This document shows, piece by piece, positions 1 through 64,000 of a stretch of 64,000 bases of DNA (its first letter is position 1; the number at the start of each line of letters is the position of its first letter). The notes under the pieces were generated by a model. It worked only from the letters and a program-made list of their open reading frames with translations. It was not told where the DNA came from and made no database searches. This stretch comes from Nannobrachium achirus (taxonomy: Eukaryota > Chordata > Actinopteri > Myctophiformes > Myctophidae), in assembly GCA_963921795.1 (NCBI GenBank), contig OY997648.1, forward strand, positions 1,772,501 through 1,836,500, written 5' to 3'. A program made the translations under genes and the position numbers.

Positions 1-278
1 CAACGAACCTTGTGGGGAATTTATCAGGATTGCTATGGCAAAACGCTGAGGAAAAAGGCTACAGACACACGACATATGACATCACTAGACAAACATGATG
101 CTACCTACACACATTTTACTATAGCAAAACGCTGAGGAAAAAGGCTACGGACACACGCACACAGCCACTTATAGGAGCGGTTTGCACCGCTCAAAAAAAG
201 GACAAGACAGAATATGATGTCATAATGGGATGTCACAACGATGTGATGTCACAGATCAGCAGCTATAGACATTAGTTG
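1..278. other. Non-coding sequence with a short direct repeat
   Basis: No credible gene. A 25-bp phrase beginning GCAAAACGCTGAGG occurs at about 37-62 and again at 124-148, each time followed by an ACACACG-type stretch. It looks like the edge of a repeat that begins outside the window. Confidence 0.4.
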
Positions 279-854
279 TGTTTCCATAAACCTTTCCGAA
301 AATAGGAAGCGAATTGTAAGAAATTCTGAAAAAGAAAAAGCTAATTTTGCCTGTTTCCATCCACTGATAAAATGTGATTCTTGGAGGCCTGCTGTAAATT
401 ACTTCCCGACGTGACCGACAGCTTTTTGTCCGCCCCGAATCGATGTCTCATCCTGCAAGTTTCTGCGTCTGGAAGGTGGCCGATCTGCAAGCTCACAACG
501 CATAGCGGATGCGAGCTGCTGTGAGCTTGTAGATCGGCCACTTTTGGCACGCAACACGGTGTGATGACGAAGGGTTAGCCAGGATTTACTTGGGTGATTT
601 GACAGACGAGGCTCGCACACAACAGCACCGTAAAATAAACATCCGATGCAAGGTACAGTAGTGGGGAACACGCGCAGCGCTAAAAAGTCAGTAGCTCCCT
701 TCAGCCAAATCAATGCGAGTTCAATGCATTTTAATTCAAAAGCTGTTTCCATTTCCACGTAGTTTTTTCCATTAGCCCCAAAATCCACCTCCTCCGAGCA
801 CATAAATGTTTTTGCAAATAATGAAAGTTTATTAGAATTTTGAAGTGTTTCCAT
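279..854. repeat. Short DNA-transposon-like element, 'gtttccat' family, copy 1
   Basis: Begins TGTTTCCATAAAC and ends near GAAGTGTTTCCATTTG. A second copy at 53022-54170 shares the blocks AAAATAGGAAGCGAATT, CCTGCAAGTTTC, GGAAGGTGGCCGATCTGCAA and ATAATGAAAGTTTATT in the same order. There is no transposase frame, so it is probably non-autonomous. It carries one of the short palindromes at 482-535. The superfamily is not recognised. Confidence 0.55.
482..535. repeat. Short palindrome family member
   Basis: GATCTGCAAGCTCACA pairs with TGTGAGCTTGTAGATC across a short loop. It belongs to a family found many times in the window; the best copies are at 42700-42780 and 39662-39740. Confidence 0.7.
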
Positions 855-1500
<646 letters not shown>

Positions 1501-1599
1501 CACCAGTATGGGGAGCAGACTGCCATAAACAGGCACGTGCATACATGAATGCAAGTCGTGAAAATAGCCGACCTCCAAGCTCACAACGCGTTGCAGTGT

Positions 1600-1797
1600 C
1601 TATTGAGCATGATGAATAATAATGATGATGACTCATCTCATCTATTGAACATGATGAATAATAATGATGACTCATCTCATCTATTGAACATGAATAATAA
1701 TAATAATGATGACTCATCTCATCTATTGAACATGAATAATAATAATAATGATGACTCATCCCATCTATTGAACAACAACAACAACACTGGACTGGAC
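1600..1797. repeat. Degenerate minisatellite with GATGACTCATCTCATC core
   Basis: About four tandem units of roughly 42-48 bp combine an ATAATAATGAT trinucleotide tract with CATCTATTGAACATGA. A diverged single unit appears near 40381. Confidence 0.8.
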
Positions 1798-1807
1798 ATT
1801 TGACAAG

Positions 1808-1872
1808 TTAGACATTTACTGTAGCAGACGCTCTTAATCCTGAGAGATTTACAATAAGCAAGGTAACACATC
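1808..1872. repeat. SINE/LINE-tail-like fragment
   Basis: Carries GCAGACGCTCTTAATCC and TTTACAATAAGCAAGG. Further copies are at about 37095-37165, 40445-40515 and 40690-40770. A block of this kind (AGCAGACGCT, then CTTACA) is widespread in fish genomes, usually in short retroelements. Confidence 0.55.
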
Positions 1873-1931
1873 CTTATTATTTATAGGAGATCACCACATG
1901 GAGAGTCCACTGCCTTCTTATTCACAGCAGA

Positions 1932-2318
1932 CCAGTAAACCTACCAGCTCCCTGCTTGGCATACATCCTGATCACAACTCTAGTAAACCTACCAGCTCCC
2001 TGCTTGGCATACATCCTGATCACAACTCTAGTAAACCTACCAGCTCCCTGCTTGGCATACATCCTGATCACAACTCTAGTAAACCTACCAGCTCCCTGCT
2101 TGGCATACATCCTGATCACAACTCTAGTAAACCTACCAGCTCCCTGCTTGGCCTACATCCTGATCACAACTCTAGTAAACCTACCAGCTCCCTGCTTGGC
2201 ATACATCCTGATCACAACTCTAGTAAACCTACCAGCTCCCTGCATGGCATACATCCTGATCACAACTCTAGTAAACCTACCAGCTCCCTGCATGGCATAC
2301 ATCCTGATCACAACTCTA
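1932..2318. repeat. 48-bp minisatellite, 8 copies
   Basis: Unit of 48 bp, for example CTACCAGCTCCCTGCTTGGC followed by ATACATCCTGATCACAAC, repeated eight times with single-base variants (ATAC/CTAC, CTTGG/CATGG). Because 48 is a multiple of three, several frames stay open and give a 16-residue periodic peptide. I see no splice or codon evidence that it is translated. Confidence 0.92.
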
Positions 2319-2446
2319 ACAAGGACCTGAGCTACTTTCACCACCATGAATGTGCTTAGATATCATACTGTAGGAGCCGATCTACAATAGGCCCTCAGAG
2401 GCCTTCATGTATGTTCCATATTCTTGTATCTAACGCCTCTTTGGCT

Positions 2447-3153
2447 GGCTTTACACTGCCACTAAAATCTAGCCTGAATCAGATCTGAGTCACATCAAAA
2501 GTGGAATCCGATTTTTTTTAAATAGTCTAAATCCAGACACATGAAATCCGATTTTGAAAAACCACATCCAGAGGTAGTTTCAAATCTGAGGACATCTGAC
2601 TCAGTCTGAAAGCAGCAACCACATCCACCCCATTGAGTTATATGCAGGTCACATGATGCAAGCCACATCAAACTGGCCAAGCGTCACTTGTGCTGCGCAA
2701 CCCGAGCGCGGAGCCCTGACGTCATTACAGAGCGTGATTATTTACTATTTGATTACAGCGCATATTACAGCACGCTGAGCACATGAGAAAAACAAGAGAG
2801 GAGAGAGAAAACAAGTGAGCTAAATAGATACAACCAGAGAGAAGAGCGAAACACGAGTGAAGAAAAGGAGATAAAAAGTTTTTGTTGTCGCTTGTCTGTT
2901 ATGTCGCATTTCCTGAACATGTGATCAACTAGCGTCAACGTTGTGACGTGACGTCATGACGCCGACGTTGTTACCACGGTAACCAAAGCAGACATGTAGA
3001 CGCAGGGCAGCTTTGGGCGGACGCTGTTAAAATCAGTCAGAACGCACAGATCAGATCTGTGTCACTTGCAAATGCTGTGTGAAAAGTTGGGCCAAATGAT
3101 CAGATTTGAGAACCAAATCGGATTTGGTCTGGATTTGACTGCAGTGTAAAGCC
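2447..3153. mobile_element. TIR element (about 0.7 kb, non-autonomous)
   Basis: Starts GGCTTTACACTGCC and ends TGCAGTGTAAAGCC, 13-bp inverted termini. Subterminal blocks also mirror each other (AATCCGATTT near 2505 and AAATCGGATTT near 3115). No transposase. I could not define a clean target duplication. Confidence 0.65.
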
Positions 3154-3482
3154 GGCCTTCGTCACCCTCTGCAGACATGGAGGAGAGGAGAGCTTAAGAA
3201 CCTGGCCTAGAGAAGGCCAGGTGTAGTTGATTGGAGGTTCACAGCTTTTTACGTCTGGTTTTTTTTGTTGCTGCTGCCTCTTATAATATTTTAAGTTCTA
3301 TACAAAGTCTATATCATTGTATGTTTTGAAGCCTGGAACAAAATGGAATAAATCGTTTTTCAGTTCAACTTTAAACCCTCTGGTTTGGACCTTCCTTTTT
3401 TCCTTTTTTATGGGTTTGCTGCACAAAGCCAGTCAGTGCAAAAAGATACTCCTGGTCACAAGGACAAAAGGTCCCTACATGT
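3154..3482. other. Non-coding sequence before the BEL element
   Basis: Short open frames only, with no recognisable protein or repeat structure. It ends in the left copy of the BEL target duplication (3483-3487, ACAGT). Confidence 0.4.
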
Positions 3483-3487
3483 ACAGT

Positions 3488-4413
3488 TGTAGCTGCCCTG
3501 GGTTATGAATAAAGATGAAGCGGTTGTTTCCAAACGGGTGTCTTTTATTTTCGCCTCTTGTCACAATGAAGCATCATCGAACACCGTGAAAACTATGAAA
3601 ATAGAATTAAATAATATTACAAATACATTCATCACTTCATAGTTTCACGTCAACCATAAAAACTGTATTTCCATCAATGGCTTTTCAACAATTCAATTCA
3701 ACAATAAGATAATTCATTAATGCAGTGATTCATTTCAATTTAGTTAAAAGCAATCAATCAATAACCCAGTCAATTTAAACTGCCAACAAACAAATACCAA
3801 AAACAAACAAAAGAACAAAGCAAAATATACAAAACTCAAAACGAAATACCAAGCAACTACAATTAAAGAGCTCCCAAATAATCAACAATGAAGCACAAAA
3901 CCTCAAACAAAGGAAACTCATGTTGCTACCTTGTTGCCGCTAACCGGGGGTTGCAAATCCTGTGCCAAGAAGAGCCACCTTTACCAGCTTCTGGTGCCCC
4001 AAACAGTTGGTGATAGCATGGTGCTGTAGTATAAACAACATGAACAGAGCTCACTCAAACTGGTAAGACATTCCTTAAAGATTCAGATAAATGTTGCAAA
4101 TGCTTACAAACAATTCATACCTGGCCAAATTGCTTTCCAAACAAAGTGTGGAGGTGTGCTGGCCTGTGCACCTGTGTGGCAGCTAATGCTGCTGCTGCAG
4201 TGTAACACTGTGTCTGAATGAGTGAACTGTGAAGCGTGCATGCATCACATATAGGAGCTCTGGTCAGTAACAGGAAGTATCAGCAACAGGAAGTATCAAA
4301 ATAAAGTTACAGGAAATGTCAAATTAAAGTAACCAAAATTAAGCAACAAAAGACAAAACTTTATTATAGAAATAATTCGAGTTTAAAAGTCTCAAGTGTC
4401 ACGGGCACTTACA
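3488..4413 (-). repeat. BEL 3' LTR (926 bp)
   Basis: Matches 21104-22033. The only difference I found by eye is TGTGTCTGAATG here against TGTGTCTGTCTGAATG there (4 bp). The minus strand starts TGTAAGTGCCCGTGACAC and ends CAGGGCAGCTACA. A possible polyadenylation signal (AATAAA, minus strand) is at 3544-3549. Confidence 0.93.
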
Positions 4414-4424
4414 CTCCCCCAATC
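4414..4424 (-). other. BEL polypurine tract
   Basis: On the minus strand GATTGGGGGAG lies directly against the 3' LTR, where plus-strand priming would start. Confidence 0.7.
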
Positions 4425-4473
4425 ATGTTACCAGTATAAGAAAGAACATGATTCACAGCATCCATTTAAAAAG

Positions 4474-5387
4474 TCAGTGAGGTTTGGGAGGATAAATCTT
4501 GCTTAAACTTTTCTTCATGATAAAGTCCTTCTTGTAGTTACTATGACTGCAACCAATATTCCTCCAGAGGTGACAATACCTCTGGTTGGAAGAATTATCT
4601 TCGTTTACGACAGTATTACGATTGGGACGAATCTGGGGGACATTTGGCTTGTTATGGACTGGACCCAGAGGTTTGTTGCTCATGGACAATATTGCTTCTT
4701 CTTGAAGCTGGGAAGGACGACGAGAACTTCTAGCTTCTTTTCCTAGTTTCTTCTTCTGCTCCAATTTATGTTTGGCTCTACAAACAAAACTGCTGTGCAT
4801 GTCTAATTCTTCAAGGGTGTCAGAGTCACTTTCCCGCTCTATAGACTGCTGTGAGCCTTCGGTTGCATTTACATAATCTTTTGTATCGAGGTCATTCTGC
4901 CTGATGTCACTGAGCAGCTGCGAGGAGAGTACATCCTGGGATACATTATCCTTATTTTCAAGTCTCCGTTTGGAGTCAGATTCCAAGACTGTCAGCACGT
5001 CAGTGGATGGAGTTGGCATTTCTCTGACGGTGATGCGATTGATGTACCTTTGCCGATCAAAATGTGGATTTGAAGATCCTACTATGCTCCACCCCAAGAC
5101 AGTTCTTTGAGCGAATGGATCATTGTCGTCTCCAGTGATTACCTCAAGAGGTGCTAGCGCTGCTGGGCAGTCGGTTCCAATTAGCAGTCCCACTTCGCAG
5201 TCTTGTAATGGAGGCAGTATATTTGCTAGCTGTTTGAAATGGGGCCATTGCAGAGCAGTATTCTTGGTGGAGATGTAAGACTTATTCACAGGAATACAAT
5301 TGCGGGTGTAGGCATGGTTTAGTCGGATCTTCTTGTCAGAATGCAGACCTCTGACTTGCAGCCCTCGTACATTCATACTTGGAGTAA
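4474..5387 (-). CDS. BEL gag-protease polyprotein, C-terminal part (split by Gypsy insertion)
   Basis: Continues the frame of 18237-20403. With the Gypsy element and one CCGTA copy ignored, the two parts are in phase and no stop intervenes. It contains the second half of the DUF1758/A16 retropepsin-like region, seen in LLIGTDCPAALAP and RTVLGWSIVGSSNP. A Ser/Asp/Glu-rich linker follows, where BEL pol normally enters reverse transcriptase, and then a basic tail (KHKLEQKKKLGKEARSSRR). The stop lies 60 bp from the LTR, so the whole RT, RNase H and integrase block is missing. In its present context this half has no start and cannot be made as part of the polyprotein. BEL identity is clear; the origin of the basic tail is not. 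Confidence 0.85.
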
Positions 5388-5392
5388 CCGTA

Positions 5393-6304
5393 TGTTACGG
5401 CCAGTGGTCGTATTATTATGATTATTATTTGGTATTATGATTCCATTATTATTCTTATTTGTGTTTGGACTTTGTATAATGGAATTCATTTAGAGTTATG
5501 GTGGGTTGGAATATATATATGATTTGAGGCTTGTATGAAAATGTACTTCTTTCTATTATCAAGGTGGTGAATGGAGACTGGCTGTGGAGTGAATGCAGAG
5601 TGCAGAGTTGAGTTGTGGTGCCATGCATGAGCTTGAGGTGGTTATTGAATGAGTGAGCAGATTGCCAGGTCCGGCCCTCAGACCTGCCCATGCCAGTCCC
5701 ATTCGCCGATACCTGTTGACGCCCAGGCCAGGATTGGCCATCCTGATGAGGCTGTTTCTACAAAAGTGCCATTCTGAGCTAACAGCAGTGAAGGACAGAC
5801 GGCTTGTTTGCAGCAGAGGCTCGATTCCTCTCTCCTTCGAACCCATTGCCTAAGTTCCAGTACATACTTTTGCCTACTTTCGTTATTAGTTCATCTTCAG
5901 TGTATTTTGACTTAGTTTCTCCAGCCCTCCCAACTTCTGTTGTTTAGTATTGTTATTCATTCCTTATTGTTCCACTTTTGTGTTGTCACAATGTAGGGGT
6001 GTTTGGTCTTTTGTTTTGGTCCCCTTTCTTTTTGTAAAGTTATTTAGATAGGTAAGTTAGGGTTAAGTATTTGTATCTTTATTTTTGTTAGGGGTTTCAG
6101 ATTAGGGATATTTTCTTTTCAGTGTAGTGGTTTTTCTCAAATGTAAACCAGCACCTCGAAGCCTTTTCTCAACACTTGAAAAAAAAGCATCAAAATAGAG
6201 ATTTTGTCTCTGACTAAAAAAATAATAAAAGAAACCTTTTTTGGAAAGTCGTTGTCCTGTCCATTTATGTTGCTTCTCCCGTCCCTAGCGGGTCAGTCGT
6301 AACA
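5393..6304 (+). repeat. Gypsy LTR 1 (912 bp)
   Basis: Starts TGTTACGGCCAGTGG and ends GGTCAGTCGTAACA (TG...CA). A TATA-like run is at about 5512-5520 and a polyadenylation signal AATAAA at 6224-6229. It looks identical to LTR 2. The open frames inside it are not credible genes. Confidence 0.95.
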
Positions 6305-6309
6305 TAAAT

Positions 6310-6327
6310 TGGGGGCTCCAGTCCGGT
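6310..6327 (+). other. Primer binding site, tRNA-Pro-like
   Basis: Five bases after the LTR, TGGGGGCTCCAGTCCGG resembles the tRNA-Pro primer site used by many retroelements (TGGGGGCTCGTCCGGGAT, from memory), with two extra bases after the ninth. The primer assignment is an inference from that match. Confidence 0.6.
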
Positions 6328-6564
6328 CTTTTCGAACCTGGTTAATTCCAATACTTTTTGCGACTTTTTTTTCTCGGTCTCGGGTAAAAATTGTCCTTAT
6401 TTGGAATTAATTTGCAGCTTGATTCATAGTATCCCTTAGTCTAGTCCTTATTTCGTTAAGTAGGCTTATCTTTGTACTTTTGGTTACTTCTGGTTACTTC
6501 CGTTTCATTCGTATTGATTTAAAGGTTAATGGGTTCTATTTCTCGATTTGGTGCGTAGACCTTG

Positions 6565-9500
6565 ATGTTGTCTGGCGGATTTATTCTGTTGCACAGGGTT
6601 TGTATTCTATTTCTATTCATGGCTAGTTTGGCTTCAAGTGGGCCGGTGGATGAGCCAGATGAGGTGCATTATTTCCCGAGTTCTCCCACTATAACTAAGT
6701 TGGATGAGTGCACGAAGCCGGAGCTGCTTCTGATCGCTAAAGTATTCAAGGCTGATGTTAATGCTGGTGCGAATAAGGCTGAAATTAAACAGTCTGTGGT
6801 GGATAAATTAATTGAGAAAGGTATAATCGGTGGGGTGTCTGAGCCGGCGGCGATTCCATCCGTGCGCCCAAGGGCGCATAGCGGCCAGGGGGTAGACGAG
6901 GCTGCGGCTTCACCCCCTGGCTACGGTACTAAAGTTTCGCCGACGACTCCTAACAAACTGTCTGAGGGTGACCCAGGGGGTCTCGAGCTGGCTCTCCGCC
7001 TCCGAGAGGTGGAACTTCAAATGAAAACCCACGAAGTTGAGCTGTTGCGTTTGCGCAACAGAGCCGTGGAGCTCGATAGGTTGCCTAACCCTCATCGTCC
7101 TACGACAGTAACTACACCACCAGGTACGTCAACACCTTCTCAGTCAGCCACTGTCAGTGCCTTTGACATGACGAAGCACCTTGCATTAGTTCCTCACTTT
7201 AGAGAGGCCGAGATTGACTCATATTTCGATGCGTTTGAGCGCATTGCAACCATTGTTAAATGGCCTCAAGATGTGTGGAGTCTGTTGTTGCAAACCAAGT
7301 TAGTGGGAAAAGCTCGGGAAGTTTGCGCAGCCTTGTCTATGGCCGAGAGCCTTGATTATGCCACAGTTAAGGAGACAATTCTCCGTGCCTATGAGCTTGT
7401 CCCCGAGGCATATCGCCAGCGGTTCCGATCCTGTGAGAAATCTGCAAATCAGACTCACGGGGAATTTGCCAGAGAAAAAGCTGTGCTATTTGATAAATGG
7501 TGTTCCGCCAGTAACGTTAAGTCTATGCACCTAATGCGAGAATTGGTCCTCTTAGAGGAATTTAAATCCTGTCTTCCTGATCGTGTGGTTCTCTACTTAA
7601 ATGAACAAAAAGTAGATACTTTGGCTCAAGCTGCAGTGCGCGCTGACGAATTCATGCTGACTCACAAATCTGTGTTTCCTTCTCCCTCTGCGCGCCGTGA
7701 CCCTGTGGGCGGCAAGGGGGGAAAGAAGTTTTCTGTGTTAAGAAACCCACCTCAGTCTGATAGTAATGGTAATAGTGGCTCCTCAGAGAGTCGGGAACGG
7801 GAATGTTTCTATTGCCACGAAAAGGGTCATGTGATTAAGCATTGTTCTGCTCTAAAACGCAAGGAAAATTCAGGCTCAGCTAAACCAAAAACTGTGGGGT
7901 TTATTAAATCCATTTCTCCTCCGCGTTCGCCTGTAGCAGGTGAAATGGAGGAATGTTTTGGCCCGTTTCTCACCAAAGGTTCAGTGTCCCTGTCAGGTCA
8001 GGAGGGTGATCAGGTACCGATCACTATACTACGTGACACGGGGGCGTCACAGTCTCTCATTTTGAATAATGTGCTGCCTTTCTCTGAGAAGTCGTTTTGT
8101 GGTTCAGATGCCCTTGTGTTGGGAGTAGAGATGAATTCACTGCGTGCTCCACTGCATAGTGTGTTTTTGCGCTCGCCTCTGGTTACTGGTTTTGTGCAGG
8201 TGGGTACTCGTGAATGCTTACCAGTTGGCGGCGTATCGTTGATTCTTGGCAACGACTTGGCTGGTGAAAAGGTTTTCCCCACGCCAAGGGTGGTTGAGAA
8301 TCCTGTGATCGATTTGGATCAGTCTGTTATGGGCACCTCGGCTCTTTTCCCTGCTTGCGCTGTGACCCGTGCACAAGCTCGGAAGGGCTATGATAATGTG
8401 ACTTTGAATGACACATTTATGTGTTCTGACTCACCGGTGACTCGCTCTGACATTAAGCCTAAGAAAAAGGTAGATAATGTACTGCCCATAAAGACTGACT
8501 TTGTGTTCGATGTTAACAAGGATGCTTTTGTTTCTGCACAGCAAAATGATCCATCTCTCGCTGTCTGCTGGGGGGCCGCTCGTGCGCAGGACGCGCCGAG
8601 CGCGTACAGTGTGGAGGATGGCATTTTGCTGCGCACTTGGTTCCCGCCTGGTGTTGGTGATCTTGGCTGGAATTCGATTAAGCAGGTGATTGTTCCGCAA
8701 CCATTTCGTTCCCAAATTCTAAGTCTCGCCCATGACAGTGTTTCTGGCCACCTAGGTGTACGAAAAACGTACCATCGCATTATGCGTTACTTTTGGTGGC
8801 CTGGGCTTAAATCTGATGTGTCAAAATTTTGCCGCACATGTCATGTTTGTCAAATGATGGGTAAACCTAACCAGGTTATCCCTCCTGCTCCTTTAGTGCC
8901 TATTCTGGCAATTGGAGAACCATTCGAACATATCATTATTGACTGTGTGGGTCCACTCCCTAAGACTAAGTCTGGTTATCAGTATTTGCTGACTATAATG
9001 TGCGCTGCCACTCGTTACCCTGAGGCAATTCCATTGCGCACATTAAAGGCCAAATACGTGATAAATGCTCTTGTTAATTTTTTCTCTATCTTTGGCCTAC
9101 CGATTTCCTGCCAATCTGACAGAGGCAGTAATTTCACCTCAAAAGTGTTTAAGCAGGCCATGGCGTCCTTGTCCATCAAACGCAAACTGTCTTCCGCTTT
9201 TCATCCTGAGTCCCAAGGTGTTTTGGAGAGATTCCATTCCACTCTTAAATCGACAATGAAAAAGTACTGTGCTGAGACTGGCAGAGAATGGGATGTGGGT
9301 CTACCTTTTTTGCTTATGGCAGTCAGAGAGAGTGTTCAAGAGTCACTTGGTTTTTCCCCTAATGAGCTTGTGTTTGGGCATAGTGTACGTGGTCCTCTCC
9401 GGGTGCTCCGTGACCGATTGCTGTTAAATCCAAATGTTCCCGCCTCGAATGTGTTGGATTATGTGTCTGCGTTTAGAGAGCGCCTGCACAAGGCCCGTGA

Positions 9501-11316
9501 TTTTGCCCGCAGTGCATTGGCTGAGTCACAGGGGAAAATGAAAGAGCGATATGATCGCAAATCTGTTAAACGTGAGTTTCAAGTGGGTGACAGGGTGCTG
9601 CTTTTGCTCCCTATGCTCACTTCTTCTCTGCATGCTAAATTCTGTGGTCCATATGTTGTCGAAAAAAAACTGAGTGACACGGATTATGTTATTGGGACCC
9701 CAGACCGCCGTAGAAAGACCAGAGTGTGCCACATTAATATGCTCAAGCCATATTTCGTTCGCTCTGAGAGTGTTGCGCCTCCAGTTTCACCTGCCCCCGT
9801 AGCTTCTGTTGTGTCCGTTGCACCTTCACTTTATTCCCCAGAAAGTGATGGTTTGCATCCTAAGGGCTCTTCTGGCTCTAGTTTGCGAAACTCTGAAATT
9901 CTGAAAAATCTGCCTTATCATTTGCAGCACTTGGATTTATTGGCTCAAGCAGACATTGGTGCTTTGATTAAAAATAATCCTACTCTCTTCTCAGATGTAC
10001 CATCCCGCACTACGGTCCTCTCCCATGATGTGGACGTAGGTGAGAGTTCTCCTATTAAGCAGCATGCTTATAGGGTAAATCCCACTAAACGCTCTTTGTT
10101 TAAGAAAGAGGTGGATTATTTGCTAGAAAATGGGCTGGCCATTCCCAGTTCTAGTCCCTGGAGCTCTCCATGTTTGCTTGTGCCAAAATCTGACGGCAGT
10201 CAGCGCTTCTGTACAGATTACAGGAAAGTAAATGGTGTTACTAAGCCTGATTCGTATCCTCTACCTCGTATGGAGGACTGTGTAGACCGCGTTGGTGCTG
10301 CTAAATTTGTTACGAAGCTCGATCTGCTTAAAGGATATTGGCAGGTCCCTTTAACTGATCGTGCTTCAGACATCTCTGCTTTCGTTACTCCCGATGGGTT
10401 GTATCAGTATACTGTTATGCCATTCGGGCTTCGTAATGCACCCGCTACATTTCAACGGCTTATGCACAATGTGTTAAGGGGAGTTGAAAACTGTGAGGTG
10501 TATCTCGATGATGTGGTTGCCTATTCGGATACGTGGCCAGAGCATATGCACACTCTAGGGTTGATTTTCGGTAGGTTGGCGCGGGCTAACCTGACACTCA
10601 ATCTGTCAAAGTGTGAATTTGGCCGTGCTACTGTCACATATCTGGGTAAGGAGGTGGGCCAGGGTCAAGTTCGGGCCATTGATGCCAAGGTCAAGGCCAT
10701 TGTTAATTACCCTGTTCCTACTAGTCGCCGTAGTCTGCGACGTTTTCTAGGTATGTCTAGTTATTACCGCGCCTTCTGTAAAAATTTCGCTGATGTAGTC
10801 GCTCCTTTAACCAGTCTAACTAGTACTAAAAGGCCCTACATCTGGTCGCCTGCTTGTCAGCATGCTTTTGAGTGTTGTAAGGCTCTTCTCTGCAGCACTC
10901 CTGTTCTGGCTGCTCCAAACTTTAAGATGCCCTTCAAGCTGGAGGTGGATGCGAGTGACAATGGAGCCGGGGCAGTTCTGCTGCAGGAGGATGTCTCAGG
11001 TATAAACCATCCCATTTGTTACTACTCCAAAAAGTTTAACACACCGCAGAGCCACTACAGTACCATAGAAAAAGAGACTTTATCTCTGTTGCTTGCTGTA
11101 CAGTTTTTTGAAGTCTACGTGGGTTCTAGCCCAATGCCTGTGGTTGTTTACACTGATCATAATCCTTTGGTTTTTTTGAGACAAATGAAGAATTCGAATC
11201 AAAGACTTATGAGGTGGTCCTTACTGGTACAGGACTTTAATTTGGATATTTGCCACAAGAGAGGGGCTGATAATGTCTTGGCAGACGCCCTTTCTCGCGT
11301 GTTTTCCCCAGCCTAG
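6565..11316 (+). CDS. Gypsy Gag-Pol polyprotein, copy 1 (Gmr1-like domain order)
   Basis: A single 1583-codon frame. In order: an N-terminal Gag with a Leu/Arg/Glu-rich helix; a CCHC zinc knuckle (CFYCHEKGHVIKHC, from about residue 414); a retropepsin motif DTGAS (491); an integrase zinc region (GHLG, then FCRTCHVC, about 720-765); a catalytic integrase core with D793, D852 and E888; a GPY module (about 1026); then reverse transcriptase with YLDD at 1313-1316, and RNase H (LEVDAS, about 1460) to the end. Integrase upstream of reverse transcriptase is the copia order, but the RT and RNase H are Gypsy-type; this is the known Gmr1-like arrangement of fish and other deuterostomes. No stop or frameshift was found. 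The first ATG is 6565; the ATG at 6619, after a hydrophobic stretch, is an alternative start. The protein copies DNA from element RNA and integrates it. Confidence 0.95.
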   Translation: MLSGGFILLHRVCILFLFMASLASSGPVDEPDEVHYFPSSPTITKLDECTKPELLLIAKVFKADVNAGANKAEIKQSVVDKLIEKGIIGGVSEPAAIPSVRPRAHSGQGVDEAAASPPGYGTKVSPTTPNKLSEGDPGGLELALRLREVELQMKTHEVELLRLRNRAVELDRLPNPHRPTTVTTPPGTSTPSQSATVSAFDMTKHLALVPHFREAEIDSYFDAFERIATIVKWPQDVWSLLLQTKLVGKAREVCAALSMAESLDYATVKETILRAYELVPEAYRQRFRSCEKSANQTHGEFAREKAVLFDKWCSASNVKSMHLMRELVLLEEFKSCLPDRVVLYLNEQKVDTLAQAAVRADEFMLTHKSVFPSPSARRDPVGGKGGKKFSVLRNPPQSDSNGNSGSSESRERECFYCHEKGHVIKHCSALKRKENSGSAKPKTVGFIKSISPPRSPVAGEMEECFGPFLTKGSVSLSGQEGDQVPITILRDTGASQSLILNNVLPFSEKSFCGSDALVLGVEMNSLRAPLHSVFLRSPLVTGFVQVGTRECLPVGGVSLILGNDLAGEKVFPTPRVVENPVIDLDQSVMGTSALFPACAVTRAQARKGYDNVTLNDTFMCSDSPVTRSDIKPKKKVDNVLPIKTDFVFDVNKDAFVSAQQNDPSLAVCWGAARAQDAPSAYSVEDGILLRTWFPPGVGDLGWNSIKQVIVPQPFRSQILSLAHDSVSGHLGVRKTYHRIMRYFWWPGLKSDVSKFCRTCHVCQMMGKPNQVIPPAPLVPILAIGEPFEHIIIDCVGPLPKTKSGYQYLLTIMCAATRYPEAIPLRTLKAKYVINALVNFFSIFGLPISCQSDRGSNFTSKVFKQAMASLSIKRKLSSAFHPESQGVLERFHSTLKSTMKKYCAETGREWDVGLPFLLMAVRESVQESLGFSPNELVFGHSVRGPLRVLRDRLLLNPNVPASNVLDYVSAFRERLHKARDFARSALAESQGKMKERYDRKSVKREFQVGDRVLLLLPMLTSSLHAKFCGPYVVEKKLSDTDYVIGTPDRRRKTRVCHINMLKPYFVRSESVAPPVSPAPVASVVSVAPSLYSPESDGLHPKGSSGSSLRNSEILKNLPYHLQHLDLLAQADIGALIKNNPTLFSDVPSRTTVLSHDVDVGESSPIKQHAYRVNPTKRSLFKKEVDYLLENGLAIPSSSPWSSPCLLVPKSDGSQRFCTDYRKVNGVTKPDSYPLPRMEDCVDRVGAAKFVTKLDLLKGYWQVPLTDRASDISAFVTPDGLYQYTVMPFGLRNAPATFQRLMHNVLRGVENCEVYLDDVVAYSDTWPEHMHTLGLIFGRLARANLTLNLSKCEFGRATVTYLGKEVGQGQVRAIDAKVKAIVNYPVPTSRRSLRRFLGMSSYYRAFCKNFADVVAPLTSLTSTKRPYIWSPACQHAFECCKALLCSTPVLAAPNFKMPFKLEVDASDNGAGAVLLQEDVSGINHPICYYSKKFNTPQSHYSTIEKETLSLLLAVQFFEVYVGSSPMPVVVYTDHNPLVFLRQMKNSNQRLMRWSLLVQDFNLDICHKRGADNVLADALSRVFSPA

Positions 11317-11349
11317 AAACCTTCTTTTTGGGAGGGGGAGGTTCTCTTT

Positions 11350-11360
11350 AGGAGGGGGGG
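11350..11360 (+). other. Gypsy polypurine tract, body 1
   Basis: AGGAGGGGGGG abuts LTR 2. A second purine run, GGGAGGGGGAG, lies just upstream. Confidence 0.8.
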
Positions 11361-12272
11361 TGTTACGGCCAGTGGTCGTATTATTATGATTATTATTTGG
11401 TATTATGATTCCATTATTATTCTTATTTGTGTTTGGACTTTGTATAATGGAATTCATTTAGAGTTATGGTGGGTTGGAATATATATATGATTTGAGGCTT
11501 GTATGAAAATGTACTTCTTTCTATTATCAAGGTGGTGAATGGAGACTGGCTGTGGAGTGAATGCAGAGTGCAGAGTTGAGTTGTGGTGCCATGCATGAGC
11601 TTGAGGTGGTTATTGAATGAGTGAGCAGATTGCCAGGTCCGGCCCTCAGACCTGCCCATGCCAGTCCCATTCGCCGATACCTGTTGACGCCCAGGCCAGG
11701 ATTGGCCATCCTGATGAGGCTGTTTCTACAAAAGTGCCATTCTGAGCTAACAGCAGTGAAGGACAGACGGCTTGTTTGCAGCAGAGGCTCGATTCCTCTC
11801 TCCTTCGAACCCATTGCCTAAGTTCCAGTACATACTTTTGCCTACTTTCGTTATTAGTTCATCTTCAGTGTATTTTGACTTAGTTTCTCCAGCCCTCCCA
11901 ACTTCTGTTGTTTAGTATTGTTATTCATTCCTTATTGTTCCACTTTTGTGTTGTCACAATGTAGGGGTGTTTGGTCTTTTGTTTTGGTCCCCTTTCTTTT
12001 TGTAAAGTTATTTAGATAGGTAAGTTAGGGTTAAGTATTTGTATCTTTATTTTTGTTAGGGGTTTCAGATTAGGGATATTTTCTTTTCAGTGTAGTGGTT
12101 TTTCTCAAATGTAAACCAGCACCTCGAAGCCTTTTCTCAACACTTGAAAAAAAAGCATCAAAATAGAGATTTTGTCTCTGACTAAAAAAATAATAAAAGA
12201 AACCTTTTTTGGAAAGTCGTTGTCCTGTCCATTTATGTTGCTTCTCCCGTCCCTAGCGGGTCAGTCGTAACA
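11361..12272 (+). repeat. Gypsy LTR 2 (internal, 912 bp)
   Basis: Same length and ends as LTR 1. It serves as the 3' LTR of body 1 and the 5' LTR of body 2. No target duplication flanks it: polypurine tract on one side, primer site on the other. Confidence 0.95.
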
Positions 12273-12277
12273 TAAAT

Positions 12278-12295
12278 TGGGGGCTCCAGTCCGGT
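12278..12295 (+). other. Primer binding site, body 2
   Basis: Same TGGGGGCTCCAGTCCGG sequence and spacing as at 6310. Confidence 0.6.
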
Positions 12296-12532
12296 CTTTT
12301 CGAACCTGGTTAATTCCAATACTTTTTGCGACTTTTTTTTCTCGGTCTCGGGTAAAAATTGTCCTTATTTGGAATTAATTTGCAGCTTGATTCATAGTAT
12401 CCCTTAGTCTAGTCCTTATTTCGTTAAGTAGGCTTATCTTTGTACTTTTGGTTACTTCTGGTTACTTCTGTTTCATTCGTATTGATTTAAAGGTTAATGG
12501 GTTCTATTTCTCGATTTGGTGCGTAGACCTTG

Positions 12533-15500
12533 ATGTTGTCTGGCGGATTTATTCTGTTGCACAGGGTTTGTATTCTATTTCTATTCATGGCTAGTTTGGC
12601 TTCAAGTGGGCCGGTGGATGAGCCAGATGAGGTGCATTATTTCCCGAGTTCTCCCACTATAACTAAGTTGGATGAGTGCACGAAGCCGGAGCTGCTTCTG
12701 ATCGCTAAAGTATTCAAGGCTGATGTTAATGCTGGTGCGAATAAGGCTGAAATTAAACAGTCTGTGGTGGATAAATTAATTGAGAAAGGTATAATCGGTG
12801 GGGTGTCTGAGCCGGCGGCGATTCCATCCGTGCGCCCAAGGGCGCATAGCGGCCAGGGGGTAGACGAGGCTGCGGCTTCACCCCCTGGCTACGGTACTAA
12901 AGTTTCGCCGACGACTCCTAACAAACTGTCTGAGGGTGACCCAGGGGGTCTCGAGCTGGCTCTCCGCCTCCGAGAGGTGGAACTTCAAATGAAAACCCAC
13001 GAAGTTGAGCTGTTGCGTTTGCGCAACAGAGCCGTGGAGCTCGATAGGTTGCCTAACCCTCATCGTCCTACGACAGTAACTACACCACCAGGTACGTCAA
13101 CACCTTCTCAGTCAGCCACTGTCAGTGCCTTTGACATGACGAAGCACCTTGCATTAGTTCCTCACTTTAGAGAGGCCGAGATTGACTCATATTTCGATGC
13201 GTTTGAGCGCATTGCAACCATTGTTAAATGGCCTCAAGATGTGTGGAGTCTGTTGTTGCAAACCAAGTTAGTGGGAAAAGCTCGGGAAGTTTGCGCAGCC
13301 TTGTCTATGGCCGAGAGCCTTGATTATGCCACAGTTAAGGAGACAATTCTCCGTGCCTATGAGCTTGTCCCCGAGGCATATCGCCAGCGGTTCCGATCCT
13401 GTGAGAAATCTGCAAATCAGACTCACGGGGAATTTGCCAGAGAAAAAGCTGTGCTATTTGATAAATGGTGTTCCGCCAGTAACGTTAAGTCTATGCACCT
13501 AATGCGAGAATTGGTCCTCTTAGAGGAATTTAAATCCTGTCTTCCTGATCGTGTGGTTCTCTACTTAAATGAACAAAAAGTAGATACTTTGGCTCAAGCT
13601 GCAGTGCGCGCTGACGAATTCATGCTGACTCACAAATCTGTGTTTCCTTCTCCCTCTGCGCGCCGTGACCCTGTGGGCGGCAAGGGGGGAAAGAAGTTTT
13701 CTGTGTTAAGAAACCCACCTCAGTCTGATAGTAATGGTAATAGTGGCTCCTCAGAGAGTCGGGAACGGGAATGTTTCTATTGCCACGAAAAGGGTCATGT
13801 GATTAAGCATTGTTCTGCTCTAAAACGCAAGGAAAATTCAGGCTCAGCTAAACCAAAAACTGTGGGGTTTATTAAATCCATTTCTCCTCCGCATTCGCCT
13901 GTAGCAGGTGAAATGGAGGAATGTTTTGGCCCGTTTCTCACCAAAGGTTCAGTGTCCCTGTCAGGTCAGGAGGGTGATCAGGTACCGATCACTATACTAC
14001 GTGACACGGGGGCGTCACAGTCTCTCATTTTGAATAATGTGCTGCCTTTCTCTGAGAAGTCGTTTTGTGGTTCAGATGCCCTTGTGTTGGGAGTAGAGAT
14101 GAATTCACTGCGTGCTCCACTGCATAGTGTGTTTTTGCGCTCGCCTCTGGTTACTGGTTTTGTGCAGGTGGGTACTCGTGAATGCTTACCAGTTGGCGGC
14201 GTATCGTTGATTCTTGGCAACGACTTGGCTGGTGAAAAGGTTTTCCCCACGCCAAGGGTGGTTGAGAATCCTGTGATCGATTTGGATCAGTCTGTTATGG
14301 GCACCTCGGCTCTTTTCCCTGCTTGCGCTGTGACCCGTGCACAAGCTCGGAAGGGCTATGATAATGTGACTTTGAATGACACATTTATGTGTTCTGACTC
14401 ACCGGTGACTCGCTCTGACATTAAGCCTAAGAAAAAGGTAGATAATGTACTGCCCATAAAGACTGACTTTGTGTTCGATGTTAACAAGGATGCTTTTGTT
14501 TCTGCACAGCAAAATGATCCATCTCTCGCTGTCTGCTGGGGGGCCGCTCGTGCGCAGGACGCGCCGAGCGCGTACAGTGTGGAGGATGGCATTTTGCTGC
14601 GCACTTGGTTCCCGCCTGGTGTTGGTGATCTTGGCTGGAATTCGATTAAGCAGGTGATTGTTCCGCAACCATTTCGTTACCAAATTCTAAGTCTCGCCCA
14701 TGACAGTGTTTCTGGCCACCTAGGTGTACGAAAAACGTACCATCGCATTATGCGTTACTTTTGGTGGCCTGGGCTTAAATCTGATGTGTCAAAATTTTGC
14801 CGCACATGTCATGTTTGTCAAATGATGGGTAAACCTAACCAGGTTATCCCTCCTGCTCCTTTAGTGCCTATTCTGGCAATTGGAGAACCATTCGAACATA
14901 TCATTATTGACTGTGTGGGTCCACTCCCTAAGACTAAGTCTGGTTATCAGTATTTGCTGACTATAATGTGCGCTGCCACTCGTTACCCTGAGGCAATTCC
15001 ATTGCGCACATTAAAGGCCAAATACGTGATAAATGCTCTTGTTAATTTTTTCTCTATCTTTGGCCTACCGATTTCCTGCCAATCTGACAGAGGCAGTAAT
15101 TTCACCTCAAAAGTGTTTAAGCAGGCCATGGCGTCCTTGTCCATCAAACGCAAACTGTCTTCCGCTTTTCATCCTGAGTCCCAAGGTGTTTTGGAGAGAT
15201 TCCATTCCACTCTTAAATCGACAATGAAAAAGTACTGTGCTGAGACTGGCAGAGAATGGGATGTGGGTCTACCTTTTTTGCTTATGGCAGTCAGAGAGAG
15301 TGTTCAAGAGTCACTTGGTTTTTCCCCTAATGAGCTTGTGTTTGGGCATAGTGTACGTGGTCCTCTCCGGGTGCTCCGTGACCGATTGCTGTTAAATCCA
15401 AATGTTCCCGCCTCGAATGTGTTGGATTATGTGTCTGCGTTTAGAGAGCGCCTGCACAAGGCCCGTGATTTTGCCCGCAGTGCATTGGCTGAGTCACAGG

Positions 15501-17284
15501 GGAAAATGAAAGAGCGATATGATCGCAAATCTGTTAAACGTGAGTTTCAAGTGGGTGACAGGGTGCTGCTTTTGCTCCCTATGCTCACTTCTTCTCTGCA
15601 TGCTAAATTCTGTGGTCCATATGTTGTCGAAAAAAAACTGAGTGACACGGATTATGTTATTGGGACCCCAGACCGCCGTAGAAAGACCAGAGTGTGCCAC
15701 ATTAATATGCTCAAGCCATATTTCGTTCGCTCTGAGAGTGTTGCGCCTCCAGTTTCACCTGCCCCCGTAGCTTCTGTTGTGTCCGTTGCACCTTCACTTT
15801 ATTCCCCAGAAAGTGATGGTTTGCATCCTAAGGGCTCTTCTGGCTCTAGTTTGCGAAACTCTGAAATTCTGAAAAATCTGCCTTATCATTTGCAGCACTT
15901 GGATTTATTGGCTCAAGCAGACATTGGTGCTTTGATTAAAAATAATCCTACTCTCTTCTCAGATGTACCATCCCGCACTACGGTCCTCTCCCATGATGTG
16001 GACGTAGGTGAGAGTTCTCCTATTAAGCAGCATGCTTATAGGGTAAATCCCACTAAACGCTCTTTGTTTAAGAAAGAGGTGGATTATTTGCTAGAAAATG
16101 GGCTGGCCATTCCCAGTTCTAGTCCCTGGAGCTCTCCATGTTTGCTTGTGCCAAAATCTGACGGCAGTCAGCGCTTCTGTACAGATTACAGGAAAGTAAA
16201 TGGTGTTACTAAGCCTGATTCGTATCCTCTACCTCGTATGGAGGACTGTGTAGACCGCGTTGGTGCTGCTAAATTTGTTACGAAGCTCGATCTGCTTAAA
16301 GGATATTGGCAGGTCCCTTTAACTGATCGTGCTTCAGACATCTCTGCTTTCGTTACTCCCGATGGGTTGTATCAGTATACTGTTATGCCATTCGGGCTTC
16401 GTAATGCACCCGCTACATTTCAACGGCTTATGCACAATGTGTTAAGGGGAGTTGAAAACTGTGAGGTGTATCTCGATGATGTGGTTGCCTATTCGGATAC
16501 GTGGCCAGAGCATATGCACACTCTAGGGTTGATTTTCGGTAGGTTGGCGCGGGCTAACCTGACACTCAATCTGTCAAAGTGTGAATTTGGCCGTGCTACT
16601 GTCACATATCTGGGTAAGGAGGTGGGCCAGGGTCAAGTTCGGGCCATTGATGCCAAGGTCAAGGCCATTGTTAATTACCCTGTTCCTACTAGTCGCCGTA
16701 GTCTGCGACGTTTTCTAGGTATGTCTAGTTATTACCGCGCCTTCTGTAAAAATTTCGCTGATGTAGTCGCTCCTTTAACCAGTCTAACTAGTACTAAAAG
16801 GCCCTACATCTGGTCGCCTGCTTGTCAGCATGCTTTTGAGTGTTGTAAGGCTCTTCTCTGCAGCACTCCTGTTCTGGCTGCTCCAAACTTTAAGATGCCC
16901 TTCAAGCTGGAGGTGGATGCGAGTGACAATGGAGCCGGGGCAGTTCTGCTGCAGGAGGATGTCTCAGGTATAAACCATCCCATTTGTTACTACTCCAAAA
17001 AGTTTAACACACCGCAGAGCCACTACAGTACCATAGAAAAAGAGACTTTATCTCTGTTGCTTGCTGTACAGTTTTTTGAAGTCTACGTGGGTTCTAGCCC
17101 AATGCCTGTGGTTGTTTACACTGATCATAATCCTTTGGTTTTTTTGAGACAAATGAAGAATTCGAATCAAAGACTTATGAGGTGGTCCTTACTGGTACAG
17201 GACTTTAATTTGGATATTTGCCACAAGAGAGGGGCTGATAATGTCTTGGCAGACGCCCTTTCTCGCGTGTTTTCCCCAGCCTAG
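12533..17284 (+). CDS. Gypsy Gag-Pol polyprotein, copy 2
   Basis: Same length and domain order as copy 1: zinc knuckle, DTGAS protease, integrase with D-D-E core and GPY module, YLDD reverse transcriptase, RNase H. Two residues differ. An Arg in the SPPRSP stretch before the protease is His here, and a Ser in QPFRSQ just before the integrase zinc region is Tyr. None of the catalytic motifs is touched, so both copies look coding-competent. Neither body has a private target duplication. The near identity means duplication or insertion was very recent, or that the copies were homogenised. Confidence 0.95.
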   Translation: MLSGGFILLHRVCILFLFMASLASSGPVDEPDEVHYFPSSPTITKLDECTKPELLLIAKVFKADVNAGANKAEIKQSVVDKLIEKGIIGGVSEPAAIPSVRPRAHSGQGVDEAAASPPGYGTKVSPTTPNKLSEGDPGGLELALRLREVELQMKTHEVELLRLRNRAVELDRLPNPHRPTTVTTPPGTSTPSQSATVSAFDMTKHLALVPHFREAEIDSYFDAFERIATIVKWPQDVWSLLLQTKLVGKAREVCAALSMAESLDYATVKETILRAYELVPEAYRQRFRSCEKSANQTHGEFAREKAVLFDKWCSASNVKSMHLMRELVLLEEFKSCLPDRVVLYLNEQKVDTLAQAAVRADEFMLTHKSVFPSPSARRDPVGGKGGKKFSVLRNPPQSDSNGNSGSSESRERECFYCHEKGHVIKHCSALKRKENSGSAKPKTVGFIKSISPPHSPVAGEMEECFGPFLTKGSVSLSGQEGDQVPITILRDTGASQSLILNNVLPFSEKSFCGSDALVLGVEMNSLRAPLHSVFLRSPLVTGFVQVGTRECLPVGGVSLILGNDLAGEKVFPTPRVVENPVIDLDQSVMGTSALFPACAVTRAQARKGYDNVTLNDTFMCSDSPVTRSDIKPKKKVDNVLPIKTDFVFDVNKDAFVSAQQNDPSLAVCWGAARAQDAPSAYSVEDGILLRTWFPPGVGDLGWNSIKQVIVPQPFRYQILSLAHDSVSGHLGVRKTYHRIMRYFWWPGLKSDVSKFCRTCHVCQMMGKPNQVIPPAPLVPILAIGEPFEHIIIDCVGPLPKTKSGYQYLLTIMCAATRYPEAIPLRTLKAKYVINALVNFFSIFGLPISCQSDRGSNFTSKVFKQAMASLSIKRKLSSAFHPESQGVLERFHSTLKSTMKKYCAETGREWDVGLPFLLMAVRESVQESLGFSPNELVFGHSVRGPLRVLRDRLLLNPNVPASNVLDYVSAFRERLHKARDFARSALAESQGKMKERYDRKSVKREFQVGDRVLLLLPMLTSSLHAKFCGPYVVEKKLSDTDYVIGTPDRRRKTRVCHINMLKPYFVRSESVAPPVSPAPVASVVSVAPSLYSPESDGLHPKGSSGSSLRNSEILKNLPYHLQHLDLLAQADIGALIKNNPTLFSDVPSRTTVLSHDVDVGESSPIKQHAYRVNPTKRSLFKKEVDYLLENGLAIPSSSPWSSPCLLVPKSDGSQRFCTDYRKVNGVTKPDSYPLPRMEDCVDRVGAAKFVTKLDLLKGYWQVPLTDRASDISAFVTPDGLYQYTVMPFGLRNAPATFQRLMHNVLRGVENCEVYLDDVVAYSDTWPEHMHTLGLIFGRLARANLTLNLSKCEFGRATVTYLGKEVGQGQVRAIDAKVKAIVNYPVPTSRRSLRRFLGMSSYYRAFCKNFADVVAPLTSLTSTKRPYIWSPACQHAFECCKALLCSTPVLAAPNFKMPFKLEVDASDNGAGAVLLQEDVSGINHPICYYSKKFNTPQSHYSTIEKETLSLLLAVQFFEVYVGSSPMPVVVYTDHNPLVFLRQMKNSNQRLMRWSLLVQDFNLDICHKRGADNVLADALSRVFSPA

Positions 17285-17317
17285 AAACCTTCTTTTTGGG
17301 AGGGGGAGGTTCTCTTT

Positions 17318-17328
17318 AGGAGGGGGGG
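17318..17328 (+). other. Gypsy polypurine tract, body 2
   Basis: AGGAGGGGGGG directly before LTR 3. Confidence 0.8.
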
Positions 17329-18236
17329 TGTTACGGCCAGTGGTCGTATTATTATGATTATTATTTGGTATTATGATTCCATTATTATTCTTATTTGTGT
17401 TTGGACTTTGTATAATGGAATTCATTTAGAGTTATGGTGGGTTGGAATATATATATGATTTGAGGCTTGTATGAAAATGTACTTCTTTCTATTATCAAGG
17501 TGGTGAATGGAGACTGGCTGTGGAGTGAATGCAGAGTGCAGAGTTGAGTTGTGGTGCCATGCATGAGCTTGAGGTGGTTATTGAATGAGTGAGCAGATTG
17601 CCAGGTCCGGCCCTCAGACCTGCCCATGCCAGTCCCATTCGCCGATACCTGTTGACGCCCAGGCCAGGATTGGCCATCCTGATGAGGCTGTTTCTACAAA
17701 AGTGCCATTCTGAGCTAACAGCAGTGAAGGACAGACGGCTTGTTTGCAGCAGAGGCTCGATTCCTCTCTCCTTCGAACCCATTGCCTAAGTTCCAGTACA
17801 TACTTTTGCCTACTTTCGTTATTAGTTCATCTTCAGTGTATTTTGACTTAGTTTCTCCAGCCCTCCCAACTTCTGTTGTTTAGTATTGTTATTCATTCCT
17901 TATTGTTCCACTTTTGTGTTGTCACAATGTAGGGGTGTTTGGTCTTTTGTTTTGGTCCCCTTTCTTTTTGTAAAGTTATTTAGATAAGTTAGGGTTAAGT
18001 ATTTGTATCTTTATTTTTGTTAGGGGTTTCAGATTAGGGATATTTTCTTTTCAGTGTAGTGGTTTTTCTCAAATGTAAACCAGCACCTCGAAGCCTTTTC
18101 TCAACACTTGAAAAAAAAGCATCAAAATAGAGATTTTGTCTCTGACTAAAAAAATAATAAAAGAAACCTTTTTTGGAAAGTCGTTGTCCTGTCCATTTAT
18201 GTTGCTTCTCCCGTCCCTAGCGGGTCAGTCGTAACA
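17329..18236 (+). repeat. Gypsy LTR 3 (908 bp)
   Basis: Same as LTRs 1 and 2 except for a 4-bp deletion: TTAGATAAGTTAGGG here where the others read TTAGATAGGTAAGTTAGGG. It is followed by CCGTA, the right copy of the target duplication. Confidence 0.95.
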
Positions 18237-20403
18237 CCGTATCAATGGCCGTCATGGTACTGAGTTTAAGCTGGACGGGCTGGGTGTCTACTGCCAGGTC
18301 TTCAAGGATATTTTCCAAGACAAATGTGGAGTTACTTTGCGTATCAAGTGCTGCATAGGTTAGAACCTCTCTCTGTGGCTCCTCCTCAGACGATATAAAT
18401 ACCGGAACGATGGTTGTGGTGGCAGAAGCAGCTTGTCGGAACACTGTGTGAGTCGTGGCAGTATGGATCTCTCTCTCACCATGTCTCTCCGTGGAATTAG
18501 ACTCCCTCGCCAACTCTCCCCCCATCGCCGCTTCTCTCACCGGTCTTTCATCCCTGTCATGCAGGCTGGTGGGATGAGGTCGGCCACATGCGCCACAGGT
18601 ATGTCGCCTTCTGCATTCCTTGCTACTATGTCCCCTTCTCAGGCACCCGAAGCAGAGTTGATTTTCAAGAATGTACGATTTCTTATCTTCAAGAGATTTC
18701 TTTGCGAAGGTGGGGCATGTTGCGATACCATGTCCTTCCTGAGTACAAACGGGGCAGGTGAACAAAGGCTTGGAGTTCAAGTCATTACTCTGGGCACTGG
18801 TGTGGAAGGCACTGGTTCTTTTAGATGTTCTCTCATCTGCCGGCCGGCGATTTACCATGAAGGGAGAGGCAATGGGATTACAAGCTATACTAGCTTCTGT
18901 TTGAAGATACTTTGCAAAATGTGAGAAGGTCGGATAGTCTCCAGATTCTTCCAGTTCCTTGACTACCACTCTGCTCCATCTGCGCACAATCCATTCTGGT
19001 AGCCTTTTGAGGATTTTGTGGTTCTCCTCACAATCATTCAGAATGGATAATCCTTTAACATGTGGCATAGCCTCCACACAACTCTGTAGGAAATCAGCGA
19101 AGTCTCTGAGGGCAAAAGGATCATCTGAACTAATGTTGGGCCATTTCATTAGCTTGTCACGAAAAGCCTTTTGTACGATAAAGGGGTTTCCGTATCTGTC
19201 TTGTAAGACCTTCCAAGCTCCCTGGTATGCATCATCGGAGTTTCTGTAAAAGAAACCTTCCACAGCCCTGAGGGCTTCTCCAGCTAGATAGTGCTTCAAA
19301 TAGAACATTTTCTCACTCGCAGAAAGTGGCTGTCTGTCAATCAGTGCAATGAAAGACATTTTCCAGTCCACAAATTCTAATGGCTCCCCAGAAAAGGTTG
19401 TTGGCTCAGGAGCAGGGAGACGGTTGATACTTAGTGAACTTATGAGTGACTTGGTGAGACCTTCTGTATCCAGAGTAGCTGGTGAAATACTGGATGCTTG
19501 CATAGACTGGGATGGTGTTGCCTTTGGATTTGGTTGAGGAATTGATGTAACATTTGGAGTAGCAGAGAGTAAATTGTTAATTGGGTTGTTGCAGGGTTCA
19601 AGGTCACCTTGAAAGTTGTCATATGCCTGAACTCGTGCTGCTGCTACTTTAACATCCCGTTGAGCTTTAAGCTGCTTTAATTTAGCTTTTGCCTCTTGTA
19701 GTTTTGCTTGCTGGGTGTGGATTTCCTGCTGATATTTTTCTTTCTCCCTTTTAGCAGCAAAATCTGCTTCGGCATCAGCTCTCTTGCTGGAGCTAGTATC
19801 GGAGTGATTGCTGGCTATGGAAGGGGTTTGTGGCTGCAATGGGTGGGTTCCACGGGACTGTGCACGGTCATCTGCACCATGTGATGTTCCAGAGATAACT
19901 GTTTCTGTGTCAGTATGTCCAAATACTGAGCCAAACTCCTTTTTATTTAAAGCAATTCTGACATAGGCTTTAACAAGCTGCTCATTGAAAGGTTTGCCCA
20001 GAGTTTCCAAGTGCTTATTTACTATTTCGCAAATATCTGAGGTGATTATTATGCAGGTGTCCATTTTCTTTACGATATCTGGGGTAGGAGTGGAATTTTG
20101 CTGAATGGACTCATAGCCTTCACTTATTGCGGCGTGGTTGTTCTGAATGTTGGTTTTGATGTCGACAAGGTCCTCTGCTGAACAAAATGATTTTAATGCC
20201 TTTCGAGACTCTCTTGCAGCATGCATCCAGGTAGTGTAAGCTTTGTTAAATGCCTTTTCCTGTTTTTTCAATTTATCTGCATGCATCTTCTGGCCCTTCT
20301 CTGTTAGGGTTCTTTCACGGGTACTTTGTCTGACCTGGTGTGCATCGGTCACCGGCTCTTCATGCTCAATAGCATTGGGTGCGTTGACTTGTTCCCCCTT
20401 CAT
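18237..20403 (-). CDS. BEL gag and N-terminal protease part (split by Gypsy insertion)
   Basis: About 720 codons from the ATG at 20403. There is a charged helical N-terminal region (KLQEAKAKLKQLKAQRD, a coiled-coil candidate) and a DUF1759-type gag core (LPAPEPTTFSGEPLEFVDWK, then FYLKHYLAGEALRAVEGF). CCHC-like fingers follow (CPVCTQEGHGIATC, CFGCLRRGHSSKEC, CGACGRPHPTSLH), then the start of the retropepsin-like domain at AALDTQSNSTF, where the DTQS is the candidate active-site loop. The frame runs into the Gypsy LTR and picks up a few foreign residues before a stop. An upstream ATG at 20494 opens about 32 coding-looking codons (MAEHDETTV...) in another frame. That frame ends near the C5 run at 20394-20398, so the natural start may have been lost by a 1-bp slip. 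Confidence 0.88.
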
Positions 20404-20494
20404 TTTCAATAATGTCCGCTGTGTTGATAATTGTTTCTTCAGGTATCAATGCTGGTTGCTGCATGTTGACTGTAGTCTCATCATGTTCTGCCAT

Positions 20495-21103
20495 TTTGTT
20501 TGAATATTGACAATTCAGTTTAAACGACCATTGAAACGCAAGGCTTCACAATATGTATCACTTTGACCCTCAAAGTAATATAAAAAACAAACCAGCAAAT
20601 GTAGTACCTGACTCAAATGTCCCCTTTAATTGCCATGTATCCATCAACACAGCTTAAATACCTTGTTTAAACAACCATTAATGCAAGGCTTCACAATTAT
20701 CTACCATTTTGAACTTCAAAGTAATGTCAAAGAACAAACCAGCAAATGCAGTACTGACCCAAATGTCCCCTTTAACTGTCATGTATCAATGCAGCTCAAA
20801 ACCTTGTTTGGCACAACCTGAAATCCCTTCACATCAAAAAATACATTTTGTGTTTCACCCCTTTTGTCTTTGTTCTTGTAATTTTATTTTATTTTGTTGT
20901 CCTTTAAACGACCTTCAGTCTGGTGAAGAGTAGAGAATACCTGTCATTTGTCCTTTCAAAGCATGTGTTACCGTGTGTTGGGTGTTGTGTGACAAACTTG
21001 GGGCATGGGATGATGAGGAAGATGAAGAGGAAGATGGTGAGGAAGATGGCTGTAGATGAACTGTTGGTGTCGATGTTGAGTGGCTTCTGCGTCAAGTTTT
21101 CAC
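20495..21103 (-). other. BEL 5' leader with a tandem duplication
   Basis: Untranslated leader between the 5' LTR and gag. A segment of about 145 bp occurs twice, at roughly 20510-20650 and 20655-20800; shared phrases are GCAAGGCTTCACAAT, AACAAACCAGCAAATG and AATGTCCCCTTTAA. The minus strand right after the LTR reads GTGAAAACTTGACGCAG, the expected place of the primer site; I cannot name the tRNA. Confidence 0.65.
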
Positions 21104-22033
21104 TGTAGCTGCCCTGGGTTATGAATAAAGATGAAGCGGTTGTTTCCAAACGGGTGTCTTTTATTTTCGCCTCTTGTCACAATGAAGCATCATCGAACAC
21201 CGTGAAAACTATGAAAATAGAATTAAATAATATTACAAATACATTCATCACTTCATAGTTTCACGTCAACCATAAAAACTGTATTTCCATCAATGGCTTT
21301 TCAACAATTCAATTCAACAATAAGATAATTCATTAATGCAGTGATTCATTTCAATTTAGTTAAAAGCAATCAATCAATAACCCAGTCAATTTAAACTGCC
21401 AACAAACAAATACCAAAAACAAACAAAAGAACAAAGCAAAATATACAAAACTCAAAACGAAATACCAAGCAACTACAATTAAAGAGCTCCCAAATAATCA
21501 ACAATGAAGCACAAAACCTCAAACAAAGGAAACTCATGTTGCTACCTTGTTGCCGCTAACCGGGGGTTGCAAATCCTGTGCCAAGAAGAGCCACCTTTAC
21601 CAGCTTCTGGTGCCCCAAACAGTTGGTGATAGCATGGTGCTGTAGTATAAACAACATGAACAGAGCTCACTCAAACTGGTAAGACATTCCTTAAAGATTC
21701 AGATAAATGTTGCAAATGCTTACAAACAATTCATACCTGGCCAAATTGCTTTCCAAACAAAGTGTGGAGGTGTGCTGGCCTGTGCACCTGTGTGGCAGCT
21801 AATGCTGCTGCTGCAGTGTAACACTGTGTCTGTCTGAATGAGTGAACTGTGAAGCGTGCATGCATCACATATAGGAGCTCTGGTCAGTAACAGGAAGTAT
21901 CAGCAACAGGAAGTATCAAAATAAAGTTACAGGAAATGTCAAATTAAAGTAACCAAAATTAAGCAACAAAAGACAAAACTTTATTATAGAAATAATTCGA
22001 GTTTAAAAGTCTCAAGTGTCACGGGCACTTACA
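21104..22033 (-). repeat. BEL 5' LTR (930 bp)
   Basis: Partner of 3488-4413, 4 bp longer through one extra TCTG. It is followed on the plus strand by ACAGT, the outer target duplication. Confidence 0.93.
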
Positions 22034-22038
22034 ACAGT

Positions 22039-22134
22039 TAATAAAACTCCATTATTCAGGCACATTTCAGCCAGCTTTAGTGGCTTATAGGACCCCACTC
22101 ACTGTGCAGCCAGGGGTCAGGGGTCAACAAGCCA

Positions 22135-22187
<53 letters not shown>

Positions 22188-22780
22188 ACAACTGCGACAC
22201 ACATACGCGCGTGCACACAGAGGTGGAGAGGTGGGCACCTGGACAACTGGGCACTAGGGGCATGTATGTGGGCACTTGGAGAGGTGGGCACCTGGACAAC
22301 TGGCCACTAGGGACATGTGGGAAAGTGTGCAAGGACTGACAGATACAGATCTCCATATAGGCCTATGGCCATATCAGTTGGATCACTGCTACAACGCTAC
22401 ACTGCTACACCTGGACAACTGGGCACTAGGGCGGCCAACTGGCGCCAACCTTCAGTTGGCATGATTTAAGATATTGCAAATAATAACCCATAGAACACAG
22501 AACATTCTGTAAACAATACATATTAACATGAGTAACTACATGTTACAGGGAGGACGGGGAGGTGGAGGATCTTTTTTAACCAGCTAAACATCTAGAATGA
22601 ACATAGAACAGAGGACTGCTTAAATAGACTGCGCTTGAGATGCATTGTGGGTATAAGAGGGCGTATGAGAATTAGTTTGTATAGCCAATGAGAATGAACA
22701 TGAGGTGACAGACAGCTCAGTGGGAGTGTGAATGAATTAACTTGTTAATGAATGGAGAGGGGGTCCGGGGAGATGGCAAC
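22039..22780. repeat. (AC)n tract and imperfect 30-bp repeats
   Basis: (AC)n at about 22136-22183. From 22225 to 22440 the phrases GGGCACCTGGACAACTGG and CACTAGGG recur, separated by unrelated sequence. No gene seen in the rest. Confidence 0.6.
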
Positions 22781-23266
22781 AACCACATTCTGCCTCTCCA
22801 TATAAAAGAACTTCTGCAGGCTCAATACAAGTAGAAGTAACAATACATTCTGACCTCCATATAAAAGAACTTCTGCAGGCTCAACACATTCTGACCTCCA
22901 TATACTAGTAAGACACCTCAGGGCGACAAGCAACCTCACCCTAAAGGGCGAGGTCACGCCACAGTGATATGGACATCAGGGATGTGGACATCAGGGAACT
23001 CCATATATGGGCATGAAAGGGATTTGTTCCTCTGGCATTACAGGGATCTCCAGATCTCCATATATGGGCATCATTAATATTTATGACATCATGGAACTCC
23101 ATATACAGTATGGGCATAAAAGGGATTCTGTTAGTGTGACATCACAGTGAAGCCAGAGTGTTATGTCAGAGCGGCAAACCCATTCTGTTATAGTGGTTCC
23201 CCTGACATCACAGTGACATCAGAGTATGATGTCAGAGCGGCAAACCCATAGGCCGTAAAAATGTGT
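22781..23266. repeat. Dispersed 'gggcataaaaggg' repeat family, copy 1
   Basis: Recurrent phrases are CTCCATATATGGGCAT, ATAAAAGGGATT and GATGTCAGAGCGGCAAACCC. Related blocks are found at about 33060-33600, 34600-35580 and 48600-48790. A 53-bp direct repeat around CCATATAAAAGAACTTCTGC lies at 22797-22885. No open frame or terminal structure identified. Confidence 0.5.
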
Positions 23267-23882
23267 GGGGGAGAACGGGGTAAGATGAACCTGTGGGTAA
23301 GATGAACCACCCCCTTATCTTTAAATCTATACACGAGTGTTCTAAAAATAAGAACACAACTATCATTTCCACCTGGCTGTGGAGTTGACACATGGGCACA
23401 TATTTCTACACAAAAAAGTGTTTTAGCTGGTCAAAGTAATTGTTTTACTTTTATGATATAATGATTATTATGGTTAAAGCAAAGGTACCCAGGTCTAAAC
23501 TTACATATCATGCAAGTTGATATTCCAATGTATAAAACTATGTGAATGATTTAGCTAAATATCAGCCTGAAGCATTAAGCTAGCCAGGTTATGTCAAAAT
23601 GGTGTCCGTGGGGCAAGATGAACCAAATGTCTTGGGGTAAATTGAACAATGTGAATCACCATTCATATTTTTTATTAGGTCTTTGCTACTCAAATTGTGC
23701 TGAATGATCTTTCATTTTGATGAATACACTCATTTAAGAGAAGTTTGACACTTACTCATAATTTCAAATGATAGCAGACATCCTGAAATATGTCTAGATG
23801 TTTTGAATTTACTGCCATCTCACTTTTTCTTGCTTCCAGGGCAACTTAAGCAAAAAGTGGTTCATCTTACCCCGTTCTCCCC
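23267..23882. mobile_element. TIR element (616 bp)
   Basis: A 24-bp perfect inverted terminal repeat begins GGGGAGAACGGGGTAAGATG at 23267 and is mirrored at 23859-23882 (CTTACCCCGTTCTCCCC). Internal echoes such as GGGGCAAGATGAACC and GGGGTAAATTGAAC point inward. No transposase, so non-autonomous; superfamily not assigned. Confidence 0.8.
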
Positions 23883-24480
23883 TACACGTCTACACGTCCA
23901 GACAGACGGACATGGACAAGCTGTGACAATTATCATAGTAAACTGCGACCTTCGGTTGCAATAAAATAACTTCCGCAAGCTCAATATAGAGCTTTATTCC
24001 AACGCATTTCCAAAGCATTACATTCACCAATTAAATTCAATTCAATTCAATTCAATTCAATTCAATTCAATTCAATTTCACAGACATTCACACACCGATG
24101 GCAGAGGAAACCATACAAGGCATCGGTGACTGCTCTTCAGGAGCAACTAGGGGTTCAGAGTCTCTTTGACACTAACTCTGGAGGAGCCCGGGATCCAAAC
24201 CGTCCATTTTACCTCCTGAGCCACTGCCACCCATATAAGTTATCTATGACCTCTGAAATGTCTAATGCTCACCAGTCTGGGGAGCAGACTGCCATAAACA
24301 GGCACGTGCACATATAGATATTAAAGGAGGCTTGAGCCCCTGCCCTTTTATCCGTCTGTAAAAAAGTGCCCTCTCCAGACCATGAATGCAAGTAGTGAAA
24401 ACCCAGAGGAAAAATTTGCTGCTCATTTTTAGATCATCTATTGCTCTTCGAGACAGAAAGGAGCTACTCATTTGTTTCTC
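23883..24480. repeat. Dispersed fish repeat with (AATTC)n
   Basis: Contains CTTTATTCCAACGCATTTCC, an AATTC pentamer run at about 24030-24080, GGCAGAGGAAACCATAC and AGCCCGGGATCCAAAC. These are the blocks seen at 1187-1500. No coding potential. Confidence 0.6.
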
Positions 24481-24612
24481 CTTTGAGTTTCATTTGAAGA
24501 TCCTTTTTAAGTCTCATTTATTGATCCTAAAAATTTTAGGAGCATAAGGTGAGATCTCACTTGGATCCATTAATGAGCAATAATTGAGTAGCTTCATTTG
24601 AGATGATAGGAG

Positions 24613-24892
24613 CGATAAATGAGACCTAGGTGAGAGCTCTCTAATGGCTATAAATGAGACCTAGGTGAGAGCTCTCTAATGGCTATAAATGAGACCTAGG
24701 TGAGAGCTCTCTAATGGCTATAAATGAGACCTAGGTGAGAGCTCTCTAATGGCTATAAATGAGACCTAGGTGAGAGCTCTCTAATGGCTATAAATGAGAC
24801 CTAGGTGAGAGCTCTCTAATGGCTATAAATGAGACCTAGGTGAGAGCTCTCTAATGGCTATAAATGAGACCTAGGTGAGAGCTCTCTAATGG
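24613..24892. repeat. 35-bp minisatellite, 8 copies
   Basis: Unit CTATAAATGAGACCTAGGTG plus AGAGCTCTCTAATGG, eight head-to-tail copies, nearly invariant. The flanks (24490-24612 and 24893-25010) share ATTAATGAGCAATAATTGAG, so the array seems to be an internal expansion of an older repeat. Confidence 0.93.
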
Positions 24893-25524
24893 CTAGTTTA
24901 AGTCTCTTAACTGTCTCCCAAGATTCTTACTTTGAGCCATTAATGAGCAATAATTGAGATTTAATTCAGAACCTTCTTCTCACTTGGAGCTGTAAATGAG
25001 ATACAGTATACATGCAGATATTTTGATATAAAAACAACAATAATAATTCCTTCAATAAAACTTTATTTTCTGTAGGGTGGCTGAGGATGAAGTGCTTTTA
25101 ACAGTACAATCAATTTTAGTTATACAACCCAAACTACGACCAAAGTGGTCTTTATTCCAATTAAAATAAAAACAAACTTGAACATGAATGCAGTGCCAAA
25201 CAAGAAAAAGTAACTCTAATCAAATGTGTCCAAAATAGTCACTGCTACATAAGTGTCTCACCGTTAAGTCAAACACATGCAATAAAACACATGCAATAAT
25301 ACTTAACTACTTAAAAGCGCAGAGATTAAAAGTTCACTTGAGAGTGCAAAGTGTCCATTGGTCAAGCAGAAGTGACATGTGCTCCCAGCTAAACCGGACA
25401 GGAACAAACAGTAACAACTATTCCAGTTTCAAGTTACAGTTGTCCTTACCGAACGACCGTTGTGTCTCATTGTATAACATGAGAACAACATTCACAAAGG
25501 ACTATCCCAGTCTCTCACATGAAT
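24893..25524. other. Non-coding sequence
   Basis: AT-rich, with no credible gene. The AACTTTATTTTCTG stretch near 25057 could be a polyadenylation region of a minus-strand repeat. Nothing else recognised. Confidence 0.35.
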
Positions 25525-25959
25525 CTATCGGTTCCTCTGTCTCTTACTCCAGTATCCGAGTATCTCAAGGTGGAGGGGGTGGGAGGAGTTCAAGATTGTA
25601 TCCAGTTTCCTGCACTCTGGCCAATTCCTCCACCCCTGCAAGGAGAACCCAACAACAGAGTCCTTCCTCACCAGTCTGTTGAGGTTGAAGGTGTCACCCA
25701 CTCTGTTGTTCCCGCAGCACGTTATTCCAAAGGAAAGAACACTTGCCATAAGAGATTGGTAGAACATCTGTAGCACCATGTTGCACACGCCAAACGATCT
25801 CAGTCTTCTCAGGAAGAACAGCCCGCTCTTTCCCTCGCTGTGAATCACCTCGGCGTTGTCCAACCAGTCTTGATGCTTTCCACGGACACTGCCTTCCATC
25901 CAGCTTCGGTGCCATACCGTAAGACTGCAGACAGAGAAGATGAAATGAGCTAAGCACAT
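25525..25959 (-). pseudogene. LINE reverse transcriptase, C-terminal fragment
   Basis: The minus-strand frame contains GLFFLRRLRSFGV, MFYQSLMASVLSFGI and LNRLVRKDSVVG. These match the well-known C-terminal end of a fish non-LTR retrotransposon reverse transcriptase. No catalytic domain or start is present, so this is a 5'-truncated relic. The clade is not assigned. Confidence 0.75.
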
Positions 25960-26309
25960 TCAACATGTTTTCCCCACGTTCGATCCTTCACTCAGTCAGT
26001 AGGAGAACAAATAAAAATAAAAAGTATTGGCTCTGTACAGAATCTGAGACAGCATAGCCACATACATGGCCAATCTGGCTCAGAGAGACTGTCCCACCAC
26101 TGCAACATCATGTTGTTGGCTGCATTTCTTTACTACCTACTGCACAATGTATCAGACACACATTTCCCATATATAACAAATCCATTGGTTACAAAAACCC
26201 ACAAGTGTGAGGCAAACTTACTTTGAATTGCTTCCACTTTGGTGGGGTACAGCATATGATGGCACTCAAGCTCTATGCCTCCCTGTGACTACTGCACCCT
26301 TCCAGTTCT

Positions 26310-26423
26310 TCAGTCATGACTCATGAAGAATTTGTCAAACAGCTGGTGGAAGAGGTGACTGTAGTCCTCCTTAGCACTGTGCTGAATGGCTGCCAGTTCC
26401 AACGAGGACACAGAGTCCACAGC
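26310..26423 (-). CDS. Small unrecognised gene, last coding exon
   Basis: The minus strand has the acceptor CTCTATTCACAG and then 37 codons plus TGA: hydrophilic, helix-like residues ending HQLFDKFFMSHD. Composition and fit to an exact codon boundary look real. The problem is phase. The previous exon (27246-27348) leaves two bases over, and joining them here gives a different, unconvincing frame. Either a small exon between was missed, or a frameshift or pseudogene is involved. I do not recognise the family. Confidence 0.5.
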   Translation of the reverse strand, partial: AVDSVSSLELAAIQHSAKEDYSHLFHQLFDKFFMSHD

Positions 26424-26539
26424 CTGTGAATAGAGATGCCATGATTAACACATTTCACAATGTTTCTGTTCTTCAAGTGGACCACGGAAACAGACCACTG
26501 TGAGACCTTCACTTCCTGGCTCTAGCAGATCACACAGGG

Positions 26540-27064
26540 GTTGACACTAAGGTCTCAGAGGCACTTGCCCATCGGGCAAGTACAGGTCATGTTCTACTTG
26601 CCCAAAGGTAATGCCCACTTGCCCGAAAAGTAAATCGTCCATTATAAAATGATAGGTACGATTTTAATTACCGCTCAATGTAACACTTATTTCTTTACTT
26701 TCTGGGGCTGTGCGATAAAATGTCATACCTCAATACCTCCAAATCCAAATACCAAATACTTTAGCTATGATTGAATATGTCTATGGGTTAACACATAGAC
26801 ATTATTTTTTATTTTTAAATGTAGCAACAGTAAAAACAGCACATTATAGGTAAATAGTGCTCTTATTTTACATTCCACAGACCAGAAGACACAGCGCACT
26901 GGCCACGTTCAGGTGTTTAGACAGATATCTCGTGTTGTGTTTATAGACATTTGTGTCCCCTCTCAAATGAGCACTTGCCCTGTCGGGCAACTTGAAAGCC
27001 AACTTCACCTGGCCTGACGTTTTATTTACCTGCCGGGGGCAGGTGGGCAAGCCTTAGTGTCAAC
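26540..27064. mobile_element. TIR element (about 525 bp) in an intron
   Basis: Ends GTTGACACTAAGG and CCTTAGTGTCAAC are perfect 13-bp inverted termini. Inside are mirrored CTTGCCCATCGGGCAAG and CCTGTCGGGCAAC phrases. No transposase. It lies between the second and third coding exons of the small gene. Confidence 0.75.
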
Positions 27065-27245
27065 TCACAGTAGTGTGAAATGTATGTTGAACATACAAAC
27101 AAGTGTGAGGTCGCTGTGAAGCATCTGTAGTGTCGTGAAAAATAAATTAATGCACACCAAAACATTTGTGGAACCTAGATTTTTACTCAGAGACAGACTA
27201 ATCGTACCATCAAAAATGTTAAATACATAATTAATTTATACATAC

Positions 27246-27348
27246 CTGGATAGCTCTTGCACCCCAACAGCCAACACCTTGGATCCACCCGTCTCAATGT
27301 CCCCAACCATCTCAACAAGCCCCTGTAGATCTTGCAGGTGCTCAATGC
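27246..27348 (-). CDS. Small unrecognised gene, second coding exon
   Basis: Minus strand: acceptor CTCTTCATTCCAG, open frame IEHLQDLQGLVEMVGDIETG continuing to VQELS, donor CAG|GTATGT. The phase fits the upstream exon (A plus GC gives Ser). It reads as a helix-forming, probably coiled-coil segment. With the other exons it would make a protein of about 100 residues; no motif identifies a function. Confidence 0.55.
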
Positions 27349-28240
27349 CTGGAATGAAGAGCAAAAACATGATTCTAGTGCGTATTTGTAAAACCAAGAC
27401 TCCCTAATTGGGAGATAAGTGACCATCTGGCCACGCTGGTGAATGCTACTATGCCTAAACCTAACCCTAATCTTAACGTCAGTAAAACTATGCCTAAACC
27501 TAACCTTAAATGAATAGTTCACCCCCAAAATGACTTTTTTTCTATTGATTACTCACGCCATGGAGACTTAGTTCAACAATTTTATTTTTGTATTTGTCGC
27601 ATTCCTATGAAACACATTTGATTATAGTGAATTTACCCCCCATTGATTCCGGATGGGGAATCAATGGGGGGTAGATTTATTTTTATACATTTTTGTCTTA
27701 GCAATGCAACAAAAGCAAGGGATCCTAACCTCAGTAAAACTATGCCTAAACCTAACCCTAATCCTAATCTCAGTAAAACTATGCCTAAACCTAAACTGCT
27801 GAATACTAACCAGGTGAATATTAACCTGGTGAATGATAACCCTAACCTCAGTAAAACTCTTCCTAAATCTATAACCCTGTAGGACTAATTATGGGTAGTT
27901 CCCCAAAGGAGGCACCGCTTGCTCCACCTTGTGCCCCAAAACGAGCGCTCCTGGTCTCAGTCTTACTGAATCTAAAAAAACCTGTGACATATACACGAAT
28001 TTGCCTGTAAGTGGCATTGATTCCATTAATGTTGTTTGCAAAAAGCAACCTCGTGGTGGCGCTAGAAGAGGGCATGTGAGAATTCAGGGGCGGAGGTTGT
28101 GATTTGCCAGTCAAGGAGTATGTGTGCGGCTGTCTGTCTGGCCGACAGACAGCCGGTGGAGCTTTTCATAGTAACTTGCGACCTGTAACAGGGGTCGAAC
28201 TCTCCATCTCTCCAGTAAACAGAAAATGCTTTTTCAAGTT
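27349..28240. repeat. Telomere-like degenerate repeat and inverted repeats in an intron
   Basis: CCTAACCCTAATCC-type repeats with CAGTAAAACTATGCCTAAAC recur between 27445 and 27870, and related short (GGTTAG)n runs are near 46900. TACCCCCCATTGATTCC at about 27636 pairs with GGAATCAATGGGGGGTA. The block TGGAGACTTAGTTCAAC with TCTATTGATTACTCACGCC near 27540-27575 recurs inverted at 40130-40190. Confidence 0.6.
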
Positions 28241-28770
28241 GGGATACCAGTAAGACTCCCTAGTCGAGAGATAAGTGACCGTCAGGTCAGCAGTGTCCAA
28301 AATGTGTTTGAAAAAATTGGCCTGATGGTGGCGCTAAATGGGACAGATCCATGTTGATGACATGAGTCTAGACATACTGTCTACCGCTTTGCGTGATTTG
28401 GGGGCAAAATCTGTAGGAGCAGTGTCCAAAAATGTGTTTGAAAAAATCGTCATGATGGTGGCGCTAGAAGAGGGCCATGTGAGAAATGAGGGGTGGAGGT
28501 TGTGGTATGACTGTACGGCTTTGCGTGATTTTAGGGCAAATTCTGTTAGGAGTAGTGTCCAAAAATGTGTTTTGCAAGAATGGGCCTCATGGTGGTGCTA
28601 GGGGCAGCCAAGGGGTTTGTGTGCAAAGTTTGGCATGGATAGGGGCAACGGTGGCGGAGATATGAGTAGAGGAAAAGTGTTAAGCGTCTGTGACTGACTG
28701 ACAGACAGACTGTGGAGGTTTTGATATTAACTGCGACTTGACGGTCGCAACCAATATTTGTCCAATCATC
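28241..28770. repeat. 'ACCAGTAAGACTCCC' repeat family, copy with internal repeats
   Basis: Starts ACCAGTAAGACTCCC and ends near TTAACTGCGACTTGACGG. Inside, a unit holding GCAGTGTCCAAAAATGTGTT and ATGGTGGCGCTA occurs three times. The same start phrase is at 29081, inverted at 32930-32952 and 33255-33275, and as ACTAGTAAGACGCC at 34978. No open frame. Unclassified. Confidence 0.55.
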
Positions 28771-28909
28771 ACAGAACTCACACAGGGCATGTGGATTAAG
28801 TAAAGTTTCAAGTGAGACAAAGAAAGTAGCTGACATAATTGACAACTGCAACACTATCAAATTGAAGTTACATTACAAAAAAAGAAAAAAGAAATGTGAA
28901 TCAACTTAC

Positions 28910-28998
28910 TGATACTGGAAATTACATTATTCATCTTCTGGAGCTGAGGCTGTAACTTCAGGACCTCAGACGGGCAGGATTCACAAGGCTCCCCCATC
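28910..28998 (-). CDS. Small unrecognised gene, first coding exon
   Basis: Minus strand: ATG at 28997 in a good context (A at -3, G at +4) opens MGEPCESCPSEVLKLQPQLQ... for 29 codons plus one base, then the donor A|GTAAGTT. A pyrimidine tract (TTTTATTTTCTTTTTTT) and a possible AG acceptor lie just upstream of the ATG. The Cys pair CESC is the only motif. The exon 3 phase fits. Confidence 0.55.
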
Positions 28999-28999
28999 C

Positions 29000-30279
29000 T
29001 TCACCACCACCAAAAAAAGAAAATAAAACTCATTAAGTATAGAGTAATGTTAACTCCATAGACACATACAAGACATATTACCAGTAAGACTCCCTAAAAC
29101 CGGGAGATAAGCGACCGTCAGGTTGCATACACAAACTTTAGTAGGCAATGGTAGCCAATCAGGAGGGAATATGGGAAATGGGACAAGATCCATGTTGAAG
29201 ACATGACTTTAGAGATACTGTGTGTACCGCTTTGAGTGATTTTAGGGCAAAATCTCTAGGAGCAGTGTCCAAAGTGTTTTTAAAAAATCTGCCAGATGGT
29301 GGCGCTAGATGGGACAGATGCATTTTGATGACATGACTGTAGAGATACTGTATTACCACACCTGTGGTCTATTAGAGGCATAGATACCATAGATACATAC
29401 AAAACAAAGTACATCACCTCTTTAATGAACAGGTGGGTGTGGCCACATAAAATCATAATTTTAACACTTAATCAATCACAGCACCCCATCTTTAAATTCA
29501 CAGTTTAGAAATGTGCAGATACGCTGGATACACTTATTCTGTTTTATAGAGTAGGCTACTGCTGCACCAAGTAATCATCATGGGGACCCCCATATTGGAT
29601 TCATGTTGATGTTTTATTTTCTTTAACCTTCAATACTTAAAACTTTTCCCCCTGTACACCAAAACCCTTAGACGAAAATAACTGACATGTTGTGACCTTC
29701 TAGATCGGCTATTTTTTTTAGAACAGGTGTTAAACAATTATAATTTATGCCAGGTGTGGCAGATTGTAATTAGCACTACAGCATAGTTTGTTCACTTCAG
29801 TTTGGTCTTTGGACACAGACAGATGTATTTTTTGTCTGTTTGTTCGACAAAGCATTGCATGTGAGTATGTTATCTTTACCTGTGCCTTTGAACACCTCGC
29901 ATTCATTTTCTGAGGGGTGCATTAGCTGAAAATAGCAGATCTAGCAGCACAACAAGATAAGCTTGTGCTCAAGCTATGAAAAGGTTTAAACTGCAACACA
30001 ATCTTTTTTAGCCAATATGTACTGGGGACTGAGGGGTCCCTTCATCTCTCAGCTAAGTGGTTCTTGGACAAAAAATCGTTGAAAACCACTGAGCCAACTA
30101 ATCACAGATCATAATTTCTATATAATCAGGGGTGTCGCACAAATTATGAGCACTGGGTACAATGATTCACTCAGTTTGTGCTTAACTATTGAAAAGCGCG
30201 CGCTGCAAGCTTGTAGATCTGCAATTTTTGAAAAATCATGAAAATGTGTGCCTTTGAATATTTTAAATCCTTCTAAGGT
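29000..30279. repeat. Intron: second 'ACCAGTAAGACTCCC' copy and unassigned sequence
   Basis: 29081-29350 repeats the motifs of 28250-28600 (ACCAGTAAGACTCCCTAAA, GCAGTGTCCAAAGTG, ATGGTGGCGCTAGATGGGAC). TTTAGAAATGTGCAGATAC at 29505 is also found at 42860 and 48130. At 30196-30235 there is half of the short palindrome (GCTTGTAGATCTGC). Otherwise no gene is seen. Confidence 0.5.
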
Positions 30280-30720
30280 TTCTATGTCAGTGGTGCTCAA
30301 ACCTTTTCATGTGAAGGACCCCCAAAATTATATGTATTTGGCCACGGACCCCCATCTCAAAATATTTTGTTCCAGGGACCCCACGTTTTCAAAAAGCAGA
30401 TCTACAAGCTTGTATATCTGCTGTTTCAATAGCTAAAGTATAAAATAATTAAGGCTCCTCCACCTTGGGCCCTAGTAACTCAGTCCCACTTTCCCTCCCT
30501 TGTGACACCCCTGTAAATAATATCAACCATACACAACTAATAAGAGCCTTAATGACCCCTAAAATAATGCTATGCATAATGTAGGCTATGTTTTTTTCCT
30601 TTTTTTTTTTTTTACACTGTTTAAACAAGCAATTTCACGGACCCCCTAAAGTCCGGATTCCAGGGGGTCCGCGGACCCCCTGGGGCTCGACGTGGACCCC
30701 CTCAAATGTTAGCCTTGCCT
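30280..30720. repeat. hAT-like 'GGACCCCC' repeat
   Basis: CAGTGGTGCTCAAACCTTTT near 30288 is typical of a hAT end. It is followed by repeated GGACCCCC phrases and a foldback around GGATTCCAGGGGGTCCG. A palindrome half-copy is at about 30395-30425. The right border was not found. Confidence 0.5.
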
Positions 30721-31075
30721 ACAGCTAGGCTACTGTATATAGCATGTTAGCTAGCTGCTAGCCCAGACCCAAGAGCATAGCCTACTGTGTTGACATTTAT
30801 AAACATAAGATTATCTTACATTTTTTCCACTGTCACTCCTTCTACAAGGAATGGACCCTCAATAGACAGATTTGCAGCTTTAATTATCTAACAGCTAAGC
30901 TTCCAAACAAACGAGCCATGCTATCCTATCTGGGCTAGACATATAGGCTAGCCTGTAGCATGTTAGCTGCTAGCCAAGTTCCCACAGCCACGACTGTGTT
31001 GACATTTATAAACATAATGAAATGATCTTACCTTTTTTGGACTGTCGCTCCTTGTACATGCTGTATTCAGAGGAG
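30721..31075 (-). repeat. Tandem duplication covering a splice donor
   Basis: 30730-30860 and 30935-31075 share CATGTTAGCTGCTAGCC-type sequence and GTTGACATTTATAAACATAA. On the minus strand both copies have a purine run before a candidate donor: GGAAAAAATGTAAGAT in the lower copy, CCAAAAAAGGTAAGAT in the upper. The upper one looks like the real donor of an untranslated first exon. Confidence 0.5.
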
Positions 31076-31200
31076 GATATGATTCCCAATCCATATTAAT
31101 TAATAACAACGGGCGGCGGACCGTCTCTCGCTCGGGGGAGGGGAGGCGCCTATTTTCAAACTTGAGGAACGGCATGACGTAGCGTGTCTTCATGGAAATA
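31032..31200 (-). other. Candidate 5' untranslated exon and promoter-proximal sequence
   Basis: On the minus strand a GC-richer stretch (about 31100-31200, with TGACGTC-like and CGCTACGTCATG sequence) leads to a strong donor AAAAAAG|GTAAGATC at 31032/31031. Its position and orientation suit the first exon of the small gene at 26.3-29 kb. This is an inference; no transcript start can be proved here. Confidence 0.35.
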
Positions 31201-31311
31201 GATGATGACGTATGCTTCAGCCAATCAGAGTCGCTCTCTCTCTCTCTCTAACCTCGCATCACCAGGCTTTCCGCTGGGGGAAAGCCTGGTCTTCGTTTAC
31301 TAAACGGGCCG

Positions 31312-31566
31312 TTTGATCCGGTCGGGAGCGGAAGATCTCCTACGTTTTTCTGTAGTCCAAAACGGACTACACTTTGGCCGGAAACAACGACCGGAAACAG
31401 TTTCAACCCAGTTAGCGCATGCGCAAGTCGTTAGCCATGTAGTTAGCGCATGCGCAAGTACGGGTTAAAACTGTTTCCGGTCGTTGTTTCCGGCCAAAGT
31501 GTAGTCCGTTTTGGACTACAGAAAAACGTAGGAGATCTTCCGGACTTCCGCTCCCGACCGGATCAA
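31312..31566. repeat. Large palindrome, 255 bp
   Basis: TTTGATCCGGTCGGGAGCGG at the left pairs with CCGCTCCCGACCGGATCAAA at the right. The arms stay complementary for about 100 bp through CCTACGTTTTTCTGTAGTCC and GGCCGGAAACAACGACCGG. The centre has two copies of GCGCATGCGCAAGT. One arm has a 4-base gap (GGACTTCCGC). No TIR-element ends were resolved. Confidence 0.9.
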
Positions 31567-31597
31567 AAGCCCGAAATTGGAAGCCAGCCCAGGCTAC

Positions 31598-32219
<622 letters not shown>

Positions 32220-32241
32220 CTCTAATCTCTCCTCTCATTGT

Positions 32242-32294
32242 GATCTACAAGCTCACAACACGTCGCATCGCGACGCGTTGTGAGCTTGTAGATC
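32242..32294. repeat. Short palindrome family member
   Basis: GATCTACAAGCTCACAACAC pairs with GCGTTGTGAGCTTGTAGATC around CGTCGCATCGCGAC, and CTGCTATTTTCA follows. Same family as 42700-42780. Confidence 0.85.
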
Positions 32295-32299
32295 TGCTA

Positions 32300-33620
32300 T
32301 TTTCAAATAGCCTAGTTTAGAATAGGTTAAAGTGGATGTATGTTTTATAATATACTCATTTATATCTGCAAAGTAATAGTAACTAAAGTTTTCAAAATTA
32401 TTGTAGTAGAGTAAAAGTACAATATTTGCCTTTGAGATAATGGAGTAGAAGTATAAGTACTGAAAATTGGAAATACTTAAGTAAAGTAAAAATACCTCAA
32501 AACTGTACAGTACTTAAGTAAATGTACTTAGTTACTTTACACCACTGGAATTAATGTTAGTGGCTCTGTTTATGAACTCATTGCAACCGTCAGGTCGCAG
32601 TTACTATGAAAACCTCCACAGGCAGTCAGTCTGTCCGTCACGTCACACTTTTCCCCAACTCATATCTCAGCCACCGTTGCTCCAATCCATGTCAAACTTT
32701 GCACACACAACCACAACCTCCACGCTCCCAGGGACCCCCGGAGATCCAGGGACCCCCAGTGACCCCCTGGCGCCGCTGCCAAAAATGACCAAATGACACC
32801 CCAACAGGGCTGTTCACAGGGAATTCCCAGGGACCACCGACTCCTGCTGCTCCAGAACGGATGCAAAAGTGGTCGTAACTCGGGCTAGGAGCGACCGGGA
32901 GAGCCGGGGCCTGGCAGTCATTTATCTCCTGATTGGGGAGTCTTACTGGTATATATATATGAACTCTTATAGACATATGTTTATTTGAACTCCTAAAATG
33001 TGTTGTTAATTAGTCGCAGTTTACCATGAGAAATGTCACAGATGTCCATGTGTAGTCGTGTACAGTACACATTTTTACGGTCTATGGGTTTGCCGCTCTG
33101 ACATCATGCTCTGATGTCACTGTGACACATCACTGTGACATCACAGGTGAACTCCAAGGCGGGGTTAGAGTCATGTCATCAACATGGATCTGTCCCATTT
33201 AGCGCCACCATCAGGCCGATTTTTACATGTGACCTGACTGTCGCTTATCTCGCTTATCTTCGGGAGTCTTACTGGTGACCATATAGAGATCCCCGATGTC
33301 ATCAATATTAAGCCCATATCTAACAGGACTTCTTGTGGGAATGCCCATATATGGAGGAAGACAGCCCATATCTGTGTGACTGGTTCAGACAGGGATCTCC
33401 ATGTTTGGGCATAAAAGGGATTGTATGTATTATGTCAGATGTGATAGTTGTCATAGGACTTTTACATACCGAATAATTGAGTAAGCATATTTGGGGTCTC
33501 ACAGCATATCTCCATTATGTGTACCAGTCCAGGGGTCTATAAATGGGTAACTGGTCCGATATACATCACTGGCCAGATGGCCAAGACATGGCACAACCTT
33601 GCAGTAAGCAGTAGCAGTTA
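32300..33620. repeat. Mosaic of dispersed repeats
   Basis: Holds an inverted 'ACCAGTAAGACTCCC' unit (about 32585-32952: CAACCGTCAGGTCGCAGTTA ... GGGGAGTCTTACTGGT), a second one ending GGGAGTCTTACTGGT at 33275, and GGGCATAAAAGGGATTGTAT at 33407, which recurs at 48610. No gene found. Confidence 0.55.
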
Positions 33621-34110
33621 GACGGTGTGTGACTATTCAATCTGTCACCTGTAACGTTACCTGTTGTCTGTGCTGATATCATATCTATGGCTTACATCAA
33701 TTGCTGGTACTTATTTTTAGTACAGGCAATCTAAGAAAAATAATGGGCCAACCTTGAACAAATTGCAACACAAACTCTTTCAACTTTTTTTGTTTCATAA
33801 ATATGTTAGTAATAACATATCAAAAGTCCTAAGAAATCCAAGTGGTGGAACATAGTGAAGTGGTGGAACATAAGTTGGGCTCCCATCGACTTTCTATACA
33901 GGAGGAAAATACCCAGAAAAAAAATCTGCTTTAAGTAGGATGTGAGGGGTCTAACTAGGGGTTTGTCATGATGCTGAATCCATTGCAAGCATTTGTTTTG
34001 CACAAAAAACATTCCTTGGCCCCAGAAAACGCCCACAAAACTGATGAAAAGTGATGACTCATAGATAAGCGTCATACGGTGTATTGTATGTGTTTTGTGC
34101 ACACACACAC

Positions 34111-34153
<43 letters not shown>

Positions 34154-34985
34154 CTGTTGCCATTGCCGCCTGAGTTTAGGCCGCAATTCTGGGGTCTTTA
34201 CACAGATATGTTCTGTTTTTTATCTACCACCTTTGCAATGCATACAGCAGTAAGGCCATGTACAATTACAAGCTCTCTTTTATGCCAAGGGGGCTTGAGC
34301 CCCTGCCCTTATCTGTAAAAAGTGCCCTCTCCAGACCAAGAATGCAATTTTTACTATGGTGAAAGAAATGCAAATGCTCTCTTTCCATTCTATACCTGCA
34401 GGCAGCATTCAAGAGAATTGCACGACGCTGCGACGCGTTGTGAGCTTGCAGGTCTGCTATTTTCAATATTTTCACCAAAAGGCCCTTTTAGAAATGTCAG
34501 CCCCTGCCTCTCTAACATTCTCTGCACGTCCCTGGTGTTCAGTGTCCAGGCCAGTCTGTAATGTAATCTCCAAATGTGGGCACTGTAGTGATGTCAGTCA
34601 GTGATGTCAGTTGGGCATTGTTGATGTCAGTTGGGCATTGATACCATTGTGGCGACACTGTTAGTATCAGTGATGTCAGCATGCACAGAGACGGTCAGAC
34701 GGACAGACATTCAGTAAATTAATAGTTAGATATAAAAGATATTGAGCTATTATAAGATCATATTTAGAACACGTATGATAAAAATAAGATGTAACTATTT
34801 GACTACATATCATATGGCACAAGGCAGATAGCGTAATAAGCAAAACTAAGAACATACATCAGCATTGATCAACATTCTGTAGAGAATCCAAGGACTCTTA
34901 ATAAGTAGGACCTGTTCTGGACCCTTAAACACAGTGGTATTCTATGGATACTGTCAGTATTTCTACAATAATTAACACTAGTAAG
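33621..34985. repeat. Intergenic sequence with (TCTG)n and palindrome half
   Basis: (TCTG)n at about 34110-34158. GACGCGTTGTGAGCTTGCAG with TCTGCTATTTTCA at 34430-34466 is half of the short palindrome. GCTTGAGCCCCTGCCCTTAT recurs from 24330. No credible gene. Confidence 0.5.
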
Positions 34986-35660
34986 ACGCCTATGGACAAA
35001 AAGCGACCTCGCCCTTGCCATCTGTTTGGGCATATGGGAGAACAGGAGATTTACTTCCAATCCAGGTGATGTAGAGTTGATGATGTCAGTGTTGGTCAGC
35101 CCCATATAGAGATCCATGACATCAGGGATCTCCATATGGGCTGACCTGACCTGAGGTCAGGTCAGCTGAGGTCAGCTATAGACATTGAGGCATCTGTAGA
35201 ACCAACCATGTGCTGTAAGACCCCAGACATGCTTACTCTGTCACTCGTTATGTGAAAGTCCTATGACGTCTGAAATCATACATAAAATCCCCTTTATGCC
35301 AATATGGAGATCCCTTTCTGTAGAACCAACCGTGTGCTGTGAGACCCCAGACATGCATCTGTGCGTGTCAGTATCTGTCTCTCAGTCCTTGTCCCCTTAA
35401 TATGGGCATAAAAGGGATTCTATTAGTGTGGTTGCCCTAACAGGGAATCATCTGGGAATCAGATGTAGGTCAGCTCCATATGGAGATCTAGGTGATGATC
35501 CAATCATCTCCATGTACTGTATGGATATCCAGGGTTTGATCTTTGATGAGGTGATGTCACGTTATATCACAATGTCAACAAATTAAGGTATTACAGAAGG
35601 AAAATATGTGACGTTTTCATAGCTAACTGCGACATTCGGTATCAAAACATAATATGACAT
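34986..35660. repeat. 'gggcataaaaggg' family, further copies
   Basis: CCATATAGAGATCCATGACA, GACCCCAGACATGC (twice, 35219 and 35345), GGGCATAAAAGGGATTCTAT and CTAACTGCGACATTCGG are shared with 22.8-23.2, 33.1-33.5 and 48.6 kb. It begins next to ACTAGTAAGACGCC (34978). Confidence 0.5.
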
Positions 35661-37090
35661 GAATAACATAACATAATGGTTTTGTAAATCTCCCAATATA
35701 TTGAGTCAGTTGTTTTTTAGATATGCATCTTACTAGCAACTTATGAGTGCTGGTTTGCATTCACTGTTCTAGTGAGTCTTGAGAGTATATTGTCCAGCTT
35801 GTGAAGTGTGTTGTCAAAGCTTCAACTGTGCTTCAACTAGAACCTCAATGAAATATGAACTCCATTTGTGTAACTCTATCAGTTGTTGTTGTAGTAAGTT
35901 TATACTTTATACTTTACACTTCAGTCAGAGGGTTGTGCAGGCTTTATTCGCTGATGTGTTACTGCACAACACTTGGTGTAGCCTCTTTACTTTGGAATGC
36001 TGACTTGTTTGCTTGCTTTATTTATAGCATGTTCAGAAAAGTATATCATGCTAGCTTACAATGTTGATTTCACATACATTCATGCATGATCGGTGCTGTA
36101 CATATGTATGTGGGTGGGCAAGTTGACACTCTGTCGAGGTGCCAACTTGCGCCTTGTTATTTATATTAGGTCACACTTGTTGGTAACTTCACCGAGAATG
36201 CTGCTCCCTCATTGGCTAGTTTCACTCACTTCTCACTTTCTTTTGTTTCACAGTTTTGTTTATTTGAGATTCAGGGCAAACATTAAACCAAGACTTGTTC
36301 GCATATTATGAGAACCATTTAATGGTCAGGTTTCTCCATTGGCTGTTGTCTTGGGCACCCCGCCTATCTCTTTCAGACCCAGATTACAGAAATTACTCTC
36401 AAAGCCACATTTAATGGTTTTGGATAAATACTCAACATTATAACAATAACAAAGTCCCATTAGAAAGCATTCTATGATCACACACTGTACATGCAATGTA
36501 ATAATGCTTGCACTATAGTTACAGCATAAGCACTCATAATGCTTCATGATTATAATTACTGGTCACTCACTGACTTTTTTCTTTTGGCCAGGATCATCAC
36601 TGGATGGAGTACTTTGCTTTCTTTTAAATACCTTTTAATATTTATAATCATTTTATACTTTTTTATATAGAACTGAAGTACTTTGCTGGGTGTTTTATTG
36701 TATTGTATATTTATGTCTTGATATGCATTGACCCGAGCAAAACAAATTTCCCTTGTGGATAATAAAGATATCTAATCTAATAGTCTCTCAAAAATGGCAC
36801 CAATGCCATTGTAAGCTTGTAGATCTGCTGTTTTCACATGTATCTGTGAAACCGAGTCAAACTAAATGTAACACCTTAACTCCTAAATTCCATGATTATT
36901 TTCGGGGGTCTCCAGTTCAAATATGATTATTTTGAGGGGTCGCCGCCTGAAAAGGACGAGAGCCACTGGTTGTGAGCTTGTCGTCGATCTGCTACTTTTG
37001 AACGTATAATGTAAATCTTAAGTTATTAGTAATAAACTTATTACCAAATCAAAATGAGCATAAGTAAGATCCCAGATTGGCTTTACATTT
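35661..37090. other. Unassigned non-coding sequence with a LINE-tail-like end
   Basis: No gene recognised. At 36705-36780 AAATTTCCCTTGTGGATAAT with AAAGATATCTAATCTAAT resembles the 3' tail of a non-LTR element. Palindrome halves (GCTTGTAGATCTGCTGTTTT, GTGAGCTTGTCGTCGATCTG) are at 36813 and 36972. Confidence 0.45.
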
Positions 37091-38960
37091 TATAATTAGA
37101 CATTTACTGTAGCAGACGCTCTTAATCCAGAGCGATTTACAGTAAGCAAGGTAATACATCAATATCAGGTTTCCATCCACCCATGTTCCGTCGCCAGACT
37201 TTTAAATGCCAAGTTCACCAACCAATGCCAGCAGACTACAACAGACTAGCAGTTTGAAGTAGTCTGTTTGGTGGACCCTCACTATACTATTAACCTTATT
37301 CCTGGCCCTCTCTATGGAGCCTGCCATTGTCTTTTACAGAGGGCGCTAGAGAGTTTTTCTCTGTGTGCTGCTTCAAAAGTAAAAAAAGTAAGGAAGTGAC
37401 AGGGAATTGTCTGTTGCCAAATTTTGCTAAAGAAATAAGCCCAACAGAAGCAAATAGGCTCAGTTTTACTACTTTACATTTACATTAATAGCAGATCAGC
37501 AAGCCTACAATGTGTGTGTGAGCTTGTATATTTGCTATTTAAAACATATTGAGGAAATATGAAATATTTTGAATATAATTGAAACAAATCTGTGTGGAGG
37601 TCCCTGGCACCACATATTTTCAGGTGGGGTTCTGCGACTGTAGACAAATATGTTAATCTGGGGTCCTTGATATGAAAGGACTTGGGAAACACTGGTTTAG
37701 AAAATATTAACATTAACGTGAGTAATCTATCAAAGTGAGTTTAACATTGTTTAACGTTGTTTAATGCAAACAGATAGAACTTTTCTGTGTGGATGTTTGG
37801 GCTGTCAAGACCAGAAAGTAGTTTTTGCCACTCAGTAGGCGTCTTCACATTAATTTCCAGGTATGATGATGATGATGTCACACGCTTATAGGCGGCGGGT
37901 GAGCCAAACGTTTGGAGAGGCTATATATGTGGAAATGGGAGACTCCTCTCGTGCCCGCACGGGCGCGCACAAAGGATTACCAATTTATACACACTACACT
38001 GTGCCAGGATGACATTTGAAATGACAAGCAATAGTATTAGAAAGGATAAAGATACCATGGTATGATTGCACATTATGAGCTTGTAGATCAGCCACTTTCA
38101 GCATGCAACACGTCGCACTACGAAGTATACAGGCTTTACTTGGTACTGGGAGAAGGGAGATGTGTGTTTTGGATGGGCGAGGTGATTCTACACAGCGCAG
38201 CAGCGCAAAATAAACATCCAATGCAAGGGACAATAGTGGGGAACACAGCACCGCGCTACGAGCTCCCTTCAGCCGCACGCCACGTCCATAAAACCATAAG
38301 AACACTGTCACCACATTTACCTCAGACTCAGTGTTTGCTGTTTGGGACACAATCCGTGCTTACTGCTTAAGTCAACAACCTGTGCCTGCTGCATTCGCAC
38401 GAGCAGTGCCACACAGCTGCACGCAGCATCACATGTCAGTGCATGACACATGTCGTAGGTAGACTACTGTTACTGTATATCAACATTATGATCCACCCAA
38501 ATTGAAGCCCGACCACCAATTTAGCCTTGCTGAATTATCAACTGATCGACACTGGGGACTGCAGCAACAGCACACACACACACAAAGCAGCCTATGAGGT
38601 TGAGAAACACGGCCCTCTAAAGTACCCCCCCCCCCCCCCAACCAATGTCATACTGCTAACATCCCTGCAGCCATTTCAGAGCACATTCCTCCTTTCTGTC
38701 TGCCTGACACACACAGACACACACGCAGGCGCGCACACGCACGCAAACACACACGCGCGCGCACACACACACAAATTCATACACACATTCATTACATTCA
38801 CCCATGCATACAAATATTCACACATCTATGGCAGAGGAAACCATGCAATGTATTATCTGCTTATTGTAAGTCGCTTTGGATTAAAAGCGTCTGCTAAATG
38901 CCTAAACTGTACACTCTAAACTGTATGCAAGGCACCAACCTGCTCACCAGGAGCAACTAG
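37091..38960. repeat. Composite dispersed repeat, copy 2, with short (AC)n
   Basis: Contains the blocks of 855-1500 and 41140-41830: GCAGACGCTCTTAATCC, CAATGCCAGCAGACTACAAC, GACCAGAAAGTAGTTTTTGC, TCCTTTCTGTCTGCCTGAC plus a broken (AC)n (38706-38775), and GGCAGAGGAAACCATGC. Palindrome halves lie near 37505-37540 and 38075-38100. No gene found. Confidence 0.55.
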
Positions 38961-39458
38961 GGGTTCAGTGATTAACTTACCAGACCCGCTCAAGTGACTG
39001 GCTTTAACTGCTTTTTGCGTTGATGCTCCCGTTTCATGGAACACTTTACAATGCATGCTAAATATTAATGCTCCAATATCCTATGGTCAATTTAATAACA
39101 TGCTCTTAAATCTCCCTACCTCAGTATGCAATTGTTTTTAACCTACTAAGACCAGAAAGTAGTTTTTGCCACTCAGTAGGCGTCTCCGCATTAATTTCCA
39201 GGTATGATGATGATATCACACGCATACCCTCCATTCTACTGGACTGGTGGGGATGTTTGGAACTCAAAGCCCCCTGTCTGGTCTGTGTTGGTGCAAACTG
39301 CCCTCAGTGTGTGAGAGTGAGATGCTACTGACATGCTTTCCATACATATCTCTACATATCTCTCTCCATGAGTAGTTACACGTAGCGGTCATGTGCAGTA
39401 TGGCTTGACATCTCAGCCAGTGCCTGCCGAGATGCATGATGTGATCCATGCCATAGAG

Positions 39459-39931
39459 CAGGGGTTTTCAAAGTGGGTGACGGGGCACCCTGGGGTGCCG
39501 CCAGATCATTTGATAATATTTGGAATTTATTTGGACATTTGAAAATATATTTGAATTACAAAGTTATTTTCAGTCACTTCTAACCAAAATGGCTATTATC
39601 TCAATGTTTTCCTTGGTAAAGCCAAGCCCTGTTTCATCATACAAGACTGTTGCACAAAAGTAGTGAAAACAGCAGATCTACAAGCACACAACGCCTCGCG
39701 TCGCGAAGCGTTGTGTGCTTGTAGATCAGCTGTTTTCACTAGTTTAGTACATTTTATAGATGATAAATACAAAACGAACGGTTTAGGACATACATTACAA
39801 GGTTTCCACCCGACAACGACGATATGCTATAAATATAAGGTGCTGGGAGTGAAAATTATAATGTAGGGGTGCCTCGGATTAAAACAAATATTTATGGGGT
39901 GACCTGAGACTAAAATGTTTGGGAACTCCTG
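39459..39931. mobile_element. hAT-like non-autonomous element (473 bp)
   Basis: Ends CAGGGGTTTTCAAA and TTTGGGAACTCCTG are imperfect inverted termini typical of hAT elements. Eight-base flanks CCATAGAG (39451-39458) and CTATAGAG (39932-39939) differ at one base, fitting a hAT 8-bp target duplication. The interior carries a 79-bp palindrome at 39662-39740. Confidence 0.8.
39662..39740. repeat. Short palindrome family member (79 bp)
   Basis: AGTGAAAACAGCAGATCTAC pairs with GTAGATCAGCTGTTTTCACT, continuing inward to AACGC and GCGTT. It lies inside the hAT-like element. Confidence 0.9.
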
Positions 39932-40119
39932 CTATAGAGGCTTAGCTAGACCTGTCTGTCAGCACCATGATGGATTCTGGATCAGTGTCTCTGCTCACCA
40001 GTCTGGAGAGCAGACATAAAGATCAGGAAAGATGCTGTCATGTCATGACAGCAAATGTATTTGGGTCCGCATCAGAATAAATACATATGTTGTAATCAAA
40101 TTATTGTCTGAGGAATGCA

Positions 40120-40255
40120 ACAAAAAATATGATTCAACTCAAGTCTCCATGGCGTGAGAAATCAATAGAAAAAAAGTCATATTGGGGTGGACTAGTATGA
40201 CGCCTAAAGGCCCTCTTACATCTAAGACCCTCTTACCCCCCCCCCCCCCCCCCTC

Positions 40256-40314
<59 letters not shown>

Positions 40315-41135
40315 AGAGTGGCATAAAGTAGCTGAGTAGTACCGTAAGTACATTTTCTTAAGTACAATTGAGTCCCCTGGACTCATCCCATCTATTGAAC
40401 AACATCAACACTGGACTGGACTCTGGTCTGACTGGACATTTTACAATTTAGACTTTACTGTAGCAGACGCTCTTAATCCTGAGAGATTTACAATAAGCAA
40501 GGATAACACATCAATGCAATGAGCAAGATAATATATCATTACATCAACATCAGGTTTCCTTGCCTGACTTAAATGCCAAGTTCACCAACCAATGCCAGCA
40601 GACTACAACAGACTAGCAGTTTGAAGCAGTGTGTTTGGTATAGTAGATCCTCACTATACAGCGTATGCACATGCATCAAGTGAATGTGGCAAAGTTTACA
40701 GTTTACAGTTTAGGCATTTAGCAGACGCTTTTAATCCAAAGCGACTTACAATAAGTAGATCAAATATCACAATAATAAACAAATGTCAGTACATCAACAG
40801 CAATATAACAAATGCAAATGAATATCTATCTAGAAAAACAGTATAATCTGTAAAGAAAAATAAAATAATAAAAAAGGTTTCTAAAAAACAAAAAACAAAA
40901 AAATGCTAACTAGCTTCATGTATGGACATTGATTTTCCAGTAGTGCTAAGGGTTTTCGTGGAGTCTGAAAAGGTGAGTCTTCAGTCCACGGCGAAAGCTA
41001 GCGAGTGAGTCCGTTGTTCTAAGTGCGACATGGAGTTTATTCCACAGCTTGGGGGCCAGGAGGGCAAACTGTCTCGGACGAGTGGATTTTTGAGTTTAAT
41101 GTTGCTTAACATTGTTTAATGCAATCAGAGAGGAC
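40120..41135. repeat. (AC)n, SINE-like blocks and LINE-derived fragment
   Basis: Poly-C then (AC)n at about 40238-40310. SINE-like GCAGACGCTCTTAATCC at 40463 and GCAGACGCTTTTAATCC at 40721. GAGTCTTCAGTCCACGGCG and CCACAGCTTGGGGGCCAGGA at 40977-41060 resemble a region of fish non-LTR elements (inference). Confidence 0.5.
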
Positions 41136-41139
41136 TGTT

Positions 41140-41830
<691 letters not shown>

Positions 41831-42358
41831 ACTGTTCTGCTGGACATGTGCTTCTCAACCTTTTCAGGCCAAGACCACCAACATAATCATTTATTACCCG
41901 GCTCGTTTCAATGCTTGATTCTGATTGGTCAGTTGCTGAAATCAGAGGTCTGTTATTTCTGGATAGCAGACCGCTCCGCTCTATAACAGACCGCTGCCTA
42001 ATCAAAGACTCAGAGCACCTGCTGCAGTCAAACTGCGCAGCCTGCGCTGCATGAATGTATTGCCGTATCCAACATGTCAGCCATGTAAACAACCACACAG
42101 CGACATTTACAACTAAACGATCTCAAGAATGTGTTTAAAATTATTTTAAGCGAGAAATAGACAACCTAGTTTCAGAAAATGGATTCTATCTAATCAGCAC
42201 TTCCTTAATTGTTTTCCAAGGCGACCGTGTCGCGCTGGGAGGATGCCCAGCGCAACACTTGTGGAACACTTCCGGCCGTCTGTAAACAAGGAAATATTTT
42301 GTTTTGTTTTTAGTTTTGAGTCAAATTATTAATTGTATTTAGTAGCCGGGTAATAAGC

Positions 42359-42506
42359 GGGATAAATGCTGGCTCCTTGGGGGTTGTTCATATATAACAT
42401 CCCTTCGAACTGATAACTCCCCTCGGCTGGCACCTCGGGAGTTATCAGTCCGTCAGGATGTTATATATGGACAACCCCCGGGCCCCGCGGAGCCAGCATT
42501 TATCCC
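42359..42506. repeat. Palindrome, 148 bp
   Basis: GGGATAAATGCTGGCTCC pairs with GGAGCCAGCATTTATCCC. The inner arms GGGGGTTGTTCATATATAAC and ACTGATAACTCCC are mirrored across CTCGGCTGGCACCTC. Arms of about 65 bp with a few mismatches. Confidence 0.9.
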
Positions 42507-42699
42507 TTACATGTTAACTAGGACCCCCAACATAATCATATTTTAACTGGGGACCCCCAACATAATCATATTTTAACTGGGACCCCCAAAATAATCATAT
42601 TTTAACTGGGGACCCCCAACATAATCATATTTTAACTGGGGACCCCCCACCCTGACGAGCACTGAGAGTTGACATTACATTTTGTATAACACGGTTCTG

Positions 42700-42780
42700 T
42701 TGTGAAAATAGCAGATCTACATGCTCACAACGCCTTGCGTTGCAAAGCGTTGTGAGCATGTAGATCTGCTATTTTCACAA
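42700..42780. repeat. Short palindrome family, best copy (81 bp)
   Basis: TTGTGAAAATAGCAGATCTA pairs with TAGATCTGCTATTTTCACAA. The inner arm CATGCTCACAACGC pairs with GCGTTGTGAGCATG, leaving a short CTTGCGTTGCAAA loop. About 34 bp per arm without a mismatch. It could form a cruciform or, if transcribed, a hairpin RNA. Confidence 0.95.
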
Positions 42781-43384
42781 TTTCTGCCTCTAATATTTGG
42801 CAGTTTGTCCAATGATTATTTTTTTCATTTTAGAAGTATTAAAAAGTCCTTAAATTGTCACTTTAGAAATGTGCAGATACCCTCTATGCACTTAAACTTT
42901 ATGTTGGTTTGTTTACTGTTGAGAGAGAAAACAATGTTGCACATTAAGTTAATCATCTGGGGACCCCCCATAATAATGCCCACAGGTTGAGAACCTCTGT
43001 GTTAGAGAGACATGCAGGGACATCTGGCACTCACAAGCAGCCACACACACACACACGCACGCACGCACGCACACACACACACACACAGCAGTAAAGCAGC
43101 ATTAATGGAAGGTTGTATAAACAGCATTGATTCAGACCTGCTTGTTGCTCTCCTCTCCTCAGAGCATTGATTCAGACCTGCTTGTTGCTCTCCTCTCCTC
43201 AGCTGTGAGGATTTAAACACCCTTTCTTTACCTATAGTTCACTACCTACTGACCACTTCCTGTCCTGTTGGCCTGAGGATCCTGATTGGCTGAAGGCTGA
43301 GGTTTGAACTGTCACTCACTGCCTGAGGCGTCCTGTGGAATGTCCTGCATGTCCAGACCAGGGCGGGGCTCCAAGGGTCTACAG

Positions 43385-43580
43385 GACAAGGACCCCTGAG
43401 CTGAGAGAGATGAAGCAGGGACCCCTTAGAGAGAGAGATGAAGCAGGGACCCCCTAGAGAGAGAGATGAAGCAGGGACCCCTTAGAGAGAGAGATGAAGC
43501 AGGGACCCCTTAGAGAGAGAGATGAAGCAGGGACCCCCTAGAGAGAGAGATGAAGCAGGGACCCCTTAGAGAGAGAGATG
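43385..43580. repeat. 29-bp minisatellite
   Basis: Units of GATGAAGCAGGGACCCCTTA plus GAGAGAGA, about seven copies. A related array is at 48300-48420, and in both places it follows a hAT-like block carrying the palindrome. Confidence 0.9.
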
Positions 43581-43615
43581 AAGCAGATCTACAAGCTCAC
43601 AGCGTCTCACATGAG

Positions 43616-43752
<137 letters not shown>

Positions 43753-43889
43753 ATACATGTGGGTCTTTTCAGGTCACAACAGGTCTGTACCTGACAACAC
43801 AATGTTAGCCCCCCCCCCCCCCCCCTCTCTCTCTCTCTCACACACTCACACTCACACTCTGTGTGTTGGTAGTTTCTGAGTATGTGTCT

Positions 43890-44165
43890 TGTTTAACAAT
43901 GACAGTGAGATACTTGTTGCACTAACTAGCATTGACTGCTTTGGTCTCTTTTTGTAAGACACTTTATGTATATATACTTATATTTAATTCGCCCCCTCTA
44001 TTGATGCACCTTCTCTTTTTGGTACTGTACTGCTCTTGTTTTTACTCTTATCTATTTTTTCCTACTTCTCTGTAACTTTGTAAATAACTGTATACTGCTG
44101 TGCTACAACTGGACAACTAAATTTCCCCCTTGGGATAATAAAGGTATCTATCTATCTATCTATAC
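43890..44165 (+). repeat. Non-LTR retrotransposon 3' tail with (TATC)n
   Basis: AACTAAATTTCCCCCTTGGG followed by ATAATAAAGGTATCTATC is the usual end of a fish non-LTR element. The reverse complement of the same 250 bp is at 46990-47260, and the tail alone recurs at 55650. Confidence 0.7.
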
Positions 44166-44620
44166 CTGTATGTGCAATAATGTATCTGAAAGTCAAAGTT
44201 CAGGAGCACCTGTTGGCACAATCTAGTAGAAACCTAGACCCACCCCTGTTGTGTGGCCGAGTTATGCTTCTCTGGTACAACAGTGGGGTGTTTGGCCCTC
44301 AAAGCCCTCTGCCTCCCCCCACCCCCACCCCCAACCAACAACTCATACTGCTTACTGTAGCCTATATCGCTGCAGGCCGTTTCAGAGTGCATTGCTCCTT
44401 GCAGCGATGGCAGAGGAAACCATGCAAGGCACCAATAAGGACTCTTCCACACTGACTCTGGGGAAGCCCGGGATCCAATCAGCCACTCTACCTCCTGAAC
44501 CACTGCTGCTCCTAGTCTATGAAGTTATCTATGATGAAAGATATGAAAATGGATTCCTAAACCTGACCTCTGAAATGTCTAAGGCCGGCTACAGACATTA
44601 AGAATTTGTTCTTTCAGAGT
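44166..44620. repeat. Composite dispersed repeat, copy 4
   Basis: TTTGGCCCTCAAAGCCCTCT, GGCAGAGGAAACCATGCAAG, AAGCCCGGGATCCAATC and GACCTCTGAAATGTCTAA reproduce parts of 855-1500, here without a long (AC)n. Confidence 0.6.
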
Positions 44621-44839
44621 TCTGGGGGGAGGCAGGGGACAGAGCAGAGCACAATTCATTCCCGATGGAAGTCACATGGTTTGAAGAAGCAAGCTTGCTT
44701 CTTGGTTCCACAGAGGATGCTTAGAGTACCAAAGAACTTGCATAGTGCAAGCACAGAGCAAGTTGTAGGCAGAGCACCCAAGCTGCAACGGGGAGCCTTG
44801 ATGAGACAGGAGGGCAGGGTTCAACTGCCAACCGGGGTC

Positions 44840-45110
44840 CACCCTATGTTCCCCAGGTTCTGTGTTCCCCACTTCCCCCCAAAAAAGGTTCTATGTTCCC
44901 CAGGTTCTGTGTTCCCCACTTCCCCCAAAAAAAGGTTCCATGTTCCCCAGGTTCTATGTTCCACACCCACACTCCCCACAAAAAGGTTCTATGTTCGCCA
45001 CCCACCCTCCCCACAAAAAGGTTCTATGTTCCCTGCTCAACCAAAAAAAGGATATAATGTATGTTCCCCACCAAAAAAAAGAAAGAAAAAAAGCATATGT
45101 TCCCAACTCA
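44840..45110. repeat. 'ATGTTCCCC' minisatellite
   Basis: Variable units of GGTTCTATGTTCCCCAGG with poly-A pieces, around 8-10 copies. The inverse phrase GTGGGGAACATAGAACC is repeated at 45395-45490 and 46085-46150, either side of a LINE fragment. Confidence 0.8.
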
Positions 45111-45519
45111 AATGCAGGAAATGGTGGGACATCTAGGCACTAAGAACATGTGGGCAATCCTAATATAGGTGCCCAGTTGCCCAGGTACTCAGATGTCTCC
45201 ACCCCTAAGTGCCCACATGTCCCTATTGCCCAGGTGCCCACTCGTCCAGATGCCCAGTCATAACAAAAGTATGGTGTCCAGATGTCCTTAGTGCCCCCTG
45301 TCCCGCTAGTATTCGTAATTTCTCCCCATTATTGTGTGTTTTGAGTTGTTATTAACAATTCGAAATGAATGTTTCCTGCATTTTTGGATGAGTGGGGAAC
45401 ATAGAACCCTTTTTAAGTTGAGCAGGGAACATAGAACCTTTTTTGTGGGGGTAAGTGGGGAACATAGAACCTGGGGAAGATAGGACCTTTTTTGGTTAAG
45501 TGGGTAAGTAAGTAAGTAA

Positions 45520-46080
45520 GTAAGTCAATTTTATTTATATAGCACTTCTCACAGAGAAAGACTCACAAAGTGCTTGACATACAATAAAAATACAACAATG
45601 AAAGTAACTGTACAATAAAACTAAAAAACAACAGACATATTACATACAGGACAAAATCAAAAAACAAATTCAGCAAAAGCATTTCTGAACAAAAGGGTTT
45701 TTAGTTTGTTCTTAAAAGAACCTACAGACCTTGCAGATCTCAGGTCCTGCGGAAGGGCATTCCAGAGACTGGGAGCTACAGCCTGGAAGGCTCTGTCACC
45801 TTTAGTGACATAGGTTGTCTGAGGGACGGTCAGTAGGCCTTGGTTTGCTGACCTCAGGGTCCTAGTAGGCTCGTACCATTCAAGCAGGTCAGTTAAGTAT
45901 GCTGGTGCTTGGCCATGCAGAGCTCTATATGTAATTACCAGGACCTTGAAACGGATCCTGAAAACAACAGGAAGCCAGTGCAGGGAGGCTAGAACTGGGG
46001 TTATGTGACATCTACTTAATAATCTGGCTGCAGCATTTTGAATTAATTGAAGACGGTCTATGGATGATTTACTGAGGCAA
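45520..46080 (-). pseudogene. LINE (L2/CR1-like) reverse transcriptase, C-terminal fragment
   Basis: The minus-strand frame contains QLIQNAAARLL, HITPVLASLHWLPV, YRALHGQAPAYL, GDRAFQAVAPSLWNALP and KTLLFR: the conserved C-terminal segment of an L2/CR1-type RT protein. The 3' end runs through TTTATATAGCACTTCTCAC into (TAAG)n at 45504-45526, so the copy is 5'-truncated and target-primed. The first 20 or so residues of the long open frame come from the flanking minisatellite, not the LINE. Confidence 0.85.
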
Positions 46081-46570
46081 GTGAAGAGTGGGGAACATAG
46101 AATCTTTTTGAGGGGGTAAATGGGGAACATAGAACCTGGGGAACATAGGTACGGTCCTCTCTACAGCAGCAGAGCCTGTCTGCAGTGACATGAAACCTCC
46201 ATTTCAGAATGAAAATTATTTTAAGTAAATTAAAGTAAAGTTCGTTTTAGAACATGCTTAAACATTCGACAATAACAATTAATATTACAAATATGTCTTG
46301 TCTTGTCTTGTCTTGTCTTGTCTTGTCATGTCATACATAGTGACATAGTGATGCCTACACAGATGTAATTGATTAAATGTGCTATTCATAATAAATGTTA
46401 AGCTTTTTGTCATGTACAGTGGTGGAAAAAGATAAAAAGAATACTCACATAAAATACTGCAACATAGAAATACTTTGTTATAAGTAAAAGCCTGGAATTC
46501 AAAATTTACTTGAGTAAAAGTATTGTGTTGGCATCAGAATGTACTGCAAGTACCTAAAGTAATTTTTTAA

Positions 46571-46629
46571 ATAGCAGATCTACAAGCTCACAAAGTGTTG
46601 CATGGCGGCACGCTGTGAGCTTGTAGATC
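46571..46629. repeat. Short palindrome family member
   Basis: AGCAGATCTACAAGCTCACA pairs with TGTGAGCTTGTAGATC around AAGTGTTGCATGGCGGCACGC. A further half lies at 46668-46690. Confidence 0.8.
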
Positions 46630-46783
46630 CATTTTATGTGTCACCAAAAAGCAGCAGCAGCCACTTTGTGAGCTTGGAGGTCTGCTATGTCCAATATTTT
46701 CTCTGCACGTCCCTGGCCATAAAGACCAGGAAAGATGCTGTCATGATGCATGTGAGTGCAGTGGACTGACGCCGGGGACTGCC

Positions 46784-46977
46784 CATAAGTCCGAAGGTTC
46801 ATTAGTCCGAAGGTTCATTAGTCCGAAGGTTCATTAGTCCGAAGGTTCATTAGAAGGTTCATTAGTCCGAAGGTTCATTAGTCCGAATTTAGTTAGGGTT
46901 ACTGAGGTTAGGGTTAGGGTTAGAGTTAGGCATAGTATTCTTAACAAATTCGGACTAATGAACCTTCGGACCAATGC
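46784..46977. repeat. Inverted-repeat element with 'GTCCGAAGGTTCATTA' units
   Basis: Five or six copies of GTCCGAAGGTTCATTA at the left, a TTAGGGTTAGGG-like centre, and TTCGGACTAATGAACC at the right. The ends are inverted; the left one has expanded in tandem. Confidence 0.8.
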
Positions 46978-46989
46978 CATGGCATCCTG

Positions 46990-47260
46990 ACGCCTTGCAT
47001 CAGATAGATACCTTTATTATCCCAAGGGGGAAATTCAGTTGTCCAGTTGTAGCACAGCAGTATACAGTTATTTACAAAGTTACAGAGACGTAAGAAAAAA
47101 GATAGATAAGAGTAAAAAAACAAGAGCAGTACAGTACCAATAAAGAGAAGGTGCATCAATAGAGGGGGCGAATAATATATAAGTATACATAAAGTGTCTT
47201 ACAAAAAGAGACCATAGCAGTCAGTGGTTGAGGTAGATGGAAATATAACTCATTAAGTAC
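46990..47260 (-). repeat. Non-LTR retrotransposon 3' tail, reverse copy
   Basis: AGATAGATACCTTTATTATC and CCCAAGGGGGAAATTCAG, then sequence complementary to 43890-44150. Confidence 0.7.
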
Positions 47261-47369
47261 AGTGCAAATCAGGTCTGTTTTAGCATAGTGAAGTGATATT
47301 AATGGATTCCAAATATGATCAAAGTATTCTGAGTCACCCCTGGACCACACTAGGCTAACGCGGACCAGT

Positions 47370-47645
47370 TTGTGTAGGCAGATGGGCGGGCGCGTCGAGT
47401 CTCACCGCAAGTCTCCGACCAATAGCATGTGTTCTCCTCCCCCCTCCCCCCTCTGCTCCTCTGCTCAGCGCAGAGAACGCTGCTGCGTCATGACGTCAAC
47501 ACATTCGGTGTGACGCTCTCTGCACTGATTGGTTAGGGAAATTCTACACTTCCTCCAACAGTGATCATAACGCGATCGCCCAGGCTTCATTTTCTTCAGA
47601 TCGCCAAATGAAGCCTGGGTTTCCGAGGCTACCCCTGGACTGGCA
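47370..47645. other. GC-rich repeat segment with a foldback
   Basis: CCCAGGCTTCATTTTC at 47579 pairs with AAATGAAGCCTGGG ending 47619. CCAGGCTTTCC...GGAAAGCCTGG at 31264 is a similar motif. CTGATTGGTTAG and GACGTCA occur but no gene is visible. Confidence 0.45.
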
Positions 47646-47799
47646 TCACAGCACCCTAGGGTGCCACAGCACCCACTTTGATAAACCCTGGTCTAAAGTA
47701 CAACACTACTTCTACAATGATCACATCCAGCAGAAGTACAGTAAGAGAAATGAACAACAATGATCACATCCAGCAGAAGTACAGTAAGAGAAATGATGC

Positions 47800-48425
47800 T
47801 GTCAAGACCAGAAAGTAGTTTTTGCCACTCAGTAGGCGTCTCCACATTAATTTCCAGGTATGATGATGATGTCACACACATACCCTCTATTCTACTGGAC
47901 TGGTGGGGATGTTTTCAACCCACCCTAAGCACTAAGAGTTGAGGCATTATATTTTGTATAACACGGTTCTATTGTGCAAATAGCAGATCTACATGCTCAC
48001 AACGCCTTGCGTTGTGAAGCGTTGTGAGCATGTAGATCTGCTATTTTCACAATTTCTGCCTCTAATATTTGGCAATTTGTCCAATGATTAATTTGTCATT
48101 TTAGAGGTAAAAAGTCCTTAAATTGTCAATTTAGAAATGTGCAGATACCCTCTATACACTTAAACTTTATGTTGGTTTGTTTACTGTTGAGTAAGAAAAC
48201 AATGTTTCACATTAAGTTAATCCTCTGGGGACCCCTCAAAATAATGTGGGGACCCCCCTGGGGGTCCCTGCCCACAGGTTGAGAACGCCTGAGCTGAGAG
48301 ACATGAAGCAGGGACCCCTTAGAGAGAGATGAAGCAGGCACCCCTTAGAGAGAGATGAAGCAGGGACCCCTTAGCTGAGAGAGAGATGGAGCAGGGACCC
48401 CTTAGAGAGAGAGAGAGATTGAATG
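47800..48425. repeat. hAT-like block duplicated from the 42.6-43.5 kb locus
   Basis: GACCAGAAAGTAGTTTTTGC, then GTTGAGGCATTATATTTTGT, the palindrome (47972-48052), CTGCCTCTAATATTTGG, TTTAGAAATGTGCAGATACC, GGACCCC-rich sequence, GGTTGAGAACGCCTG and the GAAGCAGGGACCCCTTAG minisatellite, in the same order as 42655-43580. Confidence 0.75.
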
Positions 48426-49905
48426 TGTGTTATCATATAGAATATTAAGTTAAAAACGTGAGTTGTTCTATTTATAGGTTACCCTTCTCCTCCTGTCCCA
48501 CGCTTGGGGGAGATATTCCAGATCACAGTATTCTGTCCTCCCCAGCTATAGCACCCTGTTTCAATATGTAGTGGATAACAGTAGTGGTTCTACAGACAGG
48601 GAAATCCATGTATGGGCATAAAAGGGATTGTATGCATGATGTCAGATGTCATATACATCATATAGGACTTTCACAGCATATCTCCATATAGACTACAGTA
48701 CATGGCTCTCCATATACTGTATGGGTACCAGGGTCTCCATTATGGGTAACCGGTCTGATACACTGGTCAGATGGTCAAGACATGGTGAGACATCGCACCA
48801 TGTAGTGTAGTATAATACCCTCAGTCCACTTCTTCCTTTTCTAAAGGGGGTTTTGATGGTACAAGATCACAGCAATGGTCAAATCTAAATGAATACAGTA
48901 TATCAAGACAATTTCATGTTGATGTTATTGGCCAAACTTGTAATTGAATAATTAAACTTCAAAACATGAATTACTTGACACGGTAAACACATATGAATGT
49001 ACCATAATTCAAAATAAAGCAAATTACAGCAAAATGTAATTCAATTAAATAATTCAATTACATGTAATTACAATTTTCCCAACACTGGGTGTAATGTGTA
49101 ACTAAGTACATTTATTTGAGTACTGTACTTATGTCAGGGTCCCCAGATGTTTAGCTAAAAGTTAACGTTGTTTTCTTACTCAACAGTAAACAGACCAACA
49201 TACAGTATAAGTGTATAAAGGGTATCTGCACATTTCTAGCTGAGAGAGATGAAGCAGGGACCGTTAATGTGTTTTACCACTTAGCCTCTCAATACTTTGT
49301 AAAAGTTAACCCTTGGCTCTGTATGCTCCTTTCTCCCTCCAAACCTCTTTGCTGAAAAAATAACTGATCTACATTCTCACAACACCTCGCAGATCTGCTA
49401 TTTTCGTCCATGTTCCCCTCAGAATAGGGATCCTATCTCACAAAGATTTGGCGGTCCCCCCTGCAGTAACTCTGAGGACCCCCTGGGGGGCCGGACCCCT
49501 TGTTGAAGACCCCTGCACTAGAGGATCGTCTTAAATCACCTGTGAAAACAGACTGTTATAAAAACAAACCAGGACGTCTGATAAAAGACAAATGCACTGC
49601 TTGGTTTCATTAACATCATTAATACCATCAGTATTTAAGGCAACATTGTGACATCATAGAAATAACAATAATACTAATATTAATAATACATTCAACATAA
49701 CAAAACAACTTCATGTCTTCAGAGAAAAAACATCTTAAAATCACAAATATAAGAAAAATACATCAACATTTTTTTTTGTATATAAAAAAAGCATGATTTA
49801 AGATGTAAAAAAGGATTTGTTCAATAAAGGCTTGTTATGTCCATTGTTGACATCTGCATCCATAGCAACCATCGATGTTGTGCTTTCAAATGAGAAGTTC
49901 CTGTG
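48426..49905. repeat. Mosaic of dispersed repeats
   Basis: 48600-48790 repeats 33400-33590 (GGGCATAAAAGGGATTGTAT, GTCAGATGGTCAAGACATGG). 49130-49260 is an inverted piece of the 42.9-kb block. A palindrome half is at 49365-49410. AT-rich elsewhere, with no gene. Confidence 0.5.
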
Positions 49906-49907
49906 TG

Positions 49908-49911
49908 TGTG

Positions 49912-49962
<51 letters not shown>

Positions 49963-49968
49963 CTGTGT
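49908..49968. repeat. (GCGT)n microsatellite
   Basis: About 13 GCGT units with small interruptions. Confidence 0.93.
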
Positions 49969-51330
49969 GCGTGCGTATGTGCTAGTCAGTTTAGTTATTT
50001 ATGTATAGTGCAACATCCCCCCAAGAGGTCGCTGTGCACTTCCCAACATGGCAAACACTAAACACATCAGCAAAGAAAATAAAAACTGTAAAATATGCCA
50101 GCACGCCTTGGTCCAACAATAATATGACAGAACACAGCTGAACATGTAAAGATCAGCCAAAAGAAGAAAAGAAAAAATAAAGAACAAAATTAAACAAAAA
50201 CAACACAATGTAAAAACCACATGGCAGGAAGAGTCTTAACAATGAAATTCATAAACTATAAAACCAGAATGCAAGAAAACAAAATGAGTTTTTAGCCTAG
50301 ATTTAAACATTTTTAAATCCTTGGCGTCCCTGACAGCTCCAGGGAGAGCATTCCAGAGACAGGGGGCACTATCGGGCTCTACTTTCACCTGCACCCCTTA
50401 TCGCTAAACCTTTCTGACATTTCTTTACAATTTAAAAAAAACATTATTGAATATTTCAAATAGCTGATCTACATAAATAGTACATTTATATAGCGCCTTT
50501 ATCCAAGGTGCTTTACAGAGAGATTATGCATTACATTCACCCATTCACACACACATTCATTATATTCACCCATTCACACACAGGGGTTCAGAGTCAGAGT
50601 CTTGCTCAAGGACTCTTCAACACTAACTCTGGGGGAGCCTGGGATCCAACTGGGAACCCTTCTGGAACCCTCTGTGTTCTAAAGCAGTTTCTTTCCCCTG
50701 AGCCACTGCCGCCCCATCTACATGCTCACAAGGTGTCGATGTACAGTAGATTATTAGGCTATTTGAAAAATCAAAACAGTAAAAAAGGGCAAAGAAGTTT
50801 CAGGATAAGGGGTAAGGCATGGATGAACAACTGATACTTTATCATGGTGTGTTACTGTGAGCTGACCCGCATCCTGGGAGCGTAGTGGTCTTCCAGGAGT
50901 TTATGGTTCTATTAAATCAGACATGGAGAAGGTCCGTTCAGGAGGGTTAGAAGGCCAGGGGAAGCTCCTTGAAGTGGCTTCTGGCCTTTGTATGGACGGC
51001 CAGGCTATAGTGCAGTTCAATATGTTCAGAAAGGAAACTTCCTTCAAATTGTCAGGGGGAAACTATACATTTTTGGAAACAACAGAGTACAAATCAGAAA
51101 ATCCATGATTCCATTTGCTAAATCCCTTTGGGACCAAAAGTTTCAGCAGCTGCCAAAAATTCCCCTAGGGATTTTACTAATTGAATCATGGTGTTTCTTA
51201 TTTGTTATACTCTGAAGTTTCCAAAAGTATTAAAAATCCCCATGAGTGCTATGAGTGTTGGTATGCCGTGATCACATCTCCTTTTCCTGCTTATACTTTA
51301 TTAGCTTTATTAGCTGCATTCTGGACTGGC
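49969..51330. repeat. LINE-like and dispersed-repeat fragments
   Basis: GCATTCCAGAGACAGGGGGC at 50348 with AACATTTTTAAATCCTTGGC resembles a non-LTR fragment. TTTATATAGCGCCTTTATCC at 50489, AGTCTTGCTCAAGGACTC and GAGCCTGGGATCCAAC match the repeat at 1187-1500. No convincing exon from 50720 to 51330. Confidence 0.5.
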
Positions 51331-51336
51331 CTAAAG

Positions 51337-51515
51337 GCGACGCTCACACCGCTCAAATATTCTCCCATGAGAGTGGATTCTGCATTTCAATGGGAATGGA
51401 GTGGTTTCTTGCAGAACTCTGCAAATGGCAGCAAACTGCTCCATTGATTCCCATTGAAATGCATGGGCAGAATCCTCCCTCACAGGTCTAATATTTGGAT
51501 GGTGTGACTGCACCC
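51337..51515. repeat. Imperfect palindromic element (about 175 bp)
   Basis: GCATTTCAATGGGAATGGAG pairs with CTCCATTGATTCCCATTG; outer parts TCACACCGCTCAAATATT and AATATTTGGATGGTGTGA also mirror. Arms of about 65 bp with mismatches and a short loop. Confidence 0.75.
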
Positions 51516-52089
51516 TAACTAAGGCCATTTGCTGCTGTTGATGGTAAACCAGAGAAAATAGCATTGCTGTATTCAAGCCCATTCAGGCCAGGGACACATG
51601 TTAGTGTAGTACAGTACATGTACAGTATGTAGCAACATATTAGCTTTTGTAATTTCTGAATAATATATCAAGTTTCTTTCTGAAAACTTAGGTTAAGCCT
51701 AAATGGGCTAGAATAGTGATGAATGCATGGACCAGGGTTTCTTTCTTTTATTTTTGTTTTCTCATTTTTTTATCCCACGATTTTGTAACCCATTTTTCAC
51801 CCAGTGTCAATCATCTAATGTAATCCTGGGCTCTGCTCTCCCTCTGCCAACCTGGGGAGAGCAACGGACTGACCTCATGCTTCCTTTCAGGGTTTCAGCA
51901 TCTAGAAGTGAGAGTATTATTGGGTGGATTCTAGATAAGTTGCGCAGGTGGAAGAAGGCAATTCTGTCATGTTTCATTTTTTTAAATTAAGGTGTGTGAA
52001 GGACAATGATGGGTCAAAGACTACTCCTAATTTTTTGATTGTTGGATTTTGGGTTATTGAGCGGCTATCCAGGTTTGTGTGCTTGCGAC

Positions 52090-52180
<91 letters not shown>

Positions 52181-52248
52181 TGCGCGTGCACACATACAGT
52201 CTTTGACCAGATCAGATATCAGATAGATATATTGATCAATATTATAAT
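51516..52248. repeat. LINE-like fragment and (TG)n
   Basis: (TG)n at about 52091-52178. AGTTGCGCAGGTGGAAGAAG, GGTGTGTGAAGGACAATGAT and GGTCAAAGACTACTCCTAAT (51940-52030) are phrases I associate with fish non-LTR remnants, at low certainty. No gene. Confidence 0.4.
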
Positions 52249-52313
52249 GGATCCTATGAGTCATCAATGAGTCCACGTCTCTTCTTCATGTTCTGCTCAC
52301 ACATCAAAGGAGC
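52249..52313 (-). other. Possible terminal exon (unassigned)
   Basis: Minus strand: a good acceptor (TTGTTTGTCTTGCAG), then sequence with two readings. Joined to the anoctamin donor at 55367 it would add only SSFDV before a stop. In another frame it reads PLMCEQNMKKRRGLIDDS to a stop. No polyadenylation signal was seen just after. Weak evidence. Confidence 0.2.
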
Positions 52314-53021
52314 TGCAAGACAAACAATTAAACATCGTTGGCTGTGATATCTCATTAATTATGTTGGGTTTTTAATTATGATGTTGTAATAATGTGCTGT
52401 ATTATATTCACAATTCTAGGCCACCAATTGTAACAATCTGCTTTGGGGAACTACAGATGCAAATTATTACAGTAGCTCATTGCTATTTTTGACATTTATA
52501 TTAGTCAATACATTTTTAATTTAATCGTTGTGTCATGTGCCTAAATTGAAACTGTAACTTGTAGAGTATGTTGATACAATCACAGTGCAGTGATTGTAGT
52601 TGGTCTAGAGACTCTAGTCTAGACTATCCTGTGGCCAGGTGGGACACCTACTGGTTGAAAAGAGGTACTGCTTGCAGCTCAAACCAGCTATGGTACCTCT
52701 GCCAAAACTGACTTTCCAACTATCAGACCTGCAGTAGAAATGACAACCTTGTGGGGGTCCAACCTTGACATGAAAAGGTTTGAGAACAAACTGGCCTGAT
52801 GCTTATCAAGCATTATTTCTTTGAAATTCAAATCTTTGAGATTAAAGATGTTGTTTGCTAGACTGTTCATCAGAGTAATATTAGTTATTAGTGTTGTGCA
52901 GCGGTGACCATTGATCCACTCCAGATATCTAAGTGCTCAGAGGATAGAGAGAGAGGGGGAGGGGCAAGGCTTCCGCTACTGGGCGGGGCTTCTTTCTCTC
53001 TACAAGAGTTGGAAGCATAAG
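52314..53021. other. Non-coding sequence
   Basis: AT-rich, with short frames only. A CTTGACATGAAAAGGTTTGA phrase near 52762 resembles a hAT-type end. Nothing else supported. Confidence 0.35.
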
Positions 53022-54170
53022 CCATGTTTCCATAAGCTTATTTGAAAATAGGAAGCGAATTATCATAAATTCACTTTAAGACAAAGCAAATTTAGCCTGT
53101 TTCCATTTGCGGGTGTCATTCGAATTAGCGACGGTCGCAGTTGATCAGGCTGATTTTTTCAGACCGAACCGAGACGTGAGCACTGCACGTCTGACTGCTG
53201 AGACTGCACAGTGCTCATCCTGCAAGTTTCAGCGTCCTCTGGAAGGTGGCCGATCTGCAAGATCAATAGATTTGCCACTTTTGGCACGCAACACTGTGTG
53301 ATGAGGAAGGGTTAGCCACGGATGGCTTGACTCCGGGAGGTGAAAACGGGAGGAATTTACACACAGTCTGTGTCACTCCGTGTGTAACAAACAATCGGTT
53401 TGTTTTGTGGGCTAACGCTATAAAGCGGCAGGGGAAAGTGTTAAGGTGGAGGACGATATGGACCCAGAACGTCATATTTTATTCGCATTTATTGTCTGAC
53501 CCGTTTCCATTCACTAATGTGCATTTAGTTTATTCGATAAAGCCTCAAAATCCACCTCCTCCAAGCGGATAAAGGTTTTGCGGATAATGAAAGTTTATTC
53601 GAATTTTGAAGTGTTTCCATAAAAAGATTTAAGCGAAAAAGGCTTAATGCACATTAACTCATTTTGCGCCGATCCCGAGAATACTTGTGAAAAATACTCG
53701 AAAAGTACATGGTGCCGATCCCGAGTATACTCGTGAAAAGTAATATATTACTGTAACGGCGGGTATCCTACCGAGTACAATGGCGGAAGCTCCCGAGTCC
53801 ATCTCCGTCGCTGATTCATCCTCATCACGGCTCCACGGGCACAAAATAGTAATCCCATAACATTGAGGTGGACGGGGATCTCATCTTTAATGTCCATTAT
53901 CTCAAAACTACACTTTAGAAGCGAAGATGGAGGCAGATGCTCGCTTATATAACACATGGTGAAAAGCTCCGATGCGATCCAGCATGGCACCACGTAAACA
54001 TGATCGCTTCCTGTGAATGATGCGATGACGTCAGACCGGAAGTGTTTACGCTATGGACTTCTGGCCTTCAAAATAAGACAACGCTAGTGAATGGGGCCGG
54101 GGGGAGGCGCTGGACATTTTAACCCGTTAATGTCAGGAGCACTAAATGGGTTAAGAGGCTTTATGGAAAC
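53022..54170. mobile_element. 'gtttccat' family element, copy 2, with an insertion
   Basis: Left end ATGTTTCCATAAGC and right end GGCTTTATGGAAACGCC are roughly inverted. The first 600 bp match 279-854. About 500 bp of other sequence (53650-54150, with GCCGATCCCGAG twice) intervenes before the right end. A palindrome half is at 53248. Confidence 0.6.
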
Positions 54171-55080
54171 GCCACTATAGACATAAAAAGCCCTTGCGGA
54201 GGTGGCCGTTACATTCTAATTCTAATACCACCTGAATGGCCCATCCCAACACCGGCCTCAGTGCCTTGCCTCACTAATCTTTAGACTCACAAGTCAACTA
54301 CAGCTCCTAGGACTGCTTGCACCACTGTTTCTCAGCCAAACGTGTTTCTTTTTTCTACAAGTATATATTTTTTTGTATTGTTTTTAGACCCAAATCCTAC
54401 AAACAGTCTCCTAAGTGGGTGCCGGTGTCTGATGGCAAATCTCCTGAATGTCCAGTTTACTGGGGCTAGAGTGTTTTGCTGGGACAGAGAAAGGTTGATG
54501 TAAAGTAGACTTTCTCCTTATTTGTGTCTCTGAAGAAAGCCATTTTAGTATGAAAATGTCTGGAATATTGTGTGTCTTTGTGACGATGGGGTCCAGTATT
54601 TAGTTCAGTGACCGTGGAGCAACAGAATGGTTCAGAAGCTGTGTTCACCTTCACTCTGCCACTGGAATGAATACATTCCACCCTGCTTCCTGCCTCCTCC
54701 CATAGACATAGAAAGGTAGACGCCTCCTTCGGCTCTGATGCATGTGCATCGAGGGACTAAGGGAATCACGTGTGCATTGCTTCCACGTGCGTCACACATA
54801 GGGAAGTTGCTAGGCCAATCAGAGGTAGGTGGGGGCGGGTCTTTACGTACGCAGCCTGTAAGAACAGCTGAGCCGCGCAACATCGGAACTGGCTCTGTTG
54901 AATTGAATTGTAGTCCTTGGATAAGTCCCGGAAAAATCGCGCTGTGATTGGCCAGTAGTCACTTTGACTGACAGCGTTCCCTTAGTTTTTCCAGGATGTC
55001 CGGACTACAACTGTTGCACGTCGCTCCAATGAACTGGAGAGGTGAACGAGGCATCTAGCTTTTTATATCTGTGCCTCCTC
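54171..55080. other. Sequence downstream of the anoctamin gene
   Basis: Probably 3' flank or last intron. No clear AATAAA on the minus strand near the stop at 55357, no recognisable exon, and no named repeat. Confidence 0.35.
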
Positions 55081-55356
55081 CTACACATACAGGCATTAAC
55101 CTGAGATGGTGAGTCTTGTTGTGTGAGTCTCTGTTCAGACTGACCTGAGCTCCTCCTACACATACAGGCAGTAACCTGAGACGGTGAGTCTTGTTGTGTG
55201 TGTCTCTGCTCAGACTGACCTACACATACAGGCAGTAACATAGAGGAGATGGTGAGTCTTGTTGTGTGTGTCTCTGTTCAGACTGACCTGAGCTCCTCCT
55301 ACACATACAGGCAGTAACATAGAGGAGACGGTGAGTCTTGTTGTGTGTGTCTCTGC
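55080..55356 (-). repeat. Tandem copies of the last-exon 3' edge
   Basis: A unit of about 70-80 bp (plus strand GGTGAGTCTTGTTGTGTGTG, then CAGACTGACCTGAGCTCCTC) is repeated three times and runs into the real exon end at 55357-55380. On the minus strand each full unit holds GAGGAGCTCAG|GTCAGT, a copy of the exon's GAAGAGCTCAG|GTCAGT; one unit lacks the GAGCTC part. Confidence 0.85.
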
Positions 55357-55479
55357 TCAGACTGACCTGAGCTCTTCCTTCAGACGGTTCAGTTTGTCCT
55401 GCAGTCTCTCGTTCTTCACCTGCATGGGAGCGCTGGGCACGAACCAGGCTGCGATGAACTTACACACCACTACCACATG
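55357..55479 (-). CDS. ano9: Anoctamin exon F (last recognised)
   Basis: Acceptor in a TG-rich tract (TGTGTGCAG), then 40 codons and TGA: the last membrane segment ([18 protein letters not shown]) and a short cytosolic coiled tail ([14 protein letters not shown]). A donor-like AG|GTCAGT sits ten bases before the stop, at 55367/55366. If it is used, the stop is intronic and a further exon follows. The stop as written is the simpler reading. Confidence 0.8.
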   Translation of the reverse strand, partial: HVVVVCKFIAAWFVPSAPMQVKNERLQDKLNRLKEELRSV

Positions 55480-58400
55480 CTGCACACACACACACACACA
55501 GGCACTGGTCGTTGTACATAATAATAATTAAGTAAGCAGTAATAGGATCAATAAAGCGTCTCAGTAAACAAATGTACCCATGGCATGTTTCTAAACAAGC
55601 TGCAAACTAAATTAACATTTCATCCTTCACATAAGACTGAGCAAAGGGTATTTCCCCTGGGATAATAAAGGTATCTATCTATCCATCCATCCATCCATCC
55701 ATCCATCCATCCATCCATTCATCCATCCATCCATCCATCCATCCATCCATTCATCCATATGTCCGTCCATCCGTCCATCCATAGCCTGTATTCAGGCATG
55801 TCTCATATGTATTAGTTTATTTAGTTTAGTTATTTAGTATTAGTATTATGATTGTTAGCTTGGTTATGGTTGTTATGTTAGTTACGCTGCCTGTCACACA
55901 GCAGTGACAGACGTGTGAATGTGTAAAACATGTGTCATTGAATGATGAATCCTTTCCGTACCTCAAATAGGATGACGAAGGCAAAGCGGACGGCGAGAAT
56001 GAGCCAGAACTGAGGAGTGAAGCTGTAGTCATCGTTGCTCCTGTAGTCTTTATAACTGTAGAGAGAAACACATTATTAAATACTGTAGTCTTTATAACTG
56101 TAGAGAGAAACACATTATTAATACTGTAGTCTTTATAGCTGTGAACACAACACATTGATACAGTAAAAATCACACCTACTGTGAAGTGAGCAGTGCTATT
56201 TATGAGTTAATTTCATCAAGTGTCCCGCTGGCCAATCACAGCCAATCACAGCATGTCCTGCTGCAATGTTTGGCCAATGGGGACCCTGGGCGTACAACAA
56301 ACTTTGAGCCCCGGACATTTTTAACACGTATTTTGAATGGACATTTTTCACAACAATCTTTGAGCCATTTGTGCCAGGATGTAGGCCATATCTAGGCCTG
56401 ATGTAGGCCATATCTAGACCAGATGTAGGCCATATCTAGGCCTGATGTAGCCCCCGCTACGTAAGCCCTTGGCAGTTTTGAACGTGTTTTCCCCTCAGTT
56501 TTTGACCGTACAAAGCTAGATTTTGGAACACTTTTATACAGCAGTCGTCTTTATAGCTGTGGAGACTGTGATGTGATACAGTATTAAATACTGTAGTATT
56601 TATGAAGACAGTATTAAATACTGTAATCTTTAAAGCTGTGGAGACAACACATTGATACAGTCATACAGTAGTTTACTGTGATGTGATTAGGGTTACTTTG
56701 GGCTCAAGCTGCACAAAGCCTCTCCCATCTGTCCACCAATAATAATGAAAACATCTATTCATATGAATACCTTCTATCAAACACTGCCTGAGCCTCAGGT
56801 CTCCATCCAGTGATTTTACTGCTTCACACGTTGTCAAGGACGACTGGAGTACAAGATCTTCACTGCCGTAATCAGTAACATTTGCATTTTCTCACCGTCA
56901 GTTGATTCTTCATATCAATGAGTCATATTTGATGTGAAAACAGTCCACGGCCCAGGTAGGATGTGTAAATGATGTCACCAGGTAGGATGTGTAAATGATG
57001 TCATCAGGTAGGATGTGTAAATGATGTCAGATGTTGGTTCTCTATGAACTTCTGTACTTACCTGTACTGTTAACAAGTTAATAACCTGCTAATAATGTAT
57101 TCAATCAATCAATCAAACAATCAATCTGACCTGCAGTAGGTGACGTTGAGGCCATCAGAGGTGACCATCTGGTGAGGGAGGAAGTCATGGATGTTCTGGT
57201 CGTTGGTCCAAGCCATGGAGAGAGTGTTGTTGATGTAGCCTGACATGCAGCTAGAGGAGAGAAGAGACATTACATTAACCACTAACCCTAACCCTATAGA
57301 GAGTGTTGTTGATGTAGCCTGACATACAGCTGGAAGAGACAATACTTTATATTAAACACTCTAACCACTAACCCTAACCCTATAGAGAGTGTTGTTGATG
57401 TAGCCTGACATACAGCTGTAAGAGAAGAGACACATTACATTAACCCTAACCCTATAGAGTGTTGTTGATGTAGCCTGACATACAGCTGTAGAGAAGAGAC
57501 AATAGTGTGTGCCAGCGGCTACGTCATTGTAGTCCTTAGCGGCCATTTCTTGGGTCAAAACGGTGTTTCAATTGTTTGATTGCATAGAACTAATGCTATA
57601 GTCTAATCAGAACCGATCAGAACACCTGTGTAAGGCTGTGTTTACCCAAGAAATGGCCGCTCTTAGAACTACATTTGGCACACCCTATACATTAACCACT
57701 AACCCTAACCCTATAGAGAGTGTTGTTGATGTAGCCTGACATACAGCTGTAGAGAAGAGACAATACATTAACCCTAACCCTATAGAGAGTGTTGTTGATG
57801 TAGCCTGACATGCAGCTGTAAAGAAGAGACAATACATTAACCCTAACCCTATAGAGAGTGTTGTTGATGTAGCCTGAAATGCAGCTGTAGAGAGAAGAGA
57901 CAAAACATTAACCCTAACCCTATAGAGAGTGTTGTTGATGTAGCCTGACATACAGCTGGAAGAGAGAAGAGACAATACATTAACCACTAACCCTAACCCT
58001 ATAGAGAGTGTTGTTGATGTAGCCTGACATACAGCTGTAGAGAGAAGAGACATTACATTAACCATAACCCTAACCCTATAGAGTGTTGTTGATGTAGCCT
58101 GAAATGCAGCTGTAGAGAAGAGAAGAGACAATACATTAACCACTAACACATTAAATACTAACACTATGGAGAGAGTGTTGTTGATGTAGCCTGACATACA
58201 GCTGTAAGAGACAACACTTATATTAAACACCCTAACCATTAAAGTGATCCCTGACTAATACGACAAATATGTCTTAATACATTATAATTGTCCTCTATAA
58301 CACAATGTACAATGTAAAATTAAAAACACCTTAAATATTGTATTTCTTCTAGAAATAGCTAATCTTTCACTCAGTAGGGGAAATGCCTGTCGCAAGTTGA

Positions 58401-60068
58401 TCATGTGCAAAAAAAACAAAACACAAACACATTTGAAATATTGATTTGATGCTCATATTAACCATAGGAAGTATTAAGTTTGTTTTTATTTTCACATCCA
58501 TGCCATTAATTCCATAGAATTAATGGCATGGTACATTAAACACTAAAGCCCTTATCAGAGTCGGTACCGCGGTGAAGAGCTATCCACCGCGTTGTAGTCT
58601 TTTTACGTCATTCCTCTCGGTGAAGAGCTTTCCACCGCGAGTCCCGACACATCTCTCTGTTTTTTCTATCAGACAGATAGGCTCTACACCCCGTTCACTG
58701 ATTGGTCGATCTAGACTAGTCAGTCACGGTGAATAGGACTCCACCGTGACGGACTATGATGGCCTTCACTTATTTTCTGACTTGAGGTGGAAAGCTTTCC
58801 ACCTCAAATTTGCGGTGGATAGCTCTTCACCGCAGACTCTGATAGAGGCTTAACACTCTAACCACTAACCTATAGAGTGTTGTTGATGTAGCCTGACATG
58901 CAGCTGTAGGAGACAACATTTTACATGAACCTAAAACCTAAAAGACCCTGTCCTGTCAGACAAATAGATGAAAATAGACAATCCATAATCTCACAAGGCA
59001 TCGTGATGCATTCTGAGCTTGTAGATCAGCTAGTTTAGCTATTTGTGAATATTTTTAAACGTTAAAAAGATTGGTTACAACAAATTATAATTTAAACATT
59101 CACAATGACATGTACAGTATGCATAAACTCCTACTCGGTGTGTGTGTCGGTGCCGTTAGCACAGTATGCTATGGTGATATGTTATGGTGGTATGTTATGG
59201 TGGTATGTTATGGTGGTATGTTATGGTGGTATGTTATGGTGGTATGTTATGGTGGTATGTTATGGTGGTATGTTATGGTGATATGTTATGGTGGTATGTT
59301 ATGGTGGTATGTTATGGTGGTATGTTATGGTGATATGTTATGGTGGTATGTTATGGTGGTATGTTATGGTGGTATGTTATGGTGATATGTTATGGTGGTA
59401 TGTTATGGTGGTATGTTATGGTGGTATGTTATGGTGATATGTTATGGTGGTATGTTATGGTGGTATGTTATGGTGGTATGTTATGGTGGTATGTTATGGT
59501 GGTATGTTATGGTGGTATGTTATGGTGGTATGTTATGGTGGTATGTTATGGTGATATGTTATGGTGGTATGTTATGGTGGTATGTTATGGTGGTATGTTA
59601 TGGTGGTATGTTATGGTGATATGTTATGGTGGTATGTTATGGTGGTATGTTATGGTGGTATGTTATGGTGGTATGTTATGGTGATATGTTATGGTGGTAT
59701 GTTATGGTGGTATGTTATGGTGGTATGTTATGGTGGTATGTTATGGTGATATGTTATGGTGGTATGTTATGGTGGTATGTTATGGTGGTATGTTATGGTG
59801 ATATGTTATGGTGATATGGTTCATACTCAGTGTGTGTGTCGGTGCCGTTAGCACAGGGTCTGTAGCAGTAGCTGTTAGCACAGTATGTTATGGTGTTATG
59901 GATCGTACTCTGTGTGTGTGTCGGTGCCGTTAGCACACGGTCCGTAGCGAAAGCGGTAAACCAGACGTGGGATGAAGTCTGAAGACACTCCGATCACCAG
60001 ACCGTTAGCGATGACCGCTAGCACACCGATAGCCTCCAGCACACCCGTCCACACACCTGGTAGGACAA

Positions 60069-60137
<69 letters not shown>

Positions 60138-63100
60138 TTATTAACAGCAATTCTAGTCCAAGCCACCAGTGACCCTTTTTTTTTCACGTGGAAAAAATCT
60201 AACCAAGTTTGGAGTGAGCCGTGGTGCGTGTGTGGCCGTTTGTGTGTTGCAGTTCATTTCAGGGCTGCGCGTGTGTGTGACGCAACAGCTTGGTTACCTG
60301 TGGTACACCCTGAGGAGACGGTGTGACCACCGCTCAAAAATACAACCGCGATGATCAGTGTGTAAGTTATGTTCCATAGAAAACATGATCTGTGTGTAAG
60401 TTATGTTCCATAGAAAACATGATCTGTGTGTAAGTTATGGTCCATAGAAAACATGCTCTGTGTGTAAGTTATGGTCCATAGAAAACATGATCAGTGTGTA
60501 AGTTATGGTCCATAGAAAACATGATCTGTGTGTAAGTTATGGTCCATAGAAAACATGATGATCTGTGTGTAAGTTATGGTCCATAGAAAACACATGATGA
60601 TCTATGTGTAAGTTATGGTCCATAGAAAACATGATGATCTGTGTGTAAGTTATGGTCCATAGAAAACATGATCTGTGTGTAAGTTATGGTCCATAGAAAA
60701 CATGATGATCTGTGTGTAAGTTATGGTCCATAGAAAACATGATGATCTATGTGTAAGTTATGGTCCATAGAAAACATGATGATCTGTGTGTAAGTTATGG
60801 TCCATAGAAAACATGATGATCTGTGTGTAAGTTATGGTCCATAGAAAACATGATCTGTGTGTAAGTTATGGTCCATAGAAAACATGATGATCTGTGTGTA
60901 AGTTATGGTCCATAGAAAACATGATGATCTATGTGTAAGTTATGGTCCATAGAAAACATGATGATCTGTGTGTAAGTTATGGTCCATAGAAAACATGATG
61001 ATCTATGTGTAAGTTATGGTCCATAGAAAACATGATGATCTGTGTGTAAGTTATGGTCCATAGAAAACATGATGATCTGTGTGTAAGTTATGGTCCATAG
61101 AAAACATGATCTGTGTGTAAGTTATGGTCCATAGAAAACATGATGATCTGTGTGTAAGTTATGGTCCATAGAAAACATGATGATCTATGTGTAAGTTATG
61201 GTCCATAGAAAACATGATGATCTGTGTGTAAGTTATGGTCCATAGAAAACATGATGATCTATGTGTAAGTTATGGTCCATAGAAAACATGATGATCTGTG
61301 TGTAAGTTATGGTCCATAGAAAACATGATGATCTGTGTGTAAGTTATGGTCCATAGAAAACATGATCTGTGTGTAAGTTATGGTCCATAGAAAACATGGG
61401 CCATTTTGACCAAGCGCGATATGGGATAAATAAATGAAACGTACCGATATCGTTGGTTTTGGAGGGAACCATCCTGCGCTCCAGAGTCACCATCTTGATG
61501 GCGTCCAATCGGATCTCGATGATGTTGTTGATCAGAGCCAGCAGGGGAGCCAATGGGAACGCTGCTACGAAGATGGTGGTGAAGCTGAACTGGATCACTG
61601 TGAAAATATGAACTGGATCACTGTGGGATCAATACAATATGAACTGATCACTGTGGGATCAATACAATATGAACTGATCACTGTATGATCAATACAATAT
61701 GAACTGATCACTGTATGATCAATACAATATGAACTGATCACTGTGGGATCAATACAATATGAACTGATCACTGTATGATCAATACAATATGAACTGATCA
61801 CTGTATGATCAATACAATATGAACTGATCACTGTGGGATCAATACAATATGAACTGGATCACTGTATGATCAATACAATATGAACTGATCACTGTGAAAA
61901 TATGAACTGGATCACTGTGGGATCAATACAATATGAACTGATCACTGTGAAAACATGAACTGGATCAGTGTGAAAATATGAACTGGATCACTGTGGGATC
62001 AATACAATATGAACTGATCACTGTGGGATCAATACAATATGAACTGATCACTGTGAAAACATGAACTGGATCAGTGTGAAAATATGAACTGGATCACTGT
62101 GGGATCAATACAATATGAACTGGATCACTGTGAAAACATGAACTGGATCAGTGTGAAAATATGAACTGGATCACTGTGGGATCAATACAATATGAACTGA
62201 TCACTGTGGGATCAATACAATATGAACTGATCACTGTGGGATCAACACAGAATTTCAAGACTGTGTGACAAAACAAATCCATGAAACGTAGCGTAGCAGG
62301 CTGGTACCAGGCTACCCCTGAGTTACATTGATACTTTACAGCACCTTACATTTATGTGATATTACAGTACTTTTATGTGATATTACAGTACTTTTATGTG
62401 ATATTACAGTACTTTTATGTGATATTACAGTACTTTTATGTGATATTACAGTACTTTTATGTGATATTACAGTACATTTATGTGATATTACAGTACTTTT
62501 ATGTGATATTACAGTACATTTATGTGATATTACAGTACTTTTATGTGATATTACAGTACGTAATATTATGTGATATTACAGTACTTTTATGTGATATTAC
62601 AGTACATTTATGTGATATTACAGTACTTTTATGTGATATTACAGTACGTAATATTATGTGATATTACAGTACTTTTATGTGATATTACAGTACATTTATG
62701 TGATATTACAGTACTTTTATGTGATATTACAGTACATTTATGTGATATTACAGTACATTTATGTGATATTACAGTACTTTTATGTGATATTACAGTACAT
62801 TTATGTGATATTACAGTACATTTATGTGATATTACAGTACTTTTATGTGATATTACAGTACTTTTATGTGATATTACAGTACTTTTATGTGATATTACAG
62901 TACATTTATGTGATATTACAGTACTTTTATGTGATATTACAGTACTTTTATGTGATATTACAGTACATTTATGTGATATTACAGTACTTTTATGTGATAT
63001 TACAGTACTTTTATGTGATATTACAGTACTTTTATGTGATATTACAGTACTTTTATGTGATATTACAGTACTTTTATGTGATATTACAGTACATAAACAT

Positions 63101-64000
63101 GGAAATCTTTCCTCATGATACACGGTTTATGTCATGAGGAAAACATCTGTTTCCATTATAGGACAGTTTGGAAATAACTTTATATTTGACATAGAACCAC
63201 TTGAACCCACCTAAACCCATAGCACTACTGTAACACTCCCCTTCACCCATACATGGAGGAATACATGAAGCTAGACAGCATTTTTAGGTTTTAGAAACGA
63301 TTTGTACTGACTAGGTGCGTGGTCATTTTGACTTGCTTATTGTAAGTGGCCGTTGGCAAGTGTAGGACGTGCCAGGACCACCCACATCTCTACAAGCAGC
63401 TCAGGGTAAGTAAAATAGCAAAAAAAAACATTGTATTGGATTGAAAAAAAAAATCGGCACAAGAAGGGTTAATGTCCCAAGTGCGTCAGTGTGTCTCACC
63501 CATCTCCAGGAACTCGTTGAACAGACTGACAGTAGGTAGGGGTTAGGGGTTAGGGGCTAGGGGTTAGGGGTTAGGGGTTAGGGGTTTAATGTTAGGGGTT
63601 AGGGGTTAGGGGGTAGTGTTAAATGTCTCACCCATCTCCAGGAACTCGTTGAACAGACTGAATGAGTCCACGTGGTTCAGACTGTAGTTACTGAGTATGT
63701 AACAGGGTGTAACAGTGTGTCAGTGTGTCAGAGTGTAGTTACTGAGTATGTAACAGTATGTAACAGTATGTAACAGGGTGTAACAGTGTGTCAGTGTGTC
63801 AGTGTGTCTCACCCATCTCCAGGAACTCGTTGAACAGACTGAATGAGTCCACGTGGTTCAGACTGTAGTTACTGAGCCACTCCTTCAGCTTACAGTTCTC
63901 ACACAGCTCCTCCCCATGGCTGCTCTCTAGCTCCTCCTGCTGGTAGCGATGAGCACACTTCCTCTGCAGCTTCTGGGTCCTCCTGCCCTTCAGCCAGCTG
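55357..64000 (-). CDS. ano9: Anoctamin (TMEM16) family gene, ANO9-like, 3' half
   Basis: Six minus-strand exons, 5' edge cut by the window: >63813, 61597-61445, 60056-59909, 57250-57131, 56055-55962, 55479-55357. All junctions have GT/AG sites and join in phase. The product is the C-terminal part of an anoctamin: a cytosolic linker with a Cys pair, transmembrane helices around the calcium site, an extracellular loop with N-glycosylation sequons, and the last two membrane segments. EFLE and EIRLD correspond to calcium-site residues of ANO1 (E702/E705 and E734/D738). [15 protein letters not shown] and KFIAAWFVP fit ANO9 better than other paralogues, by recollection. Anoctamins are calcium-activated channels or lipid scramblases. 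The introns are filled with tandem arrays, several built from exon edges. Confidence 0.82.
55480..55961 (-). repeat. Intron E-F: LINE tail and (ATCC)n
   Basis: (AC)n next to the acceptor, then TTTCCCCTGGGATAATAAAG with TATCTATCTATCC and about 20 CATC-type tetramers (55675-55765). No other structure. Confidence 0.75.
55962..56055 (-). CDS. ano9: Anoctamin exon E
   Basis: From acceptor CTCTACAG to donor GAG|GTACGG. Encodes the rest of the C-S-Y-K-D-Y-R motif and the helix [20 protein letters not shown]. Most anoctamins have C-R-Y-R/K-D-Y-R; here the junction codon gives Ser instead of Arg. Confidence 0.88.
56056..56670 (-). repeat. Copies of the exon E acceptor edge
   Basis: CTGTAGTCTTTATAACTGTA with GAGAGAAACACATTATTA from the real junction (56041-56080) is repeated at about 56083-56120 and 56125-56145. 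More diverged copies (GTCTTTATAGCTGTGGAGA) are at 56550 and 56625. In between, CTAGGCCTGATGTAGGCCAT (56385-56450) forms a separate short tandem repeat. Confidence 0.75.
57131..57250 (-). CDS. ano9: Anoctamin exon D
   Basis: Acceptor CTCCTCTAG, donor TGCAG|GTCAGA. Encodes [14 protein letters not shown]...GLNVTYC, the extracellular loop before the last helices, with two N-glycosylation sequons (NNT and NVT). Cys residues at both ends are a family feature. Its first 29 bases are copied 11 times in the upstream intron. Confidence 0.88.
57492..57685. mobile_element. Short TIR element inside the exon D array
   Basis: Ends TGTGTGCCAGCGG and TTTGGCACACCC, with TAGCGGCCATTTCTTGGGT mirrored by ACCCAAGAAATGGCCGCT. 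About 195 bp. Confidence 0.75.
58498..58531. repeat. 34-bp palindrome
   Basis: CCATGCCATTAATTC pairs with GAATTAATGGCATGG, with a four-base centre. Confidence 0.85.
58544..58853. mobile_element. TIR element (about 310 bp)
   Basis: Left TAAAGCCCTTATCAGAGTC, right GACTCTGATAGAGGCTTA. GCGGTGAAGAGCTATCCACC is mirrored by GGTGGATAGCTCTTCACCGC. Internal repeats of TTTCCACC and GGTGGAAAG. Inserted in the exon D array. Confidence 0.85.
59130..59905 (-). repeat. 13-bp minisatellite bracketed by exon C donor-edge copies
   Basis: About 50 units of GGTATGTTATGGT from 59160 to 59815. A GATATG variant appears at regular steps, giving a 65-bp higher-order period in places. Copies of the exon C end (TGTGTGTCGGTGCCGTTAGC) flank the array at 59138-59162 and 59828-59852; the real one is at 59912-59935. 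Confidence 0.92.
59909..60056 (-). CDS. ano9: Anoctamin exon C
   Basis: Acceptor CCTACCAG, donor ACAGA|GTACGA. Encodes [20 protein letters not shown] (a membrane helix), then [20 protein letters not shown] and a Thr-rich turn. SDFIPR and YGPC are strongly conserved in anoctamins. Phase fits exons B and D. Confidence 0.92.
60071..60133. repeat. (AC)n microsatellite next to the exon C acceptor
   Basis: (AC)n begins 15 bp upstream (minus strand) of the acceptor, where a pyrimidine tract would be expected. Confidence 0.93.
60355..61400. repeat. 34-37-bp minisatellite, about 30 copies
   Basis: Unit GATCTGTGTGTAAGTTATGG plus TCCATAGAAAACAT, alternating 34-bp (GATCTG) and 37-bp (GATGATCTG) forms in a semi-regular order. 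On the minus strand the unit holds CTTACACACAG, acceptor-like, but I found no exon sequence in it. Confidence 0.93.
61445..61597 (-). CDS. ano9: Anoctamin exon B
   Basis: Acceptor TTTTCACAG, donor ATCG|GTACGT. Encodes [35 protein letters not shown] and [12 protein letters not shown]: the conserved core of the family. EIRLD holds the residues matching E734 and D738 of ANO1. LDAIKMV rather than LDAYKFV supports ANO9 over ANO3/4/6 (from memory of the family). Confidence 0.95.
61598..62250 (-). repeat. Tandem array of exon B acceptor copies, about 23 units
   Basis: Units of 22-30 bp, GAACTGATCACTGTGGGATC plus AATACAATAT, with variants GTATGATC and GTGAAAATAT. On the minus strand each reads CACAG|TGATC(C)AGTTC, the exon B acceptor with about 11 exon bases. 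GTGAAAATATG units are exact intron-edge copies. Confidence 0.93.
62340..63092. repeat. 21-bp minisatellite, about 35 copies
   Basis: Unit TACTTTTATGTGATATTACAG with a TACATTTATG variant; a GTACGTAATATTATG variant occurs twice. It contains a TATTACAG acceptor-like motif, but on the plus strand (antisense to the gene). Long periodic open frames on both strands are artefacts. Confidence 0.95.
63480..63812 (-). repeat. Exon A donor-edge copies with TTAGGGG repeats
   Basis: CTCACCCATCTCCAGGAACT, the exon A end with its donor, is copied at 63495-63528 and 63626-63695; the second copy extends about 60 bases into the exon. GGGGTTAGGGGTTAGG runs lie between (63537-63612), and GTAACAGTGTGTCAGTGTGT repeats follow (63700-63800). 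Confidence 0.9.
63813..64000 (-). CDS. ano9: Anoctamin exon A (partial, cut by window edge)
   Basis: Open to the window end. Encodes a basic stretch ([15 protein letters not shown]), an acidic segment with CENC, then [15 protein letters not shown] ending at ATGG|GTGAGA. The last codon is completed by exon B (E-M-V-I-Q-F). The two Glu of EFLE match the calcium-site pair E702/E705 of ANO1. Further 5' exons lie to the right. Confidence 0.9.

Follow-up and report, generated by a model that had tools for sequence, protein, structure and literature searches.

Exon-edge copies in the introns of anoctamin genes from one chromosome region of the fish Nannobrachium achirus

The window analysed here, a stretch of 64,000 nucleotides of contig OY997648.1 from the myctophid Nannobrachium achirus, contains six exons (A to F) that form the 3' part of an ano9 gene on the minus strand. 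The gene matches the Pfam Anoctamin domain PF04547 (1.6e-57), and anoctamin-9-like is among its best named homologues. The open frame is intact through all six exons, their coding sequence aligns with homologues without an unexplained break, and no ano9 was found in viral contigs. Exon A is probably the terminal exon, because its frame closes with a stop (EELRSV*), much as two close homologues end (EELKSFDA and EELKSFEA). Given that several other fish homologues extend some residues past this point, and that the GTCAGT found there is donor-like, the end of exon A may alternatively be a donor.

Table 1. Exons, tandem arrays and exon-edge copies in the ano9 part of the window.
Feature	Position	Strand	Basis
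79-bp array containing 3 copies of the end of exon A with its stop codon	55075..55382	-	TRF
Exon A, ending in TGA; probably the last ano9 exon	55357..55479	-	six-exon open frame; two close homologues ending likewise
Exon B	55962..56055	-	open frame
42-bp array across the exon B acceptor, with 15 exon bases	56041..56142	-	TRF, junction probes
Exon C	57131..57250	-	open frame
Array of about 70-bp units across the exon C acceptor	57219..58237	-	TRF
Two exon D donor copies bracketing a 13-bp array (59164-59818)	59129..59908	-	TRF
Candidate mini-exon, 33 nt, in-frame, AG...GT flanked, within a copied exon D end	59827..59859	-	sequence only
Exon D	59909..60056	-	open frame
37-bp array, no exon-edge match	60350..61398	-	TRF, edge probes
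Exon E	61445..61597	-	open frame
23/30-bp array across the exon E acceptor, with 12 exon bases	61586..62249	-	TRF
21-bp array, no exon-edge match	62347..63092	-	TRF, edge probes
Two exon F donor copies (at most 64 exon bases) enclosing 7-bp and 10-bp arrays	63480..63812	-	TRF for inner arrays; copies by probe
Exon F, truncated at the window end	63813..64000	-	open frame

Probes made of 15 exon and 10 intron bases from each junction were searched for nearby copies; none of 300 control probes scored 15 or more against the shuffled region. Copies lie near 6 of the 11 testable exon edges (scores 17.5-25), namely the end of A, the acceptors of B, C and E, and the donors of D and F. The acceptors of A and D and the donors of B, C and E gave no copies with these probes (9.5-11). 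Exactly one edge is therefore copied in each exon, the second edge of F lying outside the window, and 5 of the window's 10 splice edges are included. The first-pass annotation had described exon-edge copying throughout the gene, which holds for one edge in all six exons and fails as a statement about every edge, 5 of 11 being uncopied. With the gene on the minus strand, its labels for the B acceptor, E acceptor and F donor are retained, while the A edge is probably the stop end, the C edge an acceptor and the D edge a donor. Its estimate of about 10-60 copied exon bases agrees with the measured 9 to 64 (2 in one B copy that the masked probe truncates). Further copies of the exon B acceptor occur at 56544-56632. 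The AG is kept in all 11 exon C junction copies, found in the acceptor array and at 58874-58931, and in 9 of 12 exon E junction copies. The candidate mini-exon beside exon D translates to [12 protein letters not shown]. In addition to the unmatched arrays of Table 1, the 22-bp and 26-bp arrays of the window have no edge-probe match.

The number of copied edges in the window is by itself no excess, because about 61% of 1592 noncoding 25-mers in the region are copied (52-65% by threshold). Occupancy was nevertheless set aside as a full explanation, since it counts copies and not founding duplications; an excess over chance becomes visible once founding units are counted or array ends are mapped.

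Both were done with TRF on 104 intronic arrays; the 60 introns concerned belong to seven anoctamin loci and lie mostly outside the sequence seen in the first-pass annotation. An exon edge is straddled by 23 of these arrays, against 5.3 expected under uniform placement, the null of random array starts that the annotation had proposed; in the six non-ano9 loci the figures are 16 and 3.7 (P about 2e-6). The claim that arrays begin at exon edges each time is not borne out, as the other arrays do not straddle an edge and neither do 4 of the 10 non-nested arrays in the window. The straddling arrays (11 at donors and 12 at acceptors in the TRF list) have units of 25-139 bp. Their internal identity is 96% at the median, compared with 90% for the others, and they may thus be younger or better homogenised. 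For units of at least 25 bp, 23 array ends lie 5-40 bp inside exons, 5 within 0-20 bp of the edge on the intron side and 7 at an intron depth of 20-100 bp; with the unit cut-off lowered to 10 bp the counts are 23, 8 and 15. Per base, ends 5-40 bp inside exons exceed those 20-100 bp into introns 7.5-fold and 3.5-fold, respectively, values that hinge on TRF boundaries on the exon side (TRF missed the F donor array). No end lies deeper than 40 bp inside an exon in the TRF data. Coverage has no peak at the edge, with 24% copied there compared with 36-40% at intron positions 20-100 bp away. Across the seven loci, array ends depend on exon edges and do not follow random minisatellite placement.

The annotation had also suggested looking at other genes, and the pattern extends to some of them only. 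In C11:1.8-6.5 Mb, five anoctamin genes have copies at 28 of 84 edges outside the window, and at 33 of 94 with the window included, compared with 0.4% of shuffle trials (n=280). A separate junction copy outside a wider masked probe is present for 28 of the 33 copied edges and lacking for 5. Outside this interval only 2 of 74 edges are copied: none of 26 at C11 18.8 and 36.5 Mb, none of 8 on C3 at 1.09 Mb, 2 of 10 at a C7 locus 2.0 Mb from the chromosome end, and none of 30 in four CCT genes. The CCT set consists of partial calls with 15 introns, in which 2 of 7 query frames (L037 and L039) look wrong-strand and the C14 and C19 genes matched at only 39-49% identity. Four of 64 introns with doubtful junctions (8 edges) were dropped, C11:60.8 Mb yielded no introns, and the PSS locus, covered only by 25-mers every 20 bp, was left out of the 74. 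Also outside the 74 are six loci judged at match ends and not at called splice sites: L002, L003, L006 and L007 have no edge copies there, and in L004 and L008 one match end carries copied sequence that runs into GT or CA repeats. Subtelomeric position as the sole cause was set aside in view of the C3 and C7 counts. Because copies are nearly absent elsewhere, exon ends alone are insufficient to explain them, and edge copying is confined to some loci, as judged on anoctamins alone inside C11:1.8-6.5 Mb. All affected genes are anoctamins. Three are related ano9-type paralogs with some copied edges in common, so the events are not fully independent; private to the paralogs at 6.40 and 6.47 Mb are a copied E donor and a copied C donor, respectively, and judging from these private copies the gain of edge copies seems to be ongoing.

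A rival account would place duplications of 25-140 bp at random in tiny ancestral introns of about 85 bp, where they would be likely to hit edges, with later insertions lengthening the introns. Among 120 listed homologues, a short F-E intron of 72-93 nt is read through in 7 ano9-like sequences (2215 bp here) and a short E-D intron of 87 nt in 1 (1388 bp here), with inserts in P0034 (monkey) and the more distant P0077 at F-E, and in P0077 and P0095 at E-D, set aside; read-through can, however, reveal short introns only. If nine arrays fall without nesting into five 85-bp introns, they reach a mean of 4.5 of 10 splice edges, with a probability of 0.51 for the 5 observed or more, so the window alone is consistent with this account, although the expectation falls to 2.1 (P 0.016) if later arrays may arise within earlier growth. 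If all arrays preceded all insertions, the most extreme random history, 104 arrays would give 15.6 straddlers (range 5-25, covering the observed 23), but a mixed order gives 5.7 and insertions first 1.8. The array ends speak against this account: even the arrays-first history places 17 in exons and 22 in flanking introns, against 23 and 7 observed (P about 2e-4), a ratio reached in none of nine simulated random histories, and the internal likeness of straddling arrays is no lower than that of the others. Small ancestral introns thus fit the five window introns, fail on the array-end ratio of 60 introns, and are a rather improbable explanation overall. The annotation's proposal of a process tied to exon ends is partly supported, by those ends; the straddler count alone lies within the range of the arrays-first history, and the window alone fits short introns.

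Duplications might instead be uniform, with longer persistence of arrays anchored by a conserved exon copy, through a protected template or the lack of clean deletion, or with arrays creeping through successive duplications until an exon stops them. The clustering of ends just within exons with none deeper, the D and F copies that bracket other arrays, and the higher identity of edge arrays, as expected from renewal off a conserved copy, are all compatible with such survival; yet if edge arrays are assumed to be detected twice as readily, P is still 0.012-0.025 for the six window edges, and we consider this account unlikely. An assembly artefact is very improbable, since the copies carry point changes and indels relative to one another, are found again at homologous edges of separate loci and leave the frame intact. 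Selection for decoy splice sites or nascent alternative exons could point to the in-frame mini-exon candidate and to the 145 of 153 copies in which both splice bases are kept. These bases are conserved at 0.974, like the exonic neighbours (0.975; intronic bases 0.953), which gives no clear sign of selection; the copies decay neutrally, and a functional role has next to no probability. The same figures, together with an edge that is probably a stop codon among the six, give no support to the tie to splicing suggested earlier.

The copies lie on the intron side, recur at donors and acceptors in five genes and exceed random placement. The explanation we favour, and regard as probable, is that they are minisatellites of the mirage type known from amphioxus, and that the exon-end excess arises because tandem duplication, in a chromosome region prone to minisatellites, is mutationally biased toward exon ends; we infer such a bias rather than better survival of exon-anchored arrays. 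A short junction-spanning segment (25-139 bp), usually with one end 5-40 bp within the exon, would be tandemly duplicated intron-ward and then grow through the slippage or unequal exchange usual in minisatellites. The gene would survive because the true splice site and frame stay in the exon-proximal copy, and the remaining copies would turn into neutral intron. More tentatively, exon ends in some chromosome regions could be preferred starts of tandem duplication, with repeated junction copying lengthening the introns from the edge; these starts might arise via repair linked to transcription, chromatin or meiotic breaks.

The pattern had been thought undescribed, but its kind is known. According to the accessible portions of PMC3087553 and PMC3902484, amphioxus mirages (Adh3, the globins BflGb6 and BflGb9, TnC and PGBD5) are minisatellite-like tandem duplications of exon-intron boundaries, at donors and acceptors, with units of 10 to about 160 bp; many copies carry AG/GT, BflGb6 units are 81-100% identical, and splicing is reported as undisturbed. 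As far as these portions allow comparison, the fish copies likewise span boundaries of both types and mostly keep AG/GT. Unlike the amphioxus cases they occur in a teleost, where five genes of a single region each have several copied edges; their excess over random placement has been measured, and elsewhere they are nearly absent. Normal splicing is reported in amphioxus, whereas the fish case is known from the open frame of one assembly. Intron gain by tandem duplication of AGGT segments, as outlined in the accessible part of PMC4974935 (Rogers; ATP2A1; potato RdRp), shares the short in-gene duplication bearing splice signals, whereas the fish duplications lengthen existing introns, with no sign in the six exons of a new exon or of a new spliced intron within a former exon. 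In human segmentally duplicated genes, internal tandem repeats also sit at exon-intron boundaries, and the available text of PMC2812944 states that they can alter gene structure, changing exons or introns between paralogs; the fish six-exon frame is intact. The accessible parts of two fish papers (PMC2688266 and PMC3045353) describe no boundary copies, and no report of boundary minisatellites in fish was found among the listed titles and abstract openings of open-access papers. New here are a teleost mirage case, a test of edge preference and the regional restriction.

Amphioxus mirages are, in the accessible portions of those papers, single-gene reports, while here a preference for exon ends can be counted in several genes of a vertebrate, which allows a long-known curiosity to be tested as a process of mutation or of survival. 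The finding bears on intron lengthening and on the supply of new splice sites and exons, and gene prediction in such regions should expect many near-perfect decoy junctions. If introns do grow from their edges in this way, junction copying would keep furnishing ready candidate exons and splice sites.

In anoctamin genes of Nannobrachium achirus, tandem copies span exon edges (exon-intron junctions), sit on the intron side, decay neutrally, concentrate regionally and are over-represented just inside exons. Within the window, they occur beside the last six recognisable exons (F to A) of ano9, a minus-strand anoctamin gene at the right end. The spliced exons give a single open frame terminating in TGA, whose product has a Pfam Anoctamin match of 1.6e-57 and also matches fish ano9 proteins in the homologue listing. 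Two of the closest homologues listed, one at 84% and one at 80% from Knipowitschia caucasica, a goby, end in EELKSFDA or EELKSFEA, at the position matching the EELRSV and stop of the window gene. Exon A is therefore probably the terminal exon and its copied end, labelled a donor in the first-pass annotation, probably the stop codon, although several other fish homologues carry extra residues beyond this point, leaving room for a donor. The labels of exons C and D had been swapped, the copied edge being the acceptor of C and the donor of D.

Nearby copies were sought with a 25-base probe across each edge. Every visible exon had been said to have a copied edge; six of the 11 window edges were indeed copied (A end, B acceptor, C acceptor, D donor, E acceptor and F donor), and the other five lacked a nearby copy, while in a shuffled control region 0 of 300 probes scored as high as 15. 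Since copies carry 9 to 64 exon bases, the units span the junction, as proposed, and do not begin at it. Of 29 copies that cross a junction, counted over all five splice edges, 26 retain GT or AG. Minisatellites (unit 7 or more) cover 54.2% of positions 55000-63812, versus 4.0% of 1-54999 and zero between 49 and 55 kb; at the gene's 3' end, coverage passes from zero to over a third inside 1 kb (49-55 versus 55-64 kb).

Exons, repeats, elements and tested loci, with copied edges per locus (C, chromosome of the assembly)
Feature	Location	Strand	Content
Exon F	63813-64000 (cut)	minus	six-exon open frame; GT/AG kept in 2/2 copies
Exon E	61445-61597	minus	six-exon open frame; kept in 9/12
Exon D	59909-60056	minus	six-exon open frame; kept in 2/2
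Exon C	57131-57250	minus	six-exon open frame; kept in 11/11
Exon B	55962-56055	minus	six-exon open frame; kept in 2/2
Exon A	55357-55479	minus	six-exon open frame
Candidate nascent exon	59827-59859		33 nt, in frame, AG/GT-flanked, within copy of exon D end; would add 11 residues
Telomere-like motifs	57291-57996		four TTAGGGTTAG, inside exon C repeats
Telomere-like array	63537-63616		TAGGGGT, between exon F copies
Inverted repeats, MITE-like	57538-57661; 58569-58833		C-D intron, among exon C copies
LTR-retroelement-like unit	3488-22033		0.93-kb ends, 99.6% identical
Long-ORF element	5393-18236		two tandem copies, 99.9% identical
ano9, window part			5/10 copied edges
ano9, rest			6/16
Anoctamin locus	C11 1.95 Mb		5/14
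Anoctamin locus	C11 2.92 Mb		5/14
Anoctamin locus	C11 6.40 Mb		6/16
Anoctamin locus	C11 6.47 Mb		6/24
Anoctamin locus	C11 18.8 Mb		0/12
Anoctamin locus	C11 36.5 Mb		0/14
Anoctamin locus	C3		0/8
Anoctamin locus	C7		2/10
Four CCT genes, partly called			0/30
CCT single-frame matches	C14:10.17M, C1:8.25M, C19:51.61M, C5:7.92M, C13:44.36M, C10:58.16M, C6:20.36M
Phosphatidylserine synthase single-frame matches	C1:34.17M, C6:70.97M
Anoctamin single-frame match	C24:26.07M		960-residue frame

By occupancy, six of 11 is unsurprising, because the region's noncoding sequence is itself largely copied (about 61% of 1592 25-mers). When founding units were counted instead, in collapsed introns, 1.4 to 2.6 edge arrays were expected and 6 observed (P 0.0006 to 0.025, without to with a two-fold detection bias for edge arrays). 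As six exons picked for looking odd are weak evidence, the test was extended to the rest of the 1.66-Gb assembly, in which the window is C11:1772501-1836500, taking in ano9 beyond the window together with six more C11 anoctamin loci. Protein-guided splicing called 64 introns, four doubtful ones were removed, and edges scoring 16 or more counted as copied.

A check on other genes of the species extends the pattern to C11:1.8-6.5 Mb, where the genes tested were anoctamins only: 33 of 94 edges were copied there versus 2 of 74 elsewhere (P 6e-8), or 28 of 84 versus 2 of 74 with window edges left out (P 3e-7), both P values assuming independent edges, an assumption that related paralogs break. A wider masked probe detected at least one separate junction copy at 28 of the 33 copied edges, all such copies being intron-side; of the five edges where it detected none, four lie at 6.40 Mb (three donors, one acceptor) and one, a donor, at 6.47 Mb. 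In the phosphatidylserine synthase gene at C11 64.09 Mb (locus L044), tetranucleotide arrays at 414-522 and 1096-1214 both begin about 10 bp past the ends of exon matches, and beyond them copied 25-mers, sampled every 20 bp, were not seen.

Across 60 introns of seven C11 loci, 23 of 104 arrays straddle an edge, against 5.3 (SD 2.15) expected from uniform founding in collapsed present-day introns, which partly supports the earlier suspicion that placement is not random; with the ano9 piece left out, 16 were observed against 3.7. For units of at least 25 bp (64 arrays), 23 array ends lie between 5 and 40 bp inside an exon; on the intron side, 5 lie within 0-20 bp of the edge and 7 within 20-100 bp (23, 8 and 15 for units of at least 10 bp). 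None lies deeper than 40 bp inside an exon; the F array, with copies of up to 64 exon bases, escaped TRF. By coverage the edge is no peak, because exon-starting arrays continue into the intron: at 110 edges outside the window, the copied fraction climbs from 1% at 50 bp inside exons to 24% at the edge, reaches 36-40% on the intron side at 20-100 bp, and is down to 21% at 400 bp (72 positions).

Random duplication in introns of formerly about 85 bp, where most duplications touch an edge, is an improbable source of these arrays, even though such short introns do occur: among 120 homologues listed, the F-E intron (2215 bp here) is read through as 72-93 nt in seven fish-like ones and the E-D intron (1388 bp here) as 87 nt in one. 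Nine un-nested arrays in five 85-bp introns would touch a mean of 4.5 of 10 edges, so close to the 5 seen that this origin is not rejected on the window alone, but the mean falls to 2.1 once later arrays may land within earlier growth. Simulated straddlers from 85-bp introns number 1.8 (0-5) with insertions first, 5.7 (0-16) mixed and 15.6 (5-25) last; the observed 23 fall within this last, extreme case, but its array ends divide 17 to 22, versus 23 to 7 observed. In our own simple models, the straddler count is thus attainable in an extreme history and the end distribution is not.

Both splice bases are kept in 145 of 153 junction copies over all copied edges, where base identity (splice bases 0.974, other exonic 0.975, other intronic 0.953) gives no clear sign of selection for or against decoy sites. 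Edge arrays match internally at a median of 96% (23 arrays), versus 90% for other arrays with units of at least 25 (41). The three ano9-type loci (1.83, 6.40 and 6.47 Mb) have some copied edges in common and others of their own: the window gene alone has a copied C acceptor and a copied F donor, 6.47 Mb alone a copied C donor (C edges were called at these two loci), and 6.40 Mb alone a copied E donor. Since copied edges differ between these paralogs, the duplication process seems ongoing.

Other elements were also encountered. The LTR-retroelement-like unit encloses the long-ORF copies as if one element lay in tandem inside another. Beside intron-containing genes, near full-length, stop-free single-frame matches number at least seven for CCT chaperonin, at least two for phosphatidylserine synthase and at least one for anoctamin, an unusually large set of intact retrocopy-like genes. 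Kinase-like ORFs (319 and 327 residues; six places at E 1.3e-44, five at 5.3e-41), with identical scores across several chromosomes and small contigs, resemble either a mobile element in many copies or a captured gene.

The first-pass annotation knew of no earlier account of such a gene-wide pattern; mirages, the boundary-spanning minisatellites of amphioxus genes, are a known kind, and the available text of their reports describes splicing as undisturbed and the mechanism as unclear (PMC3087553, PMC3902484). Three of their defining features recur here: boundary-spanning tandem copies, donors and acceptors both hit, and many copies keeping AG/GT. The window gene shows an intact open frame. Compared with mirages as that text presents them, the teleost host, density, statistics and regional restriction differ. 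The C3 and 1.95 Mb loci share the same best query yet differ in copied edges, which points weakly to location, not gene family, as the determinant. We infer that short tandem duplications have arisen repeatedly, their breakpoints falling preferentially near exon ends, and that minisatellite expansion then followed; in this one genome, the favour may concern either the birth or the survival of arrays. Carriers would be viable because the exon-proximal copy still gives the original splice product.
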